DNA of 64,000 nt from Panacibacter ginsenosidivorans (GTDB lineage: Bacteria > Bacteroidota > Bacteroidia > Chitinophagales > Chitinophagaceae). Under the pieces are notes generated by a model. It saw only the letters and a program-made list of their open reading frames with translations. It had not been told where the DNA came from and did no database searches. Shown piece after piece: positions 1 to 64,000 of the stretch. The DNA is taken from contig NZ_CP042435.1 of the NCBI RefSeq assembly GCF_007971225.1, positions 5,025,501 to 5,089,500 of the forward strand, given 5' to 3'. Positions within the stretch are counted from its first letter, which is position 1. Each line of letters opens with the position of its first letter. Position numbers and translations under genes: made by a program.

Positions 1-1
1 A

Positions 2-2320
2 GTGAGAGATAGTAAAATCATAGAAATCCCATCTGAAGAGGTTGTGCCCGGCGATATATTATTTGTTGAAGGCGGTGATATGATAACAGCGGATGCACGG
101 GTAATACAGGCATCACAATTCCAAACTGATGAATCTGCGCTTACCGGCGAATCCTTGCCGGTCGAAAAAAACACAAAGGCATTACAGCAGGATGTTTCAT
201 TGGCAGAACGACACAATATGCTGTATAAGGGAACTTTTGTAACCAAAGGAAATGGCCGAGCGATTGTAGTGCATACAGGCATGACAACAGAGCTTGGTGC
301 TGTAGCACGTTTGGTGCAGCAAGCAAGCCAGGCCGCTACACCACTGGAGAAAAAAATTCAACAATTCAGCAAAAAATTAATCTGGATAACTGTTGGTCTT
401 CTTATCATCATTTTTATAGCCGGCATTTTAAACGGGCAAAAAATAGTGCAAATGCTGGAAACATCCATTGCACTTGCTGTGGCAGCTATTCCGGAAGGCT
501 TACCCATTGTAGCTACATTAGCGCTTGCCTTTGGGATGCTGCGTATGGCAAAGTATAACGTGATTGTAAAAAAATTATCAGCAGTTGAAACCTTAGGTGG
601 AACCAATGTGATAGTTACGGATAAAACCGGAACGCTTACCCAAAATAAAATTGAAGCGGCATACATGCAGGTTTACAATGCCGCTTCAAGAATTAATGTA
701 GATGTTTCCAAGGCCTCCATCCGGTTCATTGATAATAATACACTTATTGACACTCCTGCACATATAGAGCTCCATCGCATCGCTGCACTTTGTAATACTG
801 CGGCTTATCATTACGATGGGCAGTCGGAAAAGGAATCCGGCGACCCGCTTGAAGTCGGTTTGCTGAAAATGGTTTTTTCTTCAGCTATAAAGCCCGAAGA
901 CCATCAAAAGCAATTTCCTAAAGTTGACGAAATACCCTTTTCCTCCGATACTAAAATCATGGCTACACTGCATAAAAACAACCAGGATTATTATATCGCA
1001 GCCAAAGGCGCAGTGGAGGAGTTACTGACCTTCTGCTCATCGGTAATGGAAGGGAACGAAATAGTGGCGCTTACTGATGATAAAAGGAAGCAATGGTTGA
1101 TTAATGCAGAAAAGCAGGCGCAATCAGGGTTGAGGATACTTGCTTTCGCCTTCAGGCTCACTAAAGAAAAAGAAAAGGATTTTCTTCATCATTTAACCCT
1201 GGCAGGTTTGATAGGCTTTATAGATCCTCCAAGACCAGAGGTGCCGGCTGCCATTGAAGAATGTAAATCAGCAGGCATTAAAGTAGTGATGATAACCGGA
1301 GACCATCCTGCTACTGCCAAAAATATTGCCATCCAGTTAGGGTTGGCCAAAGAAGAGGATGAAGTAATGCATGGCAACGCAATGAAGCCCTATGATCAGC
1401 TCACTGATGCAGATAAAGAAAAGTGGCTACATACACCAGTTTTTGCTCGTGTATCACCAGAACACAAACTCAGCCTGATTACTTTATTCCAGGAAAAGAA
1501 AATGATAGTAGGAATGACGGGAGATGGTGTGAATGATGCGCCAGCCCTGAAAAAAGCAGATATAGGTATTGCAATGGGACAAAGGGGTACCCAGGTAGCG
1601 CAGGAAGTTGCAGATATGGTATTGAAGGACGATGCTTTTTCATCTATTGTGTTAGCCATTAAGCAGGGGCGAATGATTTTTGATAACATCCGAAAGTTTG
1701 TAATCTTTTTACTGAGTTGTAACCTGAGCGAACTATTGATCGTTGCAACTGCATCCGTTCTTAACCTGCATTTCCAGCTTTTCCCACTACAAATTTTATT
1801 TATCAATCTCGTTACGGATGTATTGCCTGCACTAGCTTTGGGGGTAACAGAAGCGGCGCCGCATATTATGCAGCGAAAACCCTACTCATCTGAAACTTCC
1901 ATTATTAATAAAAAACGATGGTCCGCTATTTTTGTTTACTCTTCCATTATAGCCGTTACAAATATTGGGGCCGTTTTTGTAAGTCATGAATTGCTGCATG
2001 ATATGGAAGGATGGAACAAGGAATTATGCAATAACATACTTTTTTACTCACTCATTTTTTCACAAATCCTTCATGTATTCAACATGTCATTTGAAAAAGG
2101 AGTGGCTTTTCACAAAACAGAGGTATTCCGCAACAAATATGTATGGTTTGCTGTGGTGGGTTGTATTATTCTCTCTATGATTTCGTATTGGATCATCCCG
2201 GTAAGGAATGTGCTGGATGTTACAATCTATGGCTGGAGGGACTGGATAATTGTGATAGCTGCATCATTCCTTTCTCTTTTCCTGATACAATTGGTCAAAA
2301 GAATGAGATGGGTGATTTAA
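2..2320 (+). CDS. Calcium/cation-transporting P2-type ATPase, 5' partial
   Basis: This is an ATP-driven cation pump of the inner membrane. The visible 772 residues begin inside the actuator domain (VVPGDILFVEGGD), so roughly the first 120 residues lie left of the window and the GTG at base 2 is not a real start. The TGES loop is at about residue 49. The fourth membrane segment has IPEGLP, typical of P2 (Ca2+ or PMCA/PacL-like) pumps and unlike the CPC/CPH of heavy-metal pumps. The phosphorylation site DKTGTLT is near residue 205 and the hinge GDGVNDAP near 506. Six C-terminal membrane segments complete the fold. It precedes a heavy-metal cluster on the same strand, but the membrane motif argues against copper as substrate. 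The exact ion is not determined. Confidence 0.9.
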   Translation: MRDSKIIEIPSEEVVPGDILFVEGGDMITADARVIQASQFQTDESALTGESLPVEKNTKALQQDVSLAERHNMLYKGTFVTKGNGRAIVVHTGMTTELGAVARLVQQASQAATPLEKKIQQFSKKLIWITVGLLIIIFIAGILNGQKIVQMLETSIALAVAAIPEGLPIVATLALAFGMLRMAKYNVIVKKLSAVETLGGTNVIVTDKTGTLTQNKIEAAYMQVYNAASRINVDVSKASIRFIDNNTLIDTPAHIELHRIAALCNTAAYHYDGQSEKESGDPLEVGLLKMVFSSAIKPEDHQKQFPKVDEIPFSSDTKIMATLHKNNQDYYIAAKGAVEELLTFCSSVMEGNEIVALTDDKRKQWLINAEKQAQSGLRILAFAFRLTKEKEKDFLHHLTLAGLIGFIDPPRPEVPAAIEECKSAGIKVVMITGDHPATAKNIAIQLGLAKEEDEVMHGNAMKPYDQLTDADKEKWLHTPVFARVSPEHKLSLITLFQEKKMIVGMTGDGVNDAPALKKADIGIAMGQRGTQVAQEVADMVLKDDAFSSIVLAIKQGRMIFDNIRKFVIFLLSCNLSELLIVATASVLNLHFQLFPLQILFINLVTDVLPALALGVTEAAPHIMQRKPYSSETSIINKKRWSAIFVYSSIIAVTNIGAVFVSHELLHDMEGWNKELCNNILFYSLIFSQILHVFNMSFEKGVAFHKTEVFRNKYVWFAVVGCIILSMISYWIIPVRNVLDVTIYGWRDWIIVIAASFLSLFLIQLVKRMRWVI

Positions 2321-2456
2321 TGATAAGTTTAAATGAACACGCTTAATCCAAAATTCGTAGAACTAAATTTAAACAGGCTTTTATGTAAATAAAAAAGTTA
2401 CATCGTCGTATATATGACAATATTCAAATAGTTTATTTCGTAATATTGTATCGTAA

Positions 2457-2834
2457 ATGAAAAAACTTGCTCTCATATTCATAATTGTAGTTTACATGCT
2501 TTCAATTGCTGGCATGGCTGTAAACCAGTTTTATTGTTGTGGCAAGTTATCTTCTGAGAGCTTATCGTTTCTCGGGAGTAAGCAAAAAGAAAACAATGAT
2601 GCATCAGACTGTTGTAAAACCACCCATCAATATTTTAAGATAAAGGATGCACACATTTCTTCCGATCACATCACATCTCCCGAAAAATATTTTACTGTTA
2701 TTCAAACAACGTTTCCTCTATTTGAGTTTACTGCACCTGTTATATTGCAGGCTGTATCTGCAAATAATGTTAATGCCCCTCCTTTATTAGCAGGCAATCC
2801 GATTTATATTTTCAACTGCACCTATAGAATTTAA
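2457..2834 (+). CDS. HYC_CC_PP-type small secreted protein
   Basis: A 125-residue protein with an N-terminal hydrophobic signal or anchor segment (residues 4-22). It has the sparse signature of the Bacteroidota HYC_CC_PP family: an FYCCGKL motif after the signal, a DCCKTTH motif near residue 52, and an APPLL motif near 108. The first histidine of the family name is Phe here. These proteins usually sit next to copper or other heavy-metal efflux genes, and the Cys pairs could bind metal in the periplasm, but no function is established. A 136-bp gap separates it from the ATPase; a TAATATTG box about 10 bp upstream of the ATG is only a weak promoter match. Confidence 0.6.
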   Translation: MKKLALIFIIVVYMLSIAGMAVNQFYCCGKLSSESLSFLGSKQKENNDASDCCKTTHQYFKIKDAHISSDHITSPEKYFTVIQTTFPLFEFTAPVILQAVSANNVNAPPLLAGNPIYIFNCTYRI

Positions 2835-2976
2835 TACCCTGAACCTTACTTCTTTCGATCTTCATCAGGATCGGTGAACTGTATTCTTTTAGTTATTATT
2901 TCTTCTCATTAAAATTAACATAAGCGTTTCGTTGGTTCGATGCTTATGTAATTTTTTACTTCTAAAAATTTATAAA

Positions 2977-3342
2977 ATGAAAACGTTTAAACTATTGTTA
3001 GCAGCAATAGTATTGCTTGCAACAACTTCTGCTGCGCATGCGCAGAGTGACAAATCTCAAAGAACAATTGGTATTAAAACACAAAACATTAAAGTGCTTG
3101 GCACATGCGATATGGATAAACGCCGCATTGAAAATTCCGCTTATAAAATTGATGGAATAAAATCAGCAGTGTGGGATTTAAATACACAAACACTCACAAT
3201 TAAATACAGTGTTTTTAAAAAAGATGCGCCGGATAATGCACAGAAAACAATTGCATCGCTCGGTAACGACACTGAAAAATATAAGGCAGATGACACTGCT
3301 TATATGAACTTACCCGAATGCTGCCATTATCGTAAAAGCTAA
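2977..3342 (+). CDS. Secreted HMA-like protein with altered metal site
   Basis: A 121-residue protein whose start is placed at the ATG at 2977, because a clean signal peptide (MKTFKLLLAAIVLL...AHAQ) begins there; an upstream in-frame start adds 15 atypical residues. The mature part has the ferredoxin-like heavy-metal-associated pattern: KVLGTCDMDKRRIE followed by a DGIKSAVWDL strand turn. The usual GMTCxxC loop is changed to GTCDMD, so only the first Cys remains. The C-terminus ends in LPECCHYRK, which offers alternative Cys/His ligands. A periplasmic metal chaperone or sensor role is inferred from the fold and the neighbours. Confidence 0.6.
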   Translation: MKTFKLLLAAIVLLATTSAAHAQSDKSQRTIGIKTQNIKVLGTCDMDKRRIENSAYKIDGIKSAVWDLNTQTLTIKYSVFKKDAPDNAQKTIASLGNDTEKYKADDTAYMNLPECCHYRKS

Positions 3343-3354
3343 TAGTTATTACAA

Positions 3355-3489
3355 GGAGCAACATTTAGTAAGGCTTTTTGCAGTATGCTGAAACGCGAAT
3401 CAACATCACAAGAGTGTGACTCAACAAGAGTTTCCTAGTAGCAATGCTGTTTAGCTAATAAAAAAATTAACCACACTAAATGTTGCTCC
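3355..3489. repeat. 135-bp MITE-like element with 15-bp terminal inverted repeats
   Basis: The sequence GGAGCAACATTTAGT at 3355-3369 is matched by its exact reverse complement at 3475-3489. Inside, 3407-3425 is a degenerate copy of the arm of the dispersed palindrome found across this window (CACAAGAGTGtGACtCAAC). There is no coding capacity. It fills the gap between the HMA-like gene and the next metal-binding gene, and could be a non-autonomous mobile element or a folded leader. Confidence 0.65.
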
Positions 3490-3523
3490 CATTAACAATT
3501 AACCATACAAAATCAAAAAAAGC

Positions 3524-3847
3524 ATGAAACATGTAATCGTCTTATTAATCATTTTAACAGCATCAGTTTCTTCTTATGCGCAACAAAAAGATACGACAGC
3601 AAAAAAAGAATCAGACAGCATTGTAATCTATACCTGTGGTATGCATCCTGAAGTAAAAGCAAACAAACCCGGCAGATGTCCTGATTGCGGTATGGGATTG
3701 ATAGCAAAGAAAATAAAAGTGGAGGCAAAAAAGACTTACACCTGCACGATGCATCCTGAAGTGATAAGCGACAAGCCGGGTAAATGTTCAAAATGTGGAA
3801 TGGATCTGGTGGAGAAAAAAATAACTGATAATAAAACTCCGATGTAA
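3524..3847 (+). CDS. Periplasmic protein with two heavy-metal-binding domains
   Basis: A 107-residue protein with a signal peptide (residues 1-19, ending SYAQ). Two tandem copies of the small heavy-metal-binding domain follow, at about 36-65 and 71-100. Each has the pattern YTCxMHPEVxxxKPGxCxxCGMxL, with Cys, Met, His and a CxxCGM knuckle as likely Cu+/Ag+ ligands. The same domain is fused to several larger proteins downstream, so this gene is a free-standing secreted version. It probably buffers metal or delivers it to the efflux pump; that is inference from domain and context. Confidence 0.75.
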   Translation: MKHVIVLLIILTASVSSYAQQKDTTAKKESDSIVIYTCGMHPEVKANKPGRCPDCGMGLIAKKIKVEAKKTYTCTMHPEVISDKPGKCSKCGMDLVEKKITDNKTPM

Positions 3848-3880
3848 CAACTATTTTATTTATTCAAAAACACAACACAC

Positions 3881-4156
3881 ATGAAGCAAGCAATCGCAGC
3901 ATCTATGCTTTTAACTGCAACAGTTTTTGCAGCCTGCAGCAGTGGCAGTTCTTCGGCAACAACAAAAGATACCGCTGCAACATCCACAACCGTAACTGAC
4001 ACTTCAAAATCAATGATTGCATCTGTAAAGTACACCTGCAAAATGCATCCTGAAATTATTAGCGATACTGCCGGTAAATGTCCAAAATGCGGAATGGACA
4101 TGGTGCCAATGACCGACAGTATGATGAAGATGAGCAAAGACAGCATGATGAAATAG
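3881..4156 (+). CDS. Lipoprotein with heavy-metal-binding domain
   Basis: A 91-residue protein with a lipoprotein signal (TVFAAC, lipid Cys near residue 19), a Ser/Thr-rich linker and one heavy-metal-binding domain at about 50-76 (YTCKMHPEI...KCPKCGMDM). The tail is Met-rich (MTDSMMKMSKDSMMK), reminiscent of Met-based Cu+/Ag+ sites in CusF and CusB, though it is unrelated to CusF. It lies 80 bp upstream of the split cusA and reads in the same direction. Its likely place is the periplasmic face of a membrane. Confidence 0.7.
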   Translation: MKQAIAASMLLTATVFAACSSGSSSATTKDTAATSTTVTDTSKSMIASVKYTCKMHPEIISDTAGKCPKCGMDMVPMTDSMMKMSKDSMMK

Positions 4157-4236
4157 CATCAATGGCAATGAGCAATCCGGGTTTATTGAAACTTTGAGAT
4201 TGCTCATTACCTCTTACCAATTGTAAATCACAAAAC

Positions 4237-5514
4237 ATGGTTAACCGATTAATCGAACTCTCCCTGCGTAATAGGCTTATCGTGGTAATTGTTGCGATGG
4301 GCTTGTTGGGTTGGGGTATCTATAACATTCAGCGCAATCCTGTTGATGCGATTCCTGACCTGAGCGAAAACCAGGTGATTGTTTTTACAGAGTGGATGGG
4401 GCAAAGCCCTCAGATCATCGAAGACCAGGTAACATATCCTTTAGTGAGTAATCTGCAGGGCGTGCCTAAAGTAAAAAACATCCGCGGCACTTCTATGTTC
4501 GGGATGAGCTTTGTGTATGTTGTATTTGATGATGACGTAGATATTTATTGGGCACGAACAAGAGTGCTTGAAAGATTAAGTTATGCGCAACGTTTACTAC
4601 CGCAAGGTGTAACGCCAACACTCGGTCCTGATGGTACAGGTGTGGGACATATTTTCTGGTATCATCTCGATGCTCCAAAAATTGATTTGGGTGAACAACG
4701 GGCACTACAGGATTGGTATGTAAAGTTTGCGTTACAAACAGTTCCCGGTGTTGCAGAAGTTGCATCATTCGGAGGATTTGAAAGACAATACCAGTTAGTT
4801 ATTGATCCCGTAAAGCTGCAGTTCTATAATCTTTCTATGATGGATATAATGAACAAAGTAAAAGCGAATAACAATGATGTGGGCGGAAGAAAATTTGAAA
4901 TGAGCAACATGGCATATATCATTCGCGGATTGGGTTACATAAAGAATGTTGGGGATATAGAAAACATCGCACTCGGCAATAACAATGGCATACCTGTTCG
5001 TGTAAAAGATATTGGTACAGTGCAAATGGGTCCTGATCTGCGTCTTGGCATTTTTGATGCAAATGGTGAAGGTGAGGTTGTCGGTGGTATTGTGGTGATG
5101 CGATATGGGGAGAATGCGGATAAAGTAATCAGTGATGTAAAGAAAAAAATGGGCGACATACAAAAAGGATTACCGGAAGGAGTTGGTTTCAAAATAGATT
5201 ATGATCGCAGTGAACTCATCGAAGCAGCCATCGCCAACATCAAAGACAAATTGATAGAAGAAATAAGCATTGTATGTATTATCGTAATTGTTTTTCTGCT
5301 GCATTGGCGAAGCGCATTAAGCATCATTATTCAAATACCCATAACCATTGCCATCAGCTTTATTTTGCTTAATGCCTTTGGTTTATCCTCCAACATTATG
5401 TCATTGACGGGGATTGCATTAGCCATCGGTGTTATTGTGGATAATGGCATTATCATGAGTGAGAATGCATACAGGAATTTATCGGAGTGGCAGAACAGTA
5501 ATGATCCCGGCTAA
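4237..5514 (+). pseudogene. cusA: CusA/CzcA heavy-metal RND pump, N-terminal part (gene split)
   Basis: This is the first 425 residues of an inner-membrane heavy-metal efflux RND transporter, normally about 1,050 residues. It contains TM1, the first porter half (motifs DAIPDLSENQVIV and GVGHIFWYHLD) and TM2-4 with the proton-relay Asp in GVIVDNGIIMSENA. The reading frame runs to NLSEWQNSND and then hits a stop inside a palindromic repeat at about 5505-5640. The rest of the protein resumes in another frame at 5643. In E. coli CusA this point is the cytoplasmic loop after TM4, so little or no native sequence seems lost. The two parts may be non-functional, or may assemble as a split pump. Confidence 0.85.
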
Positions 5515-5640
5515 TCACTATAAATAAAACTTCTGTTGCGTCGCACTCTTGTACTTTCTGTTCAATATTGAACTGAACGATGAAGTGAGTGACACAACAG
5601 GCGATGACAAGAATTGCAAATGCCTGCTCAAAAAAATAAT
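5508..5640. repeat. Dispersed palindromic repeat inserted in cusA
   Basis: The left arm at 5535-5554 is a perfect copy of the 20-bp unit GTTGCGTCGCACTCTTGTAC. The right arm at 5583-5598 is the variant AAGTGAGTGACACAAC. Flanking CCCGGCT on the left and TGCTCAAAAAA on the right match the outer ends seen in other copies. It brings the TAA that ends the N-terminal part of cusA. Unlike the other copies, it sits inside a gene. Confidence 0.8.
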
Positions 5641-5642
5641 TT

Positions 5643-7562
5643 ATGCTAAAAAATAAGTCATATAAAAAAATACCCAACGATGTTCGAATGAATATCATCG
5701 AGCGTGCCTGTAAACAGGTTTCGCGTGGTGTATTTTTTTCAACAGTTATTATCATCACATCTTTTCTTCCTGTATTCTTATTAACGGGACAAGAAGGAAA
5801 ATTATTCGGTCCGTTGGCATACACAAAAACATTCATCATGATAGTGGATGCGTTATTGGTTGTTACACTTGCACCGGTGCTGATCTCATTTTTTATGCGT
5901 GGCAGGTTTCGCCCTGAAAGCGCTAACCCTGTTAATCACTTTCTTGAAAGAGTGTATGAGCCGATAGTTCATCTTTGCATCAAATGGCGCAAAACAACTA
6001 TTGCTGTCATGCTTATTGCGCTTGGTATCAGTATTCCAATGGTAATGAGTTTGGGTACAGAGTTTATGCCGCCATTAGATGAAGGGACCATTCTTTTTAT
6101 GCCTGTTACATTACCAGATGTATCAAACAGTGAAGTGAAACGCATTTTACAGGTACAGGATAAAATTCTTGCATCGGTACCCGAAGTAAAGTCAGTGTTG
6201 GGCAAAGCAGGCAGAGCGAATACTGCAACGGATAATTCACCTATAAGCATGATTGAAACTATTCTCATGCTGAAACCAAAAGATCAGTGGCGCAAGGGAA
6301 TGACAAAGGATAGTATCATTAACGAACTCAATAGTAAACTACAAATACCAGGTGTAACAAATGGGTGGACACAACCAATCATCAATCGCATCAACATGCT
6401 TTCGACAGGTATAAGAACCGATGTTGGTGTAAAAGTGTATGGCCAAAATCTCGACAGCATCTATGCTTTCTCGCAGGTAATAAAAAAAGAATTACAAGGT
6501 ATAAATGGCGTGAAGGATTTATATGTAGAACCAATAACAGGCGGCAAGTATATTGATGTAAATATTAAGCGTGATGAAATTGCCCGTTATGATTTAAGTG
6601 TAGATGATGTAAATGCTGTAATTGAAACTGCATTGGGCGGAGCAAAAATAACAACAACTGTTGAAGGTCGCCAGCGCTTTTCTGTTAACGCCAGATTTGG
6701 ACAAGATTACCGCAATAATATAGAATCATTGAAACGTTTGCAAATTCAAACAATGAGTTTTGGTCCAATCCCGCTGCAGGCTGTTGCCGATATCAAAATC
6801 ACAGAAGGTCCGCCCATGATCAATTCTGAGAATGCTTTGTTACGCGGTACTGTTTTATTCAATGTGCGTGAAAGAGATTTGGGAAGCACTGTATCTGAAG
6901 CACAACAAAAACTAAATGATGCAATTGGCAAAATGCCGAAAGGCTATTTTATCGAGTGGAGCGGACAGTACGAAAACCTTATCCGCAGTGAGCAAACGTT
7001 GAAGCTTATTACGCCGATTGTGCTTATTGTTATTTTCATCAGTATGTACTTTGCTTTTCATTCTGCACGCGAAGCCTTGCTTAGTTTGATAACGCTTCCT
7101 TTTGCTTTGATTGGCGGCGCCTACATGATCTGGTTTTGGGGTGTGAATTTATCCGTGGCTGTTGCTGTTGGTTTTATTGCATTGTTTGGACTCGCGGTTG
7201 AAACAAATATCGTAATGGTTATTTATCTCAATGATGCCATGCAACAACTGATTGCAAAAAAAGGAAATTCAAGAGAAACAATTACAAAGGATGATTTACG
7301 CGAATACACTATACAAGGTGCAGCAAAAAGACTGCGCCCCAAAATAATGACAGTAAGCGTCTCACTGTTCGCACTCGTTCCCATTCTCTGGAGCAGCGGT
7401 GTAGGCAGCGATGTAATGAAGCCAATCGTATTGCCGATGGTTGGTGGTGTTATCACTTCAGCGATTTACATTTTACTGGTTACTCCACTCATCTTTTTAA
7501 TGAGCAAAGAATATGAATTGAAGAAATATGGAAAGATTGCTGTAGCAGAAATAAAGCATTAA
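5643..7562 (+). pseudogene. cusA: CusA/CzcA heavy-metal RND pump, C-terminal part (gene split)
   Basis: This is the remaining 639 residues of the RND pump, starting in the cytoplasmic loop before TM5 (IPNDVRMNIIERACKQVSRG) and running through GQEGKLFGPLAYTKTF, the second porter half, and the last six membrane helices. An in-frame TAA at 5637 separates it from upstream sequence. An ATG at 5643 could restart translation, adding about nine non-native residues. The proton relay and the porter architecture are complete when both pieces are joined. The next gene starts 10 bp after its stop, so it leads the tolC-cusB-cusB operon. No internal frameshift is visible, which fits either a recent split or retained function. 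Confidence 0.85.
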
Positions 7563-7572
7563 AATCAAAAAC

Positions 7573-8817
7573 ATGAAAACAGGTTTTATAATTATACTGT
7601 GTTTGTTATATGAAGTATCATCAGCACAAACTTTAAAGCTGCAGGATATTCTTGACAGCATTCAACTTTCTTATCCATCGCTTAAAATGTATGATGCAGA
7701 AATTCAATCACTCGATGCAGCGGCAAAAGGTGCAAGAAGCTGGATGTCGCCGCAAGTTTCAACAGGATTGTGGATGGTGCCTTATAATGTAAATCTCTGG
7801 AAGAGAGACGGAGCGGGTAATACAGGCATGGGACAATATATGATTAGCGCCGAGCAAATGTTTCCCAACAAAAAATTAAATGATGCCAATGAAGCATATA
7901 TGAAAGCCATGTCATCCGTTGAAAAGGAAAATAAACAGGCAACATTAAATGAATTATTTGCTGCGGCAAAGAACAATTATTATGAATGGATCATTATCGA
8001 AAGAAAATTATCAGTGCTTTCAGAAGGCGGGAAACTCTTACAATTTATGATCACCAATGCAGAAACAAGGTATAAGAATGGTTTAGGAAAAATAAGTGCA
8101 TATTATAAAGCAAAAGCATCACAGGGAGATATTGAAAATATGCGTGTGGAATTTGAAAATGAGATAGTGCAAAAAAAAATTGCAATAAATACACTGATGA
8201 ACCGTGATAAATTAATTGATTTTTCTGTGGATACAAATTATGCAATGAGCGACTACTCAAGCACTGTATTTGACAGCAGTTTGTTTTATGCCAGCCGTAG
8301 CGATTTAAAAGCAATAGACAAAAATATAGCGCTTACCTACCTGCAACAAAATGTAGAGAAAGCAAATCAAAAACCGCAGTTTGGTGTAAGATATGATCAC
8401 ATGTTTGGCTTTGGCGGCTTCCCCATGCAATATACGCTGATGGGAATGATGAAGGTACCAATCAACTGGTCAACAAGAATGAATAAGGCAAATATTGAAA
8501 GTTTAAAATGGAAAGCTGAGTCGCTTGAAAATCAAAAAGTATCAATTGCAAATGAATATTCAGGAATGGCTTATCAAATGCAGCAAAATATTATCACAAA
8601 GAAAAAGCAGATAGCATTGTTTGAGAAAAACATTATCCCCGCGCTAAGAAAAAATTATGAAAGTATGTTGCTGGGATATGAACAAAATACAGAGGAGTTA
8701 TTCGAACTCTATGATGCCTGGGAAACACTCAACAATATGCAGCTCGAATACCTTGATCAATTGCAACAGTTATTAAGCATGCAAACTGATCTTGAAAAAT
8801 TACAGGAAATAAAATAG
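7573..8817 (+). CDS. TolC-family outer-membrane efflux channel
   Basis: A 414-residue protein with a signal peptide (residues 1-19, ending SSAQ) and the long amphipathic helical segments of the outer-membrane efflux protein family, recognisable from LQDILDSIQLSYPSLKMYDAEIQSLDAA and repeated helical heptads near 100-210 and 300-410. It would form the trimeric outer-membrane duct of the RND pump (CusC role). It lies 10 bp after cusA and 6 bp before the first adaptor gene, so these are co-transcribed. The Met-rich stretch near residues 285-300 (MQYTLMGMMKVP) may reflect copper or silver handling. Confidence 0.85.
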   Translation: MKTGFIIILCLLYEVSSAQTLKLQDILDSIQLSYPSLKMYDAEIQSLDAAAKGARSWMSPQVSTGLWMVPYNVNLWKRDGAGNTGMGQYMISAEQMFPNKKLNDANEAYMKAMSSVEKENKQATLNELFAAAKNNYYEWIIIERKLSVLSEGGKLLQFMITNAETRYKNGLGKISAYYKAKASQGDIENMRVEFENEIVQKKIAINTLMNRDKLIDFSVDTNYAMSDYSSTVFDSSLFYASRSDLKAIDKNIALTYLQQNVEKANQKPQFGVRYDHMFGFGGFPMQYTLMGMMKVPINWSTRMNKANIESLKWKAESLENQKVSIANEYSGMAYQMQQNIITKKKQIALFEKNIIPALRKNYESMLLGYEQNTEELFELYDAWETLNNMQLEYLDQLQQLLSMQTDLEKLQEIK

Positions 8818-8823
8818 TGTGAA

Positions 8824-10065
8824 ATGAAGAAAATATTGTGGATATACTCTTTAGTTATAACAGCTTTGCTTGTGCAGGCATGCAGCAGTAAACAAATCAA
8901 AGAGGAAAAAACTGCAGCATCATCAGAAGATTTGTACACCTGTTCCATGCATCCGCAGATACTCGAACATCATCCAGGCAATTGCCCTATCTGCGGAATG
9001 ACGCTTATTAAAAAGAATGCAGCACCTGTCGCTCTCAATAATATTGAACTTGAATCTTTATTGAAACCTGCAAATGAATTTGTAGTGTCTTCGTTGACTG
9101 TAACAACAGCTGAGGAAAAAAATATGAACATTCCTGTAAAAGTTTACGGCACTGTTGAGTATGATACAAGAGCAGCAGGTTCAATTTCGGCAAGGGTTTC
9201 AGGTCGTATTGAAAAATTGTACCTGCGCTATCGTTACCAGCAGGTAGAAGAAGGACAAAAGATAATGGACATATACAGTCCTGAGTTACTTACTGCTCAA
9301 CAAAATTTGCTATTCCTTTTAAAGAGTGATGCAGATAATATTTCGTTCATAGATGCTGCAAAACAAAAATTGTTATTGCTTGGTATGAGCGAAACAGAAT
9401 TGAATAAAGTTGTACAAACCGGCAAACCACTATTTACCGTAAGTGTGTATAGTAATTACAGCGGCCATGTGCACGATGCGGGAATGAATAATGATGTTGC
9501 CAGCAGTGACATGAAAAATAATGCATCTCTTACGGAGGAGCTTTATCTCAAAGAAGGAATGTATGTGCAAAAAGGGCAAACATTATTTATGATTATGAAC
9601 CATCACCAGGTTTGGGCTGCCTTGCAAATTTTTCCAAATGAACAATCGCTTGTAAAAAAAGGGGACACTGTACACATCCTTCCTGAAACAGATACAACCG
9701 CTGTAATAAATGGAGAGATAGATTTTATTGAACCGTTTTTTCGTGGCAACAGTAAAACACTTACGGTAAGGGTGTACTTTCATAACATGAATATGTTGCC
9801 CATCGGCAGTCATGTAACTGCAAATATTTATTCATATACTGTGCACGGGTTATGGCTTCCGGTTTCTGCCGTTCTCTCGCTTGGCGCAAATGAAATAGCT
9901 TTTAAAAAAGAAGATGGAGGATTTGCCGCGCATAAAATAACAACTGGTATTCGCTTAAATAACTATGTTCAAATTCTATCGGGGCTTAATATTACGGATA
10001 CAGTTGCCGCAAATGCGCAATATTTGGTAGACAGTGAAAGCTTTATTAAAATCTCTTCAAAATAA
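8824..10065 (+). CDS. cusB: CusB-like periplasmic adaptor with metal-binding domain (first copy)
   Basis: A 413-residue lipoprotein (box LLVQAC, lipid Cys near 20). A heavy-metal-binding domain follows at about 38-65 (YTCSMHPQI...NCPICGMTL). The rest is the membrane-fusion-protein fold of RND adaptors: a barrel-sandwich strand (GRIEKLYLRY), a helical hairpin, a second lipoyl half (KEGMYVQKGQTLFMI) and the beta-barrel and membrane-proximal domains. It should bridge the RND pump and the TolC-like channel and pass Cu+/Ag+ to the pump. The paralogue directly downstream starts 6 bp after its stop. The N-terminal metal domain is common in Bacteroidota CusB and absent in E. coli CusB. Confidence 0.85.
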   Translation: MKKILWIYSLVITALLVQACSSKQIKEEKTAASSEDLYTCSMHPQILEHHPGNCPICGMTLIKKNAAPVALNNIELESLLKPANEFVVSSLTVTTAEEKNMNIPVKVYGTVEYDTRAAGSISARVSGRIEKLYLRYRYQQVEEGQKIMDIYSPELLTAQQNLLFLLKSDADNISFIDAAKQKLLLLGMSETELNKVVQTGKPLFTVSVYSNYSGHVHDAGMNNDVASSDMKNNASLTEELYLKEGMYVQKGQTLFMIMNHHQVWAALQIFPNEQSLVKKGDTVHILPETDTTAVINGEIDFIEPFFRGNSKTLTVRVYFHNMNMLPIGSHVTANIYSYTVHGLWLPVSAVLSLGANEIAFKKEDGGFAAHKITTGIRLNNYVQILSGLNITDTVAANAQYLVDSESFIKISSK

Positions 10066-10071
10066 ATTGGT

Positions 10072-11367
10072 ATGAAGAAAAATGATTTAAAATATTTTGA
10101 AACAAGCAACGGGAATGCTATTCATCGTCCCTTGCGTCCCACACTTGTACTGTTGATTCTTTGTGCAGCTTTTTTTTCAGTATTACTTTTATCATCCTGC
10201 AAACAAAAAAAGCAAACAACAGCTTCAGCGGTTAATAAAGATGTTTATTATACCTGCAGCATGCATCCGCAGGTACATGAAGATCATCCGGGCAATTGCC
10301 CCATCTGTGGCATGAAATTAATCGCAGTACCAAAAACAGGCACAAGTGAAACAACACAAATTCATTTAAGCGCCGAACAAATAAGACTTGGTAACATTCA
10401 GGTTGATACTATCAGGAACGGAAGCATTGGAGATAAAATGACACTTACAGGCACATTGAATTTTAACCAGGATAAACTTTCATCCGTCAGTGCAAGAGTG
10501 GAAGGAAGAATTGAAAGATTATATTTTAAAAACATTGGCGACTATGTGCATAAAGGAGATAAGCTTTATGATCTCTACAGTGAACAACTCAACAACGCAA
10601 AACAGGAATATATAACAGCTTTGCAGCAGGAAAATTCCATTGGGAATTCAATTATCAATTATCATGCATTAGTTGAAAGCGCCAAAAATAAATTGATGTT
10701 ATGGGGAATGACAAATGAGCAAATCAGTCAGCTTGTTCAAGATAAGCAAACCTCAACACTTACCTCTTTTTACAGCAACGAAGCAGGATATATTACAACA
10801 CTGAATGTAAAAGAAGGGGATTATGTAATGGACGGTGGCACAGTTGTACAGCTTGCAAATCTTTCCACACTTTGGGCAGAAGCACAGGTATATACTACTC
10901 AAATGTCCACACTTAATAAAAGTGAAGATGTGAATGTGCAAATACCTGATTTGAATAATCAGAACATCAATGGTAAAATTGATTTTGTGAATCCCGAAAT
11001 CAATCCTGATACACGTATTAGTGTAATGCGTGTTACTATTCCAAACATCAGTAATCAACTGCATCCGGGTATGCCGGTTTATATTATTGTAAACAATAAG
11101 GAGCATAATTCCATTACACTTCCTGTTGATGCAGTCTTAACAGACAGCAAAGGCTCAACAGTTTGGGTGCAAACTCATGCAAATGTTTATGAAATACGAA
11201 TGGTGCAAACAGGTATCAATGACGGCAATGCGGTTGAGATAATTTCGGGATTAAAAACAGGTGATATAGTAGTTACAGAAGGGGCGTATTTAATAAACAG
11301 CGAATATATCTTTGAACATGGCGCTAATCCGATGGCAGGAATGGATATGAGCAATATGAAAATGTAA
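10072..11367 (+). CDS. cusB: CusB-like periplasmic adaptor with metal-binding domain (second copy)
   Basis: A 431-residue paralogue of the preceding adaptor. The N-terminus is longer (about 20 polar residues before the hydrophobic segment) and the lipobox LLLSSC places the lipid Cys near 43. The heavy-metal-binding domain is at about 60-84 (YTCSMHPQV...NCPICGMKL), followed by a complete adaptor fold (ARVEGRIERLYFKNIGDYVHKGDKLYDL) and a Met-rich C-terminus (MAGMDMSNMKM) likely to bind Cu+/Ag+. Two adaptors in one operon suggest a mixed ring, or specialisation for pump delivery. The first copy lacks the Met-rich tail. Confidence 0.85.
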   Translation: MKKNDLKYFETSNGNAIHRPLRPTLVLLILCAAFFSVLLLSSCKQKKQTTASAVNKDVYYTCSMHPQVHEDHPGNCPICGMKLIAVPKTGTSETTQIHLSAEQIRLGNIQVDTIRNGSIGDKMTLTGTLNFNQDKLSSVSARVEGRIERLYFKNIGDYVHKGDKLYDLYSEQLNNAKQEYITALQQENSIGNSIINYHALVESAKNKLMLWGMTNEQISQLVQDKQTSTLTSFYSNEAGYITTLNVKEGDYVMDGGTVVQLANLSTLWAEAQVYTTQMSTLNKSEDVNVQIPDLNNQNINGKIDFVNPEINPDTRISVMRVTIPNISNQLHPGMPVYIIVNNKEHNSITLPVDAVLTDSKGSTVWVQTHANVYEIRMVQTGINDGNAVEIISGLKTGDIVVTEGAYLINSEYIFEHGANPMAGMDMSNMKM

Positions 11368-11480
11368 AAATTGGATTAATCTTTGTTGAGAAGGAGTTAT
11401 TAATGACAAAAGTTTTGTAAACCTTTCTCATAATTATGTAAAGGATTTGTTTTAAACCCGGTTACCTTTGGCTTTATTAA

Positions 11481-11933
11481 ATGAAGAATATCAGGTCCAT
11501 ACAATTAAAAGCAGCGTTTCTGATGGTGATTTTCTCCCTGAATATCATCGTTGGCTTTGCTTGTGCCATGGGTTTGGATATGGGCTTTAATTCTCATCAT
11601 CATGACGAAGAAGCAACAATAGCTGATAATCATTCTCACAAGCACTATAAGTCACATCATCACGATGAGGCCGATAGTCGCAATAGTTCAAAAGAAGGCA
11701 AAGACAATTGCTGTAATGATAAAGTAACCAAGTTTGCCCAATTAGATAAATCAGTACCGCAGGGTTATAGTGCCGATATTAACCCGGCGTTTTTTACTTC
11801 GTTCGTTTCTGTATTTTATCAAACCAATATTTTTTCTCTTTATTCAAAAGACACAAGTATTAAGTACTTCGTCCGAAGTTCCCCGCCTACCATACCGGAC
11901 ATTCGCATAGCAATTCAGAGTTTCCTGATTTGA
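11481..11933 (+). CDS. His/Cys-rich secreted protein of unknown function
   Basis: A 150-residue protein with an N-terminal hydrophobic segment (residues 10-30). Two histidine clusters (HHHDEE and HKHYKSHHHDE) lie between residues 38 and 62, followed by a CC pair (DNCCNDKVTKF). This layout of a His-rich metal-binding stretch followed by a Cys pair resembles small Bacteroidota proteins found with copper and zinc genes, but I do not recognise a named family. A TACCTTTG box at 11463-11470, 10 bp before the ATG, matches the -7 element of Bacteroidota promoters; the -33 TTTG lies only 13 bp upstream of it, so the promoter call is weak. Confidence 0.55.
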   Translation: MKNIRSIQLKAAFLMVIFSLNIIVGFACAMGLDMGFNSHHHDEEATIADNHSHKHYKSHHHDEADSRNSSKEGKDNCCNDKVTKFAQLDKSVPQGYSADINPAFFTSFVSVFYQTNIFSLYSKDTSIKYFVRSSPPTIPDIRIAIQSFLI

Positions 11934-11940
11934 TTTAATG

Positions 11941-11998
11941 TTTTGAATTATTTCTTTCATGACGAATATCGTCATGCTATTAATTATTTTATTCAAAA
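11941..11998. terminator. Nested hairpin between genes
   Basis: An inner perfect 8-bp stem, CATGACGA/TCGTCATG with a 3-nt loop (11958-11976), is enclosed by outer arms TTTTGAAT (11941-11948) and ATTCAAAA (11991-11998). It sits in the 80-bp gap between the His-rich gene and the first DUF3347 gene. It could be a terminator or a leader structure; there is no strong T-run directly after the inner stem. Confidence 0.4.
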
Positions 11999-12013
11999 CA
12001 TTAATCAATTAAA

Positions 12014-12538
12014 ATGAAATCGAAGATTCACAGGCACAAAAGCTCATCAATTTTTACCATTTGCAAAAAGATATTTTTTGCAGTTGTCATATTCTCTACT
12101 TTATTTATACAAAAAACATTCGCGCAGGATAATCAATCACAGCCCTCTCAATTACTCACTTCATATTACGGTATTAAAGACGCTTTAACTGCCGGTAATG
12201 CTGATGCTGCTTCAGCAAGCGCAACAGCCTTTTTAAAAGCTATTAATAGCGTCGATAGTAAAGTAATCGCTCAGGACAAACTTGCAGCCTTACAAAAAGA
12301 TGCGGGTGCAATCGAGCAGATGAAAGATATCAAACATCAGCGCGAACATTTTGCAGGCTTATCAGCAAACATGCTTGCCGTGGCAAAGTCAGCGAAGCTT
12401 TCAGCACAACCGGTGTATGCATTATATTGTCCTATGAAAAAGTCTTATTGGCTAAGCAGTGATAGGACAGTCAAAAACCCATATTTCGGCAGTGCCATGC
12501 TTAGTTGTGGAAGCATAACTGAAACACTCAATCAGTAA
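12014..12538 (+). CDS. DUF3347 secreted protein
   Basis: A 174-residue protein with a long N-terminal signal region (positively charged residues 1-19, hydrophobic 20-36, ending TFAQ). The mature part is a DUF3347 domain: KDALTAGNADAASASATAFLKAI, the HQREHFAGLS helix near 112 and the C-terminal YCPMKKSYWL and MLSCG motifs. DUF3347 is a helical domain found beside, or fused to, copper-efflux adaptors in Bacteroidota. The His, Met and Cys residues of the conserved motifs are plausible copper ligands. It is followed by a second DUF3347 gene, probably a tandem duplication. Confidence 0.8.
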   Translation: MKSKIHRHKSSSIFTICKKIFFAVVIFSTLFIQKTFAQDNQSQPSQLLTSYYGIKDALTAGNADAASASATAFLKAINSVDSKVIAQDKLAALQKDAGAIEQMKDIKHQREHFAGLSANMLAVAKSAKLSAQPVYALYCPMKKSYWLSSDRTVKNPYFGSAMLSCGSITETLNQ

Positions 12539-12618
12539 TCATTTCAAAAAACAGGTGTTGGGCATTCTTGCCCTGCATCCTGCTGCATTTATTTATTATT
12601 AAATCAAAAGTAAAAATT

Positions 12619-13233
12619 ATGAAAAAGTATTTTGCGATAACATTAGCAATTGCTGTAGTAGCATTGGCAGCCTGTAACAGCAGTAATAATAATTCAACAG
12701 CCAGCCAAACCGATGCAAATAAAGATACCACAGCAGCAGTGCATCAAACGCAAGACACAATGCCTGCAGGCATGAACATGAACAATACAACAACTGTTTC
12801 TGTTAAGGATGTAATTGCTGCTTACCTTCAAATGAAAAATGCTTTTACCAATGATAATACAAACGATGCCGCCACAGCGGGAAAAAATTTGCAGGCTGCA
12901 TTTATCAATTTAGATACAAAAACTTTGTCGGCAGACCAGCAAAAAACTATTAATGATATAACCGACGATGCAAAAGAACACGCAGAACATATTGGTGCAA
13001 ATGGTGGAAACATTGCACATCAAAGAGAACATTTTGATCTGCTGAGCAAAGACATGGCAGACCTGGTAAAAACTTTGGGTACAGGCGGGCAAACGCTCTA
13101 CAAAGATTTTTGCCCCATGTATAACAATAAGAAAGGTGCATACTGGCTTAGTGAAACAAAGGAAATAAAAAATCCGTACCTCGGTAAAGCAATGCCTGCG
13201 TGCGGTGTAATGAAAGAAGAAATAAAACAATAA
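12619..13233 (+). CDS. DUF3347 lipoprotein
   Basis: A 204-residue lipoprotein. The start is placed at the ATG at 12619, where a clean lipoprotein signal begins (MKKYFAITLAIAVVALAAC, lipid Cys at about 19); the longer in-frame version adds 17 implausible residues. After an Asn/Ser/Thr-rich linker and a Met patch (MPAGMNMNN) comes the DUF3347 domain with HQREHFDLLS, DFCPMYNNKKGAYWL and MPACG motifs. It parallels the preceding gene but is membrane-anchored. A periplasmic copper-binding role is inferred from motifs and neighbours. Confidence 0.8.
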   Translation: MKKYFAITLAIAVVALAACNSSNNNSTASQTDANKDTTAAVHQTQDTMPAGMNMNNTTTVSVKDVIAAYLQMKNAFTNDNTNDAATAGKNLQAAFINLDTKTLSADQQKTINDITDDAKEHAEHIGANGGNIAHQREHFDLLSKDMADLVKTLGTGGQTLYKDFCPMYNNKKGAYWLSETKEIKNPYLGKAMPACGVMKEEIKQ

Positions 13234-13304
13234 GTAATAGTAAGTGCCAATAATAAATCACATAGATTTTTTTGGTGCAAGCTGCATCGCCCTGATTAAG
13301 CTTT

Positions 13305-13402
13305 GTTGCGTCGCATTCCGTTCATCGTTCGGATTAATAATTAAGCAAGTTTAAATACTTGTTGCAGCAAAGAGTTCAGGACGTACAGAAGTGCGACGCA
13401 AC
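13305..13402. repeat. Dispersed palindromic repeat, paired arms
   Basis: The left arm GTTGCGTCGCA at 13305-13315 is truncated. The right arm, close to consensus, is at 13383-13402 (GTACAGAAGTGCGACGCAAC). The flanks carry AATTAAGCTT-like and CTTTAGCCGGG outer motifs and GGCGATG, as in other copies. It occupies the 230-bp gap between the DUF3347 lipoprotein gene and the haem-binding gene; no gene is seen in this gap. Confidence 0.75.
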
Positions 13403-13466
13403 AGGCGATGCCACAACGAACTTTAGCCGGGAGCAAAAAAAGTGAAAAAAATTTGATGATGAATAC

Positions 13467-13931
13467 ATGAAACGCATAAAAAAAATATCACTGGTCTTAT
13501 TGGTCTTGCTTATTGCAATTCAGTTTTTACATCCTGCACGTAATGAAAGTTTGCAACAACTGCCAACAGATATTGCAACAAATTACAAAGTTCCTGATAG
13601 CGTGTTTAGGATTTTAAAAACCGCTTGTTATGATTGCCACAGCAATAACACAAGATACCCGTGGTACTCAAATATTCAACCAATGGCATGGATGATGGCA
13701 AACCACATCAGCAACGGAAAAGAAGAACTTAATTTTAGCGAGTTTGGTGGTTACAGCATTCGCAGGCAAACGAGCAAATTTAAAAGTATTGCAGACCAGG
13801 TTAAAGATGATGCAATGCCATTGTGGTCGTATGAATTGATGCACAAAGACGCAAACTTATCTGATGATGAAAAAAAATTAATAATGAACTGGGCGCAAAT
13901 CCTAGAGGACAGTTTATCTGCAAACAATTAA
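13467..13931 (+). CDS. Haem-binding domain protein (c-type)
   Basis: A 154-residue protein with an N-terminal membrane anchor or signal (residues 6-21). The haem-binding domain follows, with the CxxCH haem-attachment motif ACYDCHSN near residue 52 and the family motifs TRYPWYSNIQPMAWMMANHI and GKEELNFSEF. The domain is found in periplasmic mono-haem cytochromes of Bacteroidota. In this cluster it may pass electrons to or from the copper oxidase 90 bp downstream; that link is inference. Confidence 0.8.
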   Translation: MKRIKKISLVLLVLLIAIQFLHPARNESLQQLPTDIATNYKVPDSVFRILKTACYDCHSNNTRYPWYSNIQPMAWMMANHISNGKEELNFSEFGGYSIRRQTSKFKSIADQVKDDAMPLWSYELMHKDANLSDDEKKLIMNWAQILEDSLSANN

Positions 13932-14021
13932 TAGTTAATGCAAAAAATAAAACAAATACTGATAAAAATTTTCAAAGCAATCTTCATTAGAAAAAAAGAT
14001 TGTTGCAAATAAAATTATTTG

Positions 14022-16769
14022 ATGATGAAAAAAATAATGATGATTGTGGTTATGCTTATGGCTTATTCTTTTGTGCATGCGCAAAATATGCCGGGCATGA
14101 ACATGAATAAAGAAGATACAGTAAAAACAAAAACCACCAGTTACTATACCTGTGTAATGCATCCTGAAATTCATGCGTCCAAACCGGGCAATTGCCCCAA
14201 GTGCGGAATGACATTGTATAAAAAAACCGTAACAGTAAAAGTTCCTGTAACGAAATCAAAAACAGATACTCCAAACAATACACATACAGATACTTCAATG
14301 CACATGGATTCGAGGACCGATACCGCGAAAGAAATGGGCGACATGAAGATGCCTGCCCGTTCCGAAGGCGGGAATGACACTACTCATAACAATAATGATA
14401 TGGGTAATATGAATATGCCTGTGATTAAAACAGCAACAGCGAAGCGTGTAATAAAATCAGCGCCACCTAAAACGGTGCATTATGATTTATACGTTAAAGA
14501 CACTACTGTAAACTTTGCAGGAAAAAATAAAAGAGCCATCGCAGTAAACGGGCAAATTCCCATGCCCACACTCACTTTCACGGAGGGTGATACTGCGGAA
14601 ATACTTGTGCATAACGAAATGGATGAAGAAACATCGCTGCACTGGCATGGTTTGATGTTGCCCAATAAAGAAGATGGCGTTCCATACATTACGCAAATGC
14701 CTATAAAACCGCATTCAACTTACCTGTACAGATTTCCCATTATACAAAATGGTACGCACTGGTATCACAGTCACACTGAATTACAGGAGCAGATTGGTAT
14801 GTATGGTTCTTTGATCTTAAATAAAAAAAGTGATGACAGCACATTCCGCGAAGGCATTGATGATTTGCCAACCATTCCAATTGTATTAAGCGAATGGCTG
14901 AATATGAAACCCGAAGAAGCACAACGCAGTTTGCATTATCAAACAGACTGGTTTGCCATTCAAAAGGGAACAACACAATCTTACAGTGAGGCTATTGGAA
15001 GCGGCAACTTAAAAACAAAACTTACCAATGAATGGAAACGCATGAATGCAATGGACGTAAGTGATATAGCTTATGACAAATTTTTAATCAATGGAAAAAA
15101 TCAGTATGACCAACCACAATTCAAAGCAGGAGATAAAGTAAGACTAAGAATTGCAAACGGCGGCGCATCAAGTTATTTCTGGCTTACATATTCAGGCGGG
15201 AAAATTGCAGTTGTTGCCAACGATGGCAATGATGTAGAACCTGTGGAGGTGGACAGGTTGATTATTGGAGTTTCTGAAACTTATGATGTTGTTGTTACCA
15301 TTCCCGATAACATGAGTTATGAATTTTTGGCAACGCCGGAAGACCGCACAAAGTCTGCATCGCTTTGGCTGGGCAGTGGTATGAAAATGCCCGCTTCAAG
15401 ATTGCCGAAACTAAAATATTTTGAAGGCATGAAAATGATGAACCAGATGATGAAAATGAATGGAGATCTTGACCCTTCTTCTATGGGCGACATGCAAATG
15501 AGCAATCAAACAATGGATATGAATGCAGTAATGTATCCTGAAATTACCGGTGAAGAAGAAAGTCATAAAAAAATGAAAATGCCTGTCCGTTCGTCAGGCG
15601 GAGATACTATGCAGCAGCACAATGAACATAACAATCACTCCATGCAAATGCCTGACAACAACAGCATGCCGGGCATGGATATGGGTGGAAGTGGCGACAT
15701 TGTTACGCTCAACTACGGTATGTTACGAGCTACTCATAAAACAACTTTGCCCGATGGTCCTGTAAAAGAATTGCACTTTAATTTAACCGGAAACATGAAC
15801 CGCTATGTGTGGAGTATTGATAACAAAGTAGTTTCTGAAGCAGATAAAATTCTAATTAAAAAAGGTGAAAATGTAAGGATCATCATGTACAACAACAGCA
15901 TGATGCGCCACCCGATGCATCTACATGGACATGACTTTCGGGTGCTTAATGGGCAAGGTGATTATGCGCCTCTAAAAAATGTTTTAGACATTATGCCAAT
16001 GGAAAGAGACACAATAGAATTTGCAGCAAACACAAGCGGAGACTGGTTCTTCCATTGCCATATTCTATACCACATGATGAGTGGAATGGGTAGAGTTTTC
16101 AGTTATACAAATGTTGATACTGCTACTGCACCTTCGATTACAGATGCCAAACTTGCGCAGCGCAAATTATTTGCAGATGATCGAATGTTTCATTTTATGG
16201 CAAAGGCTGGTTTGGAAACAAATGGCAGCGATGGTTCTGCAATGTTTGCAAATACAAGATGGAAATTAAGCACACTATGGCATTTAGGTTATCACTCAGA
16301 ACATGGCTTTGAAAGTGAAACTATGTTTGGAAGATACCTTGGCAAAATGCAATGGATATATCCTTATGTAGGTTTCGATTATCACTACAAAACAGAAGGT
16401 CCGAATGCAAAAGGTATTTTCGACTGGCAGCACAGCCCTAAAAATATTTTTGGAAACAATGCAGATGAAAAAAACCTGTTTGGACAAACAAGTAATAAAA
16501 ATGACAGACATACTGCTGTTGCGGGCATTGCATTTACGTTGCCTACATTAACCATTGCAGATTTTCGTGTAGATGGCGATGGAAAATTACGCTTCCAATT
16601 ATCAAGAGAAGATCTTGCAGTTACGCCACGCCTGCGCTTTAGTTGGATGATCAACACAGATAAGGAATATACTGTGGGTCTTAGATACATAGCCACAAAA
16701 TATATTTCCCTTTCATCTCATTACGACAGCGACATGGGCTTAGGCGCAGGAGTAACATTTACTTATTAA
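14022..16769 (+). CDS. Multicopper oxidase with N-terminal metal domain and C-terminal barrel-like domain
   Basis: A 915-residue protein, starting at the first of two adjacent ATGs (14022, 14025) that precede the signal peptide. In order it has: a signal (to about 21, VHAQ); a heavy-metal-binding domain (42-65); Met/His-rich linkers; and the cupredoxin domains of a CopA-type oxidase with copper motifs HWHG (about 208), HWYHSH (about 247), HPMHLHGH (about 630) and HCHILYHMMSGM (about 677). Residues from about 710 to the end do not belong to the oxidase. They read as alternating strands (MQWIYPYVGFDYHYKT, TAVAGIAFTLP, YTVGLRYIATKY, ending GAGVTFTY), like the outer-membrane CopB copper-resistance domain. 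It probably oxidises Cu+ in the periplasm. A CopA-CopB fusion would tether the oxidase to the outer membrane. Confidence 0.85.
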   Translation: MMKKIMMIVVMLMAYSFVHAQNMPGMNMNKEDTVKTKTTSYYTCVMHPEIHASKPGNCPKCGMTLYKKTVTVKVPVTKSKTDTPNNTHTDTSMHMDSRTDTAKEMGDMKMPARSEGGNDTTHNNNDMGNMNMPVIKTATAKRVIKSAPPKTVHYDLYVKDTTVNFAGKNKRAIAVNGQIPMPTLTFTEGDTAEILVHNEMDEETSLHWHGLMLPNKEDGVPYITQMPIKPHSTYLYRFPIIQNGTHWYHSHTELQEQIGMYGSLILNKKSDDSTFREGIDDLPTIPIVLSEWLNMKPEEAQRSLHYQTDWFAIQKGTTQSYSEAIGSGNLKTKLTNEWKRMNAMDVSDIAYDKFLINGKNQYDQPQFKAGDKVRLRIANGGASSYFWLTYSGGKIAVVANDGNDVEPVEVDRLIIGVSETYDVVVTIPDNMSYEFLATPEDRTKSASLWLGSGMKMPASRLPKLKYFEGMKMMNQMMKMNGDLDPSSMGDMQMSNQTMDMNAVMYPEITGEEESHKKMKMPVRSSGGDTMQQHNEHNNHSMQMPDNNSMPGMDMGGSGDIVTLNYGMLRATHKTTLPDGPVKELHFNLTGNMNRYVWSIDNKVVSEADKILIKKGENVRIIMYNNSMMRHPMHLHGHDFRVLNGQGDYAPLKNVLDIMPMERDTIEFAANTSGDWFFHCHILYHMMSGMGRVFSYTNVDTATAPSITDAKLAQRKLFADDRMFHFMAKAGLETNGSDGSAMFANTRWKLSTLWHLGYHSEHGFESETMFGRYLGKMQWIYPYVGFDYHYKTEGPNAKGIFDWQHSPKNIFGNNADEKNLFGQTSNKNDRHTAVAGIAFTLPTLTIADFRVDGDGKLRFQLSREDLAVTPRLRFSWMINTDKEYTVGLRYIATKYISLSSHYDSDMGLGAGVTFTY
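14343..14378 (+). repeat. In-frame palindromic unit encoding MKMPARSEGG
   Basis: The unit reads as ATG-AAG-ATG-CCTGCCCG, a short spacer, then GGCGGG. It recurs at 15573-15608 in the same gene (MKMPVRSSGG) and at 17332-17367 in the downstream CopB gene (MKMPARPLGG). All three lie in Met/His-rich linkers and keep the reading frame. Confidence 0.6.
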
Positions 16770-16795
16770 AGTACCAATCATTTTAACCAACTGCA

Positions 16796-17023
16796 ATGAA
16801 ACAAGCTTTTAAAATAAGTAAAAAAATAGATGCCGCTTACGCAGGTAAGGTATTGTTTGCTTTGGAGCAAAGCGGCATCTTTCATTCCGTTCAAATATCA
16901 GTAGCTACAGGCGATGTAGAAATTAATGCAGATGAAACAATCAGCATAGAGCAGGTTGAAGAATTGCTTGCAGAAATTAAGGACTTAAAAATTGAAGAGA
17001 AAAAAAATACTGAAGAAGCTTAG
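16796..17023 (+). CDS. Small HMA-fold protein without CxxC
   Basis: A 75-residue cytoplasmic protein without a signal. Its pattern of strand, helix (AAYAGKVLFALEQSGIFHSVQIS), strand (GDVEINADE) and helix (SIEQVEELLAEIKDL) matches the ferredoxin-like fold of heavy-metal-associated domains. The CxxC metal site is absent, replaced by KKIDAAYA. It sits 27 bp after the multicopper oxidase and 100 bp before the CopB ATPase. It may be a degenerate chaperone or a regulatory partner of the ATPase, which itself lacks a classical HMA domain. Confidence 0.5.
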   Translation: MKQAFKISKKIDAAYAGKVLFALEQSGIFHSVQISVATGDVEINADETISIEQVEELLAEIKDLKIEEKKNTEEA

Positions 17024-17071
17024 TAAGAGAAAATGTTTTTTGAGCCGGGCTCCTAATTACTATTAAGCATC

Positions 17072-17090
17072 GTTGCGTCGCACTCTTGTG
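17072..17090 (+). repeat. Dispersed repeat, single left arm
   Basis: GTTGCGTCGCACTCTTGTG lies directly upstream of the CopB ATPase gene. It is preceded by the outer motif GAGCCGGGCTCC and by ATTAAGC. No partner arm is present. Confidence 0.7.
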
Positions 17091-17126
17091 CATTGTGTAT
17101 TCTATTCATTCATTAAATAATCATTT

Positions 17127-19352
17127 ATGAAACAACCTCAAGATCATAAAGACGGTGAAAATATTGCGCAGGGTGAAAATACAAAGTACACATGCCCAAT
17201 GCATCCTGAAATAGTTTCAGATAAACCTGGGAATTGCCCAAAATGCGAAATGACGCTGGTTCCTGTTAAAGAGAAACAGGAGCATGAAAAAATGGATCAT
17301 TCCGAAATGAATCACAGTAAAATGAAAATGCCTGCCCGTCCCTTAGGCGGGGATGATCATGGGACAGGTCATAGCAAGATGGATCACAGCAAAATGCCGG
17401 GCAGTCATGGTGGTCATGATCATGGAGCGATGATTTCTGATTTCAAAAAAAGATTTTTTGTTGTCCTGGTATTAACGCTGCCTATTATTTTATTATCACC
17501 CATGATACAGCACTGGTTAAGTGTTAGCTGGCAATTTACAGGTTCTATGTATTTATTATTCGGTCTTTCAAGCATCGTTTTCTTTTATGGGGGCTTGCCT
17601 TTCTTGAAAGGGTGGCTTGATGAAATGCGAAGCTGGAAACCAGGTATGATGACGCTGATTGGCTTTGCTATTACTGTGGCGTATGTGTACAGTGTTGCAA
17701 CTGTATTTGGTTTGAAGGGAATGGATTTTTTCTGGGAATTGACCACTTTGATTTTAGTGATGCTGTTAGGGCACTGGATTGAAATGAAATCTATTGCAGG
17801 AGCTTCAAGAGAACTGGAATTACTGGTACAATTAATGCCCGCCGATGCGCATTTAATTCAGGGTGAAAATACTAATGATGTAAAAACAAATTCATTAAAA
17901 GAAAATGATCTTATATTAATTAAACCGGGAGAAAAAATTGCAGCAGACGGAATTATATCAGAAGGCGAAAGTTATCTGAATGAATCAATGCTCACGGGTG
18001 AATCAAAACCTGTACAAAAAGTGAAAGGTGATAAAGTGATTGCAGGTTCATTAAATGGAAACGGTTCTTTAAAAGTTCAGGTATCGCATGGTACAAAGGA
18101 TTCTTATCTGTCGCAGGTGATTAAGCTGGTGCAGGATGCGCAAAATTCAAAATCAAACACTCAATTATTAGCAGACCGCGCAGCGCAATGGCTTACTATT
18201 ATTGCATTGGCGGCAGGTGCTGCTACATTTTTGTACTGGTATTTCAACGGGCAAACCCTTGCATTTGCTATTGAAAGAATGGTAACAGTAATTGTGATTT
18301 GCTGCCCGCATGCTTTAGGGCTTGCTGTTCCTTTGGTAGTAGCGAAGTCAACCGCTATAGCGGCAAAGAGCGGGTTATTGATTAAGAACAGAACAGCTTT
18401 TGAAAACGCAAGAAAGATAACAACAATTGTATTTGATAAAACGGGAACATTAACCATAGGAAAATTTGAAGTCTCAAAAATAGTTTCCTTGCAAAAGGAA
18501 ATTTCAGAAAATGAATTGTTGCAGATTGCTTCTGCGTTGGAACAAAACTCTGAACATCCTATTGCCACAGGCATTATGCAGAAAGTAAAAGATTTAAAGC
18601 TATCAGTTCCTGCAACAGAAAATTTTAATGCCATTACAGGTAAAGGCGTTGAAGCTAAGGTTGAAGGGAAGGATGTAAAAGTAGTTAGTCCGGGATACCT
18701 CAAAGAAAACAACATAACAGTACCAGGAGATTTTAAAACAGATCTGGCAGAAACAGTTGTTTTTGTAATAATCAATAATGCTTTGGCAGGATACATTGCA
18801 TTATCAGATTCCATTCGTCCGGAATCAGCAGGAGCAATACAAACATTACATGCAAACCATATTAAATCAGTTTTACTCACCGGCGATAACAAACAGGTAG
18901 CCGAAAGCGTAAGCAAAAAAATAGGAATAGACAGTTACATAGCAGAAGTGCTACCGCACCAGAAATTAGAAAAGATAAAAGAATTGCAAAACAAGGGCGA
19001 GTTCGTTGCAATGACCGGTGATGGTGTTAACGATGCACCTGCTTTGGCACAGGCGGATGTAGGAATTGCAGTTGGCAGCGGAAGTGATATTGCTGCAGAA
19101 ACAGCAGGAATTGTTTTAGTAAACAGCAACCCGCAGGATATTACAAACCTGATATTATTTGGCAAAGCTACTTACCGTAAAATGATTCAAAACTTAGTGT
19201 GGGCAACCGGGTATAATGTTGTGGCATTACCATTGGCAGCAGGAGTTTTATATAATTGGGGAATTCTCTTAAGCCCTGCTGCGGGTGCGGTTTTGATGAG
19301 TTTGAGTACCATAGTGGTTGCGATTAATGCAAGCATGTTGAAAGTAAAATAA
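17127..19352 (+). CDS. copB: CopB-type (P1B-3) copper/silver-translocating ATPase
   Basis: A 741-residue inner-membrane heavy-metal pump. The N-terminus carries a heavy-metal-binding domain (about 24-47, YTCPMHPEI...NCPKCEMTL, where the usual Gly of CGM is Glu) and a long His/Met-rich stretch instead of HMA domains. The sixth transmembrane segment has CCPHALGLA near 391; the CPH form marks the CopB class. Other motifs are TGES (about 292), DKTGTLT (about 437), the HP dipeptide of SEHPIA (about 477) and GDGVNDAPAL (about 630). It exports Cu+/Cu2+ or Ag+ to the periplasm, where the oxidase and Cus parts take over. It closes the metal cluster. Confidence 0.93.
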   Translation: MKQPQDHKDGENIAQGENTKYTCPMHPEIVSDKPGNCPKCEMTLVPVKEKQEHEKMDHSEMNHSKMKMPARPLGGDDHGTGHSKMDHSKMPGSHGGHDHGAMISDFKKRFFVVLVLTLPIILLSPMIQHWLSVSWQFTGSMYLLFGLSSIVFFYGGLPFLKGWLDEMRSWKPGMMTLIGFAITVAYVYSVATVFGLKGMDFFWELTTLILVMLLGHWIEMKSIAGASRELELLVQLMPADAHLIQGENTNDVKTNSLKENDLILIKPGEKIAADGIISEGESYLNESMLTGESKPVQKVKGDKVIAGSLNGNGSLKVQVSHGTKDSYLSQVIKLVQDAQNSKSNTQLLADRAAQWLTIIALAAGAATFLYWYFNGQTLAFAIERMVTVIVICCPHALGLAVPLVVAKSTAIAAKSGLLIKNRTAFENARKITTIVFDKTGTLTIGKFEVSKIVSLQKEISENELLQIASALEQNSEHPIATGIMQKVKDLKLSVPATENFNAITGKGVEAKVEGKDVKVVSPGYLKENNITVPGDFKTDLAETVVFVIINNALAGYIALSDSIRPESAGAIQTLHANHIKSVLLTGDNKQVAESVSKKIGIDSYIAEVLPHQKLEKIKELQNKGEFVAMTGDGVNDAPALAQADVGIAVGSGSDIAAETAGIVLVNSNPQDITNLILFGKATYRKMIQNLVWATGYNVVALPLAAGVLYNWGILLSPAAGAVLMSLSTIVVAINASMLKVK

Positions 19353-19446
19353 TTATAGCGACAGGATATTTGAAAGGGCATAAGGTATTTTTTGGCAGAT
19401 ACTCCTCATGCATCTTTTTTTGCAACAACGTAAAACTTTTACTGTT

Positions 19447-19476
19447 TTGCGCTGTACTATTTGTCTGTTACCTTTG
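19447..19476 (+). promoter_or_regulatory. Bacteroidota-type promoter
   Basis: TTG at 19447-19449 and TACCTTTG at 19469-19476 are separated by exactly 19 bp, matching the TTG-N19-TAnnTTTG consensus. The ATG of the next gene starts 6 bp after the box, so the transcript would have almost no leader if that ATG is used. Confidence 0.6.
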
Positions 19477-19481
19477 CCGCC

Positions 19482-19667
19482 ATGCGTTTATTGGGATTTA
19501 TAATGGCTGTTCTTGTTTTGGTGCTGAGCTGTATGCCCTGCTCCGATACTGATGCTGCGCATTCAAATAAAAGCACTTCCGTACAAGCTACGCACCCATC
19601 CAATCCGCTTGGTGGTAAAATGGATGATTGCTCACCCTTTTTTTCAATGCAATTGTATTTGATTTGA
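19482..19667 (+). pseudogene. DUF6660-like small metal-cluster protein, truncated
   Basis: A 61-residue reading frame with a signal-like N-terminus (MRLLGFIMAVLVLVLSCMPCSD) and a middle part ending GGKMDDCSPFF. Bacteroidota proteins of the DUF6660 type share this start and continue CSPFCxCxCC for another 30-50 residues. Here the frame leaves that pattern after CSPFF and stops within seven residues (SMQLYLI). The likely reading is a gene cut off at about 19640 by a rearrangement. Family recognition is from memory of the pattern and is uncertain. Confidence 0.45.
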
Positions 19668-19971
19668 AGCTGATGAACTTAACTGCGTCAAGCTGTTCTT
19701 AAAAAGTTTAATTTCTGATGAAAGAACTTCTTTTTCTTCATTGTCTTTATCTCGTCTTTCTTTTGAATAAATCTTTGTGGCAATCAAATAGCCACCAAAT
19801 ATGCTTATAATACTTATAAGCACAGAAAACCAATCAAACCAGTTAGGAGTGAAATCCCAAAAAGATTGAGTTTTGTGGTTTGTATTTACGAATGTATATA
19901 AAAAAATTCGTGTATAAAGCGATCTTGGGCCAACTGAAAAGTACTGAAGTCAATTCTTTTGCATTGCTCAT
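19644..19971 (-). pseudogene. Remnant of a membrane-protein gene, frameshifted and truncated
   Basis: Reading leftwards from an ATG at 19971 gives MSNAKELTSVLFSWPKIALY, then the frame breaks in a run of seven T (coding strand). With one T removed it continues as WDFTPNWFDWFSVLISIISI, a membrane helix (GGYLIATKIYSKER) and a charged helical stretch, stopping at 19644. The 3' end abuts the truncated DUF6660-like gene. It looks like the N-terminal piece of an unidentified membrane protein, left over at a recombination junction. Confidence 0.4.
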
Positions 19972-19983
19972 CCTCTATATCCA

Positions 19984-20003
19984 GTACAAGAGTGCGACGC
20001 AAC
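19984..20003 (-). repeat. Dispersed repeat, single right arm
   Basis: A perfect copy of the reverse unit GTACAAGAGTGCGACGCAAC, followed by the common tail GAAAGCTAAAT and by GGTACAAAAAA. Confidence 0.75.
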
Positions 20004-20520
20004 GAAAGCTAAATAGTGTTACAGATGTTCGGTACAAAAAATTCAATTCTTAATGACTGCTAAAATTTAACTGTTGCGGTACTTGCTGTGCAACAACCGC
20101 AAATTATTTTGAAAAACATAAAAGATTGCTGCAAAATTATTGTGGTATTCCACTTCATTCATTCGCTCCTTCATTCCATACTTCCATTCCGTCGCTCTCT
20201 CATGAAGCCCAATACCAGGATGTTTAAAAATTATTGCAATAGATTATTGCAAACCTGAATTGCAATCACAGATATATCAGGCTGTATTGTCTTTTGTAAA
20301 ATCAATGGATAAAAAGGCAGCGAAGCTTGCGGCTGTCATTGTTGTATGATTAAATAAAAGCTGCCAAAAGACTACGGCATAAACACAACTCCTTACGCAC
20401 AAAGCCATCATTTATTCCGTTTCCTTTTGGCTTAAATACAGCCGCAGTTCTTAATGCTTTCTTTTTTCCATTTTTTCTTTTACAAAATATTTTTTTCATC
20501 AACAGGCAAAATGCAACATC
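20004..20520. other. 517-bp non-coding stretch before the mobilisation genes
   Basis: No convincing gene is visible on either strand. The stretch is very AT-rich with scattered short pyrimidine runs (TTCATTCATTCGCTCC) and a GCGAAGCTTGC near-palindrome at about 20318. It probably holds the promoter of the ssb-DUF932 group; I see no clear TTG-N19-TAnnTTTG match. Confidence 0.4.
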
Positions 20521-20733
20521 ATGGAACGCAATACTAAACTTTCTTACCTCATGCAGTTGTCATGGGAAATTCAGCGCAAGAAGAAACACAACCGCAGCAA
20601 ATCATTACAGGCTGCATGGGCAATTACATTAAACGAGGACATCACTATTTATTATCTCGTTAAACGGCACAGCAATAAAAATGCACCGAACAAAGTGGAA
20701 GCACAACATTTGACTTTATTCAATTCACACTAA
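20521..20733 (+). CDS. Small hypothetical protein of Bacteroidota mobile elements
   Basis: A 70-residue basic protein without a signal (LSYLMQLSWEIQRKKKHNRSKSLQAAWAI, then NEDITIYYLVKRH). Short proteins of this pattern commonly precede ssb in Bacteroidota conjugative or mobilisable elements; no function is known. It lies 40 bp before ssb, probably in one transcription unit. Confidence 0.55.
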   Translation: MERNTKLSYLMQLSWEIQRKKKHNRSKSLQAAWAITLNEDITIYYLVKRHSNKNAPNKVEAQHLTLFNSH

Positions 20734-20773
20734 GCAGTAAACAATTATCTATTCATATTTTAAAATCAGCATT

Positions 20774-21166
20774 ATGGAAATCACAGCAAGATTAACAGCA
20801 AACGCAGAAGTAAAAACCTTGAAGGATGAAAGGCAGGTGGTAAACTTCAATGTAGCTATTAACGACAGTTACAAACCTAAAGGCAGCAGCGAAGTTACAA
20901 AGCTGGTAACCTATGTGCAATGCGCTTATTGGGTAAACAGCAACATAGCCCAATACCTCACCAAAGGCACACTGGTTGAGTTGCAGGGGCGCATTGGTGT
21001 AAACGCTTACAACAATATGCAGGGTGAAGCGAAAGCTGCATTAACCTTTCATGTAAACAATATTAAACTGCATGGCAAGCCAAAGTATGAAAGCAACAAC
21101 ACAGAAACAGCCGCACCTGTTGCAACAGAAGCAGGGGCAGAGCAGACAGATGATTTACCGTTTTGA
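20774..21166 (+). CDS. ssb: Single-stranded DNA-binding protein
   Basis: A 130-residue OB-fold protein. It has the SSB core (MEITARLTANAEVKTLKDERQVVNFNVAIN, then TYVQCAYWVNSNIAQYLTKGTLVELQGRI), a short acidic linker and the conserved C-terminal tip TDDLPF that recruits partner proteins. It is the element-encoded type, shorter than the chromosomal form. It would coat single strands made during conjugative transfer and replication. Confidence 0.85.
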   Translation: MEITARLTANAEVKTLKDERQVVNFNVAINDSYKPKGSSEVTKLVTYVQCAYWVNSNIAQYLTKGTLVELQGRIGVNAYNNMQGEAKAALTFHVNNIKLHGKPKYESNNTETAAPVATEAGAEQTDDLPF

Positions 21167-21216
21167 TTTTTTAACCCTAACCCTTACCAATTATTTAATC
21201 ATTTAAAAATTTGATC

Positions 21217-22284
21217 ATGGCACACAATCTTAATTACAATGAGCAAACAGAAAAGCACAGTTTCTTTTCAGTGAAGGAAAAAGCATGGCATGGGTTGGGA
21301 CAAATTGTGCAGGACTATCCAACCAGTGCAGAAGCAATTAAACATGCAGGGCTGGATTACACCGTAGAAAAAAGACCATTGTTTACTTATGACAATGAAA
21401 ACAATGCAGCGGATGAAGACACAGATATTAAAATTCCTGAAATTGATGTACCTGATTTTTTTGCTACCATGCGTACAGATACAGAACAGGTCTTAGGCGT
21501 AGTGGGCAAGGATTATGAAGTAGTACAAAATACAGATGCATTCAGTTTCTTTGATGCAATTGTTGGTGGTGATGGCATTCAATATGAAACAGCAGGTGCA
21601 TTGGGTAAAGGCGAACGCATTTTTATTACTGCGAAACTACCGGGTTATATTAAAGTCGGTAATGATGATTTAATAGAAAAGTATTTATTCCTTACCACTT
21701 CCCATGATGGCTATGGAAGTATTCTTGCAGCTTTTACACCTGTGCGTATTGTTTGCGCCAATACTTTAAACGCAGCACTTCGTAACTATTCCAACAGTAT
21801 TAAAATACGGCACACCGCCAACGCAAAACAAAGACTGGAGCAGGCACATAAAGTGATGGGCATTGCCAATAAACTAACAGAACAAATGGAAACTATTTTT
21901 AACCATTGGGCTAAAGTGCGCATTGCCGACTCCGCAATAAAAAAACTGATACAACTTGCCATGATTCCAAACAAAGAAGTATTGCACAATGTACAGGCTG
22001 GCAAAGATGATGTGCTTTCTACCTGTTTTAAAAATATGTGTGATAATGTGTATGAATATGCATTAACAAGCCCCACGCAACAGCATGCAACTACCAGAGG
22101 CACTTTGTTTGGAGCCTACAATGCAGTAACAGGATATTTTCAAAATATACGCAACTATAAAAATGATGAAGCAAAATTAAAATCTGTTTTGCTGGGCGGC
22201 ACAGCACAATTAAGAACACAGGCAGCATTTAATCTTTGTACGGATTATGCAAATAAGGGTGATGCTATTTTATTACTAAATTAA
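21217..22284 (+). CDS. DUF932 (phage/plasmid-like TIGR03299) protein
   Basis: A 355-residue protein; the start is set at the ATG at 21217 rather than the TTG two codons earlier. It has the family motifs near the N-terminus (KEKAWHGLGQIVQDYPTSAEAIKHAGLDY), the central LFLTTSHDGYGSI and TPVRIVCANTLNAAL segments, and a helical C-terminal half. DUF932 proteins are widespread on plasmids, phages and integrative elements and have no settled biochemical role. The gene lies 50 bp after ssb. Confidence 0.8.
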   Translation: MAHNLNYNEQTEKHSFFSVKEKAWHGLGQIVQDYPTSAEAIKHAGLDYTVEKRPLFTYDNENNAADEDTDIKIPEIDVPDFFATMRTDTEQVLGVVGKDYEVVQNTDAFSFFDAIVGGDGIQYETAGALGKGERIFITAKLPGYIKVGNDDLIEKYLFLTTSHDGYGSILAAFTPVRIVCANTLNAALRNYSNSIKIRHTANAKQRLEQAHKVMGIANKLTEQMETIFNHWAKVRIADSAIKKLIQLAMIPNKEVLHNVQAGKDDVLSTCFKNMCDNVYEYALTSPTQQHATTRGTLFGAYNAVTGYFQNIRNYKNDEAKLKSVLLGGTAQLRTQAAFNLCTDYANKGDAILLLN

Positions 22285-22344
22285 TAAGGCAGGGCAGCTA
22301 TGGCTGCCCTGTTCTTTTTATTTTCTAACAAAAAAATATCAGTT

Positions 22345-22653
22345 ATGGAAAAACAAATGAAGCGTAATAATAAAGCAATCGTTCAACCCGACATTATGCA
22401 TATTAAGGCGTGGCAATCTCTTAAAGCAAAATACAGTAATACTATTGTGTTACTAAGAATTGAAGAATGCTATTTTACTTTTGATAATGATGCATACATT
22501 GTAAGCAGTATTACAGGTATTATCTTAAGTGAATGCGAACATGTAGAAATGCAATGTTGTTTTCCTGTTGCTGAGTTAGATATCTGTTTAAACAAACTGG
22601 TAAAAGCGGGTAACAGGGTAGCTATATGTGATCAGTTGGTTTCACCACCATAA
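22345..22653 (+). CDS. Hypothetical mobile-element protein
   Basis: A 102-residue protein, started at the ATG at 22345 because the upstream in-frame extension overlaps an A-rich leader. The middle (AKYSNTIVLLRIEECYFTFDNDAYIVSSITGI) resembles the mismatch-recognition fold of MutS domain I (short lengths of the DTVLLFRxGDFYE type), but the gene is too short to be MutS. Proteins like this occur beside radC and ssb in Bacteroidota elements. Function unknown. Confidence 0.45.
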   Translation: MEKQMKRNNKAIVQPDIMHIKAWQSLKAKYSNTIVLLRIEECYFTFDNDAYIVSSITGIILSECEHVEMQCCFPVAELDICLNKLVKAGNRVAICDQLVSPP

Positions 22654-22678
22654 CATCACATTAATAAATGCCCGGAAA

Positions 22679-22704
22679 CGCCCAAGCCTTTAAGGGCTTG
22701 GGCG
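22679..22704 (+). terminator. Strong hairpin after the ssb-DUF932 group
   Basis: A perfect 10-bp stem, CGCCCAAGCC/GGCTTGGGCG with a 6-nt loop, followed by TTGTGTTT. It lies 26 bp after the preceding stop and probably ends that transcript. Confidence 0.65.
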
Positions 22705-22788
22705 TTGTGTTTACTGTGGCAGATGTGTACAATTAATCATATTGAATTGTCAGGCTAATTTGTATTATTGTAATGCGAATACGGCAAT

Positions 22789-23079
22789 ATGGAAAAAACT
22801 GAAATCTTTGTACAGGACGGGAACAGGTATGTTTACGCTACTGCATTTATCAATGCTGAAAACCCTTTAGGTATTATAAAAGCTACACTCAAAGAATATA
22901 CGCTTTATAAGATTGCTGAAACAGAATTACTAATTGGTAAACTCTACAAAACAAAAGAAGGAAACTGGTATGATATGCCAGGCAATACACCTATTAATCC
23001 ATTGCTAAGAACAATGATAAAAATGGCGATTGATGAATCAGAAAAAGCTAACAAGATCATCAATAAAGAAATGCTCTGA
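22789..23079 (+). CDS. Hypothetical protein
   Basis: A 96-residue protein without signal or membrane segment (MEKTEIFVQDGNRYVYATAF, then IAETELLIGKLYKTKEGNWYDMPGN, ending in a charged helix). I do not recognise a family. It lies alone between two hairpins, upstream of the radC-like gene. Confidence 0.45.
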   Translation: MEKTEIFVQDGNRYVYATAFINAENPLGIIKATLKEYTLYKIAETELLIGKLYKTKEGNWYDMPGNTPINPLLRTMIKMAIDESEKANKIINKEML

Positions 23080-23116
23080 TTATTTTTTATTCTCTATTAA
23101 TCCCTTCACAAATTTC

Positions 23117-23206
23117 GCTTTCAGGCTGCTGAAGCGGCCATGAAATTCCGGCATAAACCGCTGCGCTATTTATTCCGTTGCTTCATGGCCTGTATTGCCT
23201 GAAAGC
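23117..23206. promoter_or_regulatory. Nested inverted repeats upstream of radC-like gene
   Basis: Outer 10-bp arms GCTTTCAGGC (23117-23126) and GCCTGAAAGC (23197-23206) enclose inner 9-bp arms GGCCATGAA (23136-23144) and TTCATGGCC (23182-23190). The structure covers 90 bp, ends 46 bp before the gene, and is richer in GC than its surroundings. It could be a structured leader, a replication or recombination site, or an operator. Confidence 0.45.
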
Positions 23207-23251
23207 AGCGATGGTTCCATCATTAATTTTTAAATCATTAAATCTTATGTT

Positions 23252-23722
23252 ATGGAACAGACATTCAGTATGGAAACATTGTACCAGGTTGCGGAAATAG
23301 AATTGGTATATAAATCAAAAGTAAAAGCTTCAGAACGTCCTAAAATCATTACTTCAAAAGATGCTTATAAAATATTGCTTCAAACGTGGGATGAAGATAA
23401 AATGGAACTGCAGGAGCAGTTTAAAATTCTCTTACTTAATAGAGGCAATAAAGTAGTAGGTATTTATGAAGTCTCAACAGGTGGTATTACCGGAACAGTT
23501 GCAGATCCGCGCCTCATATTTACTGCCGCTTTAAAAGCAAACGCTGTAGCACTTATTCTTGCACACAATCACCCAAGCGCCAGTCTTAAACCAAGCAATG
23601 CAGATACAACGCTTACACAAAAAATAAAAGAAGGAGGAAAGCTGCTTGATATTAATGTAATGGATCATCTTATTATCTGCAATGAAGGTTATTATTCATT
23701 TGCCGATGAAGGATGTATATAA
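23252..23722 (+). CDS. RadC-like JAB domain protein
   Basis: A 156-residue protein containing the JAB/MPN-type metalloprotease-like domain of the RadC family, with the motif HNHPSASLKPSNAD and the C-terminal DHLIICNEGYYSFADEG. The N-terminal helix-hairpin-helix of chromosomal RadC is missing, as is usual for mobile-element copies. The zinc-binding His and Asp residues are intact. Its role in element biology is unknown; despite the name, a part in DNA repair is not established. Confidence 0.85.
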   Translation: MEQTFSMETLYQVAEIELVYKSKVKASERPKIITSKDAYKILLQTWDEDKMELQEQFKILLLNRGNKVVGIYEVSTGGITGTVADPRLIFTAALKANAVALILAHNHPSASLKPSNADTTLTQKIKEGGKLLDINVMDHLIICNEGYYSFADEGCI

Positions 23723-23742
23723 TAGCTGAGATTATTTATGAA

Positions 23743-23774
23743 AAAAGCCTGTAAGAGAGTCATTACAGGCTTTT
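23743..23774. terminator. Bidirectional terminator between radC-like and tyrosinase genes
   Basis: A perfect 12-bp stem, AAAAGCCTGTAA/TTACAGGCTTTT with an 8-nt loop. The stem ends in A-run/T-run sides, so it can stop transcription from both converging genes. Confidence 0.8.
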
Positions 23775-23790
23775 GAATGTCAAAATTTAT

Positions 23791-26616
23791 TTACTGAAAT
23801 AACCGACTCCTTTTGGAATGTTTTTCATTACACTCCAATATACTTTTGAAATCGATTTTTCTTTCTTTTAGATAATTCTGCACACCTTTATCATAAAGGA
23901 AGCATTTTATTAAAGAGCAACAATCATTATGTGTTGATGGAATAGGGTTATCGGGTTTATCTCCGCCGTTAAAAACTGTACCATTTAAGGTTTGTTCTCT
24001 TGTAAATGGAGTTCCTCTCAGGGTTACACCTTTTGCCAAAAATCTGCATATATAAATCCCGCTTATGCCAGCAGTAAAAGAATTTTCAAAAACGCCTGGT
24101 TCAACTTCATATAACCAAAGCGAAAATGAAGTGTTATCTGGTCTTCTGATTTCTACCTGAACTGAACTTCTTTTTTCTACCGGCAAACCGTATTCAGTAA
24201 GAATGGCACGTAAGGTTAAGGTTGCTCCAGGTTCAAGACTGTTTTGATGTATTGAGACATTCATTTTTAAATTGGAATAAGTATTCACTACAACAGAATA
24301 TCTTGCTCCATGTGTGGCAAAGGACTGACTCCGTTTTTGCGTCTCTCTTATTTTAGAAAGATACTTTTTATAATCATCATCATTTACGCACAGCACAACA
24401 TTCCAGGTACCTGCATGGTTTCCACTAGCAGCAGCAACAGGAAGATTGAATTTATAGTTTTTTGTTTTTTGTCCGGCAGCAAAATCAATACCATGACCAG
24501 CAGCATTTACCGGATCAATCCACAATCCTCCCGGTGTTTCTATAAACATATCTACTACAGGTGCATCTGTAATAAGTATCGCAGTCCCATCAATATCTGC
24601 TTCATTAAGCTGGAAGGGAATTTTTATTTTGTTACCGGGTGCAATATATCCATTGGGATCAAGCACTATATTATTATTTGTAACACCAGCAAGTATTTGA
24701 AGAAAATATTTGCTTAGCCTGAAAAAATCATCAATACTTGAACTTAAAATACCCGAAAGTAAAAGATAGCCGCCAGTGCCATTAGTTAGTGCTTTAAGTG
24801 CCCCGGTGTTAACCTGTGTTTCATTACCAAGACCAATTGCAAAAGTTCTGTTGTCTATCGACCCGGCTACATCAGCAATAGAAAGTGGTTGATTTTCCAA
24901 GCCATCAGTAAAAACAATAATTGCTTTTTGCTCATAGTCCGCAATTGGCACAGCGTTGATCACCGTTCTCGCCATTTGCAAGCCATCACCTACTGAAGTT
25001 GCACCGTTAATATTGGTATGATGAGCGGATACTGCATTTTTTGCCGCAATCCTGTTTGGATCAAATTGGCTATTGGTTGTGATTCTTGTAACAGGGAATC
25101 CAGGAAAAGTTGCGTCATTTACCGGATAAGCATCTGTATCAAATCTAATTAACCCAACTCCACTGTTAGCCGGAATTACTTCCATGAAAGCATCGGCTGC
25201 ATCTTTCAATACATCTATTCTATGTGCACCAGAAGTGCCTGCAGGATCATCCATACTGCCGGACTGATCCAATGCAAGCATAACAGCCACCCTTGGTCGG
25301 ACAATAGCATTTGCTCTTAAAATAAAAGTAAAAGTCTGTCCGCTTTCCACGCATTCAAAAGTAACTGAACCATCAGGTACTGCCACATTCGCTGCACCAG
25401 CAGTAAAAGCAAGCCAGATACGCGCTTCCACATAAGGCTCTAAAACGTGAGAAACATTTACTGTACCGGATAAAGGTTGAAGAATGGAAAAAGGAGCTGC
25501 AGGGTTACCCCCTGGCTGCACCCGAATGGTTGTACCTACACAACTGTAAACCTTGAAACTTGCTGCTCTTACTGCTGTATCGCCAGATGGTATATCATTA
25601 AAGTTTATTACAGGTGGTGTACCCGCATTCTTAACTTCAACAATCGGAATGTTATTGAAATTTGTATCATAACAAGGAGGGAAAATAATAGAAGGATGTT
25701 TATAGGTATGAGGAATTCCCTCGTTTTCAGGGGCAGACCAAGGTCTCGTGAAATGGGTCACACCAAATTCATCCTCTGAGAAGCCTGAAGACCATGGCTC
25801 TATGTTGTGATTTACATTTTGAATATGGTCTAAAACCGGAACGTCAAGATTTGATTCTGCCCCGTATATCTGGTCAGGATCCAGTCGTCCAGGATGTGCA
25901 GGATCAGTTTGCCATCTTGCAAATAAGCGATCCACATTTGAATGAAGTAAAAAGACAAAAGGATCTCTGAAAGAAATATGGGCGCCACCCATGTTCACAA
26001 AGCCATGTGCCCTGTTATGGGCGCTTTCCATTGCAAGACGCATAGTTGGATAATCTCCGCCGTTAACAATATTGTTATTGTCATTTGTTATTGATTCAGG
26101 GCCACTTCCTAAACCTCCAACAATCCTGAAAACGTCCGCTGGTGCATCAGCAGGATTGCCTGTTACATCCCTGTCATTTGATGTTCCGGGAACATAATAA
26201 CCTGCGCTTAACCATGGCTCACCAATTGAGCCGTTAGAAGAGCCCATTAACGACGATGTAAATAAATTAAGATTGCCTGTTGTTCCTCCACCGAGGTTCG
26301 CATTGGGAATATTTCTTGGGTCTTGCGTCCAATCCCAGTAATGCAATGATAACTGAGGATTAATCTCACGAAGCATCGCCTCAAACCTGTTTACTATCTC
26401 CCTATGCCATGGAATAAATTCCGGACCACCATGTACATGTGTTGCCTGGTGTATTTCATCCTGTTTAAACCACCAGGAAACACCACCGGGATTGGGGTCG
26501 TTCCTACTTCCCGGAAAATAACGTTGATTTAATTGTTTGATCGCGTCGATCAGCAAAGCTCTTTCGCTTGGATCGACATGCGCAATGTTTCTGCGGATTC
26601 CATCACCGAGTGCCAT
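23791..26616 (-). CDS. Tyrosinase-vWA fusion protein
   Basis: A 941-residue protein with no signal peptide. Residues about 10-240 form a tyrosinase (type-3 di-copper) domain: CuA site with H62-GGPEFIPW-H71 (H56 or H60 the likely third ligand) and CuB site with H200, H204 and H225 (HNRAH, then DPFVFLLHSNVDRLFARW). A beta-rich linker of about 200 residues follows. A von Willebrand A domain starts at about 442 with the MIDAS motif DQSGS (450-454) and VFTDGLENQP further on. The last 280 residues are beta-rich and end in a Cys pair. It would hydroxylate or oxidise phenols; the vWA part suggests binding to a protein or surface. It is the only leftward gene among the mobilisation genes and looks like cargo. 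Confidence 0.85.
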   Translation of the reverse strand: MALGDGIRRNIAHVDPSERALLIDAIKQLNQRYFPGSRNDPNPGGVSWWFKQDEIHQATHVHGGPEFIPWHREIVNRFEAMLREINPQLSLHYWDWTQDPRNIPNANLGGGTTGNLNLFTSSLMGSSNGSIGEPWLSAGYYVPGTSNDRDVTGNPADAPADVFRIVGGLGSGPESITNDNNNIVNGGDYPTMRLAMESAHNRAHGFVNMGGAHISFRDPFVFLLHSNVDRLFARWQTDPAHPGRLDPDQIYGAESNLDVPVLDHIQNVNHNIEPWSSGFSEDEFGVTHFTRPWSAPENEGIPHTYKHPSIIFPPCYDTNFNNIPIVEVKNAGTPPVINFNDIPSGDTAVRAASFKVYSCVGTTIRVQPGGNPAAPFSILQPLSGTVNVSHVLEPYVEARIWLAFTAGAANVAVPDGSVTFECVESGQTFTFILRANAIVRPRVAVMLALDQSGSMDDPAGTSGAHRIDVLKDAADAFMEVIPANSGVGLIRFDTDAYPVNDATFPGFPVTRITTNSQFDPNRIAAKNAVSAHHTNINGATSVGDGLQMARTVINAVPIADYEQKAIIVFTDGLENQPLSIADVAGSIDNRTFAIGLGNETQVNTGALKALTNGTGGYLLLSGILSSSIDDFFRLSKYFLQILAGVTNNNIVLDPNGYIAPGNKIKIPFQLNEADIDGTAILITDAPVVDMFIETPGGLWIDPVNAAGHGIDFAAGQKTKNYKFNLPVAAASGNHAGTWNVVLCVNDDDYKKYLSKIRETQKRSQSFATHGARYSVVVNTYSNLKMNVSIHQNSLEPGATLTLRAILTEYGLPVEKRSSVQVEIRRPDNTSFSLWLYEVEPGVFENSFTAGISGIYICRFLAKGVTLRGTPFTREQTLNGTVFNGGDKPDNPIPSTHNDCCSLIKCFLYDKGVQNYLKERKIDFKSILECNEKHSKRSRLFQ

Positions 26617-27033
26617 AATTGATTGTTTTTATAAGTTAAAAAAGACATGAAATGGTTTATTCGGATAAGTTTTAAAGAATACCCGGCAAGCTGTTATTTA
26701 TGTTAGCTATTTAAGGAGTGTTAATGAATAAGCAGATCAAAACATCCCTTTCTTCCTGATTGAACTCTGTAATGTTTTTATAGGAAATAGATTTGTGTTA
26801 TTGCTGCGTGGAAATAGAAAAGTTTAAGGGCCGAAATTTTATTTTAATAAGACCGTTTACATGATCAATTTTTTATTGCAACAGTTATTCCTATCACACC
26901 TGTAAATGTAAGCAAGCATAAGTTTCTTTGCAAGCGTATAAACACCTGAAAATTTATGTGTAGTTCTACGCAGTAAACAGAGTGTTTATGCTAAAAAGCT
27001 TATGTGATCCCGTAAAACTCATTTTTAATTTAG

Positions 27034-27054
27034 CATGGCTAAAATTTAGCCATG
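27034..27054. promoter_or_regulatory. 21-nt inverted repeat, possible operator
   Basis: Perfect 10-bp arms CATGGCTAAA and TTTAGCCATG around a single A. It lies about 390 bp upstream of mobC. The short centre fits a dimeric regulator site better than an RNA hairpin. Confidence 0.4.
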
Positions 27055-27307
27055 TATTGTTACGGAATTTCGTTCGGTCTACCTTTATAATGCTATCAGA
27101 TTTTTAAGTGAAAATGAAAGGTTATGAAAGGTAAAAATCTTTGCTGCAAATACGCAGTTTACAACAGCATTATTCAAAGCTTTATTAGCTTTCTTTCTTC
27201 GTTCAAATATATTCCGCATTTTGTTATGATTTACGATTACTTCAGCATTATCAAGGTTCGCGATTATTTAATATCTGCAAGGGATTAATGTGCCCGGTCT
27301 TGCACAT

Positions 27308-27367
27308 GGCAAGATGTACAAACGTGGCCACGTTTGAATCTTGCCTCTCCACTCCGAAGTCGTTCGG
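27308..27367. other. Candidate origin of transfer (oriT)
   Basis: Arms GGCAAGAT (27308-27315) and ATCTTGCC (27338-27345) enclose a 16-bp perfect palindrome, AAACGTGGCCACGTTT (27320-27335). Eight bases further is a small GC hairpin, CCGAA-GTCG-TTCGG (27354-27367). Inverted repeats just upstream of mobC and the relaxase are where transfer origins lie in mobilisable elements. No nic site can be named from the sequence alone. Confidence 0.5.
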
Positions 27368-27420
27368 GGGAATTACAGAAGATGATTTGAATATTGTTCC
27401 AAATACAAAATGGTAAGATC

Positions 27421-27816
27421 GTGAAGAAGAAAGAAAGCGAAGTGCGAAGAACATTTATCAAAATACGCATGAATGATGCAGAGATAAAAATGGTGAAAAA
27501 ATACAAGAGTCAAACAACAGAAAGGAGCCTGAGTGAGTATATGCGAAAAGTATCCATGCAAAAGCCTATTACGATCAAATACCGCAACCAGTCTGCAGAT
27601 GATTTTTTAAAAGAGATGCTGGGGCTTAAGAAGGAACTGAATGCCATCGGTAATAATTTCAACCAGGCAGTACATAAACTGCACTTGCTGGATAAGATAC
27701 CTGAGTTCAGGGTTTGGCTTAACCATTATGAAAGTGTTCAGCAATCTTTAGTGAGCAAGGTAGAAGAAATAAAATTAAAAGTGAGTAAACTCTACGAAGA
27801 ATGGTTGCAAAAATAA
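27421..27816 (+). CDS. mobC: MobC-like relaxosome accessory protein
   Basis: About 131 residues from a GTG at 27421; a TTG nine codons upstream and an ATG at 27469 are alternatives. The N-terminus is basic with a ribbon-helix-helix-like segment (RRTFIKIRMNDAEIKMV), followed by SEYMRKVSM and the helical bacterial-mobilisation domain (ELNAIGNNFNQAVHKLH). These proteins bind the transfer origin and help the relaxase nick it. It overlaps the relaxase gene by 16 bp, the usual mobC-relaxase arrangement in Bacteroidota. Confidence 0.8.
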   Translation: MKKKESEVRRTFIKIRMNDAEIKMVKKYKSQTTERSLSEYMRKVSMQKPITIKYRNQSADDFLKEMLGLKKELNAIGNNFNQAVHKLHLLDKIPEFRVWLNHYESVQQSLVSKVEEIKLKVSKLYEEWLQK

Positions 27817-29075
27817 CGATACCAAAAAGCATTGAAGCTGCACTAAACTATAACGAAAAAAAAGTACAGAAAGGCAACGCTGAATGTTTACATGCAGCCA
27901 ACTATTTAAGTGATGTACAGCAAATGAATTTCTATCAAAAATTAAATGGCTTTGAAAGTTTGAACAGTTTGAATGAAAGAGCATTTACAAAAACACTGCA
28001 TGTGTCGCTCAATTTTGATCCATCTGAAAAGTTGTCCAATGAAAAGTTAGTTGAGGTTGCAAATGTATATATGAATAAGATTGGTTTTGGCGAACAACCT
28101 TTTCTTGTTTACAAACACGAAGACGCCGGGCATCCGCATATTCACATTGTAAGTACAACTATCAAGGAAGGTGGCAGCAGAATTAATACGCATAACATTG
28201 GCAGAAATCAGTCGGAAAAGGCGAGAAAAGAAATTGAAGGAATGTATGGATTGGTAAGAGCAGAACGGCAGCAACAGATAATGAAGCCTGGCATCAAGCC
28301 GGTAGATCCTGAAAAAGCGATCTATGGAAAGACTGAAACCAAAAGAAGTATTTCAAATGTTGTGGCTGCAGTTTTTAGTCAATATAAATTCTCATCGTTA
28401 CCTGAATTTAATGCGGCACTAAAACAATTTAATGTAGTTGCCGACAGAGGAAAAGAAGAAGGAAGAATTTATAAGAGTAGAGGATTGGTGTACCGGATAT
28501 TAGATGCAGATGGAAATAAAGTTGGTGTTCCCATTAAAGCAAGCAGTATTGGTTGTAAGCCCACATTGGATAATCTTGAAAAGAAATTTATCGTAAATGA
28601 AACTGCAAAAGAGCCATTGAAACAAAGAATGAAAAAAGAGATTGATGAATGTTTGCAAATGTCACCCGGCAGTATGAAAAATCTGATGGCCTCTCTGCAA
28701 CAAAAGCAAATCTATACCGTGTTAAGACAAAATGCAGAAGGCAGGTTGTATGGGATAACATTTGTGAACAATCAAAATAGATGTGTTTTTAATGGCAGTG
28801 ATATAGGCAAAGGATATAGTGCTGCTGCATTGCAAATCCGCGTAGTTTCTTCACGTAATGGACATTCAAAAAATGAGGCTATGCAAAATGTTGGTAAAAC
28901 TGATAAATCAATTGACAATTTGAAAAATGATTTGAGTACAAATGCACAACAAGATCAGTCTGCAAAAACTTATGGCCTGTTGAATGTTTTGATTTCTCCC
29001 AAACAAGAATTCGGAAATACTCCCTTTCAGTTACTCAAAAAGAAAAGAAAAAAGAAGAAGAATTTTAATTCATAG
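27801..29075 (+). CDS. mobB: Relaxase / mobilisation nuclease (MobB type)
   Basis: A 424-residue relaxase. Residues 1-150 hold the nuclease domain: ALNYNEKKV (candidate nicking Tyr near 17), a central TLHVSLNFDPSEKL strand and the metal-binding His motif GHPHIHIVST near 110. The following region (VDPEKAIYGKTETKRSISNVVAAV) is also typical of Bacteroidota mobilisation nucleases, and the C-terminus is Lys-rich. It would nick the transfer origin and pilot the strand through a mating pore supplied by another element. Confidence 0.88.
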   Translation: MVAKITIPKSIEAALNYNEKKVQKGNAECLHAANYLSDVQQMNFYQKLNGFESLNSLNERAFTKTLHVSLNFDPSEKLSNEKLVEVANVYMNKIGFGEQPFLVYKHEDAGHPHIHIVSTTIKEGGSRINTHNIGRNQSEKARKEIEGMYGLVRAERQQQIMKPGIKPVDPEKAIYGKTETKRSISNVVAAVFSQYKFSSLPEFNAALKQFNVVADRGKEEGRIYKSRGLVYRILDADGNKVGVPIKASSIGCKPTLDNLEKKFIVNETAKEPLKQRMKKEIDECLQMSPGSMKNLMASLQQKQIYTVLRQNAEGRLYGITFVNNQNRCVFNGSDIGKGYSAAALQIRVVSSRNGHSKNEAMQNVGKTDKSIDNLKNDLSTNAQQDQSAKTYGLLNVLISPKQEFGNTPFQLLKKKRKKKKNFNS

Positions 29076-29140
29076 AATGTGAGGTGTATGAAAATTATAA
29101 AAATCTTTTGTACCAGGCTTTATCACTTTTATCACCGCCT

Positions 29141-29211
29141 GTTGCGTCGCACACTTATACATCCGGAATTTTATTGAGCAATGAGAAGAACGTTTAAGAG
29201 TGCGACGCAAC
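29141..29211. repeat. Dispersed palindromic repeat, paired arms
   Basis: Left arm GTTGCGTCGCACACTTATAC (29141-29160) and right arm GTTTAAGAGTGCGACGCAAC (29192-29211) face each other across 31 bp. Outer flanks TTTTGTACCAGGC and CTTGGGTTCATAAAAA are also roughly inverted. It lies between the relaxase and coupling-protein genes. Confidence 0.78.
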
Positions 29212-29273
29212 GAATGCTTAATTGAAAAGCAAAACTTGGGTTCATAAAAATTTACAATCTTTAAAATATTGTT

Positions 29274-31232
29274 ATGTCGGGTACAGGTGAAAATGAAATG
29301 GGGCTGAGGAAAATACTTGATTTTACAAGGCTTGCGGCTATCGCTATTTTGATACTGCATTTTTACTACTACTGTTATGCAGCTTTTAGAGAATGGAATT
29401 TTACAGCAAGCATCAGCGACCGGCTGATGATGAATATAGCGAATACTGGTTTATTCAATCACTGGGTTACTTCAAAAATAATTGCATTGGGGTTGTTGGT
29501 TATTTCGCTAATCGGTGCAATGGGTAAAAAGGATGAAAAGCTGCGTTTGAAAAGCATTCTCTCATGGATAGCTATTGGGTTACTTTTTTATTTCGCAAGC
29601 AATTTGTTTTTTAGCCTTACTGTTGATAACACAACAATTGCTGTTGCTTACATGACAGGTAGTGGTTTGGGATTTTTATTGGTATTGAGTAATGGCACTA
29701 TGTTGAGCAGGTTGATAAAGGTGAGTTTGTCAAAAGATATTTTTAATGACCTGAATGAAACATTTCCGCAGGAAGAAAGGCTGATCAATAATGAGTATTC
29801 CATTAATCTTCCGGCTCGCTATAAACTGAAAGAAAAAGTAAAAAGAAGCTGGATCAATATTATCAATCCATTTCGTGGCTTGTTAGTGATTGGAAGTCCG
29901 GGTGCAGGTAAGAGTTGGTTTGTGATACAGCATGTGATGAAGCAGCATATTGAGAAAGGCTTTGCTATGTTCATTTACGATTTTAAATATGATGACCTAT
30001 CCAAGATTGCTTACAACTGTTTGCAATTGTATAAAGACAAGTATGCGGTTGTGCCGTCATTTTATGTGATCAATTTTGATAACCTTTCTGTAACCCATCG
30101 CTGCAACCCATTAGAGCCCTCTGCGATGCATGATATAACAGATGCGACAGAATCTGCCAGAACAATTTTATTAGGGCTTAACAGGGAGTGGATCAACAAG
30201 CAAGGGGATTTCTTTGTAGAATCACCTATCAATTTTGTTACCGCCGTCATTTGGTTTTTGCGAAAGTATAATGATGGAAAATATTGTACGCTGCCACATG
30301 TAATAGAGTTAATGCAGGCAGATTATGATGAACTCTTTCCCGTACTAAACACGCAACCTGAAATCGAAGTGTTGGTAAACCCCTTTGTTACGGCATATCA
30401 AAATGATGCAATGGAACAACTGGAAGGCCAGGTTGCATCTGCAAAAATTGGTATGGCAAGGCTTGCTTCGCCACAATTGTATTGGGTATTATCGGGCAAT
30501 GATTTTACACTTGATATAAATAACCCTGCGCATCCTAAAATAGTTTGTATGGGTAACAATCCGGAGAAGCAACAGATCTATGGCGCAGTGTTATCGTTGT
30601 ATGTTTCAAGATTGGTAAGAATGGTGAACAAAAAAGGAAAGCAAAAATGCAGCCTGGTGTTTGATGAATTTCCGACTATCTTTTTTAATCATATTGATTC
30701 ATTGATAGCAACGGCGAGAAGCAATAAAGTTGCTACCACTTTAGCGATGCAGGATTTTAGCCAGTTAAAAAAAGATTATGGCAAAGAACAGGCAGATGTG
30801 ATTGTAAACATTACTGGTAATATTATCAGTGGTCAGGTGATGGGTGAAACATCTAAACTTTTATCTGAACGTTTTGGTAAAATTATGCAGGACAGGGAAA
30901 GTGTTTCTATTAACCGCAATGATACGTCCATCAGTCGCTCCACACAATTAGATGCCGCTATACCGGCATCTAAGATCGCAGCCTTATCATCGGGTGAATT
31001 TGTGGGAATGGTTGCTGATGATCCGCATGAAAAGATTAAACTTAAAATGTTTAATGCAGAGATTATTAATGATACTGATAAGCTGAACGATGAAGTAGGC
31101 AGATATAAAGAGATACCTGTTGTATCAAATGTTACGCGACAACAGGTGATGGATAATTATTACCAGGTGAAGATGGAAGTGAAGCGGTTGATTGGGGAAG
31201 AGGTGGAGAGGTTGAAGTTAAGTACTCATTGA
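29274..31232 (+). CDS. Type IV coupling protein (TraG/VirD4-like, Bacteroidota MobC type)
   Basis: A 652-residue membrane ATPase. N-terminal membrane segments (about 15-130) precede the P-loop GSPGAGKS near 207. The Walker B region is CSLVFDEFPTIFF near 462, followed by the RSNKVATTLAMQDFSQLKKDYG segment typical of coupling proteins. It links the relaxosome to a type IV secretion channel. With mobC and the relaxase it makes this a mobilisable element; no mating-pore genes are seen in the window. Its stop at 31230 overlaps the promoter of the next operon. Confidence 0.88.
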   Translation: MSGTGENEMGLRKILDFTRLAAIAILILHFYYYCYAAFREWNFTASISDRLMMNIANTGLFNHWVTSKIIALGLLVISLIGAMGKKDEKLRLKSILSWIAIGLLFYFASNLFFSLTVDNTTIAVAYMTGSGLGFLLVLSNGTMLSRLIKVSLSKDIFNDLNETFPQEERLINNEYSINLPARYKLKEKVKRSWINIINPFRGLLVIGSPGAGKSWFVIQHVMKQHIEKGFAMFIYDFKYDDLSKIAYNCLQLYKDKYAVVPSFYVINFDNLSVTHRCNPLEPSAMHDITDATESARTILLGLNREWINKQGDFFVESPINFVTAVIWFLRKYNDGKYCTLPHVIELMQADYDELFPVLNTQPEIEVLVNPFVTAYQNDAMEQLEGQVASAKIGMARLASPQLYWVLSGNDFTLDINNPAHPKIVCMGNNPEKQQIYGAVLSLYVSRLVRMVNKKGKQKCSLVFDEFPTIFFNHIDSLIATARSNKVATTLAMQDFSQLKKDYGKEQADVIVNITGNIISGQVMGETSKLLSERFGKIMQDRESVSINRNDTSISRSTQLDAAIPASKIAALSSGEFVGMVADDPHEKIKLKMFNAEIINDTDKLNDEVGRYKEIPVVSNVTRQQVMDNYYQVKMEVKRLIGEEVERLKLSTH

Positions 31233-31241
31233 CTATATTTG
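31212..31241 (+). promoter_or_regulatory. Promoter of the thyA-methyltransferase operon
   Basis: TTG at 31212-31214, exactly 19 bp, then TATATTTG at 31234-31241: a full match to the Bacteroidota consensus. It overlaps the last codons of the coupling-protein gene and leaves a leader of about 60 nt before thyA. Confidence 0.7.
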
Positions 31242-31305
31242 TTTTTACTCAAAAACCGCAGAACAATATTTGGTTAAAATCTGGTAATCAACACAAGCAA
31301 TTTTT

Positions 31306-32100
31306 ATGAACCAATATGAAGACCTTCTCCAATTCGTTTTAGAAAAAGGAAATAAGAAAACAGATCGAACTGGGGTGGGTACCCTTAGTATTTTTGGCTA
31401 TCAAATGCGATTTGATTTGCAAGAAGGTTTTCCACTAATAACAACAAAAAAACTTCATCTAAAATCAATAATCTACGAACTTCTTTGGTTTCTAAAAGGT
31501 GAAACTAACATTAAGTATTTGAAGGAGCACGGGGTGACGATTTGGGATGAATGGGCCGATGAGAATGGAGAATTGGGTCCTATTTATGGGTACCAATGGC
31601 GTAAATGGCCTGCCCCAGATGGAAGACATATCGATCAAATAAGTAATGCAATACATTTAATTAAAACCAATCCAGATTCAAGAAGGATTATAGTCAGCGC
31701 CTGGAATGTAGCAGATATAGAAAAAATGTCGCTACCTGCTTGCCATGCTTTTTTTCAATTTTATGTTGCTGAAGGAAAATTATCATGTCACATGTATCAG
31801 AGAAGTGCTGATCTTTTTCTTGGTGTGCCTTTTAATATTGCATCCTTTGCATTGCTAACCATGATGACTGCACAGGTTTGTGATTTGGAAGTAGGTGAAT
31901 TGGTGCATTCTTTTGGAGATACCCATATTTACAACAATCATATAGAACAAGTGAAACTTCAATTGGAAAGGGAACCACGGCCTTACCCTAAAATGGTTAT
32001 TAATAAAGAAATAAAAAATATATTTGATTTTAAGTATGAGGATTTTAAACTAGAGGGATATAACCCTCATTCCTCGATAAAAGCACCAATTGCAGTATAA
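31306..32100 (+). CDS. thyA: Thymidylate synthase
   Basis: A complete 264-residue ThyA that methylates dUMP to dTMP using methylene-tetrahydrofolate. Landmarks: [17 protein letters not shown] at the start, the nucleophile Cys in [10 protein letters not shown] near 146, phosphate-binding [34 protein letters not shown] and the C-terminal APIAV. All catalytic residues appear present; LPPCH is changed to LPACH. In Bacteroidota chromosomes thyA is usually next to folA, but here it heads an operon of conflict-type genes and overlaps the next gene by one base (TAATG). It may supply dTMP during attack or transfer, feed the neighbouring PRTase-like enzyme, or be a decoy or spare enzyme; these are inferences. 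Confidence 0.95.
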
Positions 32101-33035
32101 TGAGTGTTCCAAGCATACCGGATATGAAGTTATATTACTCTAATAAAAGCACATTAATAAGAGTAATATGCCGAACAAATCAATGGAGTGGGTTAAAAGA
32201 ATCAAATTTAACTGACTGGCTGCAGGGAAATTTTAAAGACCCTGAAGGCAAATATCTGGCTGTTAAAATTCTATTGCATAGTCTTTACTACAGTGAAGAA
32301 AATCTAATTGAACTATTACGACATGGCATTTATCATGAAATAATTGGCGAGGAAATAAAAAGCAACCTGATTGCAAGTAACAATATTTTTGTACCTCAAT
32401 CAGTTACTGAAGCTGAGGTACGGCAGAAGGTTGATAAAATTTTATTTGTTCCACTTTTGGATAAGAACAGGCCTAATGAAAGCGGCAATGCTATTATAAG
32501 ATATCTAACTACAAAACTTTCTATCAGCCCATCAAATACAATTTTTCATTTTAATATTAAGGATAGTGATCTTGATAATATTGAAAAAATAATCATTGTT
32601 GATGATTGTATTGGCAGCGGGGATCAGTTGAATACTTTCTGGAACACAACATTCCTTGATGTAAAAAATAAAGCGTTAGCGAAAGGGGTAGACATTTACT
32701 ACCTGGCTTTGATTGGTTATGAAAATCAAGTCCTGGATTTACAACTCACTGGAGATTTGGTTGGCTTGAGAGTAGTAATATGTGACAAACTTGAGGAACG
32801 TAACAAGATATATTCAAGTCAGAATATCATTTGGAACAGTGATGAAGAAATGAACTTCGCAATTACTTATTTTGATGACATTGGTAGCAAATATGGTGTG
32901 CCACGAGTGGGTTATGCCGGACTGGATTTTTCTTTATTCATGCATAATTCCGTACCAGACTGGACTCTGCCTATATTCTGGACAGAAAATTATGACTGGA
33001 AGCCTTTATTGAAACGAAAAAACTCAAATTCATAA
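32100..33035 (+). CDS. Phosphoribosyltransferase-like protein (PRTase-CE type)
   Basis: A 311-residue soluble protein. Residues 110-180 have the type I phosphoribosyltransferase core: ILFVPLLDKN, a loop, and the PRPP-binding motif IIIVDDCIGSGDQ (165-176, with Ser for the usual Thr). A helical N-terminal region and a beta-rich C-terminal region (WTLPIFWTENYDWKPL) surround it. The layout resembles the PRTase-like domains described in predicted conflict systems rather than a salvage enzyme; there is no recognisable base-binding hood. It is translationally coupled to thyA and to the ATPase downstream (one-base overlaps at both ends). Substrate unknown. Confidence 0.65.
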   Translation: MSVPSIPDMKLYYSNKSTLIRVICRTNQWSGLKESNLTDWLQGNFKDPEGKYLAVKILLHSLYYSEENLIELLRHGIYHEIIGEEIKSNLIASNNIFVPQSVTEAEVRQKVDKILFVPLLDKNRPNESGNAIIRYLTTKLSISPSNTIFHFNIKDSDLDNIEKIIIVDDCIGSGDQLNTFWNTTFLDVKNKALAKGVDIYYLALIGYENQVLDLQLTGDLVGLRVVICDKLEERNKIYSSQNIIWNSDEEMNFAITYFDDIGSKYGVPRVGYAGLDFSLFMHNSVPDWTLPIFWTENYDWKPLLKRKNSNS

Positions 33036-34975
33036 TGCGAGCAAAGAACCCATTTAACAGAAACAGAGCCGAGCAGATGGGAGAAGATACCTGGCGGTAT
33101 TTTGTGAAAGAACCATTTACAGATCTGTTGTCTGAAAAGCCACTGATTTTTGAAGGAAGCCGAGGGTGTGGGAAAACGATGTTTTTTTTGTGCAACTCCT
33201 GGAAAGAAAAGTTCGCTGAATACGAGACCCAAGGAATTAACGTTACAGAAATATTTTCCAAAACTGGTTTAATTGGGTTTTACTATAAGGTTGACGGTAA
33301 GTTTGTTGGGAAAAATTTATCAAAAAAAGGCGTTGAAGAATGGGAATGGCAATCTGTATTCAATACCTATTTTAATATTATTATTTGTAAAGATGTCCTT
33401 AATTTTTTAAGCCATTGTATCGATAGAGGGTATATCGCAAAAGATGAAATTTCAACCCTAGTTAAAAGAATAAACGGCAAGCTGGAATTTAACTGTGACG
33501 TAGAAAGCCTGGAAAAGACATATAATCATTTTGATGTTGTATTGGATGAGATCGAAGGTTTCTCCAATGACCCTGAGAAAAAGAAACCACTTGGATTACA
33601 TGCAGGCACCCTCATTGCAACAGCTATTGAGGAAATCCGAAAAATTCAGTTATTTAATGAAGCAAGGTTCCATGTTTTTATTGATGAATTTGAAGAGTTG
33701 AATGAAGCTCAACAAAAGCAATTGAATACTTTGCTAAAACAGAGCAAGTATTGGCTTGTATATGATTTTGGAGTAAAGACCAAAGGAAGGCATACCGAAG
33801 AAACAATATCGGGAGAAATAATTCAAGAGCCTGATGATTATTTACACTACTACCCCGAAATTGATAGTTATGAAAGAAAAGAGGAATACGAGAGATTATT
33901 AGTTTCTATTTGCTCAAAGCGAATTAAGGACTATTTACCTGAAGCATTAGTTTCTAATGACGATTTCCTTGATATAAGATTTTATCTGAAAGATTATGGC
34001 AAAGAAATAGAGCTGAAGGAATTTGAGCAATCTTCTAAAATGCCTTCTATACGAACAAGATTAAAACGATTAATAGAAGAAGATAATGCACACCGACATT
34101 ACTTTGACAAAGATGAAATGAAGGAGGTTTACAACGTTCTTGTGAACTGTACACCTGACCTGGTAAGAATGCATATTTCCATCTTGAATCGCCGTAATAA
34201 AGTTTCAATTAAGGAACTCTTTGAAAATGCAAAGAGCAACACAAAAGTTTATCAAAGCTGGAAGCATAATACCGGATTCGCTACTTATTTTCTCCTTTGT
34301 AAGGAACTGGATATTATAAAAAAATATCACGGCCTGTCGACCTTTTCAATGTTGTCGTCTGGAGTGATAAGGAGCTTTCTTGAGATTTGTGAAAGCGCCT
34401 TCGATTATGCATTCAGCGAGGGCTTTACATTTGACAATCCAAGGAGTCTAACTATTGACGAGCAAACAAATGCTGCACACTATGTAAGTCAATCCAAAGT
34501 ATCAAAAATAGAGGGCTTTGTTCCAGATGGCATGCACTTAAAACGTTTTATGTTAGCAATTGGAAAAATATTTTATTTAAAACATACTGACCCCGATGCA
34601 ACTTTGGGAGAGCCAGAGCCCAATCATTTTTATACAAAACCTCTGGAATTAAAAGCACTTTCGCCAGAGGCATTACGGATTTTGGAAAATGCCATACTGC
34701 ACAATGTGCTTCAGTTTGATTTACCTACGAAGGAAAAAAACACAGAGGCTATTGAAACAACAGATTACCATATAAATCACATTTATTGCCCTTATTTTAA
34801 AATATCACATAGGAGAAAAAGGAAGATATTTCTTGAACCCGCTGAGTTAAAAACTTTATTAATTGGCACTACAGGTGAAGTAGAAAAGGTTGTCAGATCA
34901 ATTGTCAATAAAAACACTGAAAGTATCCAGGGAAAATTAAACTTTTATGGAGATGATTTATCAGGAGAAATTTAA
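33035..34975 (+). CDS. ORC/Cdc6-like P-loop ATPase
   Basis: A 646-residue ATPase without signal or membrane segments. Walker A is GSRGCGKT (41-48), preceded by LIFE; Walker B is VFIDEFEEL (214-222). The short N-terminus (NPFNRNRAEQMGEDTWRYFV) and the AAA-type core resemble ORC-CDC6-like ATPases seen in bacterial conflict operons. The C-terminal 350 residues are helical (winged-helix-like segments around 360-420) and contain HIYCPYFKISHRRKRK, which could bind DNA. It overlaps the previous gene by one base and the next by 29 bp. A sensor or switch role is inferred. Confidence 0.65.
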   Translation: MRAKNPFNRNRAEQMGEDTWRYFVKEPFTDLLSEKPLIFEGSRGCGKTMFFLCNSWKEKFAEYETQGINVTEIFSKTGLIGFYYKVDGKFVGKNLSKKGVEEWEWQSVFNTYFNIIICKDVLNFLSHCIDRGYIAKDEISTLVKRINGKLEFNCDVESLEKTYNHFDVVLDEIEGFSNDPEKKKPLGLHAGTLIATAIEEIRKIQLFNEARFHVFIDEFEELNEAQQKQLNTLLKQSKYWLVYDFGVKTKGRHTEETISGEIIQEPDDYLHYYPEIDSYERKEEYERLLVSICSKRIKDYLPEALVSNDDFLDIRFYLKDYGKEIELKEFEQSSKMPSIRTRLKRLIEEDNAHRHYFDKDEMKEVYNVLVNCTPDLVRMHISILNRRNKVSIKELFENAKSNTKVYQSWKHNTGFATYFLLCKELDIIKKYHGLSTFSMLSSGVIRSFLEICESAFDYAFSEGFTFDNPRSLTIDEQTNAAHYVSQSKVSKIEGFVPDGMHLKRFMLAIGKIFYLKHTDPDATLGEPEPNHFYTKPLELKALSPEALRILENAILHNVLQFDLPTKEKNTEAIETTDYHINHIYCPYFKISHRRKRKIFLEPAELKTLLIGTTGEVEKVVRSIVNKNTESIQGKLNFYGDDLSGEI

Positions 34976-35915
34976 TCTCGATCATAGCAGCGCTCCGTAT
35001 TTTTCCCAGCAAGTTGATGTACTTATATGTGGATTAAGGGCAGATAGTGAAAAAGACGACCGCTATAATCATGTAAAACGAAGCTTGAAAGATTTTAAGG
35101 GCAAGGTGATTTATTTTAGTACTGATGAAGATGCAAATACCTTAAACTATGAAATCAGAAAAGATAATGGTGATATAATTGACAAACAAGACGGATTGAA
35201 CTTAATTCCCGACTTAAGAAAATTTTTAAAACAAAATAAGTTTGATGCAAACAGTGTGTGTATTGATATTACCTGCCTAGCACAGCCTATCTTGTTTCTA
35301 CTTATCAAAATATTTCTTACAGAAATCAAGCCCAAAAAACTGTTTGCTGCATATACTGAACCTAAAAAGTATAAAAAGAATCACCATCTTATTACTGAAG
35401 ATGAGGAGTTTGAACTGTATGAAAAAATTATTGGGTGTAACTATTCTGTACCGGGGTTTGCCAAGATTAACCGTGAGGAAAAAGAAATGCTTATAGCTCC
35501 TTTTGGGTTTGAACGACAACGTTTGATTTCAATTTTTGAAAGTGTTGAACCTAAGGGTGGCCTTATTCCAATATTAGGTTTCCCATCGTTTGTGCCTGGT
35601 TGGAATTTGACAGCCCTTTATATGAACTATAAAGTGATTTCTGATGCTGAATCTGAACAGCAGATCAGATTTTGTGAAGCATCCAGCCCCTTTGGCCTAT
35701 ACAGGTTATTGAAAGAACTTTATGATCTCTATGGAAGTGATTACAAACTACTAATTGCACCTTTGGGCACCAGGCCGCATTCTTTAGGTGCTGCTTTATT
35801 TGCAACAAAGCATAAGCAATGTCATTTAATTTACGATTTCCCTGTAGAAAAACTATTCAGGAGCGAAGAGATATTAAAAGCGGATATTTATAACTTAACT
35901 ACTTATATAGAATAG
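34947..35915 (+). CDS. Unrecognised protein with two Rossmann-like glycine-loop motifs
   Basis: A 322-residue soluble protein; starts at 34947 and 34953 are both possible. I do not recognise the family. The N-terminal half begins with a strand VDVLICGL and an IDIT motif (106-109) before a hydrophobic helix. The C-terminal half has LIAPFGFER (182-190) and LLIAPLGTRPHSLGAALFA (268-286), a strand-loop-helix resembling the GTK loop of CARF-like nucleotide sensors. It might sense a nucleotide or a nucleotide-derived signal, which would suit the PRTase-like neighbour, but this is speculative. It overlaps the ATPase gene by 29 bp and ends 4 bp before the methyltransferase. Confidence 0.5.
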   Translation: MEMIYQEKFNLDHSSAPYFSQQVDVLICGLRADSEKDDRYNHVKRSLKDFKGKVIYFSTDEDANTLNYEIRKDNGDIIDKQDGLNLIPDLRKFLKQNKFDANSVCIDITCLAQPILFLLIKIFLTEIKPKKLFAAYTEPKKYKKNHHLITEDEEFELYEKIIGCNYSVPGFAKINREEKEMLIAPFGFERQRLISIFESVEPKGGLIPILGFPSFVPGWNLTALYMNYKVISDAESEQQIRFCEASSPFGLYRLLKELYDLYGSDYKLLIAPLGTRPHSLGAALFATKHKQCHLIYDFPVEKLFRSEEILKADIYNLTTYIE

Positions 35916-35919
35916 AATA

Positions 35920-37110
35920 ATGGCATATCTAGCACAATATTTTACAAAAGATCACTTTTCAAACCTGCTCATTCAAAATATTGATTTCAGGGGGCCGAAA
36001 GTAATCGTGGACTTAGGGATAGGTGACGGGGCTTTGACAGTGGCAGCTATTAAGAAGTGGAGACATGCTAAGTACTATGGTGTTGATGTAGACAAGGAAC
36101 GGCTTGATAGCTTAAATGAAAGACTACCAAATGTAAGGTTACACAATATTAATTCGCTGGATATATCTCTAGGAAAGAGTATTAAAATAAAAATGGGTAC
36201 TGTGGATATCGCCATATGTAACCCCCCCTATTTGAATCTTAAAAAAAGATCGAAGTACAAAACAATATTGAGAAATGCGGGATTAAACAATTCTGTTAAT
36301 ATACCCTGTTATACATCTGACCTAATTTTTTTGGCGCAAAATATTAACCTGTTAAGAGATAAAGGGACATTAGGAATTATCGTTCCGGAAGGCATTGTTT
36401 GCGGACATAATTTTAATTTACTAAGGAAGGATCTGCTTGAAAGGCATGACCTGAAAATGGTAATTCAGTTAGAGCCAAAAATTTTCAATAAAACTGAAGC
36501 AAAAACTTACATACTTATTTTAGACAAAGGTCAAACCAGGACCAGAACAGTACAATTATGCAAAGCCGACCTTAATGGGAAAATTGAAAAACGAATTAAG
36601 ATACAAAAAACTGATTTGATAGAACGTATGGATTATAAATACCATGCCTCTGCAAATAAAAATATTAAAGGGAAAACCCTAAAAGAATTGGGAGTTACGA
36701 TTCGAAGGGGTAATTATTCTAAAAATGAACTTGAAAAAGCAAAACAAATATACTTTCACACTACCAGTAATTGGAGCATTAACGGCCTATCGTTGCGAAA
36801 TACTCATTATAAACTTAATAAAGAACCTGTGATTGCTAAGAAGGGAGATATTCTGATTGGTAGGGTTGGAAGAAATTGTATTGACAAAATAACTTTTGTA
36901 AAAAGCGGTAAAATTGCAGTAACTGACTGCGTTTACAAGGTGTCAATTTCAGAGGAGTTTAGGGAAGCGGTATATAACAGGCTAAAAAGTGAGGAGGGCA
37001 AAATATATTTACAGAAGGTTATTCATGGAGTATGTGCACAAGTGCTAAGCAAAAAAGATCTTGAAAACTTTAAAGTTTTTGTATATAAGCGTCATGTTCA
37101 TAAAAAATAA
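35920..37110 (+). CDS. Adenine-specific DNA methyltransferase with fused HsdS-like recognition domain
   Basis: A 396-residue class I SAM-dependent methyltransferase. Motif I is VIVDLGIGDGAL (28-39), the acidic SAM contact follows in YGVDVDKE (53-60), and the catalytic N6-adenine motif is NPPY (101-104). After GTLGIIVPEGIV the C-terminal half changes to a type I specificity-like target-recognition domain (KTLKELGVTIRRG, then KKGDILIGRVGRN, IAVTDCVYKV and LSKKDLENFKV). No nuclease domain is fused or adjacent in the operon, so it could mark self DNA for the ATPase/PRTase-like module. It is the last gene of the operon. Confidence 0.8.
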   Translation: MAYLAQYFTKDHFSNLLIQNIDFRGPKVIVDLGIGDGALTVAAIKKWRHAKYYGVDVDKERLDSLNERLPNVRLHNINSLDISLGKSIKIKMGTVDIAICNPPYLNLKKRSKYKTILRNAGLNNSVNIPCYTSDLIFLAQNINLLRDKGTLGIIVPEGIVCGHNFNLLRKDLLERHDLKMVIQLEPKIFNKTEAKTYILILDKGQTRTRTVQLCKADLNGKIEKRIKIQKTDLIERMDYKYHASANKNIKGKTLKELGVTIRRGNYSKNELEKAKQIYFHTTSNWSINGLSLRNTHYKLNKEPVIAKKGDILIGRVGRNCIDKITFVKSGKIAVTDCVYKVSISEEFREAVYNRLKSEEGKIYLQKVIHGVCAQVLSKKDLENFKVFVYKRHVHKK

Positions 37111-37165
37111 CTAACATAGTTTACCTCTCATATAAAAAAGATGCCATTCCTTCCAACCGATGAAC

Positions 37166-37180
37166 GGATTGCGACGCAAC
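37166..37180 (-). repeat. Dispersed repeat, partial right arm
   Basis: GGATTGCGACGCAAC keeps the end of the unit. Flanks CATTCCTTCC and GATGATGCCA...CTTAAGCTGGTATCATAAAAA resemble the outer ends of other copies. Confidence 0.6.
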
Positions 37181-37218
37181 GATGATGCCATGAAAAACTT
37201 AAGCTGGTATCATAAAAA

Positions 37219-38304
37219 TTATTCTAACAGCTTACACAACTCATTAGCGTCAGGTAATATACCTTTCATTTGAATTGGGGTTTGCTTTGATGTTTTATAA
37301 GTAGCTACGCCCATCGCTTTGTCTATACTCTTTACTGAAAACTCAACCACTGTATTATTTTTTTCTTTACACAATACAATTCCAATACTGGAATTTTCAT
37401 GAGACAGTTTTATTTTTTCATCCAGTACATTCAGATAAAAATTTAACTGCCCTGCATATTCCGGTTTAAACTTTCCTTTCTTTAATTCAAATGCCACAAG
37501 GCACTGCAGGTTACGGTTGAAGAATAACAGATCGATAAAAAATTCTTCGCCATCTAATTCTACCCTGTATTGATTGCCAATAAAAGAAAAGCCTTTGCCC
37601 ATACGAAGAATGAAATCGCGGATTTCTGCTACCACTTTACTTTCTATATTTCTTTCATCATCACCGTCCTGTATATAAATAAAGTCAAACAAATATTCAT
37701 CTTTGAAAACCTGCAGGGCTGATGGCTTTAAATCTTCGCTTAAGGTTTTAGAAAAATTATTGGGTAGCTTTCCCTGTTTTTGAAAAAGACCTGCATCTAT
37801 TTGGTGCTCCGTTACGCTGACCGGCCAGAATTGTGCAGCAGTTTCAAGAATGTAAAACATTCTTTCTTCAAAGGATTTGCATTTGCTTAAAATAACAATA
37901 TGGTGGCTGAAACTTATTGACGCAAATGCGCTTAACATCTCTGCATTCATTTGTGCCGCCGCTGACGGCACAAATAAGCTTTCCGTTGATTTTTCCAATT
38001 GTGCCGTTACCGACGGCACAATTACCAACTGATGATATTCCAAATAAAATTGTTTCATTTTCATTAAGTTTCTGCGGGAGAAACCTTTTAGCCCGGGCAA
38101 TAATTTTTGAAGGTCTATTGATATTTGGTCAACCACTTTGGCGCCCCATTTCTCCGCATCAATCTTTTCTGTAAGCATCTTACCCGTTTTAAAGTACAGC
38201 ATTAATTGTTCACGGTTTGCCAACCTTGCAGCCTGGTAGCGACTGTTGATAATACTTTGCTTTAATTCAGTTATCAAATGGAGATATTGTTTTGATGGTT
38301 TCAT
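37219..38304 (-). CDS. DUF1016 (YhcG-like) PDDEXK nuclease
   Basis: A 361-residue protein. The N-terminal DUF1016 half (LITELKQSIINSRYQAARLANREQLMLYF, then KGFSRRNLMKMKQFY) is helical. The C-terminal half is the PDDEXK nuclease fold: FIGNQYRVELDGEEFFIDLLFFNRNLQCLVAFELKKG, with Asp and the E-x-K pair in place. Between them lie two copies of a VPSxxAQ insert encoded by DNA palindromes. Members of this family occur near restriction-modification and mobile genes. Here it converges with the methyltransferase operon and sits beside the integrase, but it is not part of that operon. Confidence 0.85.
   Translation of the reverse strand: MKPSKQYLHLITELKQSIINSRYQAARLANREQLMLYFKTGKMLTEKIDAEKWGAKVVDQISIDLQKLLPGLKGFSRRNLMKMKQFYLEYHQLVIVPSVTAQLEKSTESLFVPSAAAQMNAEMLSAFASISFSHHIVILSKCKSFEERMFYILETAAQFWPVSVTEHQIDAGLFQKQGKLPNNFSKTLSEDLKPSALQVFKDEYLFDFIYIQDGDDERNIESKVVAEIRDFILRMGKGFSFIGNQYRVELDGEEFFIDLLFFNRNLQCLVAFELKKGKFKPEYAGQLNFYLNVLDEKIKLSHENSSIGIVLCKEKNNTVVEFSVKSIDKAMGVATYKTSKQTPIQMKGILPDANELCKLLE
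37951..38021. repeat. Two in-frame palindromes inside the DUF1016 gene
   Basis: TTGTGCCG, 7 nt, CGGCACAA at 37951-37973 and again at 37999-38021. On the coding strand they translate to VPSAAAQ and VPSVTAQ. They lie at the junction of the two domains, where an insertion would be tolerated. Confidence 0.7.
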
Positions 38305-38326
38305 TTGTTTGAATTTAGCACGTAAG

Positions 38327-39676
38327 TCAGGCGGTTTTCAGATCGTTATGTTTGAATGCGGTGAGTTTTGCGGCAAATTCTTTCTTTACTTCTTTCTCAA
38401 AACTATCAAGGTAGTTTTCTGTAGTTTTTTTATCAGCATGACCTAGAGCTTCCTGGATGTATTCAGTACTTGCACCTGATCTCTTTAACTGTGTAGAAAA
38501 TGAATGGCGAGATACAATCGTTGTAAGCTTTTTTTCAATACCTAATTCCATTCCGATCCTCGCCATTCTATCATTAATGAATTTTACAAATGCTCTTACA
38601 GCAAAATGTTGTTCAAGCAAAGTCAACCCTTCTTCTAAAACAGGGAAAATATAATTGCCTGGCTTACGGTTTTTGTTTCCCCATTTATCAATGATGCCCA
38701 ATATGTCTTCAGTTAAAAAAACTGTAACAGGTTTGGGATCATTTCTTGTAGTGTTCTCTGTTTTAGCCCGTTCAAAAACTAAATACTCACCTTCAATATT
38801 TTTAAACTTTAGATACGCCACATCTTTTGGGTTGATGCCATTGGCTAAATAGCAAAACAGCCAAAAATCTTTTGCCTTCTGTTCATCTACGCAAATAGGT
38901 TTGTGATAGTAGATAAGGGCTATATCATTTAACAGAAGCGCTTTTTTTATATTCCTGGAAGTAGGAATCTGATATTTTCTTCTGCCAAACGGGTAGCATC
39001 TTTTTCTGTCAATTATACCAGCTTCTATCGCTTCGTTGAAGATTGCACGCAATGGCCTGAGTTTAATTCCAACTGTAGATTTGCTGCAATCTTTATTACG
39101 CATCCATTGCTCGTATTGAATTAGGTAACTAACAGTAATCTCAGCAAAAGGAAGGTTGCTTCTAAATTTCTTTAAGGAATAATAGCTATCCTGGTAATTG
39201 AATGCACTTCCGATACGACCTTCCTGTAATAACTTTTTTATGTATGAAATATAAACAGTAGAAATAAAATCGGGTTTGGATTGGTCTTCTTTTAAGATTG
39301 AAAACTTTTGTTCATAAGAAGAAAAGTCAAATTGATAATTAGTTATTGGAGCTTCTACATTTCTAAACTTCCTTGGACGGAAAAACCGATTATCAACGAT
39401 ATATTTTTTTTCAAATTCATGAAAGGTAAAGTCAAGAAAATCTTTCGTAGCATTTTCTGCAGTTCTTTGAATTTCCTTAAGTCCTTCCCTTACAATTTGC
39501 AGATCCGCATTTATGCGTGGCGCAGTGAGCTTGTCATACTCTTCCTTGGACAGATCATAGATAGTTTGATAATCCCTACTAACCCTTTTAAATGTTACCC
39601 TAACTTTGACAGGGTATTTGTTTGTTTTCTGCTTTATTCTTCGTGTATCGAGAATAATAGATAATGATATGGACAT
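38327..39676 (-). CDS. int: Tyrosine-type site-specific integrase
   Basis: A 449-residue integrase of the Bacteroidota phage-integrase family: an Arm-like N-terminus (LDTRRIKQKTNKYPVKVRVTF), a SAM-like core-binding domain (about 120-220), and a catalytic domain with ANGINPKDVAYLKF, FERAKTENTTR, SRHSFSTQLKRSG, ALGHADKKTTENYL (nucleophile Tyr in ENYL). The first catalytic Arg is not obvious in the ANGINPKD segment, as in some Bacteroidota integrases. Its 5' end is 190 bp from the 54-bp tRNA-Leu-like repeat at 39866, the expected place next to an attachment site. It probably moved the metal/mobilisation element. Confidence 0.9.
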   Translation of the reverse strand: MSISLSIILDTRRIKQKTNKYPVKVRVTFKRVSRDYQTIYDLSKEEYDKLTAPRINADLQIVREGLKEIQRTAENATKDFLDFTFHEFEKKYIVDNRFFRPRKFRNVEAPITNYQFDFSSYEQKFSILKEDQSKPDFISTVYISYIKKLLQEGRIGSAFNYQDSYYSLKKFRSNLPFAEITVSYLIQYEQWMRNKDCSKSTVGIKLRPLRAIFNEAIEAGIIDRKRCYPFGRRKYQIPTSRNIKKALLLNDIALIYYHKPICVDEQKAKDFWLFCYLANGINPKDVAYLKFKNIEGEYLVFERAKTENTTRNDPKPVTVFLTEDILGIIDKWGNKNRKPGNYIFPVLEEGLTLLEQHFAVRAFVKFINDRMARIGMELGIEKKLTTIVSRHSFSTQLKRSGASTEYIQEALGHADKKTTENYLDSFEKEVKKEFAAKLTAFKHNDLKTA

Positions 39677-39865
39677 AACTGAATAATTTCACTTTCACAA
39701 TATCTTTTCCTCAAAAATTTGCAAACAAATTTGCAAACAATCGCCAGTTAAACGTCTTATTAATAAGAGTAAGTAAAATTAAAAAATTACTCTAAATATT
39801 TGACAATCAATTTATTAAATTAAACTAAGATAAGCTTAGTTAACTTAGATTAAGTATTAAAGGGA

Positions 39866-39919
39866 ACTCAAAATCTGGTTATCGCAAGGTAGTGCAGGTT
39901 CGATTCCTGTTCTGGGCAC
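39866..39919 (+). other. Attachment-site copy: 3' half of tRNA-Leu(CAA)
   Basis: The 54-bp sequence starts at the anticodon loop (ACTCAAAATCT), includes the variable arm, the T arm (GCAGG-TTCGATT-CCTGT) and the acceptor 3' strand TCTGGGC plus A. The upstream sequence does not fold as the 5' half of a tRNA, so this is a displaced fragment. The same 54 bp recurs in the same orientation at 60248-60301 with two mismatches. It is best read as the right attachment site of the element to its left. Confidence 0.75.
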
Positions 39920-39937
39920 GTGATTATTAATTAATAT

Positions 39938-39963
39938 AAAGGTCGCAATTTGCGGCCTTTTTT
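39938..39963 (+). terminator. Rho-independent terminator after the tRNA fragment
   Basis: AAAGGTCGC, AATTT loop, GCGGCCTTT (one T-G pair) followed by TTT. It could be the original terminator of the tRNA-Leu gene carried along with the attachment fragment. The rest of the gap to 40261 shows no gene. Confidence 0.65.
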
Positions 39964-40261
39964 AATTTGCAAATAAAATAAAAACTAACTCTCTTATTAC
40001 TTCCTTCAGGCTTTATCGGAAAAGTAAAAGAACTGTTTCCTGAATGCGTTAAAGGCTTAATTGGTTTTTGGAATGATTGACATTACCCATGTATGTTTGT
40101 ATTCGCTTTCTCTATCTTTTCTCATCTTTCTTTTAATTGTTACACTTCGTTATTATCCTTACTAAAATTTATAATTGTAGTTACAGTGATGCATCAAAAT
40201 GCCAGATAATTATGTAGTCTGGTTCATTATTTCGGCAAACTCATATCAATAACTATATTTT

Positions 40262-41326
40262 TTATTCAAATACTGGCTGCTCCTTATTAATAAATACAGT
40301 ACTTGTAGGATATGCAAAATCGATATTCATTTTTTCAAACGTTTCAAAGATTTCAAAATTTACTGCCTGTTGCTTATCCATATATAAAGCGTAATCTGAG
40401 CTGAGTATGAAATACACAAATTCAAAATTGAGGCTTGAATCTCCAAATGCCGAAAAATGCCCACGGTCAAAAAGTACATCATTGGTTTTTGAAATGATAT
40501 TTTTTACTACAACTGGTATAGCTTTTAATTTCTCTGATGTTGTTTGATAGGTTACACCAATGTTAAAAACTACTCTTCTTTTTTCCATTCTTTTATAATT
40601 GTGCACACGTGAGTCTGTAAGATCTTTATTGGAACAGACCAATTGCTCCCCACCTAAAGTGCGCAATCTTGTGGTTTTGATTCCAATATATTCAACAGCG
40701 CCCATTTTATCATCTACAATAATAAAGTCACCGATTTCAAAAGGGCGGTCAAATAGAATTACAAAATAACTGAACAGGTCTCCCAATATTGTTTGCGCCG
40801 CAAGAGCTATCGCGATACCCCCAATTCCCAACCCGGCAATGATGGTACTTACATTGTATCCAAGGTTATCCAAAACGAATACAACCCCCATGATCCAGAC
40901 AATTGCTTTGATGATGATGATCAAACCCCTGGCTTGTTTTTGTTTTGTTTCACCACCATCCTGATTTTTTAAAACGCTAAGTAAAAAATACTGTAATGCT
41001 GAATTGATAATTTGTAAAATAAAATAAGTACAAATCAGCAGCATAGCTGTATGGATGGGTTGCTCTGTTACCTGAGGCATATGAAGGTAAGATAGGGCTG
41101 CATAAACGATGAGGAAATAAAGAAACGGAATAACATATTTTTCAAAAGATACTACGATAAAATCATCAAAAGAGCTTTTCGTATTTTTTGACCACCGTTT
41201 AAATTTTTTTAACAAAGTACCTTTAAAAAATCTGGTAGTCAAAAATCCACCAATGATAATGCCTGATACAATTAACCACGTCTTTATATCATTTCCCAAA
41301 TATGTATGGCCCCAAAGGTTATTCAT
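40262..41326 (-). CDS. MscS-family mechanosensitive channel
   Basis: A 354-residue inner-membrane protein. Four membrane segments (about 10-30, 55-75, 95-120, 140-175) lead into the pore-lining helix (IIAGLGIGGIAIALAAQTILGDLF) and the beta domain (GDFIIVDDKMGAVEYIGIKTTRLRTLGGEQLVCSN). The C-terminal domain is complete. It opens under membrane tension to release solutes after osmotic downshock, which fits the solute-making genes further right in the island. It is the first gene inside the left boundary repeat. Confidence 0.9.
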   Translation of the reverse strand: MNNLWGHTYLGNDIKTWLIVSGIIIGGFLTTRFFKGTLLKKFKRWSKNTKSSFDDFIVVSFEKYVIPFLYFLIVYAALSYLHMPQVTEQPIHTAMLLICTYFILQIINSALQYFLLSVLKNQDGGETKQKQARGLIIIIKAIVWIMGVVFVLDNLGYNVSTIIAGLGIGGIAIALAAQTILGDLFSYFVILFDRPFEIGDFIIVDDKMGAVEYIGIKTTRLRTLGGEQLVCSNKDLTDSRVHNYKRMEKRRVVFNIGVTYQTTSEKLKAIPVVVKNIISKTNDVLFDRGHFSAFGDSSLNFEFVYFILSSDYALYMDKQQAVNFEIFETFEKMNIDFAYPTSTVFINKEQPVFE

Positions 41327-41494
41327 AATCTATTATTCATTAGTAAAAAGTGGGATTGAAAACCATCGCCGGATACTTTTCAGTACAAAGGTTGGCAAAG
41401 CCGCACAGGATATATTTATCGTATTATACTGTTAAATAATTTCTTTAATAAAAGATAATCCAGATAATGCTACCCGATATATTTTCCCGGCTTT

Positions 41495-43108
41495 TTAATT
41501 GATGCCATCATTAACATACTTTTTCAATATTGCTATATATTTTTTTGCATCTTCGTTTTCTGGCTGCAGATCCAATATCTTTTCAAAATATAGCAACGAA
41601 CCGTTATAATCTTTTTCGTGATTAGCCTTATAACTTGCCAGGTAGCCATAGCTTTCTATTAACCTTTTCCTGTTTTGATCATCCGCGGTATCTTTTTCCG
41701 CAATCTCAATTACTTTAAGATAGTGAGGTATTGCCAAACCCTTTTCCATTGCTGTATCTATTGCCACATTAGCCTTTGCTCTCCAATAATAACCGTATTT
41801 CTGATCAGGATATTTTTTTGTATAGATACCAAAGACAGAATCGGCATTATTATATTCAGTGGCATAGTAATATGCAAGACCACAGTTAAACAAATCAACA
41901 TTTGTGGCTTTTACGTTACCATCATAATATTTTTTTAGCCATAAAGCCTGTTGCTCATAATTTTTTTCTTTTCCATATAATGTTGCAATTGTTTTATACA
42001 ACCTAAATCGCTCTGCCTCCTTTTCGTTTAGTTTGGCTGCCATAGCATAATAATATGCTGCTGAATCTGTATTCTTTCCCGTTTCTGCATATATATCACC
42101 CATTGTTTCATAATCTGATACCAGGAAAGTTGTATCTGTATTTTTGCTGAAATACTTTTGCATGTATTCAAACGCATTTTCATTATCATTCAGATTTTTA
42201 TAACTATTGGCAACAAGCTTATAGATCCTTGGAGAAACATTTTTACCCTCTTTCTTGATTAGTTCCTGCCCGCTATGCACAGCAGCTTTATAATCTTTCT
42301 GCACAAGTAACATATCAGTAAGCATGTAATCATTCTCTATACTGTAATCAGATGCTGCAATATACTTTTTCAGGTATGTCATCGCCAGTGCTGCATCGCG
42401 GTAATAGTAATGATAATATACTTCATAAAGGGCGGGTGCATACAATGAATCAGTTGTCAGGGCATCATTAAAATACTGCATATAGACAGGGTTCTTTTGC
42501 GAGGTGAATATTTTACCTAATCTGTAGAACGCCCTGGCATAAGAAGGATCAACCTGCAATGCTTTTTGATAAGCGCTATAGGCATCAGAACCGTTGGATA
42601 GTTTACTGTATGCGTCGCCCATAAGCGCATAAATTTCTGGATTCTTTTTATCTCTTTTAATTGCCTTTGTTAATAATTCTATAGAATAGTTTGCATCTGC
42701 CTCTTTAATATCTATATAAGCTTGTGCAATCTCTATCAATACAGCAGCATCTTTATATTTTGTTTGCTTTAAAGCCGCTTCAAAATTTTGCTGTGCACTT
42801 GCTGCGTCATTTTCTCTTAATAAAATATGACCATATGCAGCTTTTATTAAGGGTGCATTTAATACTGTCTGCGGGGCTTTTTGAAGGCTATCTTTTATTT
42901 GTGTTACTTTATCCTGTTCAAGGTTTGTTTTAATTAGAAGATACCAAGCTTCTTCGTTATCAGCACCAGCCTGCAAAATAGTATGTAACATTTTTTCTGC
43001 AGAATTGTAACGTTGATGATAAATAAGTGCCTTTACTTCCTGTATGCTTTGAGGAAAAACTGCTGTTGAAAAAATTAAACAGATAATGATAATAAAAATA
43101 CTTTTCAT
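41495..43108 (-). CDS. Secreted tetratricopeptide-repeat protein
   Basis: A 537-residue protein with a signal peptide (1-19, AVFPQS) and about 12 TPR-like helical pairs, recognisable from repeats such as YALMGDAYSKLSNGSDAYSAYQKALQVDPSYARAFYRLG and, at the end, ALLYFEKILDLQPENEDAKKY. TPR arrays mediate protein contacts; the partner is unknown. It follows the uspA gene by 40 bp on the same strand and may be co-transcribed with it from the shared regulatory region at 44071. Confidence 0.75.
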   Translation of the reverse strand: MKSIFIIIICLIFSTAVFPQSIQEVKALIYHQRYNSAEKMLHTILQAGADNEEAWYLLIKTNLEQDKVTQIKDSLQKAPQTVLNAPLIKAAYGHILLRENDAASAQQNFEAALKQTKYKDAAVLIEIAQAYIDIKEADANYSIELLTKAIKRDKKNPEIYALMGDAYSKLSNGSDAYSAYQKALQVDPSYARAFYRLGKIFTSQKNPVYMQYFNDALTTDSLYAPALYEVYYHYYYRDAALAMTYLKKYIAASDYSIENDYMLTDMLLVQKDYKAAVHSGQELIKKEGKNVSPRIYKLVANSYKNLNDNENAFEYMQKYFSKNTDTTFLVSDYETMGDIYAETGKNTDSAAYYYAMAAKLNEKEAERFRLYKTIATLYGKEKNYEQQALWLKKYYDGNVKATNVDLFNCGLAYYYATEYNNADSVFGIYTKKYPDQKYGYYWRAKANVAIDTAMEKGLAIPHYLKVIEIAEKDTADDQNRKRLIESYGYLASYKANHEKDYNGSLLYFEKILDLQPENEDAKKYIAILKKYVNDGIN

Positions 43109-43148
43109 AAATGCCCTTTTTTTATTTGATAAATTAATTACGAATTAT

Positions 43149-43994
43149 TCACGCGGTTAATACATTAAGCTTTGAGTTAGGCCTGATGAGATCGGTTGTC
43201 TGCATGCCGGAAATTGAATTGATTTTAGATTCTTCATTCGAGTTAAGAATAAGCATGTCGGCTCTTACAGACCTTGCATAAGCGTAAATTGCTTTTGCGG
43301 TGTTATTTCCTGTTAGTATTTCATATTCCACCGGGTAATGGAGATAATGTGACAGAGTGCGATAGGTTTCAAGAAATACACTGGGCCACTTATCAGGATC
43401 ATCTTTTTTGAATATAGCAACTAAATAGATCTTTGGCCGGTTAGTGCCTGTTAATGCGCTCAGCAGTTCGATTTTTCTTTCAGTTTTATTGTTGTCAATT
43501 GGCATTACTACTGACTGCATTTTCCTGGAAATACTACCCGGCTTTACTGTTAATACAGCGCATTTTGTTTCCCTGTTTATCACATTTGCATTAACGGTTT
43601 TTAGAAAAGGAAACCAGTTATGGTTGTTGCTTCTGCCAATTATAATCAGATCAGTTTGCAACTCATTGGCAGCGCTTATTATAGAATCCTGTATAGAATT
43701 ATCTTTAATTATGTGGGTTCTCACTTCAATGTTTGAACCGAAATTCAGTATGCGGCATTTTATTTCTTCCAGTTTGTTTTCTACTGTAGTTTTAATTGAA
43801 GGTATTGTCAAAGGTGGAGGCATAATAAAACCTGATACATAATAACCGACTGCCTTGAAAGTTGTATGTATAACATGCAAAAGGTGAATTACAGTAACTT
43901 CTTTCCCGGAAAGCCATAGCGCTTTCTGAACTGCTATTTCAGTATTGATAGAAAAATCAACGGGTATTAATATATTAGAAAAATGAGTGTTCAT
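43149..43994 (-). CDS. Universal stress protein (UspA family), first copy
   Basis: A 281-residue protein with two UspA-like halves. The first starts NILIPVDFSINTEIAVQKAL and has IIIGRSNNHNWFPFLKTVNANVI near its end; the second (SVVMPIDNNKTERKIELL to MLILNSNEE) is more divergent. Two-domain Usp proteins of this size are common in Bacteroidota. The ATP-binding G-x2-G-x9-G motif is incomplete, so nucleotide binding is unsure. It diverges from the response regulator gene; the 158-bp space between them carries TCTAAT boxes. Confidence 0.82.
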   Translation of the reverse strand: MNTHFSNILIPVDFSINTEIAVQKALWLSGKEVTVIHLLHVIHTTFKAVGYYVSGFIMPPPLTIPSIKTTVENKLEEIKCRILNFGSNIEVRTHIIKDNSIQDSIISAANELQTDLIIIGRSNNHNWFPFLKTVNANVINRETKCAVLTVKPGSISRKMQSVVMPIDNNKTERKIELLSALTGTNRPKIYLVAIFKKDDPDKWPSVFLETYRTLSHYLHYPVEYEILTGNNTAKAIYAYARSVRADMLILNSNEESKINSISGMQTTDLIRPNSKLNVLTA

Positions 43995-44070
43995 GCATGC
44001 ATGGTTTAAACTTTATAAGTTGAATATGTACTAAATTATAGGCAGAGTATTAGCGGGGTCTTAAATGAAG

Positions 44071-44087
44071 ATTAGAATTCTATTAGA
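44071..44087. promoter_or_regulatory. TCTAAT direct-repeat operator between uspA and response regulator
   Basis: ATTAGA (reverse of TCTAAT) occurs at 44071 and 44082, 11 bp apart, with a weaker ATTAAC at 44094. The 11-bp spacing matches tandem binding by PhoB/OmpR-type winged-helix regulators. The site can serve both diverging genes, including autoregulation. Confidence 0.6.
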
Positions 44088-44152
44088 ATCAGGATTAACT
44101 TAGAAGCCATGCAATAGTTAATTTTGAATTTTCCTTGTAAAAAACCTTAGCT

Positions 44153-44848
44153 ATGGAGGAGCGAAAAGTACTAATAGTTGAAGACGAACAAAAGATTGCC
44201 GATACATTAAAATTTGGTTTATCAGAACATGGATATCATGTTGAGGTTGCTTATGATGGTAAGATCGGAAAGAGGATATTTGATGCTCATGATTTTAACC
44301 TGGTAATACTTGATATTAACCTGCCGGGTATGAACGGTTATGATTTGTGCAGACATATACGGAGGCAAAATGCAGCCATTCCTGTTATAATGCTTACTTC
44401 AATGGGTACTTTAGATGACAAGGTGGAAGGTTACGACGCAGGGGCAGATGATTATATGGTGAAGCCTTTTGAATTTAAGGAACTGCTTTTGAAGATACGT
44501 GTGCTGCTGAAAAGAACTATGGAACAGCAATTACCTTCCGGCAATATTTTAAGGGCTGATGAACTGGAATTAAATCTTGACAACATGGAAGTAAGGAGGG
44601 GAAATAAAATAATTAATCTCACTGCAAAAGAGCTTCAGTTACTGGAATATATGATGAGAAATAAAAACCGTGTAGTTTCAAGAGCGGATATTTCAGTGAA
44701 TGTTTGGGATATGTCTTTTGATACAAATACCAATGTGATAGATGTCTATATTAATTACCTGCGCAATAAAATAGACAAGCCATTTCCTTATAAGTTGATA
44801 CAAACCCAGGTAGGTCTTGGTTATATACTTAAAGAAACAACGAGCTGA
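44153..44848 (+). CDS. OmpR/PhoB-family response regulator
   Basis: A 231-residue regulator. The receiver domain has the acidic pair E10-D11, the phosphoacceptor D54 (LVILDINLPGMNG), the Thr/Ser at MLTS and the conserved Lys in VKPF. The C-terminal winged-helix domain reads LTAKELQLLEYMMRNKNRVVSRADI and VIDVYINYLRNKID. It overlaps the histidine kinase gene by one base. It is the best candidate to bind the 11-bp TCTAAT repeats found in four promoter regions of this island. Confidence 0.93.
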   Translation: MEERKVLIVEDEQKIADTLKFGLSEHGYHVEVAYDGKIGKRIFDAHDFNLVILDINLPGMNGYDLCRHIRRQNAAIPVIMLTSMGTLDDKVEGYDAGADDYMVKPFEFKELLLKIRVLLKRTMEQQLPSGNILRADELELNLDNMEVRRGNKIINLTAKELQLLEYMMRNKNRVVSRADISVNVWDMSFDTNTNVIDVYINYLRNKIDKPFPYKLIQTQVGLGYILKETTS

Positions 44849-46230
44849 TGCCTGTAAGAATAAAAATTACCCTTTTCTTTACATTGATAGTATTTGTTAT
44901 TCTATCGTTGCTCTGCAGCGCTGTTTATTATTTCTCGTATATAAACAGGCAAAAAAATTTTAATAACCGTCTTACCAACCGTGCCGTTACAACTGCCCGT
45001 TTATTAGCACAGTCAGAAACATTTAACCAGGAACTGATACATAAGATCGATGCTTCCACGGCACTTGCTATGACCAATAAGACTGTACAGGCATACGATT
45101 TTTATGATAAAAGAATATATGCATATGCCGATAAGCCGGGTGATACCATAAGTGTTGATAAAAAAATACTCGAAGAGGCCAAACAAAACCAATACGTTTA
45201 TTTTACCGCAAACAATAAAGATGCTGCAGGTTATCATTTTACTGATAAGAATAACCATGTAATCATTATTATAGCTGCCTATGATGCAGAAGGTAAAAAG
45301 AACCTTCAGCAACTGCAATATATTTTATGGTCTTGTTTTGTGGGTGGTATATTAATTGCATTAGCCGGTGGTTATTTCTTTACTTCGGGCCTTTTACGGC
45401 CTGTTCGCAAGATTGCTGATGAATTAAACGATATTTCGGCACAAAATCTAACACGTAGAATAGTTTCAAGGAATAGCAAAGATGAATGGGATTATTTAAC
45501 TAATACGCTTAATGAATTGCTTGACAGACTGGAGGAAAGTTTTGACACGCAGCGCAGGTTTATTGCCAATGCGTCGCATGAATTATCTACACCGCTTACT
45601 TCCGTTTCCAGCCAGCTGGAAGTATCACTACAAAAAGAAAGAAACGCAAATGATTATAAAACAGTCATGCATTCTGTACTGCAGGATGTAAGGCATTTAA
45701 ATAAACTTACACAGGCATTGCTGCAATTTGCAAAGGCTTCCGGCACTTCAAGTGGCCTGGAAATAGACCTTGTTCGCATAGATGAAATATTGTTGCGTAT
45801 GCCGCGGGATATGATTAAACTTAATAATGAATATATTGTAAAGCTTAGTTTTAACGACCTTCCGGAAGAAGAAGAAAAACTGCTCATCTTTGGCAATGAG
45901 GACCTGTTGTTTAGTGCGATAAAAAATATTGTGCTTAATGCCTGCAAATATTCATCTAACCATACAGCAAATATTAATTTATCAGTAAAACAATATGAGA
46001 TTATTATTGAAGTAATCGATGAAGGGCGGGGAATAGCCAAGGATGAATTACAAAATATTTTTCAACCATTTTTTCGTGCAGGAGATCATAAAACTGAGAC
46101 AGGTTTTGGCCTTGGGCTTTCGCTAACAAGCCGCATTATAAAACTTCATCGCGGCCATATAAAAGTAGATTCTGTTATAAATACTGGAACAACTTTCACC
46201 ATTTACCTTCCTGTTGCAGGCACCAAATAA
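44848..46230 (+). CDS. Sensor histidine kinase
   Basis: A 460-residue membrane kinase. TM1 is at about 7-28 and TM2 at 150-175, enclosing a periplasmic sensor of about 120 residues. A HAMP domain (RPVRKIADELNDISAQNLTRRI), HisKA with the phosphorylated His in NASHELSTPLTS near 243, and HATPase motifs (NIVLNACKYSS, DEGRGIAKDEL, GFGLGLSLTSRI) follow. The architecture matches CusS/PhoR-type kinases. The signal is unknown; the target genes suggest osmotic or general envelope stress. Confidence 0.92.
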   Translation: MPVRIKITLFFTLIVFVILSLLCSAVYYFSYINRQKNFNNRLTNRAVTTARLLAQSETFNQELIHKIDASTALAMTNKTVQAYDFYDKRIYAYADKPGDTISVDKKILEEAKQNQYVYFTANNKDAAGYHFTDKNNHVIIIIAAYDAEGKKNLQQLQYILWSCFVGGILIALAGGYFFTSGLLRPVRKIADELNDISAQNLTRRIVSRNSKDEWDYLTNTLNELLDRLEESFDTQRRFIANASHELSTPLTSVSSQLEVSLQKERNANDYKTVMHSVLQDVRHLNKLTQALLQFAKASGTSSGLEIDLVRIDEILLRMPRDMIKLNNEYIVKLSFNDLPEEEEKLLIFGNEDLLFSAIKNIVLNACKYSSNHTANINLSVKQYEIIIEVIDEGRGIAKDELQNIFQPFFRAGDHKTETGFGLGLSLTSRIIKLHRGHIKVDSVINTGTTFTIYLPVAGTK

Positions 46231-46275
46231 GTTTACATATTTTTTTTGCCAACGGCATTACTACTATCGTCTGCT

Positions 46276-46445
46276 GTTGTGTCACTCACTTGTGCGTTCT
46301 GAATTTTATGCAACTTTTTAACATAGTGAATCAGTTAATAAAAATTTAAAGGCATAATTCTATATTTTTCACAATTGCTGTTCTGTTTATGTTGCGTCGC
46401 TATAAAGCCGCATAATTACTCAACAGTACAAGTGTGCGACGCAAC
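46276..46445. repeat. Dispersed palindromic repeats (two types)
   Basis: At 46276-46294 is the variant arm GTTGTGTCACTCACTTGTG. At 46391-46400 is GTTGCGTCGC, paired with a right arm GTACAAGTGTGCGACGCAAC at 46426-46445, followed by AAAAGCTTAATAATG and GCCGGGCTAC. They lie in the 482-bp gap between the kinase and the second uspA gene, which holds no gene. Confidence 0.75.
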
Positions 46446-46508
46446 AAAAGCTTAATAATGTTACCATTGCCGGGCTACACAAATAAAAATGTCTCTGCTT
46501 TTTTCTAT

Positions 46509-46547
46509 TCTAATGGTTTTCTAATCTTATATTAATTACCTGCTAAT
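46509..46547. promoter_or_regulatory. Four-unit TCTAAT operator upstream of second uspA
   Basis: TCTAAT, TCTAAT, ATTAAT and GCTAAT begin at 46509, 46520, 46531 and 46542, exactly 11 bp apart. The array ends about 165 bp before the uspA start codon. Confidence 0.7.
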
Positions 46548-46712
46548 TGTCAAAAAGGATATTGTGCAGATTATGAAAGCATTTACCCCGATTATCAGAA
46601 TTATAAACTTGCGGGAAGAATTTATAATGCACGTAAGCAATATAGTAAAGCAATGACACTTTAAGAGAGTTTTTTCACAACTGCAATTTCAAAAAATAAA
46701 AAAATACAATAC

Positions 46713-47609
46713 ATGCAAATGCTACATTTAAAAAGAATATTGGTTCCTATTGATTTCAGCGACAATTCTATGAACGCCCTGGAAACCGCCACATCTATAG
46801 CCAAAAGGCATGACGCTTCTGTAAAATTGGTTTACGTTAATGATAATGATAATAAATTTTACCCGCACCTGCATTCAAATGGTGCACATGATGCAATGAG
46901 AACGCTGGGAACCCTTGCCAGGTGCGTAAAAGATGATGGCAATATTGAATGCAGTTTTTCATTCTTTTCAGGCTCTATAACAAGTTGCATATTACAGGAC
47001 ATTGCCGACGAATCAATAGACCTTATAGTTATGGGAAAGAACGGAAATGCAGGCAAAAGAGAACTGTATGCGGGTTCTTGTGCCTATGACGTGTCTAAAA
47101 AAGCGCTTTGCCCTGTTTTGCTTGTGCCTGCCGGAAAATCCTGGTCGCAATTTAAAAATATACTTTTCCCTGTGCGCCCTTCAGTAAGTATGCTTGAAAA
47201 GTATACGACGGTGAAGGAGATAATTAATAAAAATGATGCAACATTGCATATAATGAATTTGCGCAACCCTGATTACATCAATGAACTGCATATCATTTCT
47301 AAATTGGTTGATCTCCTGAAAAGAAAATTCGAAGAAGATAATATCAAGACTAAGATATCTTACTATTTCCGGGATGATAAATTCGCTGAAAAAATATTGA
47401 AGACAGTACAGGAGGCTACGACTAAACATGATCTTTTAATTATTTCAGCTGAACATAATATACCTGCAAATACTTTTTATCTATCACCTTATGCGCAACA
47501 GATTATACACCAGGCTAATATTCCTGTGTTGGTAATTAAACCGGAAACTATTCCCCAATCAAAAGAAATTGAACTGGAACTGCTGGAGAAACAAATCAGC
47601 GCCAATTGA
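46713..47609 (+). CDS. Universal stress protein (UspA family), second copy
   Basis: A 298-residue protein with two Usp halves. The first (RILVPIDFSDNSMNALETATSIAKRH) contains DLIVMGKNGNAGKRELYAGSCAYDVSKKALCPVLLVP, close to the G-x2-G-x9-G-S/T ATP-binding pattern. The second half (NILFPVRPSVSMLEKYTTV to LLIISAEHN) is more diverged. It is preceded by the four-unit TCTAAT array. It probably protects cells under stasis or stress; molecular targets are unknown. Confidence 0.85.
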   Translation: MQMLHLKRILVPIDFSDNSMNALETATSIAKRHDASVKLVYVNDNDNKFYPHLHSNGAHDAMRTLGTLARCVKDDGNIECSFSFFSGSITSCILQDIADESIDLIVMGKNGNAGKRELYAGSCAYDVSKKALCPVLLVPAGKSWSQFKNILFPVRPSVSMLEKYTTVKEIINKNDATLHIMNLRNPDYINELHIISKLVDLLKRKFEEDNIKTKISYYFRDDKFAEKILKTVQEATTKHDLLIISAEHNIPANTFYLSPYAQQIIHQANIPVLVIKPETIPQSKEIELELLEKQISAN

Positions 47610-47690
47610 TTTGTTGATACGATATTATTTTTAAACGTTACAGCTTTTAGAACTAACAACCATAAAATCATCCAGGATGAATACAAAAAA

Positions 47691-50279
47691 ATGCAAATGA
47701 AAAGATATTTAATAACCATACAATTAGTTTTAATAAATCTGTTTCTATCGGCACAGGTTGAAAAAAATAAAATTGATTCTACTACAGCACAAATAACAAT
47801 AACCGGTGTAATTGCAGATAGTACTACTTCTCTTGGCATTAATGGTGCTACTATTGAATTAAGTTGGGTTGCGTTAACCAAAGATGCTAATACCACAAAT
47901 GATATTGTAAAAAAAATGTCTCTTACAACTGCTAATGGTAAGTTTATTATTGGCAACATACCGGTATGTGAAAAATATACGCTCGTTGTTTCTTCAATCG
48001 GATATGACACTAAATTCAAAGAGATATTTGTACCTCAATCAGCTCGGAGGGATGGTGCACAGGAAATCAGAAATATAGGCACTATCAAATTACTACAAAG
48101 TCAAAAAATGCTTGGCAATGTAATAGTTACTTCAACCGCAGCGCCTTCTATGCGGTTTGACATAGACCGTAAGATTTTTGATGTTGAAAAGAATATTACT
48201 GCTCAAGGCGGTACCGCTGTTGACGTAATGAAAAATATTCCTTCGCTTTCTGTTGATGTAGATGGTAATGTACAAATGCGAAACAGCAGTCCGCAAATAC
48301 TTATTGATGGCCGGCCTACTATATTAACACTCGACCAGATACCCGCAGACGACATAGAAAGGGTTGAATTAGTTACCAATCCATCCGCTAAATATGATGC
48401 ATCCAGCGCCGGAGGTATCATTGACATTATTATGAAGAAGAATAAAAGGACAGGTATAAACGGCATTGCATCCGTGGGTGCCGGGACGCCCGGTTTACTA
48501 AACGGGAATATTAACCTGAATTTGCGGGAAGAAAAATTCAATTTTTTTGTAAGCGGAAATTATAACAGATCAGGTGGACAAGCCATCGAAGAAACAGGCA
48601 GGCAAAATAAAAGCGATGGGCAGATAACTGATTATTTTTATCAATCTTCAACAAATGAGCGAATACGAAAATTTGAAACAATCCGGTTTGGAATGGATTA
48701 TTATATTGATAACAACAGCACCCTTTCCCTAACTCAAAGTTTTAATAATGGCAATGTTCTAAATAATGAAATCCAGGACCAGGATTATCTTGACAAAAAT
48801 GAATCTTTAAATTATACGGGTTTACGTACAGCAAACGGTGTTAACGCTTTCAACAGAAACAGCAGCCGTTTAAGCTTTGAAAAAAAGTTTGATCGCCCTG
48901 ATAAAAAGCTTACAGCAGATATAACCTATAATAATGGCGGCAGGAATAACGAATCATTCATCACTAATGATTTTTACGCAATTGATGGAACTGATTATGC
49001 ACCTGCTAATATGGTGCGAAATGCTGGGTCAGGAAATGATCACCAGTTTACTGTACAGGCAGATTATAGCAATAAAATGAGTGATGATAAAAGAATAGAA
49101 TTTGGTATACGCAGTTTCTATAATAAAACTTCTACCAATTTCGGAACGTACTCAATTGACCAGTCCGATCATGAAACCAAGTTGCCACTTAGCAACAATT
49201 ATGAATATACTGAAATGGTAAACGCAGGCTACCTTAATTATGCCAATAAATGGAAATCTATTACTTACCAGTTGGGATTACGTGTAGAATTTTCAAAGCT
49301 AGATGGCTTTCTTGTAGATAGCAATTTTAATTTTGGATATGCTTTTCCTGATGGATTTAATAACCTGGGTTATGCGTTATTCCCCAGCTTTTTTCTCACT
49401 AAACCTTTAAGTGAAAATGAAGACATTCAATTCAATTTTTCCAAAAGAATACGCAGGCCAAGGTTTTGGGAAATAAATCCTTTTGTTGACATTAATGATC
49501 CTTTAAATATCCGGCAAGGAAACCCCGCATTAAGACCTGAATACACAAACTCATTTGAATTAAACTATTTCAACAGGTTTAATAAAAACGCAGGTACATT
49601 TCTCGCAGTGTTGTATTTCAAAAATAATGTTGGTGACGTTACACAGTATAGTGACACCATTTCAACAGCATTTTATCAGCAGTTAAGCAATGCCGCCATC
49701 TCACCTGATGCTATTTTAAATACATACATTAATGCCGGTTATACCAATAGAATGGGTGCAGAATTTACTGTGCAAAAAAAACTCGGTAAGGGTTTAAATC
49801 TTATTTATAATGCAGATATGCAATACCGCGTTACAAAAGCAAGCGTAAACAAACTTGATTTAAATAATAAGGGTTTTAATTTTGGAACAAAATTGATTGC
49901 CAATTATAAGTTTATCACACAAGCAAACAAATTTTTCAATAATCTCGGGTTTCAGTTTGTAGCTAATTACCAGGGGCCACGTGTAATACCGCAAGGCAGA
50001 ACAAAACAGCAGTTTGTTGCTGATTTTGCTATGCGTAAAGAATTTCTAAAAAAGAAAGCTGCCTCTCTTTCTTTTAGCATCAACGACATTTTAAATACAC
50101 GCAGGTTTGGTAATATTTATGAAACTGAAAACTTTTACCAGGATTCTTATCGGAGGTGGAGCGTAAGAACTTTCCGCATAACATTCACATATAAATTCGG
50201 CAGTGCAAACTTTGACCTATTCAAAAGAAGAAATAATACTGCAGATTTTGAAACGGACGGAATTGATAGTGCCGACTAA
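47691..50279 (+). CDS. Outer-membrane beta-barrel protein with CarboxypepD-like and plug domains
   Basis: An 862-residue outer-membrane protein; the ATG at 47697 is an equally good start. A signal peptide (MKRYLITIQLVLINLFLSAQ) precedes a CarboxypepD_reg-like domain (ITGVIADSTTSLGINGATIEL), a TonB-plug-like domain (TAVDVMKNIPSLSVDVDGNVQMRNSSPQILIDGRP, then GGIIDIIMKKN) and a barrel of the OMP_b-brl_3 type with the C-terminal strand VRTFRITFTYKFG. No TonB box is obvious. It may import a substrate or act as a structural barrel; the substrate is unknown. Confidence 0.82.
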   Translation: MQMKRYLITIQLVLINLFLSAQVEKNKIDSTTAQITITGVIADSTTSLGINGATIELSWVALTKDANTTNDIVKKMSLTTANGKFIIGNIPVCEKYTLVVSSIGYDTKFKEIFVPQSARRDGAQEIRNIGTIKLLQSQKMLGNVIVTSTAAPSMRFDIDRKIFDVEKNITAQGGTAVDVMKNIPSLSVDVDGNVQMRNSSPQILIDGRPTILTLDQIPADDIERVELVTNPSAKYDASSAGGIIDIIMKKNKRTGINGIASVGAGTPGLLNGNINLNLREEKFNFFVSGNYNRSGGQAIEETGRQNKSDGQITDYFYQSSTNERIRKFETIRFGMDYYIDNNSTLSLTQSFNNGNVLNNEIQDQDYLDKNESLNYTGLRTANGVNAFNRNSSRLSFEKKFDRPDKKLTADITYNNGGRNNESFITNDFYAIDGTDYAPANMVRNAGSGNDHQFTVQADYSNKMSDDKRIEFGIRSFYNKTSTNFGTYSIDQSDHETKLPLSNNYEYTEMVNAGYLNYANKWKSITYQLGLRVEFSKLDGFLVDSNFNFGYAFPDGFNNLGYALFPSFFLTKPLSENEDIQFNFSKRIRRPRFWEINPFVDINDPLNIRQGNPALRPEYTNSFELNYFNRFNKNAGTFLAVLYFKNNVGDVTQYSDTISTAFYQQLSNAAISPDAILNTYINAGYTNRMGAEFTVQKKLGKGLNLIYNADMQYRVTKASVNKLDLNNKGFNFGTKLIANYKFITQANKFFNNLGFQFVANYQGPRVIPQGRTKQQFVADFAMRKEFLKKKAASLSFSINDILNTRRFGNIYETENFYQDSYRRWSVRTFRITFTYKFGSANFDLFKRRNNTADFETDGIDSAD

Positions 50280-50321
50280 AGATTTTTATTTACCAGCTGC
50301 TGTAACACAGTGGCATCGCCT

Positions 50322-50337
50322 GTTGTGTCACTCACTT
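50322..50337 (+). repeat. Dispersed repeat, variant single arm
   Basis: GTTGTGTCACTCACTT, the second arm type also seen at 46276 and, reversed, at 5583. It is preceded by GGCATCGCCT, as in the GGCGATG flank of other copies. Confidence 0.6.
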
Positions 50338-50451
50338 CAACAATTTAGCCTTTTCAGCAGGAAAAAACTATCAACTATTTCATTGCATGGCTTTTGTTAT
50401 ACAAGAATATAAGCCAGGCCAACCTGGATTTTTAATTTTAAATACGCGATA

Positions 50452-50898
50452 ATGAATTACAGAAAATTTTTACTAATGCTGGTTGTTTCATTTATAATTA
50501 TGTACAGCGTTATGTTTTTAAACGTAGATGAAGTAGACCATATATATCTAAGCACCACCAGAACTTATATGACAATGTTGATGATATTACCAATGAGCAT
50601 CTTAATGTTACTCATGATGGGGAAAATGTATCCCAGGAAGAAATTAAATACTATCATCATTATTTCAAGCTTTGTTTTAATTGGTGTTTTTATTGTCGCA
50701 TTGAGAACCCAGACTCCTATTGGCGATATACAGTACATGAAAGCAATGATACCGCATCATTCATCTGCAATAATGACAAGCAAAAATGCGGATATCCAGG
50801 ATCCTGAAGTAAAGCAGTTATCTGAACAGATCATAAAATCACAGGAAGAAGAGATAGCTAAGATGAAAGCTATGCTTGAAAGAATCGAAAAAAAGTAA
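50452..50898 (+). CDS. DUF305 membrane protein
   Basis: A 148-residue protein with three membrane segments (about 5-25, 40-58, 65-83) and a C-terminal ferritin-like DUF305 helix pair (MKAMIPHHSSAIMTSKNADI, then VKQLSEQIIKSQEEEIAKMKAML). The HHS motif and acidic residues could bind metal. Such proteins frequently accompany copper-resistance genes; in this island the role may be a more general envelope-stress function. Confidence 0.8.
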   Translation: MNYRKFLLMLVVSFIIMYSVMFLNVDEVDHIYLSTTRTYMTMLMILPMSILMLLMMGKMYPRKKLNTIIIISSFVLIGVFIVALRTQTPIGDIQYMKAMIPHHSSAIMTSKNADIQDPEVKQLSEQIIKSQEEEIAKMKAMLERIEKK

Positions 50899-51059
50899 AA
50901 TTATTTGGATAAGTAGAAATTATTATAAAAACAGGTGAGCAAATAATTCCGGCAGTCTTGTTTTCAGATGTCCCTGCCAGATAATTTTTTGTTTGCCATA
51001 TGTTATCTGTAATATGTGTACGTAAAAGCAGCAATTAGTATGTTGCTGAAAGTTATATA

Positions 51060-51079
51060 GTACAAGAGTGCGACGCAAC
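51060..51079 (-). repeat. Dispersed repeat, single right arm
   Basis: A perfect GTACAAGAGTGCGACGCAAC followed by AAAAGCTTAATA and GCCTGGTTCAAAAAAA. It lies 90 bp upstream of the permease start. Confidence 0.75.
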
Positions 51080-51168
51080 AAAAGCTTAATATACACTATG
51101 AGGCCTGGTTCAAAAAAATATAATTTTACAGAAGATTGCTTCTGTAATTGGTATTACAATTTAAAAAG

Positions 51169-52905
51169 ATGAGCTCCACAAAAAAACTTTCGCAACTGCC
51201 CGCAACTGCCATTTGTGGAAATGATATTACATCTTCCTGTTTATATGTTTCAGCACTTACCATAGTATATGCAGGGCAGTATGCATGGCTGGCTTTATTG
51301 CTGGTAGCAGCCGTTTTATTTTTATTCAGGAGAATTTATGGTGAAGTAGTAGGCGCACTGCCTTTAAACGGTGGAGCATACAATGTTTTGCTTAATACAA
51401 CCAGTAAAAGCAATGCATCTGTTGCAGCCTGCCTTACTATATTATCATACATGGTTACCGCTGTTATTTCAGCAAGTGAAGCAATGCATTACCTGCATAG
51501 TTTATTTATGCAGGTAAATGTTTTTATCTCTACAATAATATTGCTGAGCCTTTTTCTTGTACTGGTAATTATGGGTACCAGTGAATCTGCAATTGTAGCA
51601 ACGATTATCTTTATTACGCATTTGTTTGCGATGCTATTACTTATAGTAAGCGGGTTCTGGTTTGTATTTAATAATGGGTTAAATATAGCGCATGAAAATT
51701 TTCAGTTACCTGTAGAAGGCGGCATTTTTACCGCACTCATATTGGGTTTTAGCACTGCAATGCTGGGTATTTCAGGCTTTGAAAGCTCAGCCAATTTTGT
51801 AGAAGAGCAGGCTCCTGGTGTATTTCGTAAAACATTGCGCAACATGTGGATGGCTGTTTCAATTATAAATCCTTTAATGGCGCTGACAGCAATATTAGTA
51901 TTACCGGTAGGTGACGCAGTTCTTCATAAAGAAGCCTTACTATCCTACCTTGGTAATAAAACAGGTGGAGAGGCACTGGCATCATTTATTTCTATTGATG
52001 CTACTTTGGTTTTGAGTGGTGCAGTATTAACTTCTTATGTTGGTGTAGGAGGTTTAATGAAGCGTATGACGCTTGACAGGATATTACCACAAGGATTGCT
52101 AAAAGAAAATAAACGTGGCAGTTCTTCACGCATATTTATATTGTTCTATTTACTGTGTCTTTCTGTATTGTTTATTACGAAAGGCCAACTGGGCCCGCTG
52201 GCAGGTGTATACACCATTTCATTTCTCTTGGTGATGGCTTATTTTGGGTATGGAAATTTTTTGCTTAAGATTAAAAGATCAAAGCTGCCCAGACCGGAGT
52301 ATGCACCGTCTTTCCTGGTTGCAATAGCGGTACTTGCTGTACTGATAGCAATTTATGTAAATGTGAAATTAAATCCCGAATACCTGATTGTATTTCTACA
52401 GTATTTTATACCATCCATTCTGTTGCTGTACATATTGCTGAATAGAATACAGATCTTACAGTACATGCTTATTATCGTTACCAGTTTTTTTGATGTAATA
52501 AAAAAATGGGCAGCTTTTAGCAGGTTACACATAAATAAATATATCCGCAGACTGTCTCAGCAACAATTTGTCTATTTCACTAAAGGCGATGATATATCTA
52601 TTTTAAACAAGGTGATGATCTATGTCCAGGAAAATGAAATAACCACTAAACTAAAAATTGTTACAGTATTAAAAGATGGCCAGGAAATTGTTCCTTCTTT
52701 TCTTACAGACCTGAAAGTACTTGACCGTGCTTACCCGGAAATAGATATTGAGTTTCTGCAAATGAATGGAATTTTCGGTCCGCAGCTTATAGATGAATTA
52801 AGTAAAAAGTGGAATATACCAACCAATTTTATGTTTATCAGTTCCCCTGGCGATAAATTTTCCCATCGTATTTCAGATCTGCATGGTGTCAGATTAATTA
52901 TTTAG
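51169..52905 (+). CDS. APC-family amino-acid permease-like transporter
   Basis: A 578-residue membrane protein; the start is set at the ATG at 51169, with a TTG seven codons upstream as the alternative. Twelve or so membrane helices run to about residue 440, with the APC motif LNGGAYNVLLNTTS in the second helix region and GFSTAMLGISGFESSANFVEEQAPG in the sixth. The last 130 residues are soluble and look like a small alpha/beta regulatory domain (EITTKLKIVTVLKDG, then PTNFMFISSPGDKF). It may import a compatible solute or amino acid; the substrate cannot be read from the sequence. Confidence 0.82.
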   Translation: MSSTKKLSQLPATAICGNDITSSCLYVSALTIVYAGQYAWLALLLVAAVLFLFRRIYGEVVGALPLNGGAYNVLLNTTSKSNASVAACLTILSYMVTAVISASEAMHYLHSLFMQVNVFISTIILLSLFLVLVIMGTSESAIVATIIFITHLFAMLLLIVSGFWFVFNNGLNIAHENFQLPVEGGIFTALILGFSTAMLGISGFESSANFVEEQAPGVFRKTLRNMWMAVSIINPLMALTAILVLPVGDAVLHKEALLSYLGNKTGGEALASFISIDATLVLSGAVLTSYVGVGGLMKRMTLDRILPQGLLKENKRGSSSRIFILFYLLCLSVLFITKGQLGPLAGVYTISFLLVMAYFGYGNFLLKIKRSKLPRPEYAPSFLVAIAVLAVLIAIYVNVKLNPEYLIVFLQYFIPSILLLYILLNRIQILQYMLIIVTSFFDVIKKWAAFSRLHINKYIRRLSQQQFVYFTKGDDISILNKVMIYVQENEITTKLKIVTVLKDGQEIVPSFLTDLKVLDRAYPEIDIEFLQMNGIFGPQLIDELSKKWNIPTNFMFISSPGDKFSHRISDLHGVRLII

Positions 52906-52930
52906 GTAATAAACTTTTTTCTTAGGAGAT

Positions 52931-52958
52931 TCTAATGATGCATTAACGAGGTACTAAT
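52931..52958. promoter_or_regulatory. Three-unit TCTAAT operator upstream of lipoprotein gene
   Basis: TCTAAT, ATTAAC and ACTAAT begin at 52931, 52942 and 52953, 11 bp apart, ending about 60 bp before the lipoprotein start codon. Confidence 0.6.
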
Positions 52959-53018
52959 AACAGGCTCGTATATTGTATCTATACAAGTGTTGTGAATTTA
53001 CACAACAAGAAAACACAT

Positions 53019-53456
53019 ATGATGCTTAAAAATAAATTCAGCTCCGGAGTATTATTTACGATTCTGTTAGGCCTTTCTTTTATAGTATTAAATTCCTGTT
53101 CAAGAAAAGTATCTTTTAACAATTCTTCAGTAGTACCTGCGGCCGAAGGTTCAGTTAAAGTAAAAAAGGATAAGAATAGTAATTACGCCATATCTATAAA
53201 TATAGAGCGTTTAGCTGATGCTTCAAGGCTGCAACCTGCAAGAGAGTATTACGTAGTATGGATAGAAACTGAGAATAATGGCATAAAAAATATTGGTCAG
53301 TTAAAAAGTTCCAGCAGCCTCTTTTCAAATGCTTTAAAAGGTTCTTTAGAAACTGTTACTTCTTTTAAACCAAAAAAGGTTTTCATTACAGCAGAAAATA
53401 ATACTAATATTCAATACCCCGGCGAGCAGGTTGTACTCTCAACAAACAATTTTTGA
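53019..53456 (+). CDS. Small lipoprotein of unknown function
   Basis: A 145-residue protein. The ATG at 53019 is preferred because a lipoprotein signal (FTILLGLSFIVLNSC) follows; an in-frame GTG nine codons upstream is less likely. The mature part is beta-rich (YAISINIERLADASRLQPAREYYVVWIETENNG, then TSFKPKKVFITAENN) and resembles an immunoglobulin-like or anti-sigma-type small beta domain, but I do not recognise a family. It is preceded by TCTAAT boxes, so it is probably part of the island's stress regulon. Confidence 0.6.
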   Translation: MMLKNKFSSGVLFTILLGLSFIVLNSCSRKVSFNNSSVVPAAEGSVKVKKDKNSNYAISINIERLADASRLQPAREYYVVWIETENNGIKNIGQLKSSSSLFSNALKGSLETVTSFKPKKVFITAENNTNIQYPGEQVVLSTNNF

Positions 53457-53614
53457 CCCTATGGTTGTTAATTAAGTTCTCTCAAAGAGGTAACTCTATG
53501 ATATGAATGAAGCGATTATGCCTATACTCCATTTCCAAGACGAACGCTGGATTTTGGCATCCAGGCGGCGTGCCACTTTACTGAGTTTGATTTGAAAACC
53601 GCAATGAACTAAGC

Positions 53615-53633
53615 GTATAAGTGTGCGACGCAA
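53615..53633 (-). repeat. Dispersed repeat, single right arm
   Basis: GTATAAGTGTGCGACGCAA followed by GTACAGCTTAATATT and GCCTGGCAAA. It lies just upstream of the gpsA operator. Confidence 0.65.
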
Positions 53634-53693
53634 GTACAGCTTAATATTTGTAATAATGCCTGGCAAATTATATTTTAAAAATTGTGTTAAGCT

Positions 53694-53732
53694 TCTAATA
53701 CAATTCTAATGCATCTCTAATTATACCCTAAT
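53694..53732. promoter_or_regulatory. Four-unit TCTAAT operator upstream of gpsA
   Basis: TCTAAT, TCTAAT, TCTAAT and CCTAAT begin at 53694, 53705, 53716 and 53727, exactly 11 bp apart. A TACCTTTA box, close to the -7 consensus, starts at 53742, so the array sits where an activator of the PhoB type would bind. Confidence 0.75.
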
Positions 53733-53756
53733 ACTACGTTGATACCTTTACTTTTC

Positions 53757-54743
53757 ATGTTAAAAAATATCGCAATAATAGGTAGTGGTAGCTGGGCAAC
53801 TGCACTTGCAAAAATTTTTTCTGAAAGTGGAATATACATATCGTGGCTGGTTCGTAATAGAGATCAGGCTGAGTATATAAGGTTGAATAAACGTAATCCC
53901 CGATACCTGAGCTATGCAGAACTTGATCTTAATTTTATCAGGCCAACGACTAGTATGGAAGAAGCTATATTACATGCACAACTCATTGTTCTTGCTGTCC
54001 CCTCCATCTATTTAAAGGAAATTATACAATCTATAAACAAAGATTGGATACATAACAAAGCAGTAGCTGTTTCTATAAAGGGAATTATTCCATCTTCAGG
54101 TAGTACACCAGGTTTATATATCAGAAAATATTTTGATTTGCGCGAGCCCGTATTGATTATCGGTGGCCCTTGTCATGCAGAAGAAATTGGCATGAAAAGA
54201 AATACCTACGTAACCATTTCCGGCGAAGACCCGGTATGGGTTAAAAAAATTGCAGATAGTATTTCTGTGCCCTATATACGCACTGTTACCAACAATGATC
54301 CGGTGGGTGTTGAATATGTTTCTATACTTAAAAACATCATCGGCATTGCAACAGGTATTGCGTCGGGCTTGCATTATGGCGAAAATTTCCAGGCTGTTCT
54401 TACCAGTAATTCAATGCGTGAAGTAGACAGTTTCTTATCATGTATACATGCAAACAGAAGCGTTTATGACTCTGTATATTTTGGAGACCTGCTTGTTACG
54501 GCTTATTCTGGGTTTAGCAGGAACAGAACACTGGGAAAATTAATTGGCCGCGGTATTCATGTAAGCCATGCATTGCAGGCAATGGAAATGGTAGCAGAAG
54601 GTTATAATGCATCAAAAGAGCTGGCCCCGATGTTAAGTGACCTGAATATTTCTTTACCGGTTATTAATAGCGTGTATAGGATACTGCATCAGCATGCAAA
54701 TCCTTTTCATGAATTTAAATTGCTTGAACAGCAATTATGTTAA
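53757..54743 (+). CDS. gpsA: NAD(P)-dependent glycerol-3-phosphate dehydrogenase
   Basis: A 328-residue dehydrogenase; the ATG at 53757 is chosen over a TTG six codons upstream. The N-terminal Rossmann motif is IAIIGSGSWATALAKIF. Further landmarks are VLAVPSIYL, VSIKGI, IGGPCHAEEI, the catalytic-Lys region GVEYVSILKNIIGIATGIASGLHYG, and SGFSRNRTLGKLIGRG. It reduces dihydroxyacetone phosphate to sn-glycerol-3-phosphate. The following gene, 16 bp away, looks like a glucosylglycerol-phosphate synthase, which uses glycerol-3-phosphate as acceptor. This copy is therefore probably dedicated to osmolyte synthesis. Confidence 0.9.
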   Translation: MLKNIAIIGSGSWATALAKIFSESGIYISWLVRNRDQAEYIRLNKRNPRYLSYAELDLNFIRPTTSMEEAILHAQLIVLAVPSIYLKEIIQSINKDWIHNKAVAVSIKGIIPSSGSTPGLYIRKYFDLREPVLIIGGPCHAEEIGMKRNTYVTISGEDPVWVKKIADSISVPYIRTVTNNDPVGVEYVSILKNIIGIATGIASGLHYGENFQAVLTSNSMREVDSFLSCIHANRSVYDSVYFGDLLVTAYSGFSRNRTLGKLIGRGIHVSHALQAMEMVAEGYNASKELAPMLSDLNISLPVINSVYRILHQHANPFHEFKLLEQQLC

Positions 54744-54759
54744 TTTAAAAAAGTAATTT

Positions 54760-57045
54760 ATGATATTGGCAACAGATCTGGATGGGACTTTCCTGGGAGG
54801 GAAAAGCTTAGATAAACAAAAACTATACAGGCTAATCAGAAAGAACAAGAATATAAGTCTTGTATTTGTAACAGGCCGCGGCCTGGAATCAGTAATTCCC
54901 ATATTGAACGATCCAATTATACCTAATCCTGACTACATAATATGCGATGTCGGGGCAACCATTGTAAATGGTCATACACTAGAGCCTGTCGAATTATTAC
55001 AAAATGAAATAGAAAAAAAATGGCCGGGCAGGCGAAAAATTATAAAGTGCCTTGCAGATCTGGAAAGATTACAATACCAGGAAGTGCCGCAGCAACGCAG
55101 GTGTTCCTTTTTTACCAATGACCCTGATCTTATTCATGAAGTAACTAAGCGAGTTGTTGAACTTGACTGTGATGTCATATTCTCTGCAAATAAATTTCTG
55201 GATATATTACCTAAAGATGTCAATAAAGGAACTACGCTTATTAATCTTATTGAATTCCTTAAAGCTGATGGAGAAACGGTGCTTGTTGCCGGAGACACAT
55301 TGAACGATCTTCAAATGTATGAATGCGGTTATAAAGGTGTTGTAGTAGGTAATGCTGAGAAAAGACTGGTTGACGCAACGTTGTCTATACCGGAAGTATA
55401 TCATGCAAAAGAAGATGGCGCAGGAGGTATTTTAGAAGCCATGTCCACGATTGACGTTTTCGGGGCTTATATAAAAAGTTTTATCGAACACGAGACGCCT
55501 GTTGAAACCAACGACGCACAACAACTGGTAATGATGTATCATCGTTTTCCTTACGAAAAAAAGGAGATCAACGGGGTTATAAAAAATGTGCCGCCCAAAA
55601 GCCCCAACGGAATATTGCCAACGTTGCAGGGTTACTTTGCCAATGGCCGCCCGGGTGTATGGATTGCCTGGGAAGAAGTAAGTAAGAAAGGAGAATTGCT
55701 TCGTAATGTTTACATTGAAAAAGAACAATACCCAAATCTGATGGCTTCAAGGATCGGGCTTACAAAAAAAGAAGTGGAGATATTTTATAAAACATTTGCA
55801 AAGGAAGCATTCTGGCCAACCATATTTGCATTTATAGAAAAAGTAAAATTCAATCATCATCACTGGGATCATTTTGTAGATATTAACAGGTTGTTTGCGG
55901 AAAAAGCTGCTGAGCAGGCAGACTTTGGTGCTATTATCTGGATCCATGATTACAATCTCTGGCTGGTGCCGGGATTATTAAGACAATTAAGGCCCGATTT
56001 AAAAATTGGTTTCTTCCATCATACCGCATTCCCTGCAGCCAATACTTTCAATATACTTCCGTGGAGAAGAGAAATTATCAGCAGCCTCCTGCAATGTGAT
56101 TATGTAGGTTTTCATATACCACGATATGTAGAAAATTTTGTTGATGTAGTAAAAAGCCTTTTCCCAATAACTGTATTGGAAAAGGTGAATTGTGCACCCA
56201 GATATTTAACCTATAGTACCGCTTTAGGAGTTCAACAAATGACAACCCGAATTGATACAGGGCAGCGGAAGGTAAAACTTGGTGCTAACCCTGTTGGAAT
56301 TAATGTCAATTACATTAAAGAATTGCTGCAACAGGAGGTTATGCTTGATAAAATAAACGGCATAAAGAAATCAATGCATGGCAAGAAACTTATTCTCAGT
56401 GTGGAGCGGTTGGATTATGTAAAAGGGCCGCTTGAAAAAGTACTGGCATTTGAACAATTCCTCGATGAATATGCAGAATTCCGAGGTAAAGTTGAGCTGG
56501 TAAATATTTGTACGCCACCTGCTTCCGGTATGAAGATCTATGATAAAATAAAGCATGATCTTGAACATGCCATCGGTAGGATCAATGGTAAGTATGCAAG
56601 CATGAACTGGATTCCCATAAGATTATTTTCCCGCTCATTACCCTTTGAAGAAATTGTTACCTATTATGCTGCGGCAGATATTGCATGGATCACTCCTCTC
56701 CGGGACGGACTAAACCTGGTGGCAAAAGAATTTGTGGCAGCACAAGGCCAATTATCAAATCCAAAAGGCGTGTTGATACTCTCTGAATTTGCAGGTGCAG
56801 CAGTTGAATTACCGTATGCAATTCTCACCAACCCTTATGATCTGCGCTCACTGAAAGAAAGTTTATTGCATGCACTAACGCTTGCTGATGAGGATAAACA
56901 AATGCGGATCCAACGGTTGTATGAACAAGTGGAATATTATGATATTGATTTTTGGTCAGATGATTTTCTGCAAAATCTTTTGTCAGATAATTCAACCTCT
57001 ATGTGTATAGTAAACGGAGAATTAGTTGAAGAACATGTTGAATAA
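54760..57045 (+). CDS. ggpPS: Probable glucosylglycerol-phosphate synthase/phosphatase (GgpPS type)
   Basis: A 761-residue two-domain enzyme. Residues 1-235 form a HAD phosphatase (DLDGTFLGG at the start, VTGRG, and VAGDTLNDLQMYECG). Residues 255-750 form a GT20 glycosyltransferase of the OtsA/GgpS family: WIHDYNLWLVPGLLRQLRP, FFHHTAFPAANTFNILPWR, VERLDYVKG, TPLRDGLNLVAKEF. The HHTAFP...NILPWR stretch and the neighbouring gpsA favour glucosylglycerol-phosphate synthase over trehalose-phosphate synthase. In GgpPS enzymes the phosphatase is N-terminal, as here; OtsA-OtsB fusions usually have it C-terminal. The product would be the compatible solute glucosylglycerol. Confidence 0.75.
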   Translation: MILATDLDGTFLGGKSLDKQKLYRLIRKNKNISLVFVTGRGLESVIPILNDPIIPNPDYIICDVGATIVNGHTLEPVELLQNEIEKKWPGRRKIIKCLADLERLQYQEVPQQRRCSFFTNDPDLIHEVTKRVVELDCDVIFSANKFLDILPKDVNKGTTLINLIEFLKADGETVLVAGDTLNDLQMYECGYKGVVVGNAEKRLVDATLSIPEVYHAKEDGAGGILEAMSTIDVFGAYIKSFIEHETPVETNDAQQLVMMYHRFPYEKKEINGVIKNVPPKSPNGILPTLQGYFANGRPGVWIAWEEVSKKGELLRNVYIEKEQYPNLMASRIGLTKKEVEIFYKTFAKEAFWPTIFAFIEKVKFNHHHWDHFVDINRLFAEKAAEQADFGAIIWIHDYNLWLVPGLLRQLRPDLKIGFFHHTAFPAANTFNILPWRREIISSLLQCDYVGFHIPRYVENFVDVVKSLFPITVLEKVNCAPRYLTYSTALGVQQMTTRIDTGQRKVKLGANPVGINVNYIKELLQQEVMLDKINGIKKSMHGKKLILSVERLDYVKGPLEKVLAFEQFLDEYAEFRGKVELVNICTPPASGMKIYDKIKHDLEHAIGRINGKYASMNWIPIRLFSRSLPFEEIVTYYAAADIAWITPLRDGLNLVAKEFVAAQGQLSNPKGVLILSEFAGAAVELPYAILTNPYDLRSLKESLLHALTLADEDKQMRIQRLYEQVEYYDIDFWSDDFLQNLLSDNSTSMCIVNGELVEEHVE

Positions 57046-57200
57046 TTAATATTACACAAAGGTTTTGCAGAAAAAAGCAAAAAACCTAAATGATCTCATT
57101 TTGCTTTTTTAAAAACATAAAGGGTCTATTTGTTAATTATAAGTAATCTGATGCAATACTATGAAAAGCTTTACCAGCTTTTACGCAGGCAGTTTGGTTA

Positions 57201-57228
57201 AACATCTCTTTTTAAAGGGATGTTTTTT
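57201..57228 (+). terminator. Hairpin with T-run after ggpPS
   Basis: AACATCTC, a T/A loop, GGGATGTT followed by TTTT (one G-T pair in the stem). It lies 156 bp after the ggpPS stop. The surrounding gap 57046-57458 holds no gene. Confidence 0.55.
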
Positions 57229-57304
57229 ATTTACACTCCTCATTTTCTTTGAATTCAATAAAATACAGTTTTGTTATCTGCTAAAGAATAAGAAAGCTAC
57301 TTCT

Positions 57305-57385
57305 GTTGCGTCGCACTCTTGTGCATTATAATTTCAAGCGGCATCTGACGAAGTATGATCTGCACGTACAAGAGTGCGACGCAAC
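57305..57385. repeat. Dispersed palindromic repeat, both arms near-perfect
   Basis: Left arm GTTGCGTCGCACTCTTGTGC (57305-57324) and right arm GTACAAGAGTGCGACGCAAC (57366-57385) face each other across 41 bp. The stem could form 18-20 bp. This is the best-preserved pair in the window. Confidence 0.85.
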
Positions 57386-57458
57386 CAAAGCTAAACAGAT
57401 ACCTGCTGCAGGGTACAAAAAGCTAATAACTTATTTTTTGAATAATATTACTAATGGT

Positions 57459-58757
57459 TTAAAATGGCAGTAACGCCACTGTATCTTTATTTGAACGCAG
57501 CAGCAGGTATTGATATAACTGCGCTTTTTGACTATTGCTGAGGTTACGTTTACTTTTGTAAAAGAATACAGGTAATGTATCTACGGTATTTTTATCTGAA
57601 ATTGAAATGAACATTCCGCTCTTAACCGTATCAATAAAAGGAAAAGCTATTTTGGTTTCAGGGCCGGCAATGTTGTTATAAAATTTTATAGAATCTTTTA
57701 ATACTACAGGAAGAGTTTCTTTAATGGACTGCAACTGAATTTCGTTAATTGCCTGCCTTGCAGCTTCGGCCGTAAGACTGCTGATCTCTTCTTTTGTAAG
57801 ATTAACACGAAACACTTTTAGCCTGTAATTACTTAAGCCATTTTGTCGCAGTACACTATCAATAGAAGAAACTTCATCTTTTCTGATGGGGTTTCCCGAA
57901 TGATATACTTTTATGAGCGTAGCAGAATCCGTGGGCTGTAATTCCCATTTAAGTATTTCGTTGCCGCCACTTTGAATTTTATCTAACACGAATGATTGCA
58001 ATTGTTTTTTGGTAGATTCTTTTTTATACACTGTGTACAGAAAATAAATACTTGGTAAAATAACAATTATGGCAAGCACAGTAAACCATCTTGAATACAA
58101 CTTTTGCATTCGCTCATCTACATATTCTTTTTCATGAAATTTTAAATACTTGGCAATTATAAATGTGGCAAGACTTATAAAAACTGCGTTAATAAAAAAT
58201 AAATAAAATGCTCCAAAAAAATAATTCCATTGTGCGGTTGCTATACCATAACCAGCGGTACACAAAGGTGGCATTAAAGCGGTTGCAATAGCTACTCCGG
58301 GAATAGCAGTGGTTTTTTCACTTCTGGAAGCTGAAACAATACCTGCAACACCACCAAATAATGCTATAAGTACATCAAGCAAAGTTGGGTATGTTCTTGC
58401 CTGAATTTCTGAAGTAACATCTCTTAATGGCGTAAGTAAAAAAAAGAGTACTGCAGTTGCAAGGCTTAATATAACTGCAATACTTAGATTGCGAACAGAT
58501 CTGAATAGAAGTTCTTTATCGTGTATAGCAATGGATAACCCCACACCAAGTATAGGAGACATTAAAGGAGAGATAAGCATTGCGCCAATAATTACCGCGG
58601 TAGAATTTGTATCCAAGCCTATGGAAGCTAGCATGGCCGAGCAAATCAATATCCAGATATTATAGCCTTGCAACGTTACACCTTTGCTGATAGCATCAAT
58701 GGTTTGCTCCTTATCAGTACCTTCATAAATGCTAAAAGTTTTGTGCAAAAATCTCAT
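57459..58757 (-). CDS. DUF389 membrane protein
   Basis: About 432 residues from the ATG at 58757; an upstream in-frame ATG at 58817 would add 20 hydrophobic residues and overlap less well with the family start. The first half is the DUF389 core (GYNIWILICSAMLASIGLDTNSTAVIIGAMLISPLMSPILGVGLSI, then GVAIATALMPPLCTAGYG). The C-terminal third is periplasmic or soluble and beta-rich. DUF389 proteins are widespread membrane proteins of unknown transport role. It follows the antiporter gene on the same strand by about 100 bp. Confidence 0.8.
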   Translation of the reverse strand: MRFLHKTFSIYEGTDKEQTIDAISKGVTLQGYNIWILICSAMLASIGLDTNSTAVIIGAMLISPLMSPILGVGLSIAIHDKELLFRSVRNLSIAVILSLATAVLFFLLTPLRDVTSEIQARTYPTLLDVLIALFGGVAGIVSASRSEKTTAIPGVAIATALMPPLCTAGYGIATAQWNYFFGAFYLFFINAVFISLATFIIAKYLKFHEKEYVDERMQKLYSRWFTVLAIIVILPSIYFLYTVYKKESTKKQLQSFVLDKIQSGGNEILKWELQPTDSATLIKVYHSGNPIRKDEVSSIDSVLRQNGLSNYRLKVFRVNLTKEEISSLTAEAARQAINEIQLQSIKETLPVVLKDSIKFYNNIAGPETKIAFPFIDTVKSGMFISISDKNTVDTLPVFFYKSKRNLSNSQKAQLYQYLLLRSNKDTVALLPF

Positions 58758-58855
58758 GTATATCAGTTCTAATGATAAAATAATAAAATTAAGAGCGAAG
58801 CCATAATAGATAATCAATGGTTCGGCGTAAAGGGAAAATTTCTACAGTCTTGTAA

Positions 58856-60091
58856 TTACCTGTTTAATCTTTTGATTAGCTTTTCAATGGTAAAACCCTG
58901 CACTAATATAGTAAACAAGACAATAACGAAAGTGACTGAAACTAACTGGTATTTGTAAGACCCGGCCGGTAATGACAAGGCAAGAGCAATGGATATGCCT
59001 CCGCGTAAACCTCCCCATGTCATTATTGTCAGGGTGTTATTACCAAGGGCTTTTTTAAAACCCAATAGCCAGGCGGGGAAAAACAAAGAAATGTACCTGG
59101 CTACAACTAATAGTAAAGCGGTGATTAAGCCAATAAAAAAGTATTGAAATTTAAAATCAACTATAACTAACTCCAGTCCAATCAGCAGGAATAAAACCGC
59201 ATTCAATATTTCATCAGTGATCTCCCAGAATTTACCAAGATAATCTCTGGTTATATCACTCATTGCAAGTGCTTTGCCTTTGTTTCCTGTCATTATACCT
59301 GCAACAACCATTGCTAATGGGCCGGATACGTGCAGGTAATGACAAAGACTGTAGCCGCCCATTACCATGGCTAATGAAATTAAAATTTCAGTTTGAAAAT
59401 GATCGATAGATTTCATCAATAAGTAACCTGTTATTCCGATTACAAGGCCTGCTATAATGCCACCGCCTGATTCCCGTAAAAACAGCATGCTGATTTCAGG
59501 AACTCCAAAATTATCTTCTGACGAAGTTGCGATTTTTAATACCGTAGTAAAGACCACAACGCCAATACCATCATTAAATAATGATTCACCAATGATATTA
59601 GTTTCAATAGTTTTAGACAGTCTTGCACTTTTTAAAATGCCCATAACAGCAATAGGGTCGGTAGGTGAGATTAATGCCCCAAAGAGAAGACAATAGATAA
59701 AAGGAATTTGTTCATTAAATAACTGAACAAGGTAGAATAATCCTGTAGCAATAACAAAGGTGGAAATGAGGGTGCCTAATGTAGCAAAACTAATAATACT
59801 TTTTGCTGCAGTTTTCAAATCATCTAACTGAACATGCAATGACCCTGCAAAAAGCAGAAAACTTAATAAAATGCCAAGTAAAAATTCTGAAAAATCTATT
59901 AACAGCAATTTCTCTTCTACAAGCGCACTAAACCCACTGGAAAAGGATCCGGCAATAATTACAGCAATAGCTGCGATTGTGCCCATTAGCATTAAACTTA
60001 TACCGGATGGTAGTTTTAAAAATCTTACGTTAATGTATGAAAAAAAAGCAGCCAGGGAAATTAAAGCGGAAAATAAAACAAAAAGCTCCAT
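58856..60091 (-). CDS. CPA1-type Na+/H+ (cation:proton) antiporter
   Basis: A 411-residue protein with about 12 membrane helices. The ion-binding helix motif is FGALISPTDPIAVMGILK near 140 and the second half has ESLFNDGIGVVVFTTVL (ND pair) near 168, both typical of NhaP-like antiporters; TWGGLRGGISIALALSLP is near 355. It exchanges Na+ or K+ for H+ across the inner membrane. There is no long C-terminal cytoplasmic domain. It is the outermost gene at the right end of the island, and salt export fits the osmoprotective theme. Confidence 0.9.
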   Translation of the reverse strand: MELFVLFSALISLAAFFSYINVRFLKLPSGISLMLMGTIAAIAVIIAGSFSSGFSALVEEKLLLIDFSEFLLGILLSFLLFAGSLHVQLDDLKTAAKSIISFATLGTLISTFVIATGLFYLVQLFNEQIPFIYCLLFGALISPTDPIAVMGILKSARLSKTIETNIIGESLFNDGIGVVVFTTVLKIATSSEDNFGVPEISMLFLRESGGGIIAGLVIGITGYLLMKSIDHFQTEILISLAMVMGGYSLCHYLHVSGPLAMVVAGIMTGNKGKALAMSDITRDYLGKFWEITDEILNAVLFLLIGLELVIVDFKFQYFFIGLITALLLVVARYISLFFPAWLLGFKKALGNNTLTIMTWGGLRGGISIALALSLPAGSYKYQLVSVTFVIVLFTILVQGFTIEKLIKRLNR

Positions 60092-60247
60092 GATTATTTA
60101 AATTATTGCTTTAGCTATTACAGTAGCTGATTGCTAAAATAGCTACTGATGTTGTCAATAACCGGGAATTTAAGAAATACATTTTTAGTATAGTATATTT
60201 ATTATTACAAATCCTTTTCTAAAAAGATGGATGTTCAAAAAAAAGAT

Positions 60248-60301
60248 ACTCAAAATCTGGTTATCGCAACGTAGTGCAGGTTCGATTCCTGTTCTGGACA
60301 C
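60248..60301 (+). other. Second attachment-site copy: 3' half of tRNA-Leu(CAA)
   Basis: This matches 39866-39919 at 52 of 54 positions in the same orientation; the differences are GCAAC for GCAAG and GGACAC for GGGCAC. The second mismatch would spoil the acceptor stem, as expected for an old fragment. It marks the right boundary of the stress island. The rest of the gap 60092-60424 shows no gene. Confidence 0.75.
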
Positions 60302-60424
60302 AACACCTCTTTTCAAGATTTTTTTTATGCACCAAACAAATGCCTTAAAGAAGTAAATAACTTATTTGCCATTATTTTTAATTAATTTTCGCAGGTATAT
60401 CTACCAATAACGCATAGCAATACA

Positions 60425-62167
60425 ATGGCACGTTTCAAATCTGCAGCCACCAAAGGTCCGGGTATATTCAGTATCCTTAAGCCTTACAATGGTATGGTTT
60501 TCCTGCTTATAAGTTTTACATTATTAAGTAACGGCATAAACCTGATGTTACCTAAAATAATAGCCAATGGTATTGATGCCTGGCCAAAAAATTATGTATT
60601 ACAAAAGATATTGATCGAGTTTTTTGGCGCCTCTCTGATTATTTTTATTTTCACTTATCTGCAGGGTGTTGTGCAGGTATATACTTCTGAGAAAGTAGCC
60701 AGAGATTTGCGCTCCCAACTTTCCTATAAAATATCTACACAGAGTTATGCATATATAGAAGAATCTAATCCGGCAAAATTATTAACCAACTTAACTGCAG
60801 ATGTTGATTCTATTAAGATGTTTGTGTCACAGGCGATCGTGTCTATTGTATCTTCTGTCATCATTATTATTGGAGCCTGCATAATGTTGTTCTCCATTAA
60901 CTGGAAACTTGCATTCGCTATAGTAGCAATTATTCCAATTATTGGTGGAGCATTCTTTTTTGTGTTAAAAAAAGTCAGGGCAATATTTTTACAAAGCAGA
61001 CAGGTGGTGGACAGATTAAATAAAGTGATTAATGAGAGCATTCTTGGCGCGGCAATCATTAGGGTCATCAATTCACAACAACTGGAATACGATAAATTTC
61101 TTGCTGCCAATACAAAAGCAAAAGATCTTGGATTAAGTATTTTAAAATTATTTGCAGGTCTTATTCCTGTAATCATTTTTACATCCAATTTAGCGGGATT
61201 AGCTATACTTACTATCGGTGGCAAATTTGTAATAAGTGGTAGCATGTCACTTGGCGATTATGCAGCCTTTAGCAGTTATCTTTCATTGCTTATTTTTCCT
61301 ATACTGGTTATTGGCTTTATGAGCAATGTGATAGCACAGGCAAGTGCGAGTTATCAGCGTATAAAAGCGGTCATCGATGTGCCGGAGGTGCCGGATAAGG
61401 GAACCAACAGAGCATATTTAAAAGGCAATATTGAATTAAGGGACGTGTCTGTTTTCTATGGACAGAAACCAGCCTTGCAGCATATTAGCTTTTCAGTTAG
61501 GGGTGGTTCTACTTTAGCGGTAATTGGACCAACTGCTGCAGGCAAAACACAATTGCTGCACCTGTTAACTGGTTTAATAAAACCAACTGAAGGCAGTATT
61601 ACATTCGACGGAGTAAATCTTCAGGATTACAACAAAGAGAACTTTTACAGCCAGGTAGGTTTTGTTTTTCAGGATAGCATTCTGTTCAATATGAGTATAC
61701 GAGAGAATATTGCATTCAGCAACACTGTTACAGATGAATCACTTGCCAAAGCCATTGCCACTGCTGAATTGAAAGAGTTTATTGATTCGCTTCCTGATAA
61801 ATTGGATTCAGTTATTTCAGAAAGAGGCACCAGTTTATCAGGTGGTCAAAAGCAACGTATGATGCTGGCAAGAGCATTGGCTATTAATCCGAAAATATTA
61901 TTACTCGATGATTTTACAGCACGTGTAGATACCAATACCGAAACGAAAATCCTGAAAAACCTGCGGCAGAACTATCCTGATATTACATTAGTTTCTGTTA
62001 CACAAAAAATAGCTACGGCAGAGAACTTTGACCAGATCATCGTATTAATGGAAGGCGAAATTGTAGCTACCGGTATACATTCCGAATTAATGAAGCAAAG
62101 CCCGGAATACATACAGATTTTTAATTCACAGCAGAGCACAAGCAATTATGAATTACAACCTCAATGA
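60425..62167 (+). CDS. ABC exporter half-transporter with degenerate ATP site
   Basis: A 580-residue protein: six membrane helices (1-320) and a nucleotide-binding domain. Walker A is GPTAAGKT, the signature LSGGQKQRM is canonical, but the catalytic Glu after Walker B is Asp (LLLDDFTARVD) and the switch His is Gln (SVTQKIA). Such a degenerate site is typical of one half of heterodimeric ABC exporters. It overlaps the next gene by 20 bp, which encodes the partner. Substrate unknown; multidrug or lipid export is usual for the class. Confidence 0.9.
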   Translation: MARFKSAATKGPGIFSILKPYNGMVFLLISFTLLSNGINLMLPKIIANGIDAWPKNYVLQKILIEFFGASLIIFIFTYLQGVVQVYTSEKVARDLRSQLSYKISTQSYAYIEESNPAKLLTNLTADVDSIKMFVSQAIVSIVSSVIIIIGACIMLFSINWKLAFAIVAIIPIIGGAFFFVLKKVRAIFLQSRQVVDRLNKVINESILGAAIIRVINSQQLEYDKFLAANTKAKDLGLSILKLFAGLIPVIIFTSNLAGLAILTIGGKFVISGSMSLGDYAAFSSYLSLLIFPILVIGFMSNVIAQASASYQRIKAVIDVPEVPDKGTNRAYLKGNIELRDVSVFYGQKPALQHISFSVRGGSTLAVIGPTAAGKTQLLHLLTGLIKPTEGSITFDGVNLQDYNKENFYSQVGFVFQDSILFNMSIRENIAFSNTVTDESLAKAIATAELKEFIDSLPDKLDSVISERGTSLSGGQKQRMMLARALAINPKILLLDDFTARVDTNTETKILKNLRQNYPDITLVSVTQKIATAENFDQIIVLMEGEIVATGIHSELMKQSPEYIQIFNSQQSTSNYELQPQ

Positions 62168-63911
62168 TATTGGAACGGCACAACAGAAAACATCAACACT
62201 CAATGCGTTGAAAAGATTGTTGCAGCTGATAAAGGAAGAGCGCCGCAACCTTTTTCTGGCGTTGGTTGCCATACTTACTAACTCGGGGCTAAACCTGCTT
62301 GGTCCTTTTATCATTGGCTATGTAATAGATACTTACATAGTGCACAAAGATTATGCTGGTGTATTAATGTGGGCAGGTATATTACTTGCCATGTATATTG
62401 TGGCAGCCGTAGCCAGTTACCTGCAATCAAGAGGCATGGGCGGTGTGGGGCAACGTATGTTATTTAAACTGCGTAATTCCATTTTTACAAAACTGCAGCA
62501 ATTACCCGTTGATTTTTTTAATCAAAATAAAGCAGGTGACCTTATTTCAAGGGTTAATAATGATTCAGATAAGATCAATCAATTCTTTTCACAATCGCTG
62601 ATGCAGTTTATAGGAACAATTGTTACTATGACTGGTGCCGGCATCTTTTTGCTGGCTATTAATTTTGAACTGGGTGTTGCTACGCTCATACCAGGATTAC
62701 TGATATTTCTTTTTACCAAATTTGCTTCGCCATGGATTAAAAAAAGAAATGCACTCAGCATGCAGCGTACAGGTGGCCTCAGTGCAGAGATACAGGAGAG
62801 CCTGCATAATTTTAAAGTCATCATCGCATTTAATCGAAGAGATTATTTTCGCAACCGTTTTAACGAAGCCAATCAGCAAAATTATACAAGTGCCATTGCT
62901 GCCGGTATTGCAAATAATGTATTTATACCTGTATATGGCTTTTTTGCAGGACTCGCACAACTAATTGTACTTACGTTTGGTATATATCTTATTGCTACCG
63001 GGCATTTTTCTATTGGGTTGCTGGTAAGCTATCTTGCCTATGCTACAAATTTCTATAACCCATTGCGACAACTTGCTGCATTATGGACGGGCTTCCAGGT
63101 GGCAATGGCAGGGTGGGACAGGATATCCTATATTTTAAATCTGGAAACAAACCTGCCTGTAATAGCAAGCAATACTAAAGAGAATATGAATGGTGCAATC
63201 ATGGAATTTCGTGATGTTTCATTTGGGTATAATAAAGACAAAGAAATTTTGCACCACATTAATTTTACATTGGAACGCGGCAGAACGTATGCATTGGTTG
63301 GCCCAACAGGTGGCGGTAAAACAACCACTGCATCATTGATCGCAAGATTGTATGATCCTGTAAAAGGCATGGTATTGCTCAATGGTAAAGACATTCGTAG
63401 TTACCAACCTGATGAACGAAGTGACAGGATTGGTTTTATATTACAGGAACCATTTCTCTTTACGGGTACTGTGCGGGAAAATATTTTGTATAGCAACGAA
63501 GCATATAAAAATTTCAGCAATGAGCAACTTGAAGCAACCATTCAATCTGCTGGTTTGCAAAGCCTGCTCAATATTTTTGAAAAAGGTCTTGATACTGAAA
63601 TAACCTCAGGCGGAGAAAGCATAAGTCTTGGTCAAAAACAGCTCATTGCCTTTATGCGTGCTGTATTGCGCAATCCTGCATTGCTTATTTTAGATGAAGC
63701 CACTGCCAATATAGATACCATCACCGAACAAATTTTGCAAGACATTCTAAACAAACTTCCCGAAAGCACTACCCGTGTAATTATTGCGCATCGCTTAAAC
63801 ACTATACAAAATGCAGATGAAATATTTTTTGTAAATGCCGGTGAAGTCATCCGTGCTGGTTCCTTCGATCATGCAGTGAATATGTTGTTACATGGGGAAA
63901 GAGAAAGCTAA
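62148..63911 (+). CDS. ABC exporter half-transporter with catalytic Glu and His
   Basis: A 587-residue partner of the preceding protein: six membrane helices and a nucleotide-binding domain with Walker A GPTGGGKT, Walker B with Glu (LLILDEATANID) and the switch His (IIAHRL). Its signature is altered (SLGQKQ for SGGQ). In the heterodimer this altered signature would face the Walker site of the other subunit, giving one active and one degenerate site. The pair is translationally coupled. It lies outside the right island boundary and is probably backbone. Confidence 0.9.
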   Translation: MNYNLNDIGTAQQKTSTLNALKRLLQLIKEERRNLFLALVAILTNSGLNLLGPFIIGYVIDTYIVHKDYAGVLMWAGILLAMYIVAAVASYLQSRGMGGVGQRMLFKLRNSIFTKLQQLPVDFFNQNKAGDLISRVNNDSDKINQFFSQSLMQFIGTIVTMTGAGIFLLAINFELGVATLIPGLLIFLFTKFASPWIKKRNALSMQRTGGLSAEIQESLHNFKVIIAFNRRDYFRNRFNEANQQNYTSAIAAGIANNVFIPVYGFFAGLAQLIVLTFGIYLIATGHFSIGLLVSYLAYATNFYNPLRQLAALWTGFQVAMAGWDRISYILNLETNLPVIASNTKENMNGAIMEFRDVSFGYNKDKEILHHINFTLERGRTYALVGPTGGGKTTTASLIARLYDPVKGMVLLNGKDIRSYQPDERSDRIGFILQEPFLFTGTVRENILYSNEAYKNFSNEQLEATIQSAGLQSLLNIFEKGLDTEITSGGESISLGQKQLIAFMRAVLRNPALLILDEATANIDTITEQILQDILNKLPESTTRVIIAHRLNTIQNADEIFFVNAGEVIRAGSFDHAVNMLLHGERES

Positions 63912-63964
63912 AATTAATTATTCAAGTATTTTGTTCCCGGCTTTTGGTTGCAATTCAGCTTTAC

Positions 63965-63983
63965 TTGCGTCGCACTCTTGTAC
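63965..63983 (+). repeat. Dispersed repeat, left arm at window end
   Basis: TTGCGTCGCACTCTTGTAC, preceded by the outer motif CCCGGCTTTTGG and CAGCTTTA. A partner arm, if any, is outside the window. Its place beyond the right attachment site shows that the repeat family also occurs in the probable chromosome backbone. Confidence 0.7.
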
Positions 63984-64000
63984 TGGTGAATGGTTAGTCG

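Follow-up and report, generated by a model that had tools for sequence, protein, structure and literature searches.

A mobile PRTase-CE/ORC-CDC6-like operon of Panacibacter ginsenosidivorans with a thymidylate synthase gene, and the recurrence of unrelated thymidylate-pathway genes beside its core

On a mobilizable element of Panacibacter ginsenosidivorans, a thymidylate synthase gene stands at the head of an operon whose other four genes recur as a conserved core in distant taxa. Among the matches listed, 16 of 56 PRTase loci have a thymidylate-pathway gene beside this core (ThyA at 2, ThyX at 8, dUTPase at 5, and a MazG-like gene at 1), and ThyA is therefore not a chance neighbor. Because distant clusters carry unrelated enzymes of a single T-making route, the chemistry is probably part of the system's working. 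We regard the operon as a mobile system, probably directed against phages or plasmids, in which the core stays fixed and the metabolic module can be exchanged. The explanation we prefer, with a confidence just short of even, is a methylation-linked, nucleotide-targeting defense system whose interchangeable thymidylate module would probably protect the host pool. The initial annotation of this DNA, as a whole, is partly supported: it saw a possible defense system in the combination of nucleotide chemistry, an ATPase, and a methyltransferase, and that combination, together with a predicted nucleotide sensor, fits such a role.

The operon and its predicted proteins

The window analyzed is a stretch of 64,000 nucleotides. 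ORF coordinates confirm the five genes first described there and place all of them on the plus strand (31306-37110), with overlaps of 1, 1, and 29 bp followed by a 4-bp gap (Table 1); HMM matches uphold the domain identities (PF00303, PF24390, PF24389, PF02384). The mobilizable character of the surrounding element is likewise borne out by a relaxase (PF03432), a tyrosine integrase (PF00589), and a MobC that scores over its cut-off, alongside a MobB-like protein that scores under it. A PD-(D/E)XK protein of the YhcG/DUF1016 type adjoins the operon on the opposite strand and has homologues near 4 of 50 loci; a Pfam scan of 18 window proteins found no cas family (the window has 42 ORFs of at least 150 aa). 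The promoter proposed for the operon held up in part: the match is present, within the end of mobC and 64 bp before the thyA start, and resembles the Bacteroidetes-type consensus, but shuffles predict 2.35 occurrences of the general pattern TTG-N19-TANNTTTG in the window, where 3 are seen, so that the match alone is no more than chance. We dropped it as independent evidence, and the promoter is plausible by position only.

Table 1. Operon genes and promoter-like match, in window coordinates
Feature	Position	Strand	Evidence
Promoter-like match, Bacteroidetes type (presumed), TTG-N19-TATATTTG	31212..31241	+	pattern match
thyA, full-length canonical thymidylate synthase	31306..32100	+	PF00303 E 1.2e-127
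PRTase-CE, predicted nucleotide-targeting effector	32100..33035	+	PF24390 E 5.3e-51
ORC-CDC6-like AAA+ ATPase	33035..34975	+	PF24389 E 1e-91
Tandem CARF/SAVED-like sensor (CARF6)	34947..35915	+	PADLOC CARF6 8.8e-44
N6-adenine-type DNA methyltransferase, NPPY motif, C-terminal recognition-like region	35920..37110	+	PF02384 1.1e-24

The operon ThyA scores 425 bits against a cut-off of 24.3 (PF00303) and matches solved thymidylate synthases over its full length (best E, 3.7e-131). All 12 residues checked are present (R21, E58, W80, R126, R127, C146, R166, S167, D169, N177, H207, and Y209), at positions that we take to be key to thymidylate synthase. A role as a modified-base synthase was considered and ruled out, N177 and the other checked residues being of the thymidylate synthase type, which we read as diagnostic. 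The same genome carries a second thyA copy (G000:C1:2041400-2042188).

The second protein, predicted to be a nucleotide-targeting immune effector, exceeds the curated PRTase-CE cut-off of 27 by a wide margin (174.4 bits). Its predicted structure (pLDDT 89.5) is a type I PRTase fold with an intact PRPP loop (D168, D169, G174), and these three residues and S128 are invariant across 32 sequences. Uracil and orotate PRTases top the searches against solved folds. Uracil PRTases lead with Z 10.4, and both orotate PRTases (Z 9.6) and purine PRTases (Z 9.5) count as tied with them, since the search tool treats matches within 1 Z of the best as equal; because of this tie, and of a sequence match of E 0.11 at best, the uracil rank is weak evidence. 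The ATPase (308.9 bits versus a PF24389 cut-off of 27) has the Walker A motif GSRGCGKT and the Walker B motif FIDEFEE, and 6 sequences agree without exception at G41, G44, G46, K47, T48, and D217-E220. The methyltransferase is assigned to MTase_II by PADLOC (2.4e-76), and its residues 281-388 weakly resemble a Type I specificity subunit (4.9e-6).

The fourth protein had been described as unknown and sensor-like; the second term stands, and the first is amended, since it is a tandem CARF/SAVED-like sensor of the CARF6 family. In its predicted structure (pLDDT 83) a CARF-type fold is found in each half, with matches to Csm6 (Z 13.3 over 132 residues, rmsd 3.9) and to the two-CARF nuclease 6sce (Z 11.6 over 224 residues); Foldseek alone put KaiC first, at low TM-scores. 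A conserved GTKP motif, which reads GTRP in the window protein, is similar to the CARF ligand loop. PDB sequence searches with CARF and ATPase profiles returned no relevant match, and none of the five operon genes can be recognized as encoding an enzyme that would produce a ligand for CARF.

Recurrence of the core and of thymidylate-pathway genes

Among the matches listed, a sample biased to ATPases with the searched motifs, the core is seen in Bacteroidota, Proteobacteria, Planctomycetota, Actinomycetota, and archaeal contigs. Of the 57 ORC loci counted, 56 have the PRTase (exception, L066), 56 have CARF (exception, L079, which is truncated by a contig end), and 55 have the methyltransferase (exceptions, L060 and L079). 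This recurrence of PRTase, ORC, and CARF with an adjacent methyltransferase in dozens of distant loci exceeds chance and answers the initial annotation's question of whether the genes co-occur elsewhere: they form a conserved module. The effector is exchangeable, since in L037 and L038 a calcineurin-like phosphoesterase takes the place of the PRTase. Both loci lie outside the 57, among five distant rows (L037-L041) with an ORC-family match and no PRTase match; with these the PRTase count is 56 of 62. Also uncounted are the PRTase-CE genes of loci without a flagged ORC-family ATPase (L114, L116-L118, L120, L140, and L141); L119, which has another ATPase-like protein and a CARF match that is weak; and L143, the same system as L034 and known from annotation only. 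Near-duplicates kept in the 56 are L034/L043, L047/L076, L049/L050, and L063/L077 (ORC at least 98% identical) and L178/L184 (pieces 99.6-100%). A class-wide CARF search gave no additional locus; three further viral scans returned only contigs already in the sample, and a fourth returned none. Every search of phage records yielded one and the same pair of Acinetobacter records, and the window ATPase gene, searched as DNA against E. coli genomes, had no match. A Klebsiella-type operon does occur in 4 of 5,426 E. coli genomes, in each case on plasmids of C600- or J53-named strains, and these carriers are probably laboratory transconjugants.

The thymidylate-pathway genes belong to four unrelated families of one pathway (PF00303, PF02511, PF08761, PF00692), ThyX being non-homologous to ThyA; the substrate of the single PRA-PH/MazG-like protein (L069) is not established. 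With one of each near-duplicate removed, the link is seen in 15 of 51 loci. Within our first set, 10 of 49 PRTase loci were linked, all on the core strand and with the nearest end at most 1.5 kb away. The same queries gave no match in 364.6 kb of flank more than 2.5 kb away (near flank searched, 241.5 kb), a control that would miss divergent dUTPases because the queries were near-core genes first spotted by eye. A later set, found by similarity to one ATPase, had ThyX in 6 of 7 loci; its bait was the ATPase of a ThyA-bearing locus, it is mostly rhizobial with one near-duplicate pair, and it holds 7 of 10 records, leaving out H128 (a second Bradyrhizobium record), H131, and H132 (Moraxella, already sampled). 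Gene overlaps are seen in the window, in L035, and in L179 (the thyX-bearing operon of Sinorhizobium meliloti L6-AK89), and L033 has a gap of 2 bp. The arrangement is looser in L062, with 127 bp between the core and a dUTPase gene upstream of it, and in L180, whose thyX runs on the other strand.

Mobile elements and phages commonly carry thymidylate genes, which could land beside defense genes at random, and many loci of the system are indeed on plasmids or islands; TS or ThyX is encoded by most jumbo phages (PMC7824862). This account is nonetheless scarcely credible, given the 10 near loci against empty distal flanks, the linkage in nearly all of the later set, and the tight gene junctions. 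We rejected thyA as a chance neighbor on that recurrence near the core, on the empty distal flanks, and on the ThyA tree, identities, and second gene copies described below. Nor is thyA linked to the core only here: the recurrence of ThyA in a second lineage and the ThyX and dUTPase loci sustain the initial annotation's inclusion of ThyA in the system.

Presence or absence of a thymidylate gene changes 8 times on the PRTase tree (built without L043, L050, L055, L066, L076, L077, and L079) and 8 times on the ORC tree (built without L079 and the later set), where well-supported branches force 5 of the changes and the label does not cluster beyond shuffles (shuffled mean, 9.2 changes). In one PRTase clade, which has bootstrap 100 and methyltransferases of the N6_N4 or C5 type, 9 of the 12 members have a thymidylate synthase; the proteobacterial clade around Klebsiella-type systems has no thymidylate enzyme. 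None was found beside 40 of the 56 PRTase loci, so the gene is optional and not essential everywhere.

That absence bears on whether the enzyme supplies a signal or substrate, making a thymidine nucleotide (or lowering a uridine nucleotide) that CARF reads or the PRTase consumes, with phage disturbance of the pool as trigger. The recruited enzymes do have one metabolite pool in common, the operon encodes a nucleotide-sensor fold with no recognizable cyclase, and dTTP sensing has a precedent in Clover (PMC12265719). The 40 loci lacking such an enzyme count against it, as do related genomes with a single thyA, which already make dTMP, and we consider it unlikely, if still worth weighing.

The two system ThyAs share 77.7% identity, versus 72.3% and 65.3% to their own host copies. 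They group together on a 100/100 branch apart from 32 other ThyAs (tree input: the 30 best-scoring loci of a wider list plus one further set, not every match), and the cores beside them sit on different branches of both the ORC and PRTase trees. Two full thyA genes occur in just two of 59 related genomes, and these two are the ones with the ThyA-bearing system. Host thymidylate metabolism is often inhibited or taken over by phages, and a divergent second ThyA, a ThyX, or a dUTPase might thus serve as a back-up for the host during infection, as co-selected cargo with no mechanistic coupling. Divergence of the system ThyA from its host copy agrees with this, and a non-homologous ThyX would evade a ThyA inhibitor. 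One ThyA lineage beside two distant cores, and thymidylate synthase in three-quarters of one clade, suggest tighter coupling, and we hold the back-up role to be rather improbable.

Two archaeal-contig loci with C5 methyltransferases also encode a base-excision glycosylase, which could mean that the sensor or methyltransferase reads uracil-DNA as foreign and that the enzyme averts self-attack by lowering dUTP. Thymidylate synthases and dUTPases have that effect in common, and phages with uracil replacing thymine lack both enzyme kinds (PMC7824862). Since no uracil-recognizing domain was found, and T:G repair beside C5 methylation explains the glycosylases more simply, we judge this very unlikely.

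Proposed mechanism

Under the preferred reading of a nucleotide-targeting defense with a protective thymidylate module, the methyltransferase would mark host DNA and the ORC/CDC6-like ATPase would assemble on invading or unmarked DNA, while the tandem CARF/SAVED-like protein would gate activation through nucleotide binding. The PRTase effector might then starve DNA replication by attacking a nucleotide, with a uridine or thymidine type (or PRPP) as the most likely target. Co-encoded ThyA, or ThyX or dUTPase elsewhere, would keep the carrier cell rich in dTTP and poor in dUTP, which would let it tolerate basal effector activity and recover; the module would thus be the metabolic counterpart of an immunity protein. 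A more specific version, possible though on balance doubtful, is thymidylate-coupled immunity, in which a uracil-PRTase-like effector hits dUMP/dTMP-type nucleotides and the system's own thymidylate synthase or dUTPase is an immunity module repeatedly replaced by unrelated enzymes of the same pathway.

The swapping of unrelated enzymes from one pathway is strong natural evidence that what matters to the defense is a step of metabolism rather than any one protein. The module also points to the substrate of the uncharacterized PRTase-CE effectors, suggests how hosts live with a nucleotide-depleting defense, and would account for some of the odd extra thyA, thyX, and dut copies on mobile elements.

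Comparison with known systems

The core families are already named: Nicastro et al. (2023) reportedly introduced PRTase-CE/ORC-CDC6-like conflict systems, with a theme of exchangeable nucleotide-targeting effectors. Both window proteins are clear members (PF24390, PF24389), and the calcineurin-like replacements in relatives agree with that theme. A recurrent ThyA/ThyX/dUTPase module is not known to be part of that account, and the other literature that we searched gave no description of one. In sequence family and fold the fourth protein resembles CARF6 (PADLOC) and the CARF/SAVED sensors of type III CRISPR and CBASS; unlike those systems, the five operon genes include no recognizable cyclase, cas gene, or fused nuclease, and no CD-NTase family was found in the five proteins when CBASS was considered.

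As in restriction-modification and BREX, a DNA methyltransferase accompanies nearly every copy of the window's system, and ATPases of the ORC/CDC6 clade are also part of BREX and Ssp systems (PMC12839542, PMC10853773). The operon differs in having a PRTase fold as its effector candidate and no restriction nuclease; a restriction-modification reading fails, there being no nuclease family in the five proteins. Clover (CloA/CloB), in which dTTP activates an effector that p3diT restrains, is similar in building anti-phage logic on thymidine nucleotides (PMC12265719), and unlike our operon, whose five proteins include neither a dNTPase (CloA) nor a nucleotidyltransferase (CloB) family. The systems validated with DefensePredictor include a dNMP kinase and a 5hmdU kinase (PMC13092281), which may point to base modification and a different system from the window's, with overlap possible; they also include a PRTase, and E. 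coli was protected by one unit that contains a thymidylate synthase domain (PMC13092281).

Conservation of the core

The five packed genes occupy 31306-37110 of the window (G000:C1:5025501-5089500), and their arrangement is that given in the initial annotation; the upstream promoter it called perfect does match the motif, but such matches are not above the expected frequency. MobB-like and MobC transfer genes are located 5′ of the operon, and a tyrosine integrase lies downstream on the opposite strand. The core pattern of an interspersed repeat in this region, GTGCGACGCAAC...AAAGCTTAAT, has 278 forward and 278 reverse matches across the genome (≤2 mismatches; reversed control, 0), and the repeat looks like an abundant REP-like element.

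Table: Features of the window and of homologous loci (L numbers)
Locus	Feature	Position (strand)	Remarks
Window	Five-gene operon	31306-37110	Tightly packed ORFs: (1) thymidylate synthase, (2) PRTase-CE (PF24390), (3) ORC-CDC6-like ATPase (PF24389), (4) CARF6-family protein, (5) N6-type DNA methyltransferase
Window	YhcG/DUF1016 PD-(D/E)XK nuclease-like protein	37219-38304 (-)	Adjoins operon downstream; PADLOC PDC-S02
Window	941-aa protein	23791-26616 (-)	Tyrosinase and von Willebrand A domains
Window	Interspersed repeat, intergenic copies	19988-20041, 29196-29249, 46430-46483, 51064-51117; also 37167-37182	
Window	Interspersed repeat paired with its inverse	29139-29213	
L037	Calcineurin-like phosphoesterase with wHTH-Calcineurin_assc domain	6804-7937	ATPase-CARF operon otherwise similar
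L038	Calcineurin-like phosphoesterase with wHTH-Calcineurin_assc domain	6692-7867	ATPase-CARF operon otherwise similar
L066	Variant with 946-aa ORC-type ATPase	5171-6926	PRTase place taken by two proteins without Pfam match
L073	HhH-GPD base-excision glycosylase	5213-5881	Archaeal contig, C5-cytosine methyltransferase system
L054	HhH-GPD base-excision glycosylase	6981-7622	Archaeal contig, C5-cytosine methyltransferase system
L180	TIR-domain and SIR2-family genes	1-358	
L178, L184	TIR-domain and SIR2-family genes	from ~8900	

The genes had been proposed as a functional unit, and the core (PRTase, ATPase, CARF protein, and methyltransferase) does co-occur in other genomes. Among 50 loci from plasmid and phage records, viral contigs, a genome-collection scan (at least 34 loci), and related genomes, with five more distant ORC-family loci (L037 to L041) excluded, PRTase and CARF protein are each present in 49 (the locus without CARF protein, L079, is truncated at a contig edge), and a methyltransferase lies within 3 kb in 48. 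All three are found in 7/7 loci of a later set of plasmid loci, retrieved solely by similarity to the L139 ATPase (10 records, 7 compared). The system is rare in Bacteroidota: within the order, it was present in 3 of 396 genomes, including that of the window.

Methyltransferase class varies among loci: N6 in the window and, by similarity, the majority of the remainder; N6_N4 in L036 and L046 (Pfam) and, by similarity to L036, in L139 and the later set; and C5-cytosine in L054 and L073. Because of this variation, and because a calcineurin-like phosphoesterase fills the PRTase position in two Bacteroidota loci (L037 and L038), effector and marker seem exchangeable, and the system's constant component seems to be the pair of ATPase and CARF protein. 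The two L066 proteins are possibly another effector, and the glycosylases beside C5 systems plausibly serve T:G repair. Homologs of the YhcG/DUF1016 protein also lie no more than 2.5 kb from the core of L046, L077, and L142 (4/50 loci with the window) and are a possible optional partner. A four-gene form, methyltransferase-PRTase-ATPase-CARF, occurs in L034, L043, and L143, close to IncFII repA in L034 and L143. Plasmid records with an ATPase match number 147, and Klebsiella accounts for 129.

Thymidylate-pathway genes beside the core

Eight thymidylate-pathway queries matched a gene adjoining the core in 10 of 49 PRTase loci: ThyA (window, L139), ThyX (L046, L073), dimeric dUTPase (L033, L035, L072), trimeric dUTPase (L059, L062), and a PRA-PH/MazG-like protein (L069), all ten on the core strand. 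Beyond 2.5 kb from the core, the same queries had no matches in a total of 364.6 kb of flanking sequence, an imperfect control in that the queries are the near-core genes themselves and divergent distant dUTPases could escape; the chance that ten evenly spread matches would all fall in the nearer flank (241.5 kb) is ∼1e-4. Independent support comes from ThyA copy number in 59 related genomes. ThyA matches occur in 56, and two full copies only in G000 (the window genome) and G663, the two with a ThyA-bearing system; G998, whose system lacks ThyA, has one copy, and the two matches in G1028 are both partial and come from different contigs. Exclusivity of thyA to this operon would, by the initial annotation, have pointed to chance neighbors; ThyA also adjoins the L139 core, and analogous enzymes occur elsewhere.

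In the later set, thyX is present in 6/7 loci, which are not seven independent trials, as the L139 query locus has ThyA, L178 and L184 are near-identical, and six of the seven are rhizobial. Records from Sinorhizobium meliloti, Bradyrhizobium, and Rhizobium johnstonii have an annotated thyX next to the system; ORF comparison also placed it in L178, L182, and L183 and detected no thymidylate gene beside the Moraxella system (L181). The L180 thyX is on the strand opposite to the core. Since the ATPase is split into separate ORFs in L178, L183, and L184, some later-set copies may be decayed. The TIR and SIR2 genes close to rhizobial copies are of the type found in defense islands. In total, 16 of 56 PRTase loci have a thymidylate gene (15/51 once near-duplicates are removed), and none was detected beside the remaining 40.

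On the ORC tree (49 rows; deep placements unsure owing to long branches), the thymidylate label requires 8 changes, of which branches with good support impose no fewer than 5, against a shuffled mean of 9.2, and is therefore scattered rather than clustered. The PRTase tree (50 rows) likewise gives 8 changes. One PRTase clade (12 members, bootstrap 100) has an N6_N4- or C5-type methyltransferase throughout and thymidylate synthase in nine members (eight ThyX, one ThyA); the window core is on a different branch. The window and L139 ThyAs are united by a 100/100 branch versus 32 other ThyAs and share 77.7% identity, more than either has with the copy of its own host (72.3% and 65.3%). The simplest reading is that a system-associated ThyA lineage moved between divergent cores.

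Predicted structures and a candidate mechanism

Fold likeness alone is no proof of function for either protein modeled. For the PRTase (pLDDT, 89.5), uracil phosphoribosyltransferases occupy rows 1 to 5 and 8 of the 11 top rows of the structure ranking (Z, 10.4 to 9.9), effectively tied with orotate (Z, 9.6) and purine (Z, 9.5) PRTases at less than 1 Z from the best. Foldseek also placed uracil PRTase on top (2.4e-4; orotate PRTase, 1.7e-3), and a profile search of PDB sequences ranked it first, but below significance. The C-terminal CARF domain of the fourth protein (pLDDT, 83) resembles Csm6 (Z, 13.3 over 132 residues at an rmsd of 3.9). Alignments spanning both halves were obtained with 6sce, a two-CARF nuclease (Z, 11.6 over 224 residues at an rmsd of 4.3), and with SAVED proteins (Z, ∼8); Foldseek alone gave KaiC on top with low TM-scores.

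The core is conserved, its motifs are intact, and analogous thymidylate enzymes recur. The whole system would act in defense: the methyltransferase would mark self DNA, the ATPase and CARF protein may do the sensing, and the PRTase may attack a nucleotide. Because this PRTase-fold effector adjoins thymidylate enzymes, uridine and thymidine nucleotides are its natural candidate target pool. The recruited enzymes share the effect of raising dTTP and lowering dUTP. They come from unrelated families, which favors a metabolic role over that of a physical guard; thymidylate synthase and ThyX are described as non-homologous with the same activity (PMC7824862). We favor protection of the carrier cell by the thymidylate enzyme, with supply of a signal or substrate as second choice. 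Control by thymidine nucleotides has a precedent in Clover, whose effector is activated by dTTP and restrained by a thymidine dinucleotide (PMC12265719).

Relation to known systems

PRTase-CE, ORC-CDC6-like, and CARF6 already stand in public libraries, and the core is therefore known, at least as a prediction; the first two were reportedly named by Nicastro et al. in 2023. In a partial survey of other papers, no description of a recurrent thymidylate module was found. In DefensePredictor, protective Escherichia coli units with thymidylate synthase are described and PRTase is also listed (PMC13092281); overlap with the present system is possible. Beside the known core families, the recurrent thymidylate module is possibly the new part.
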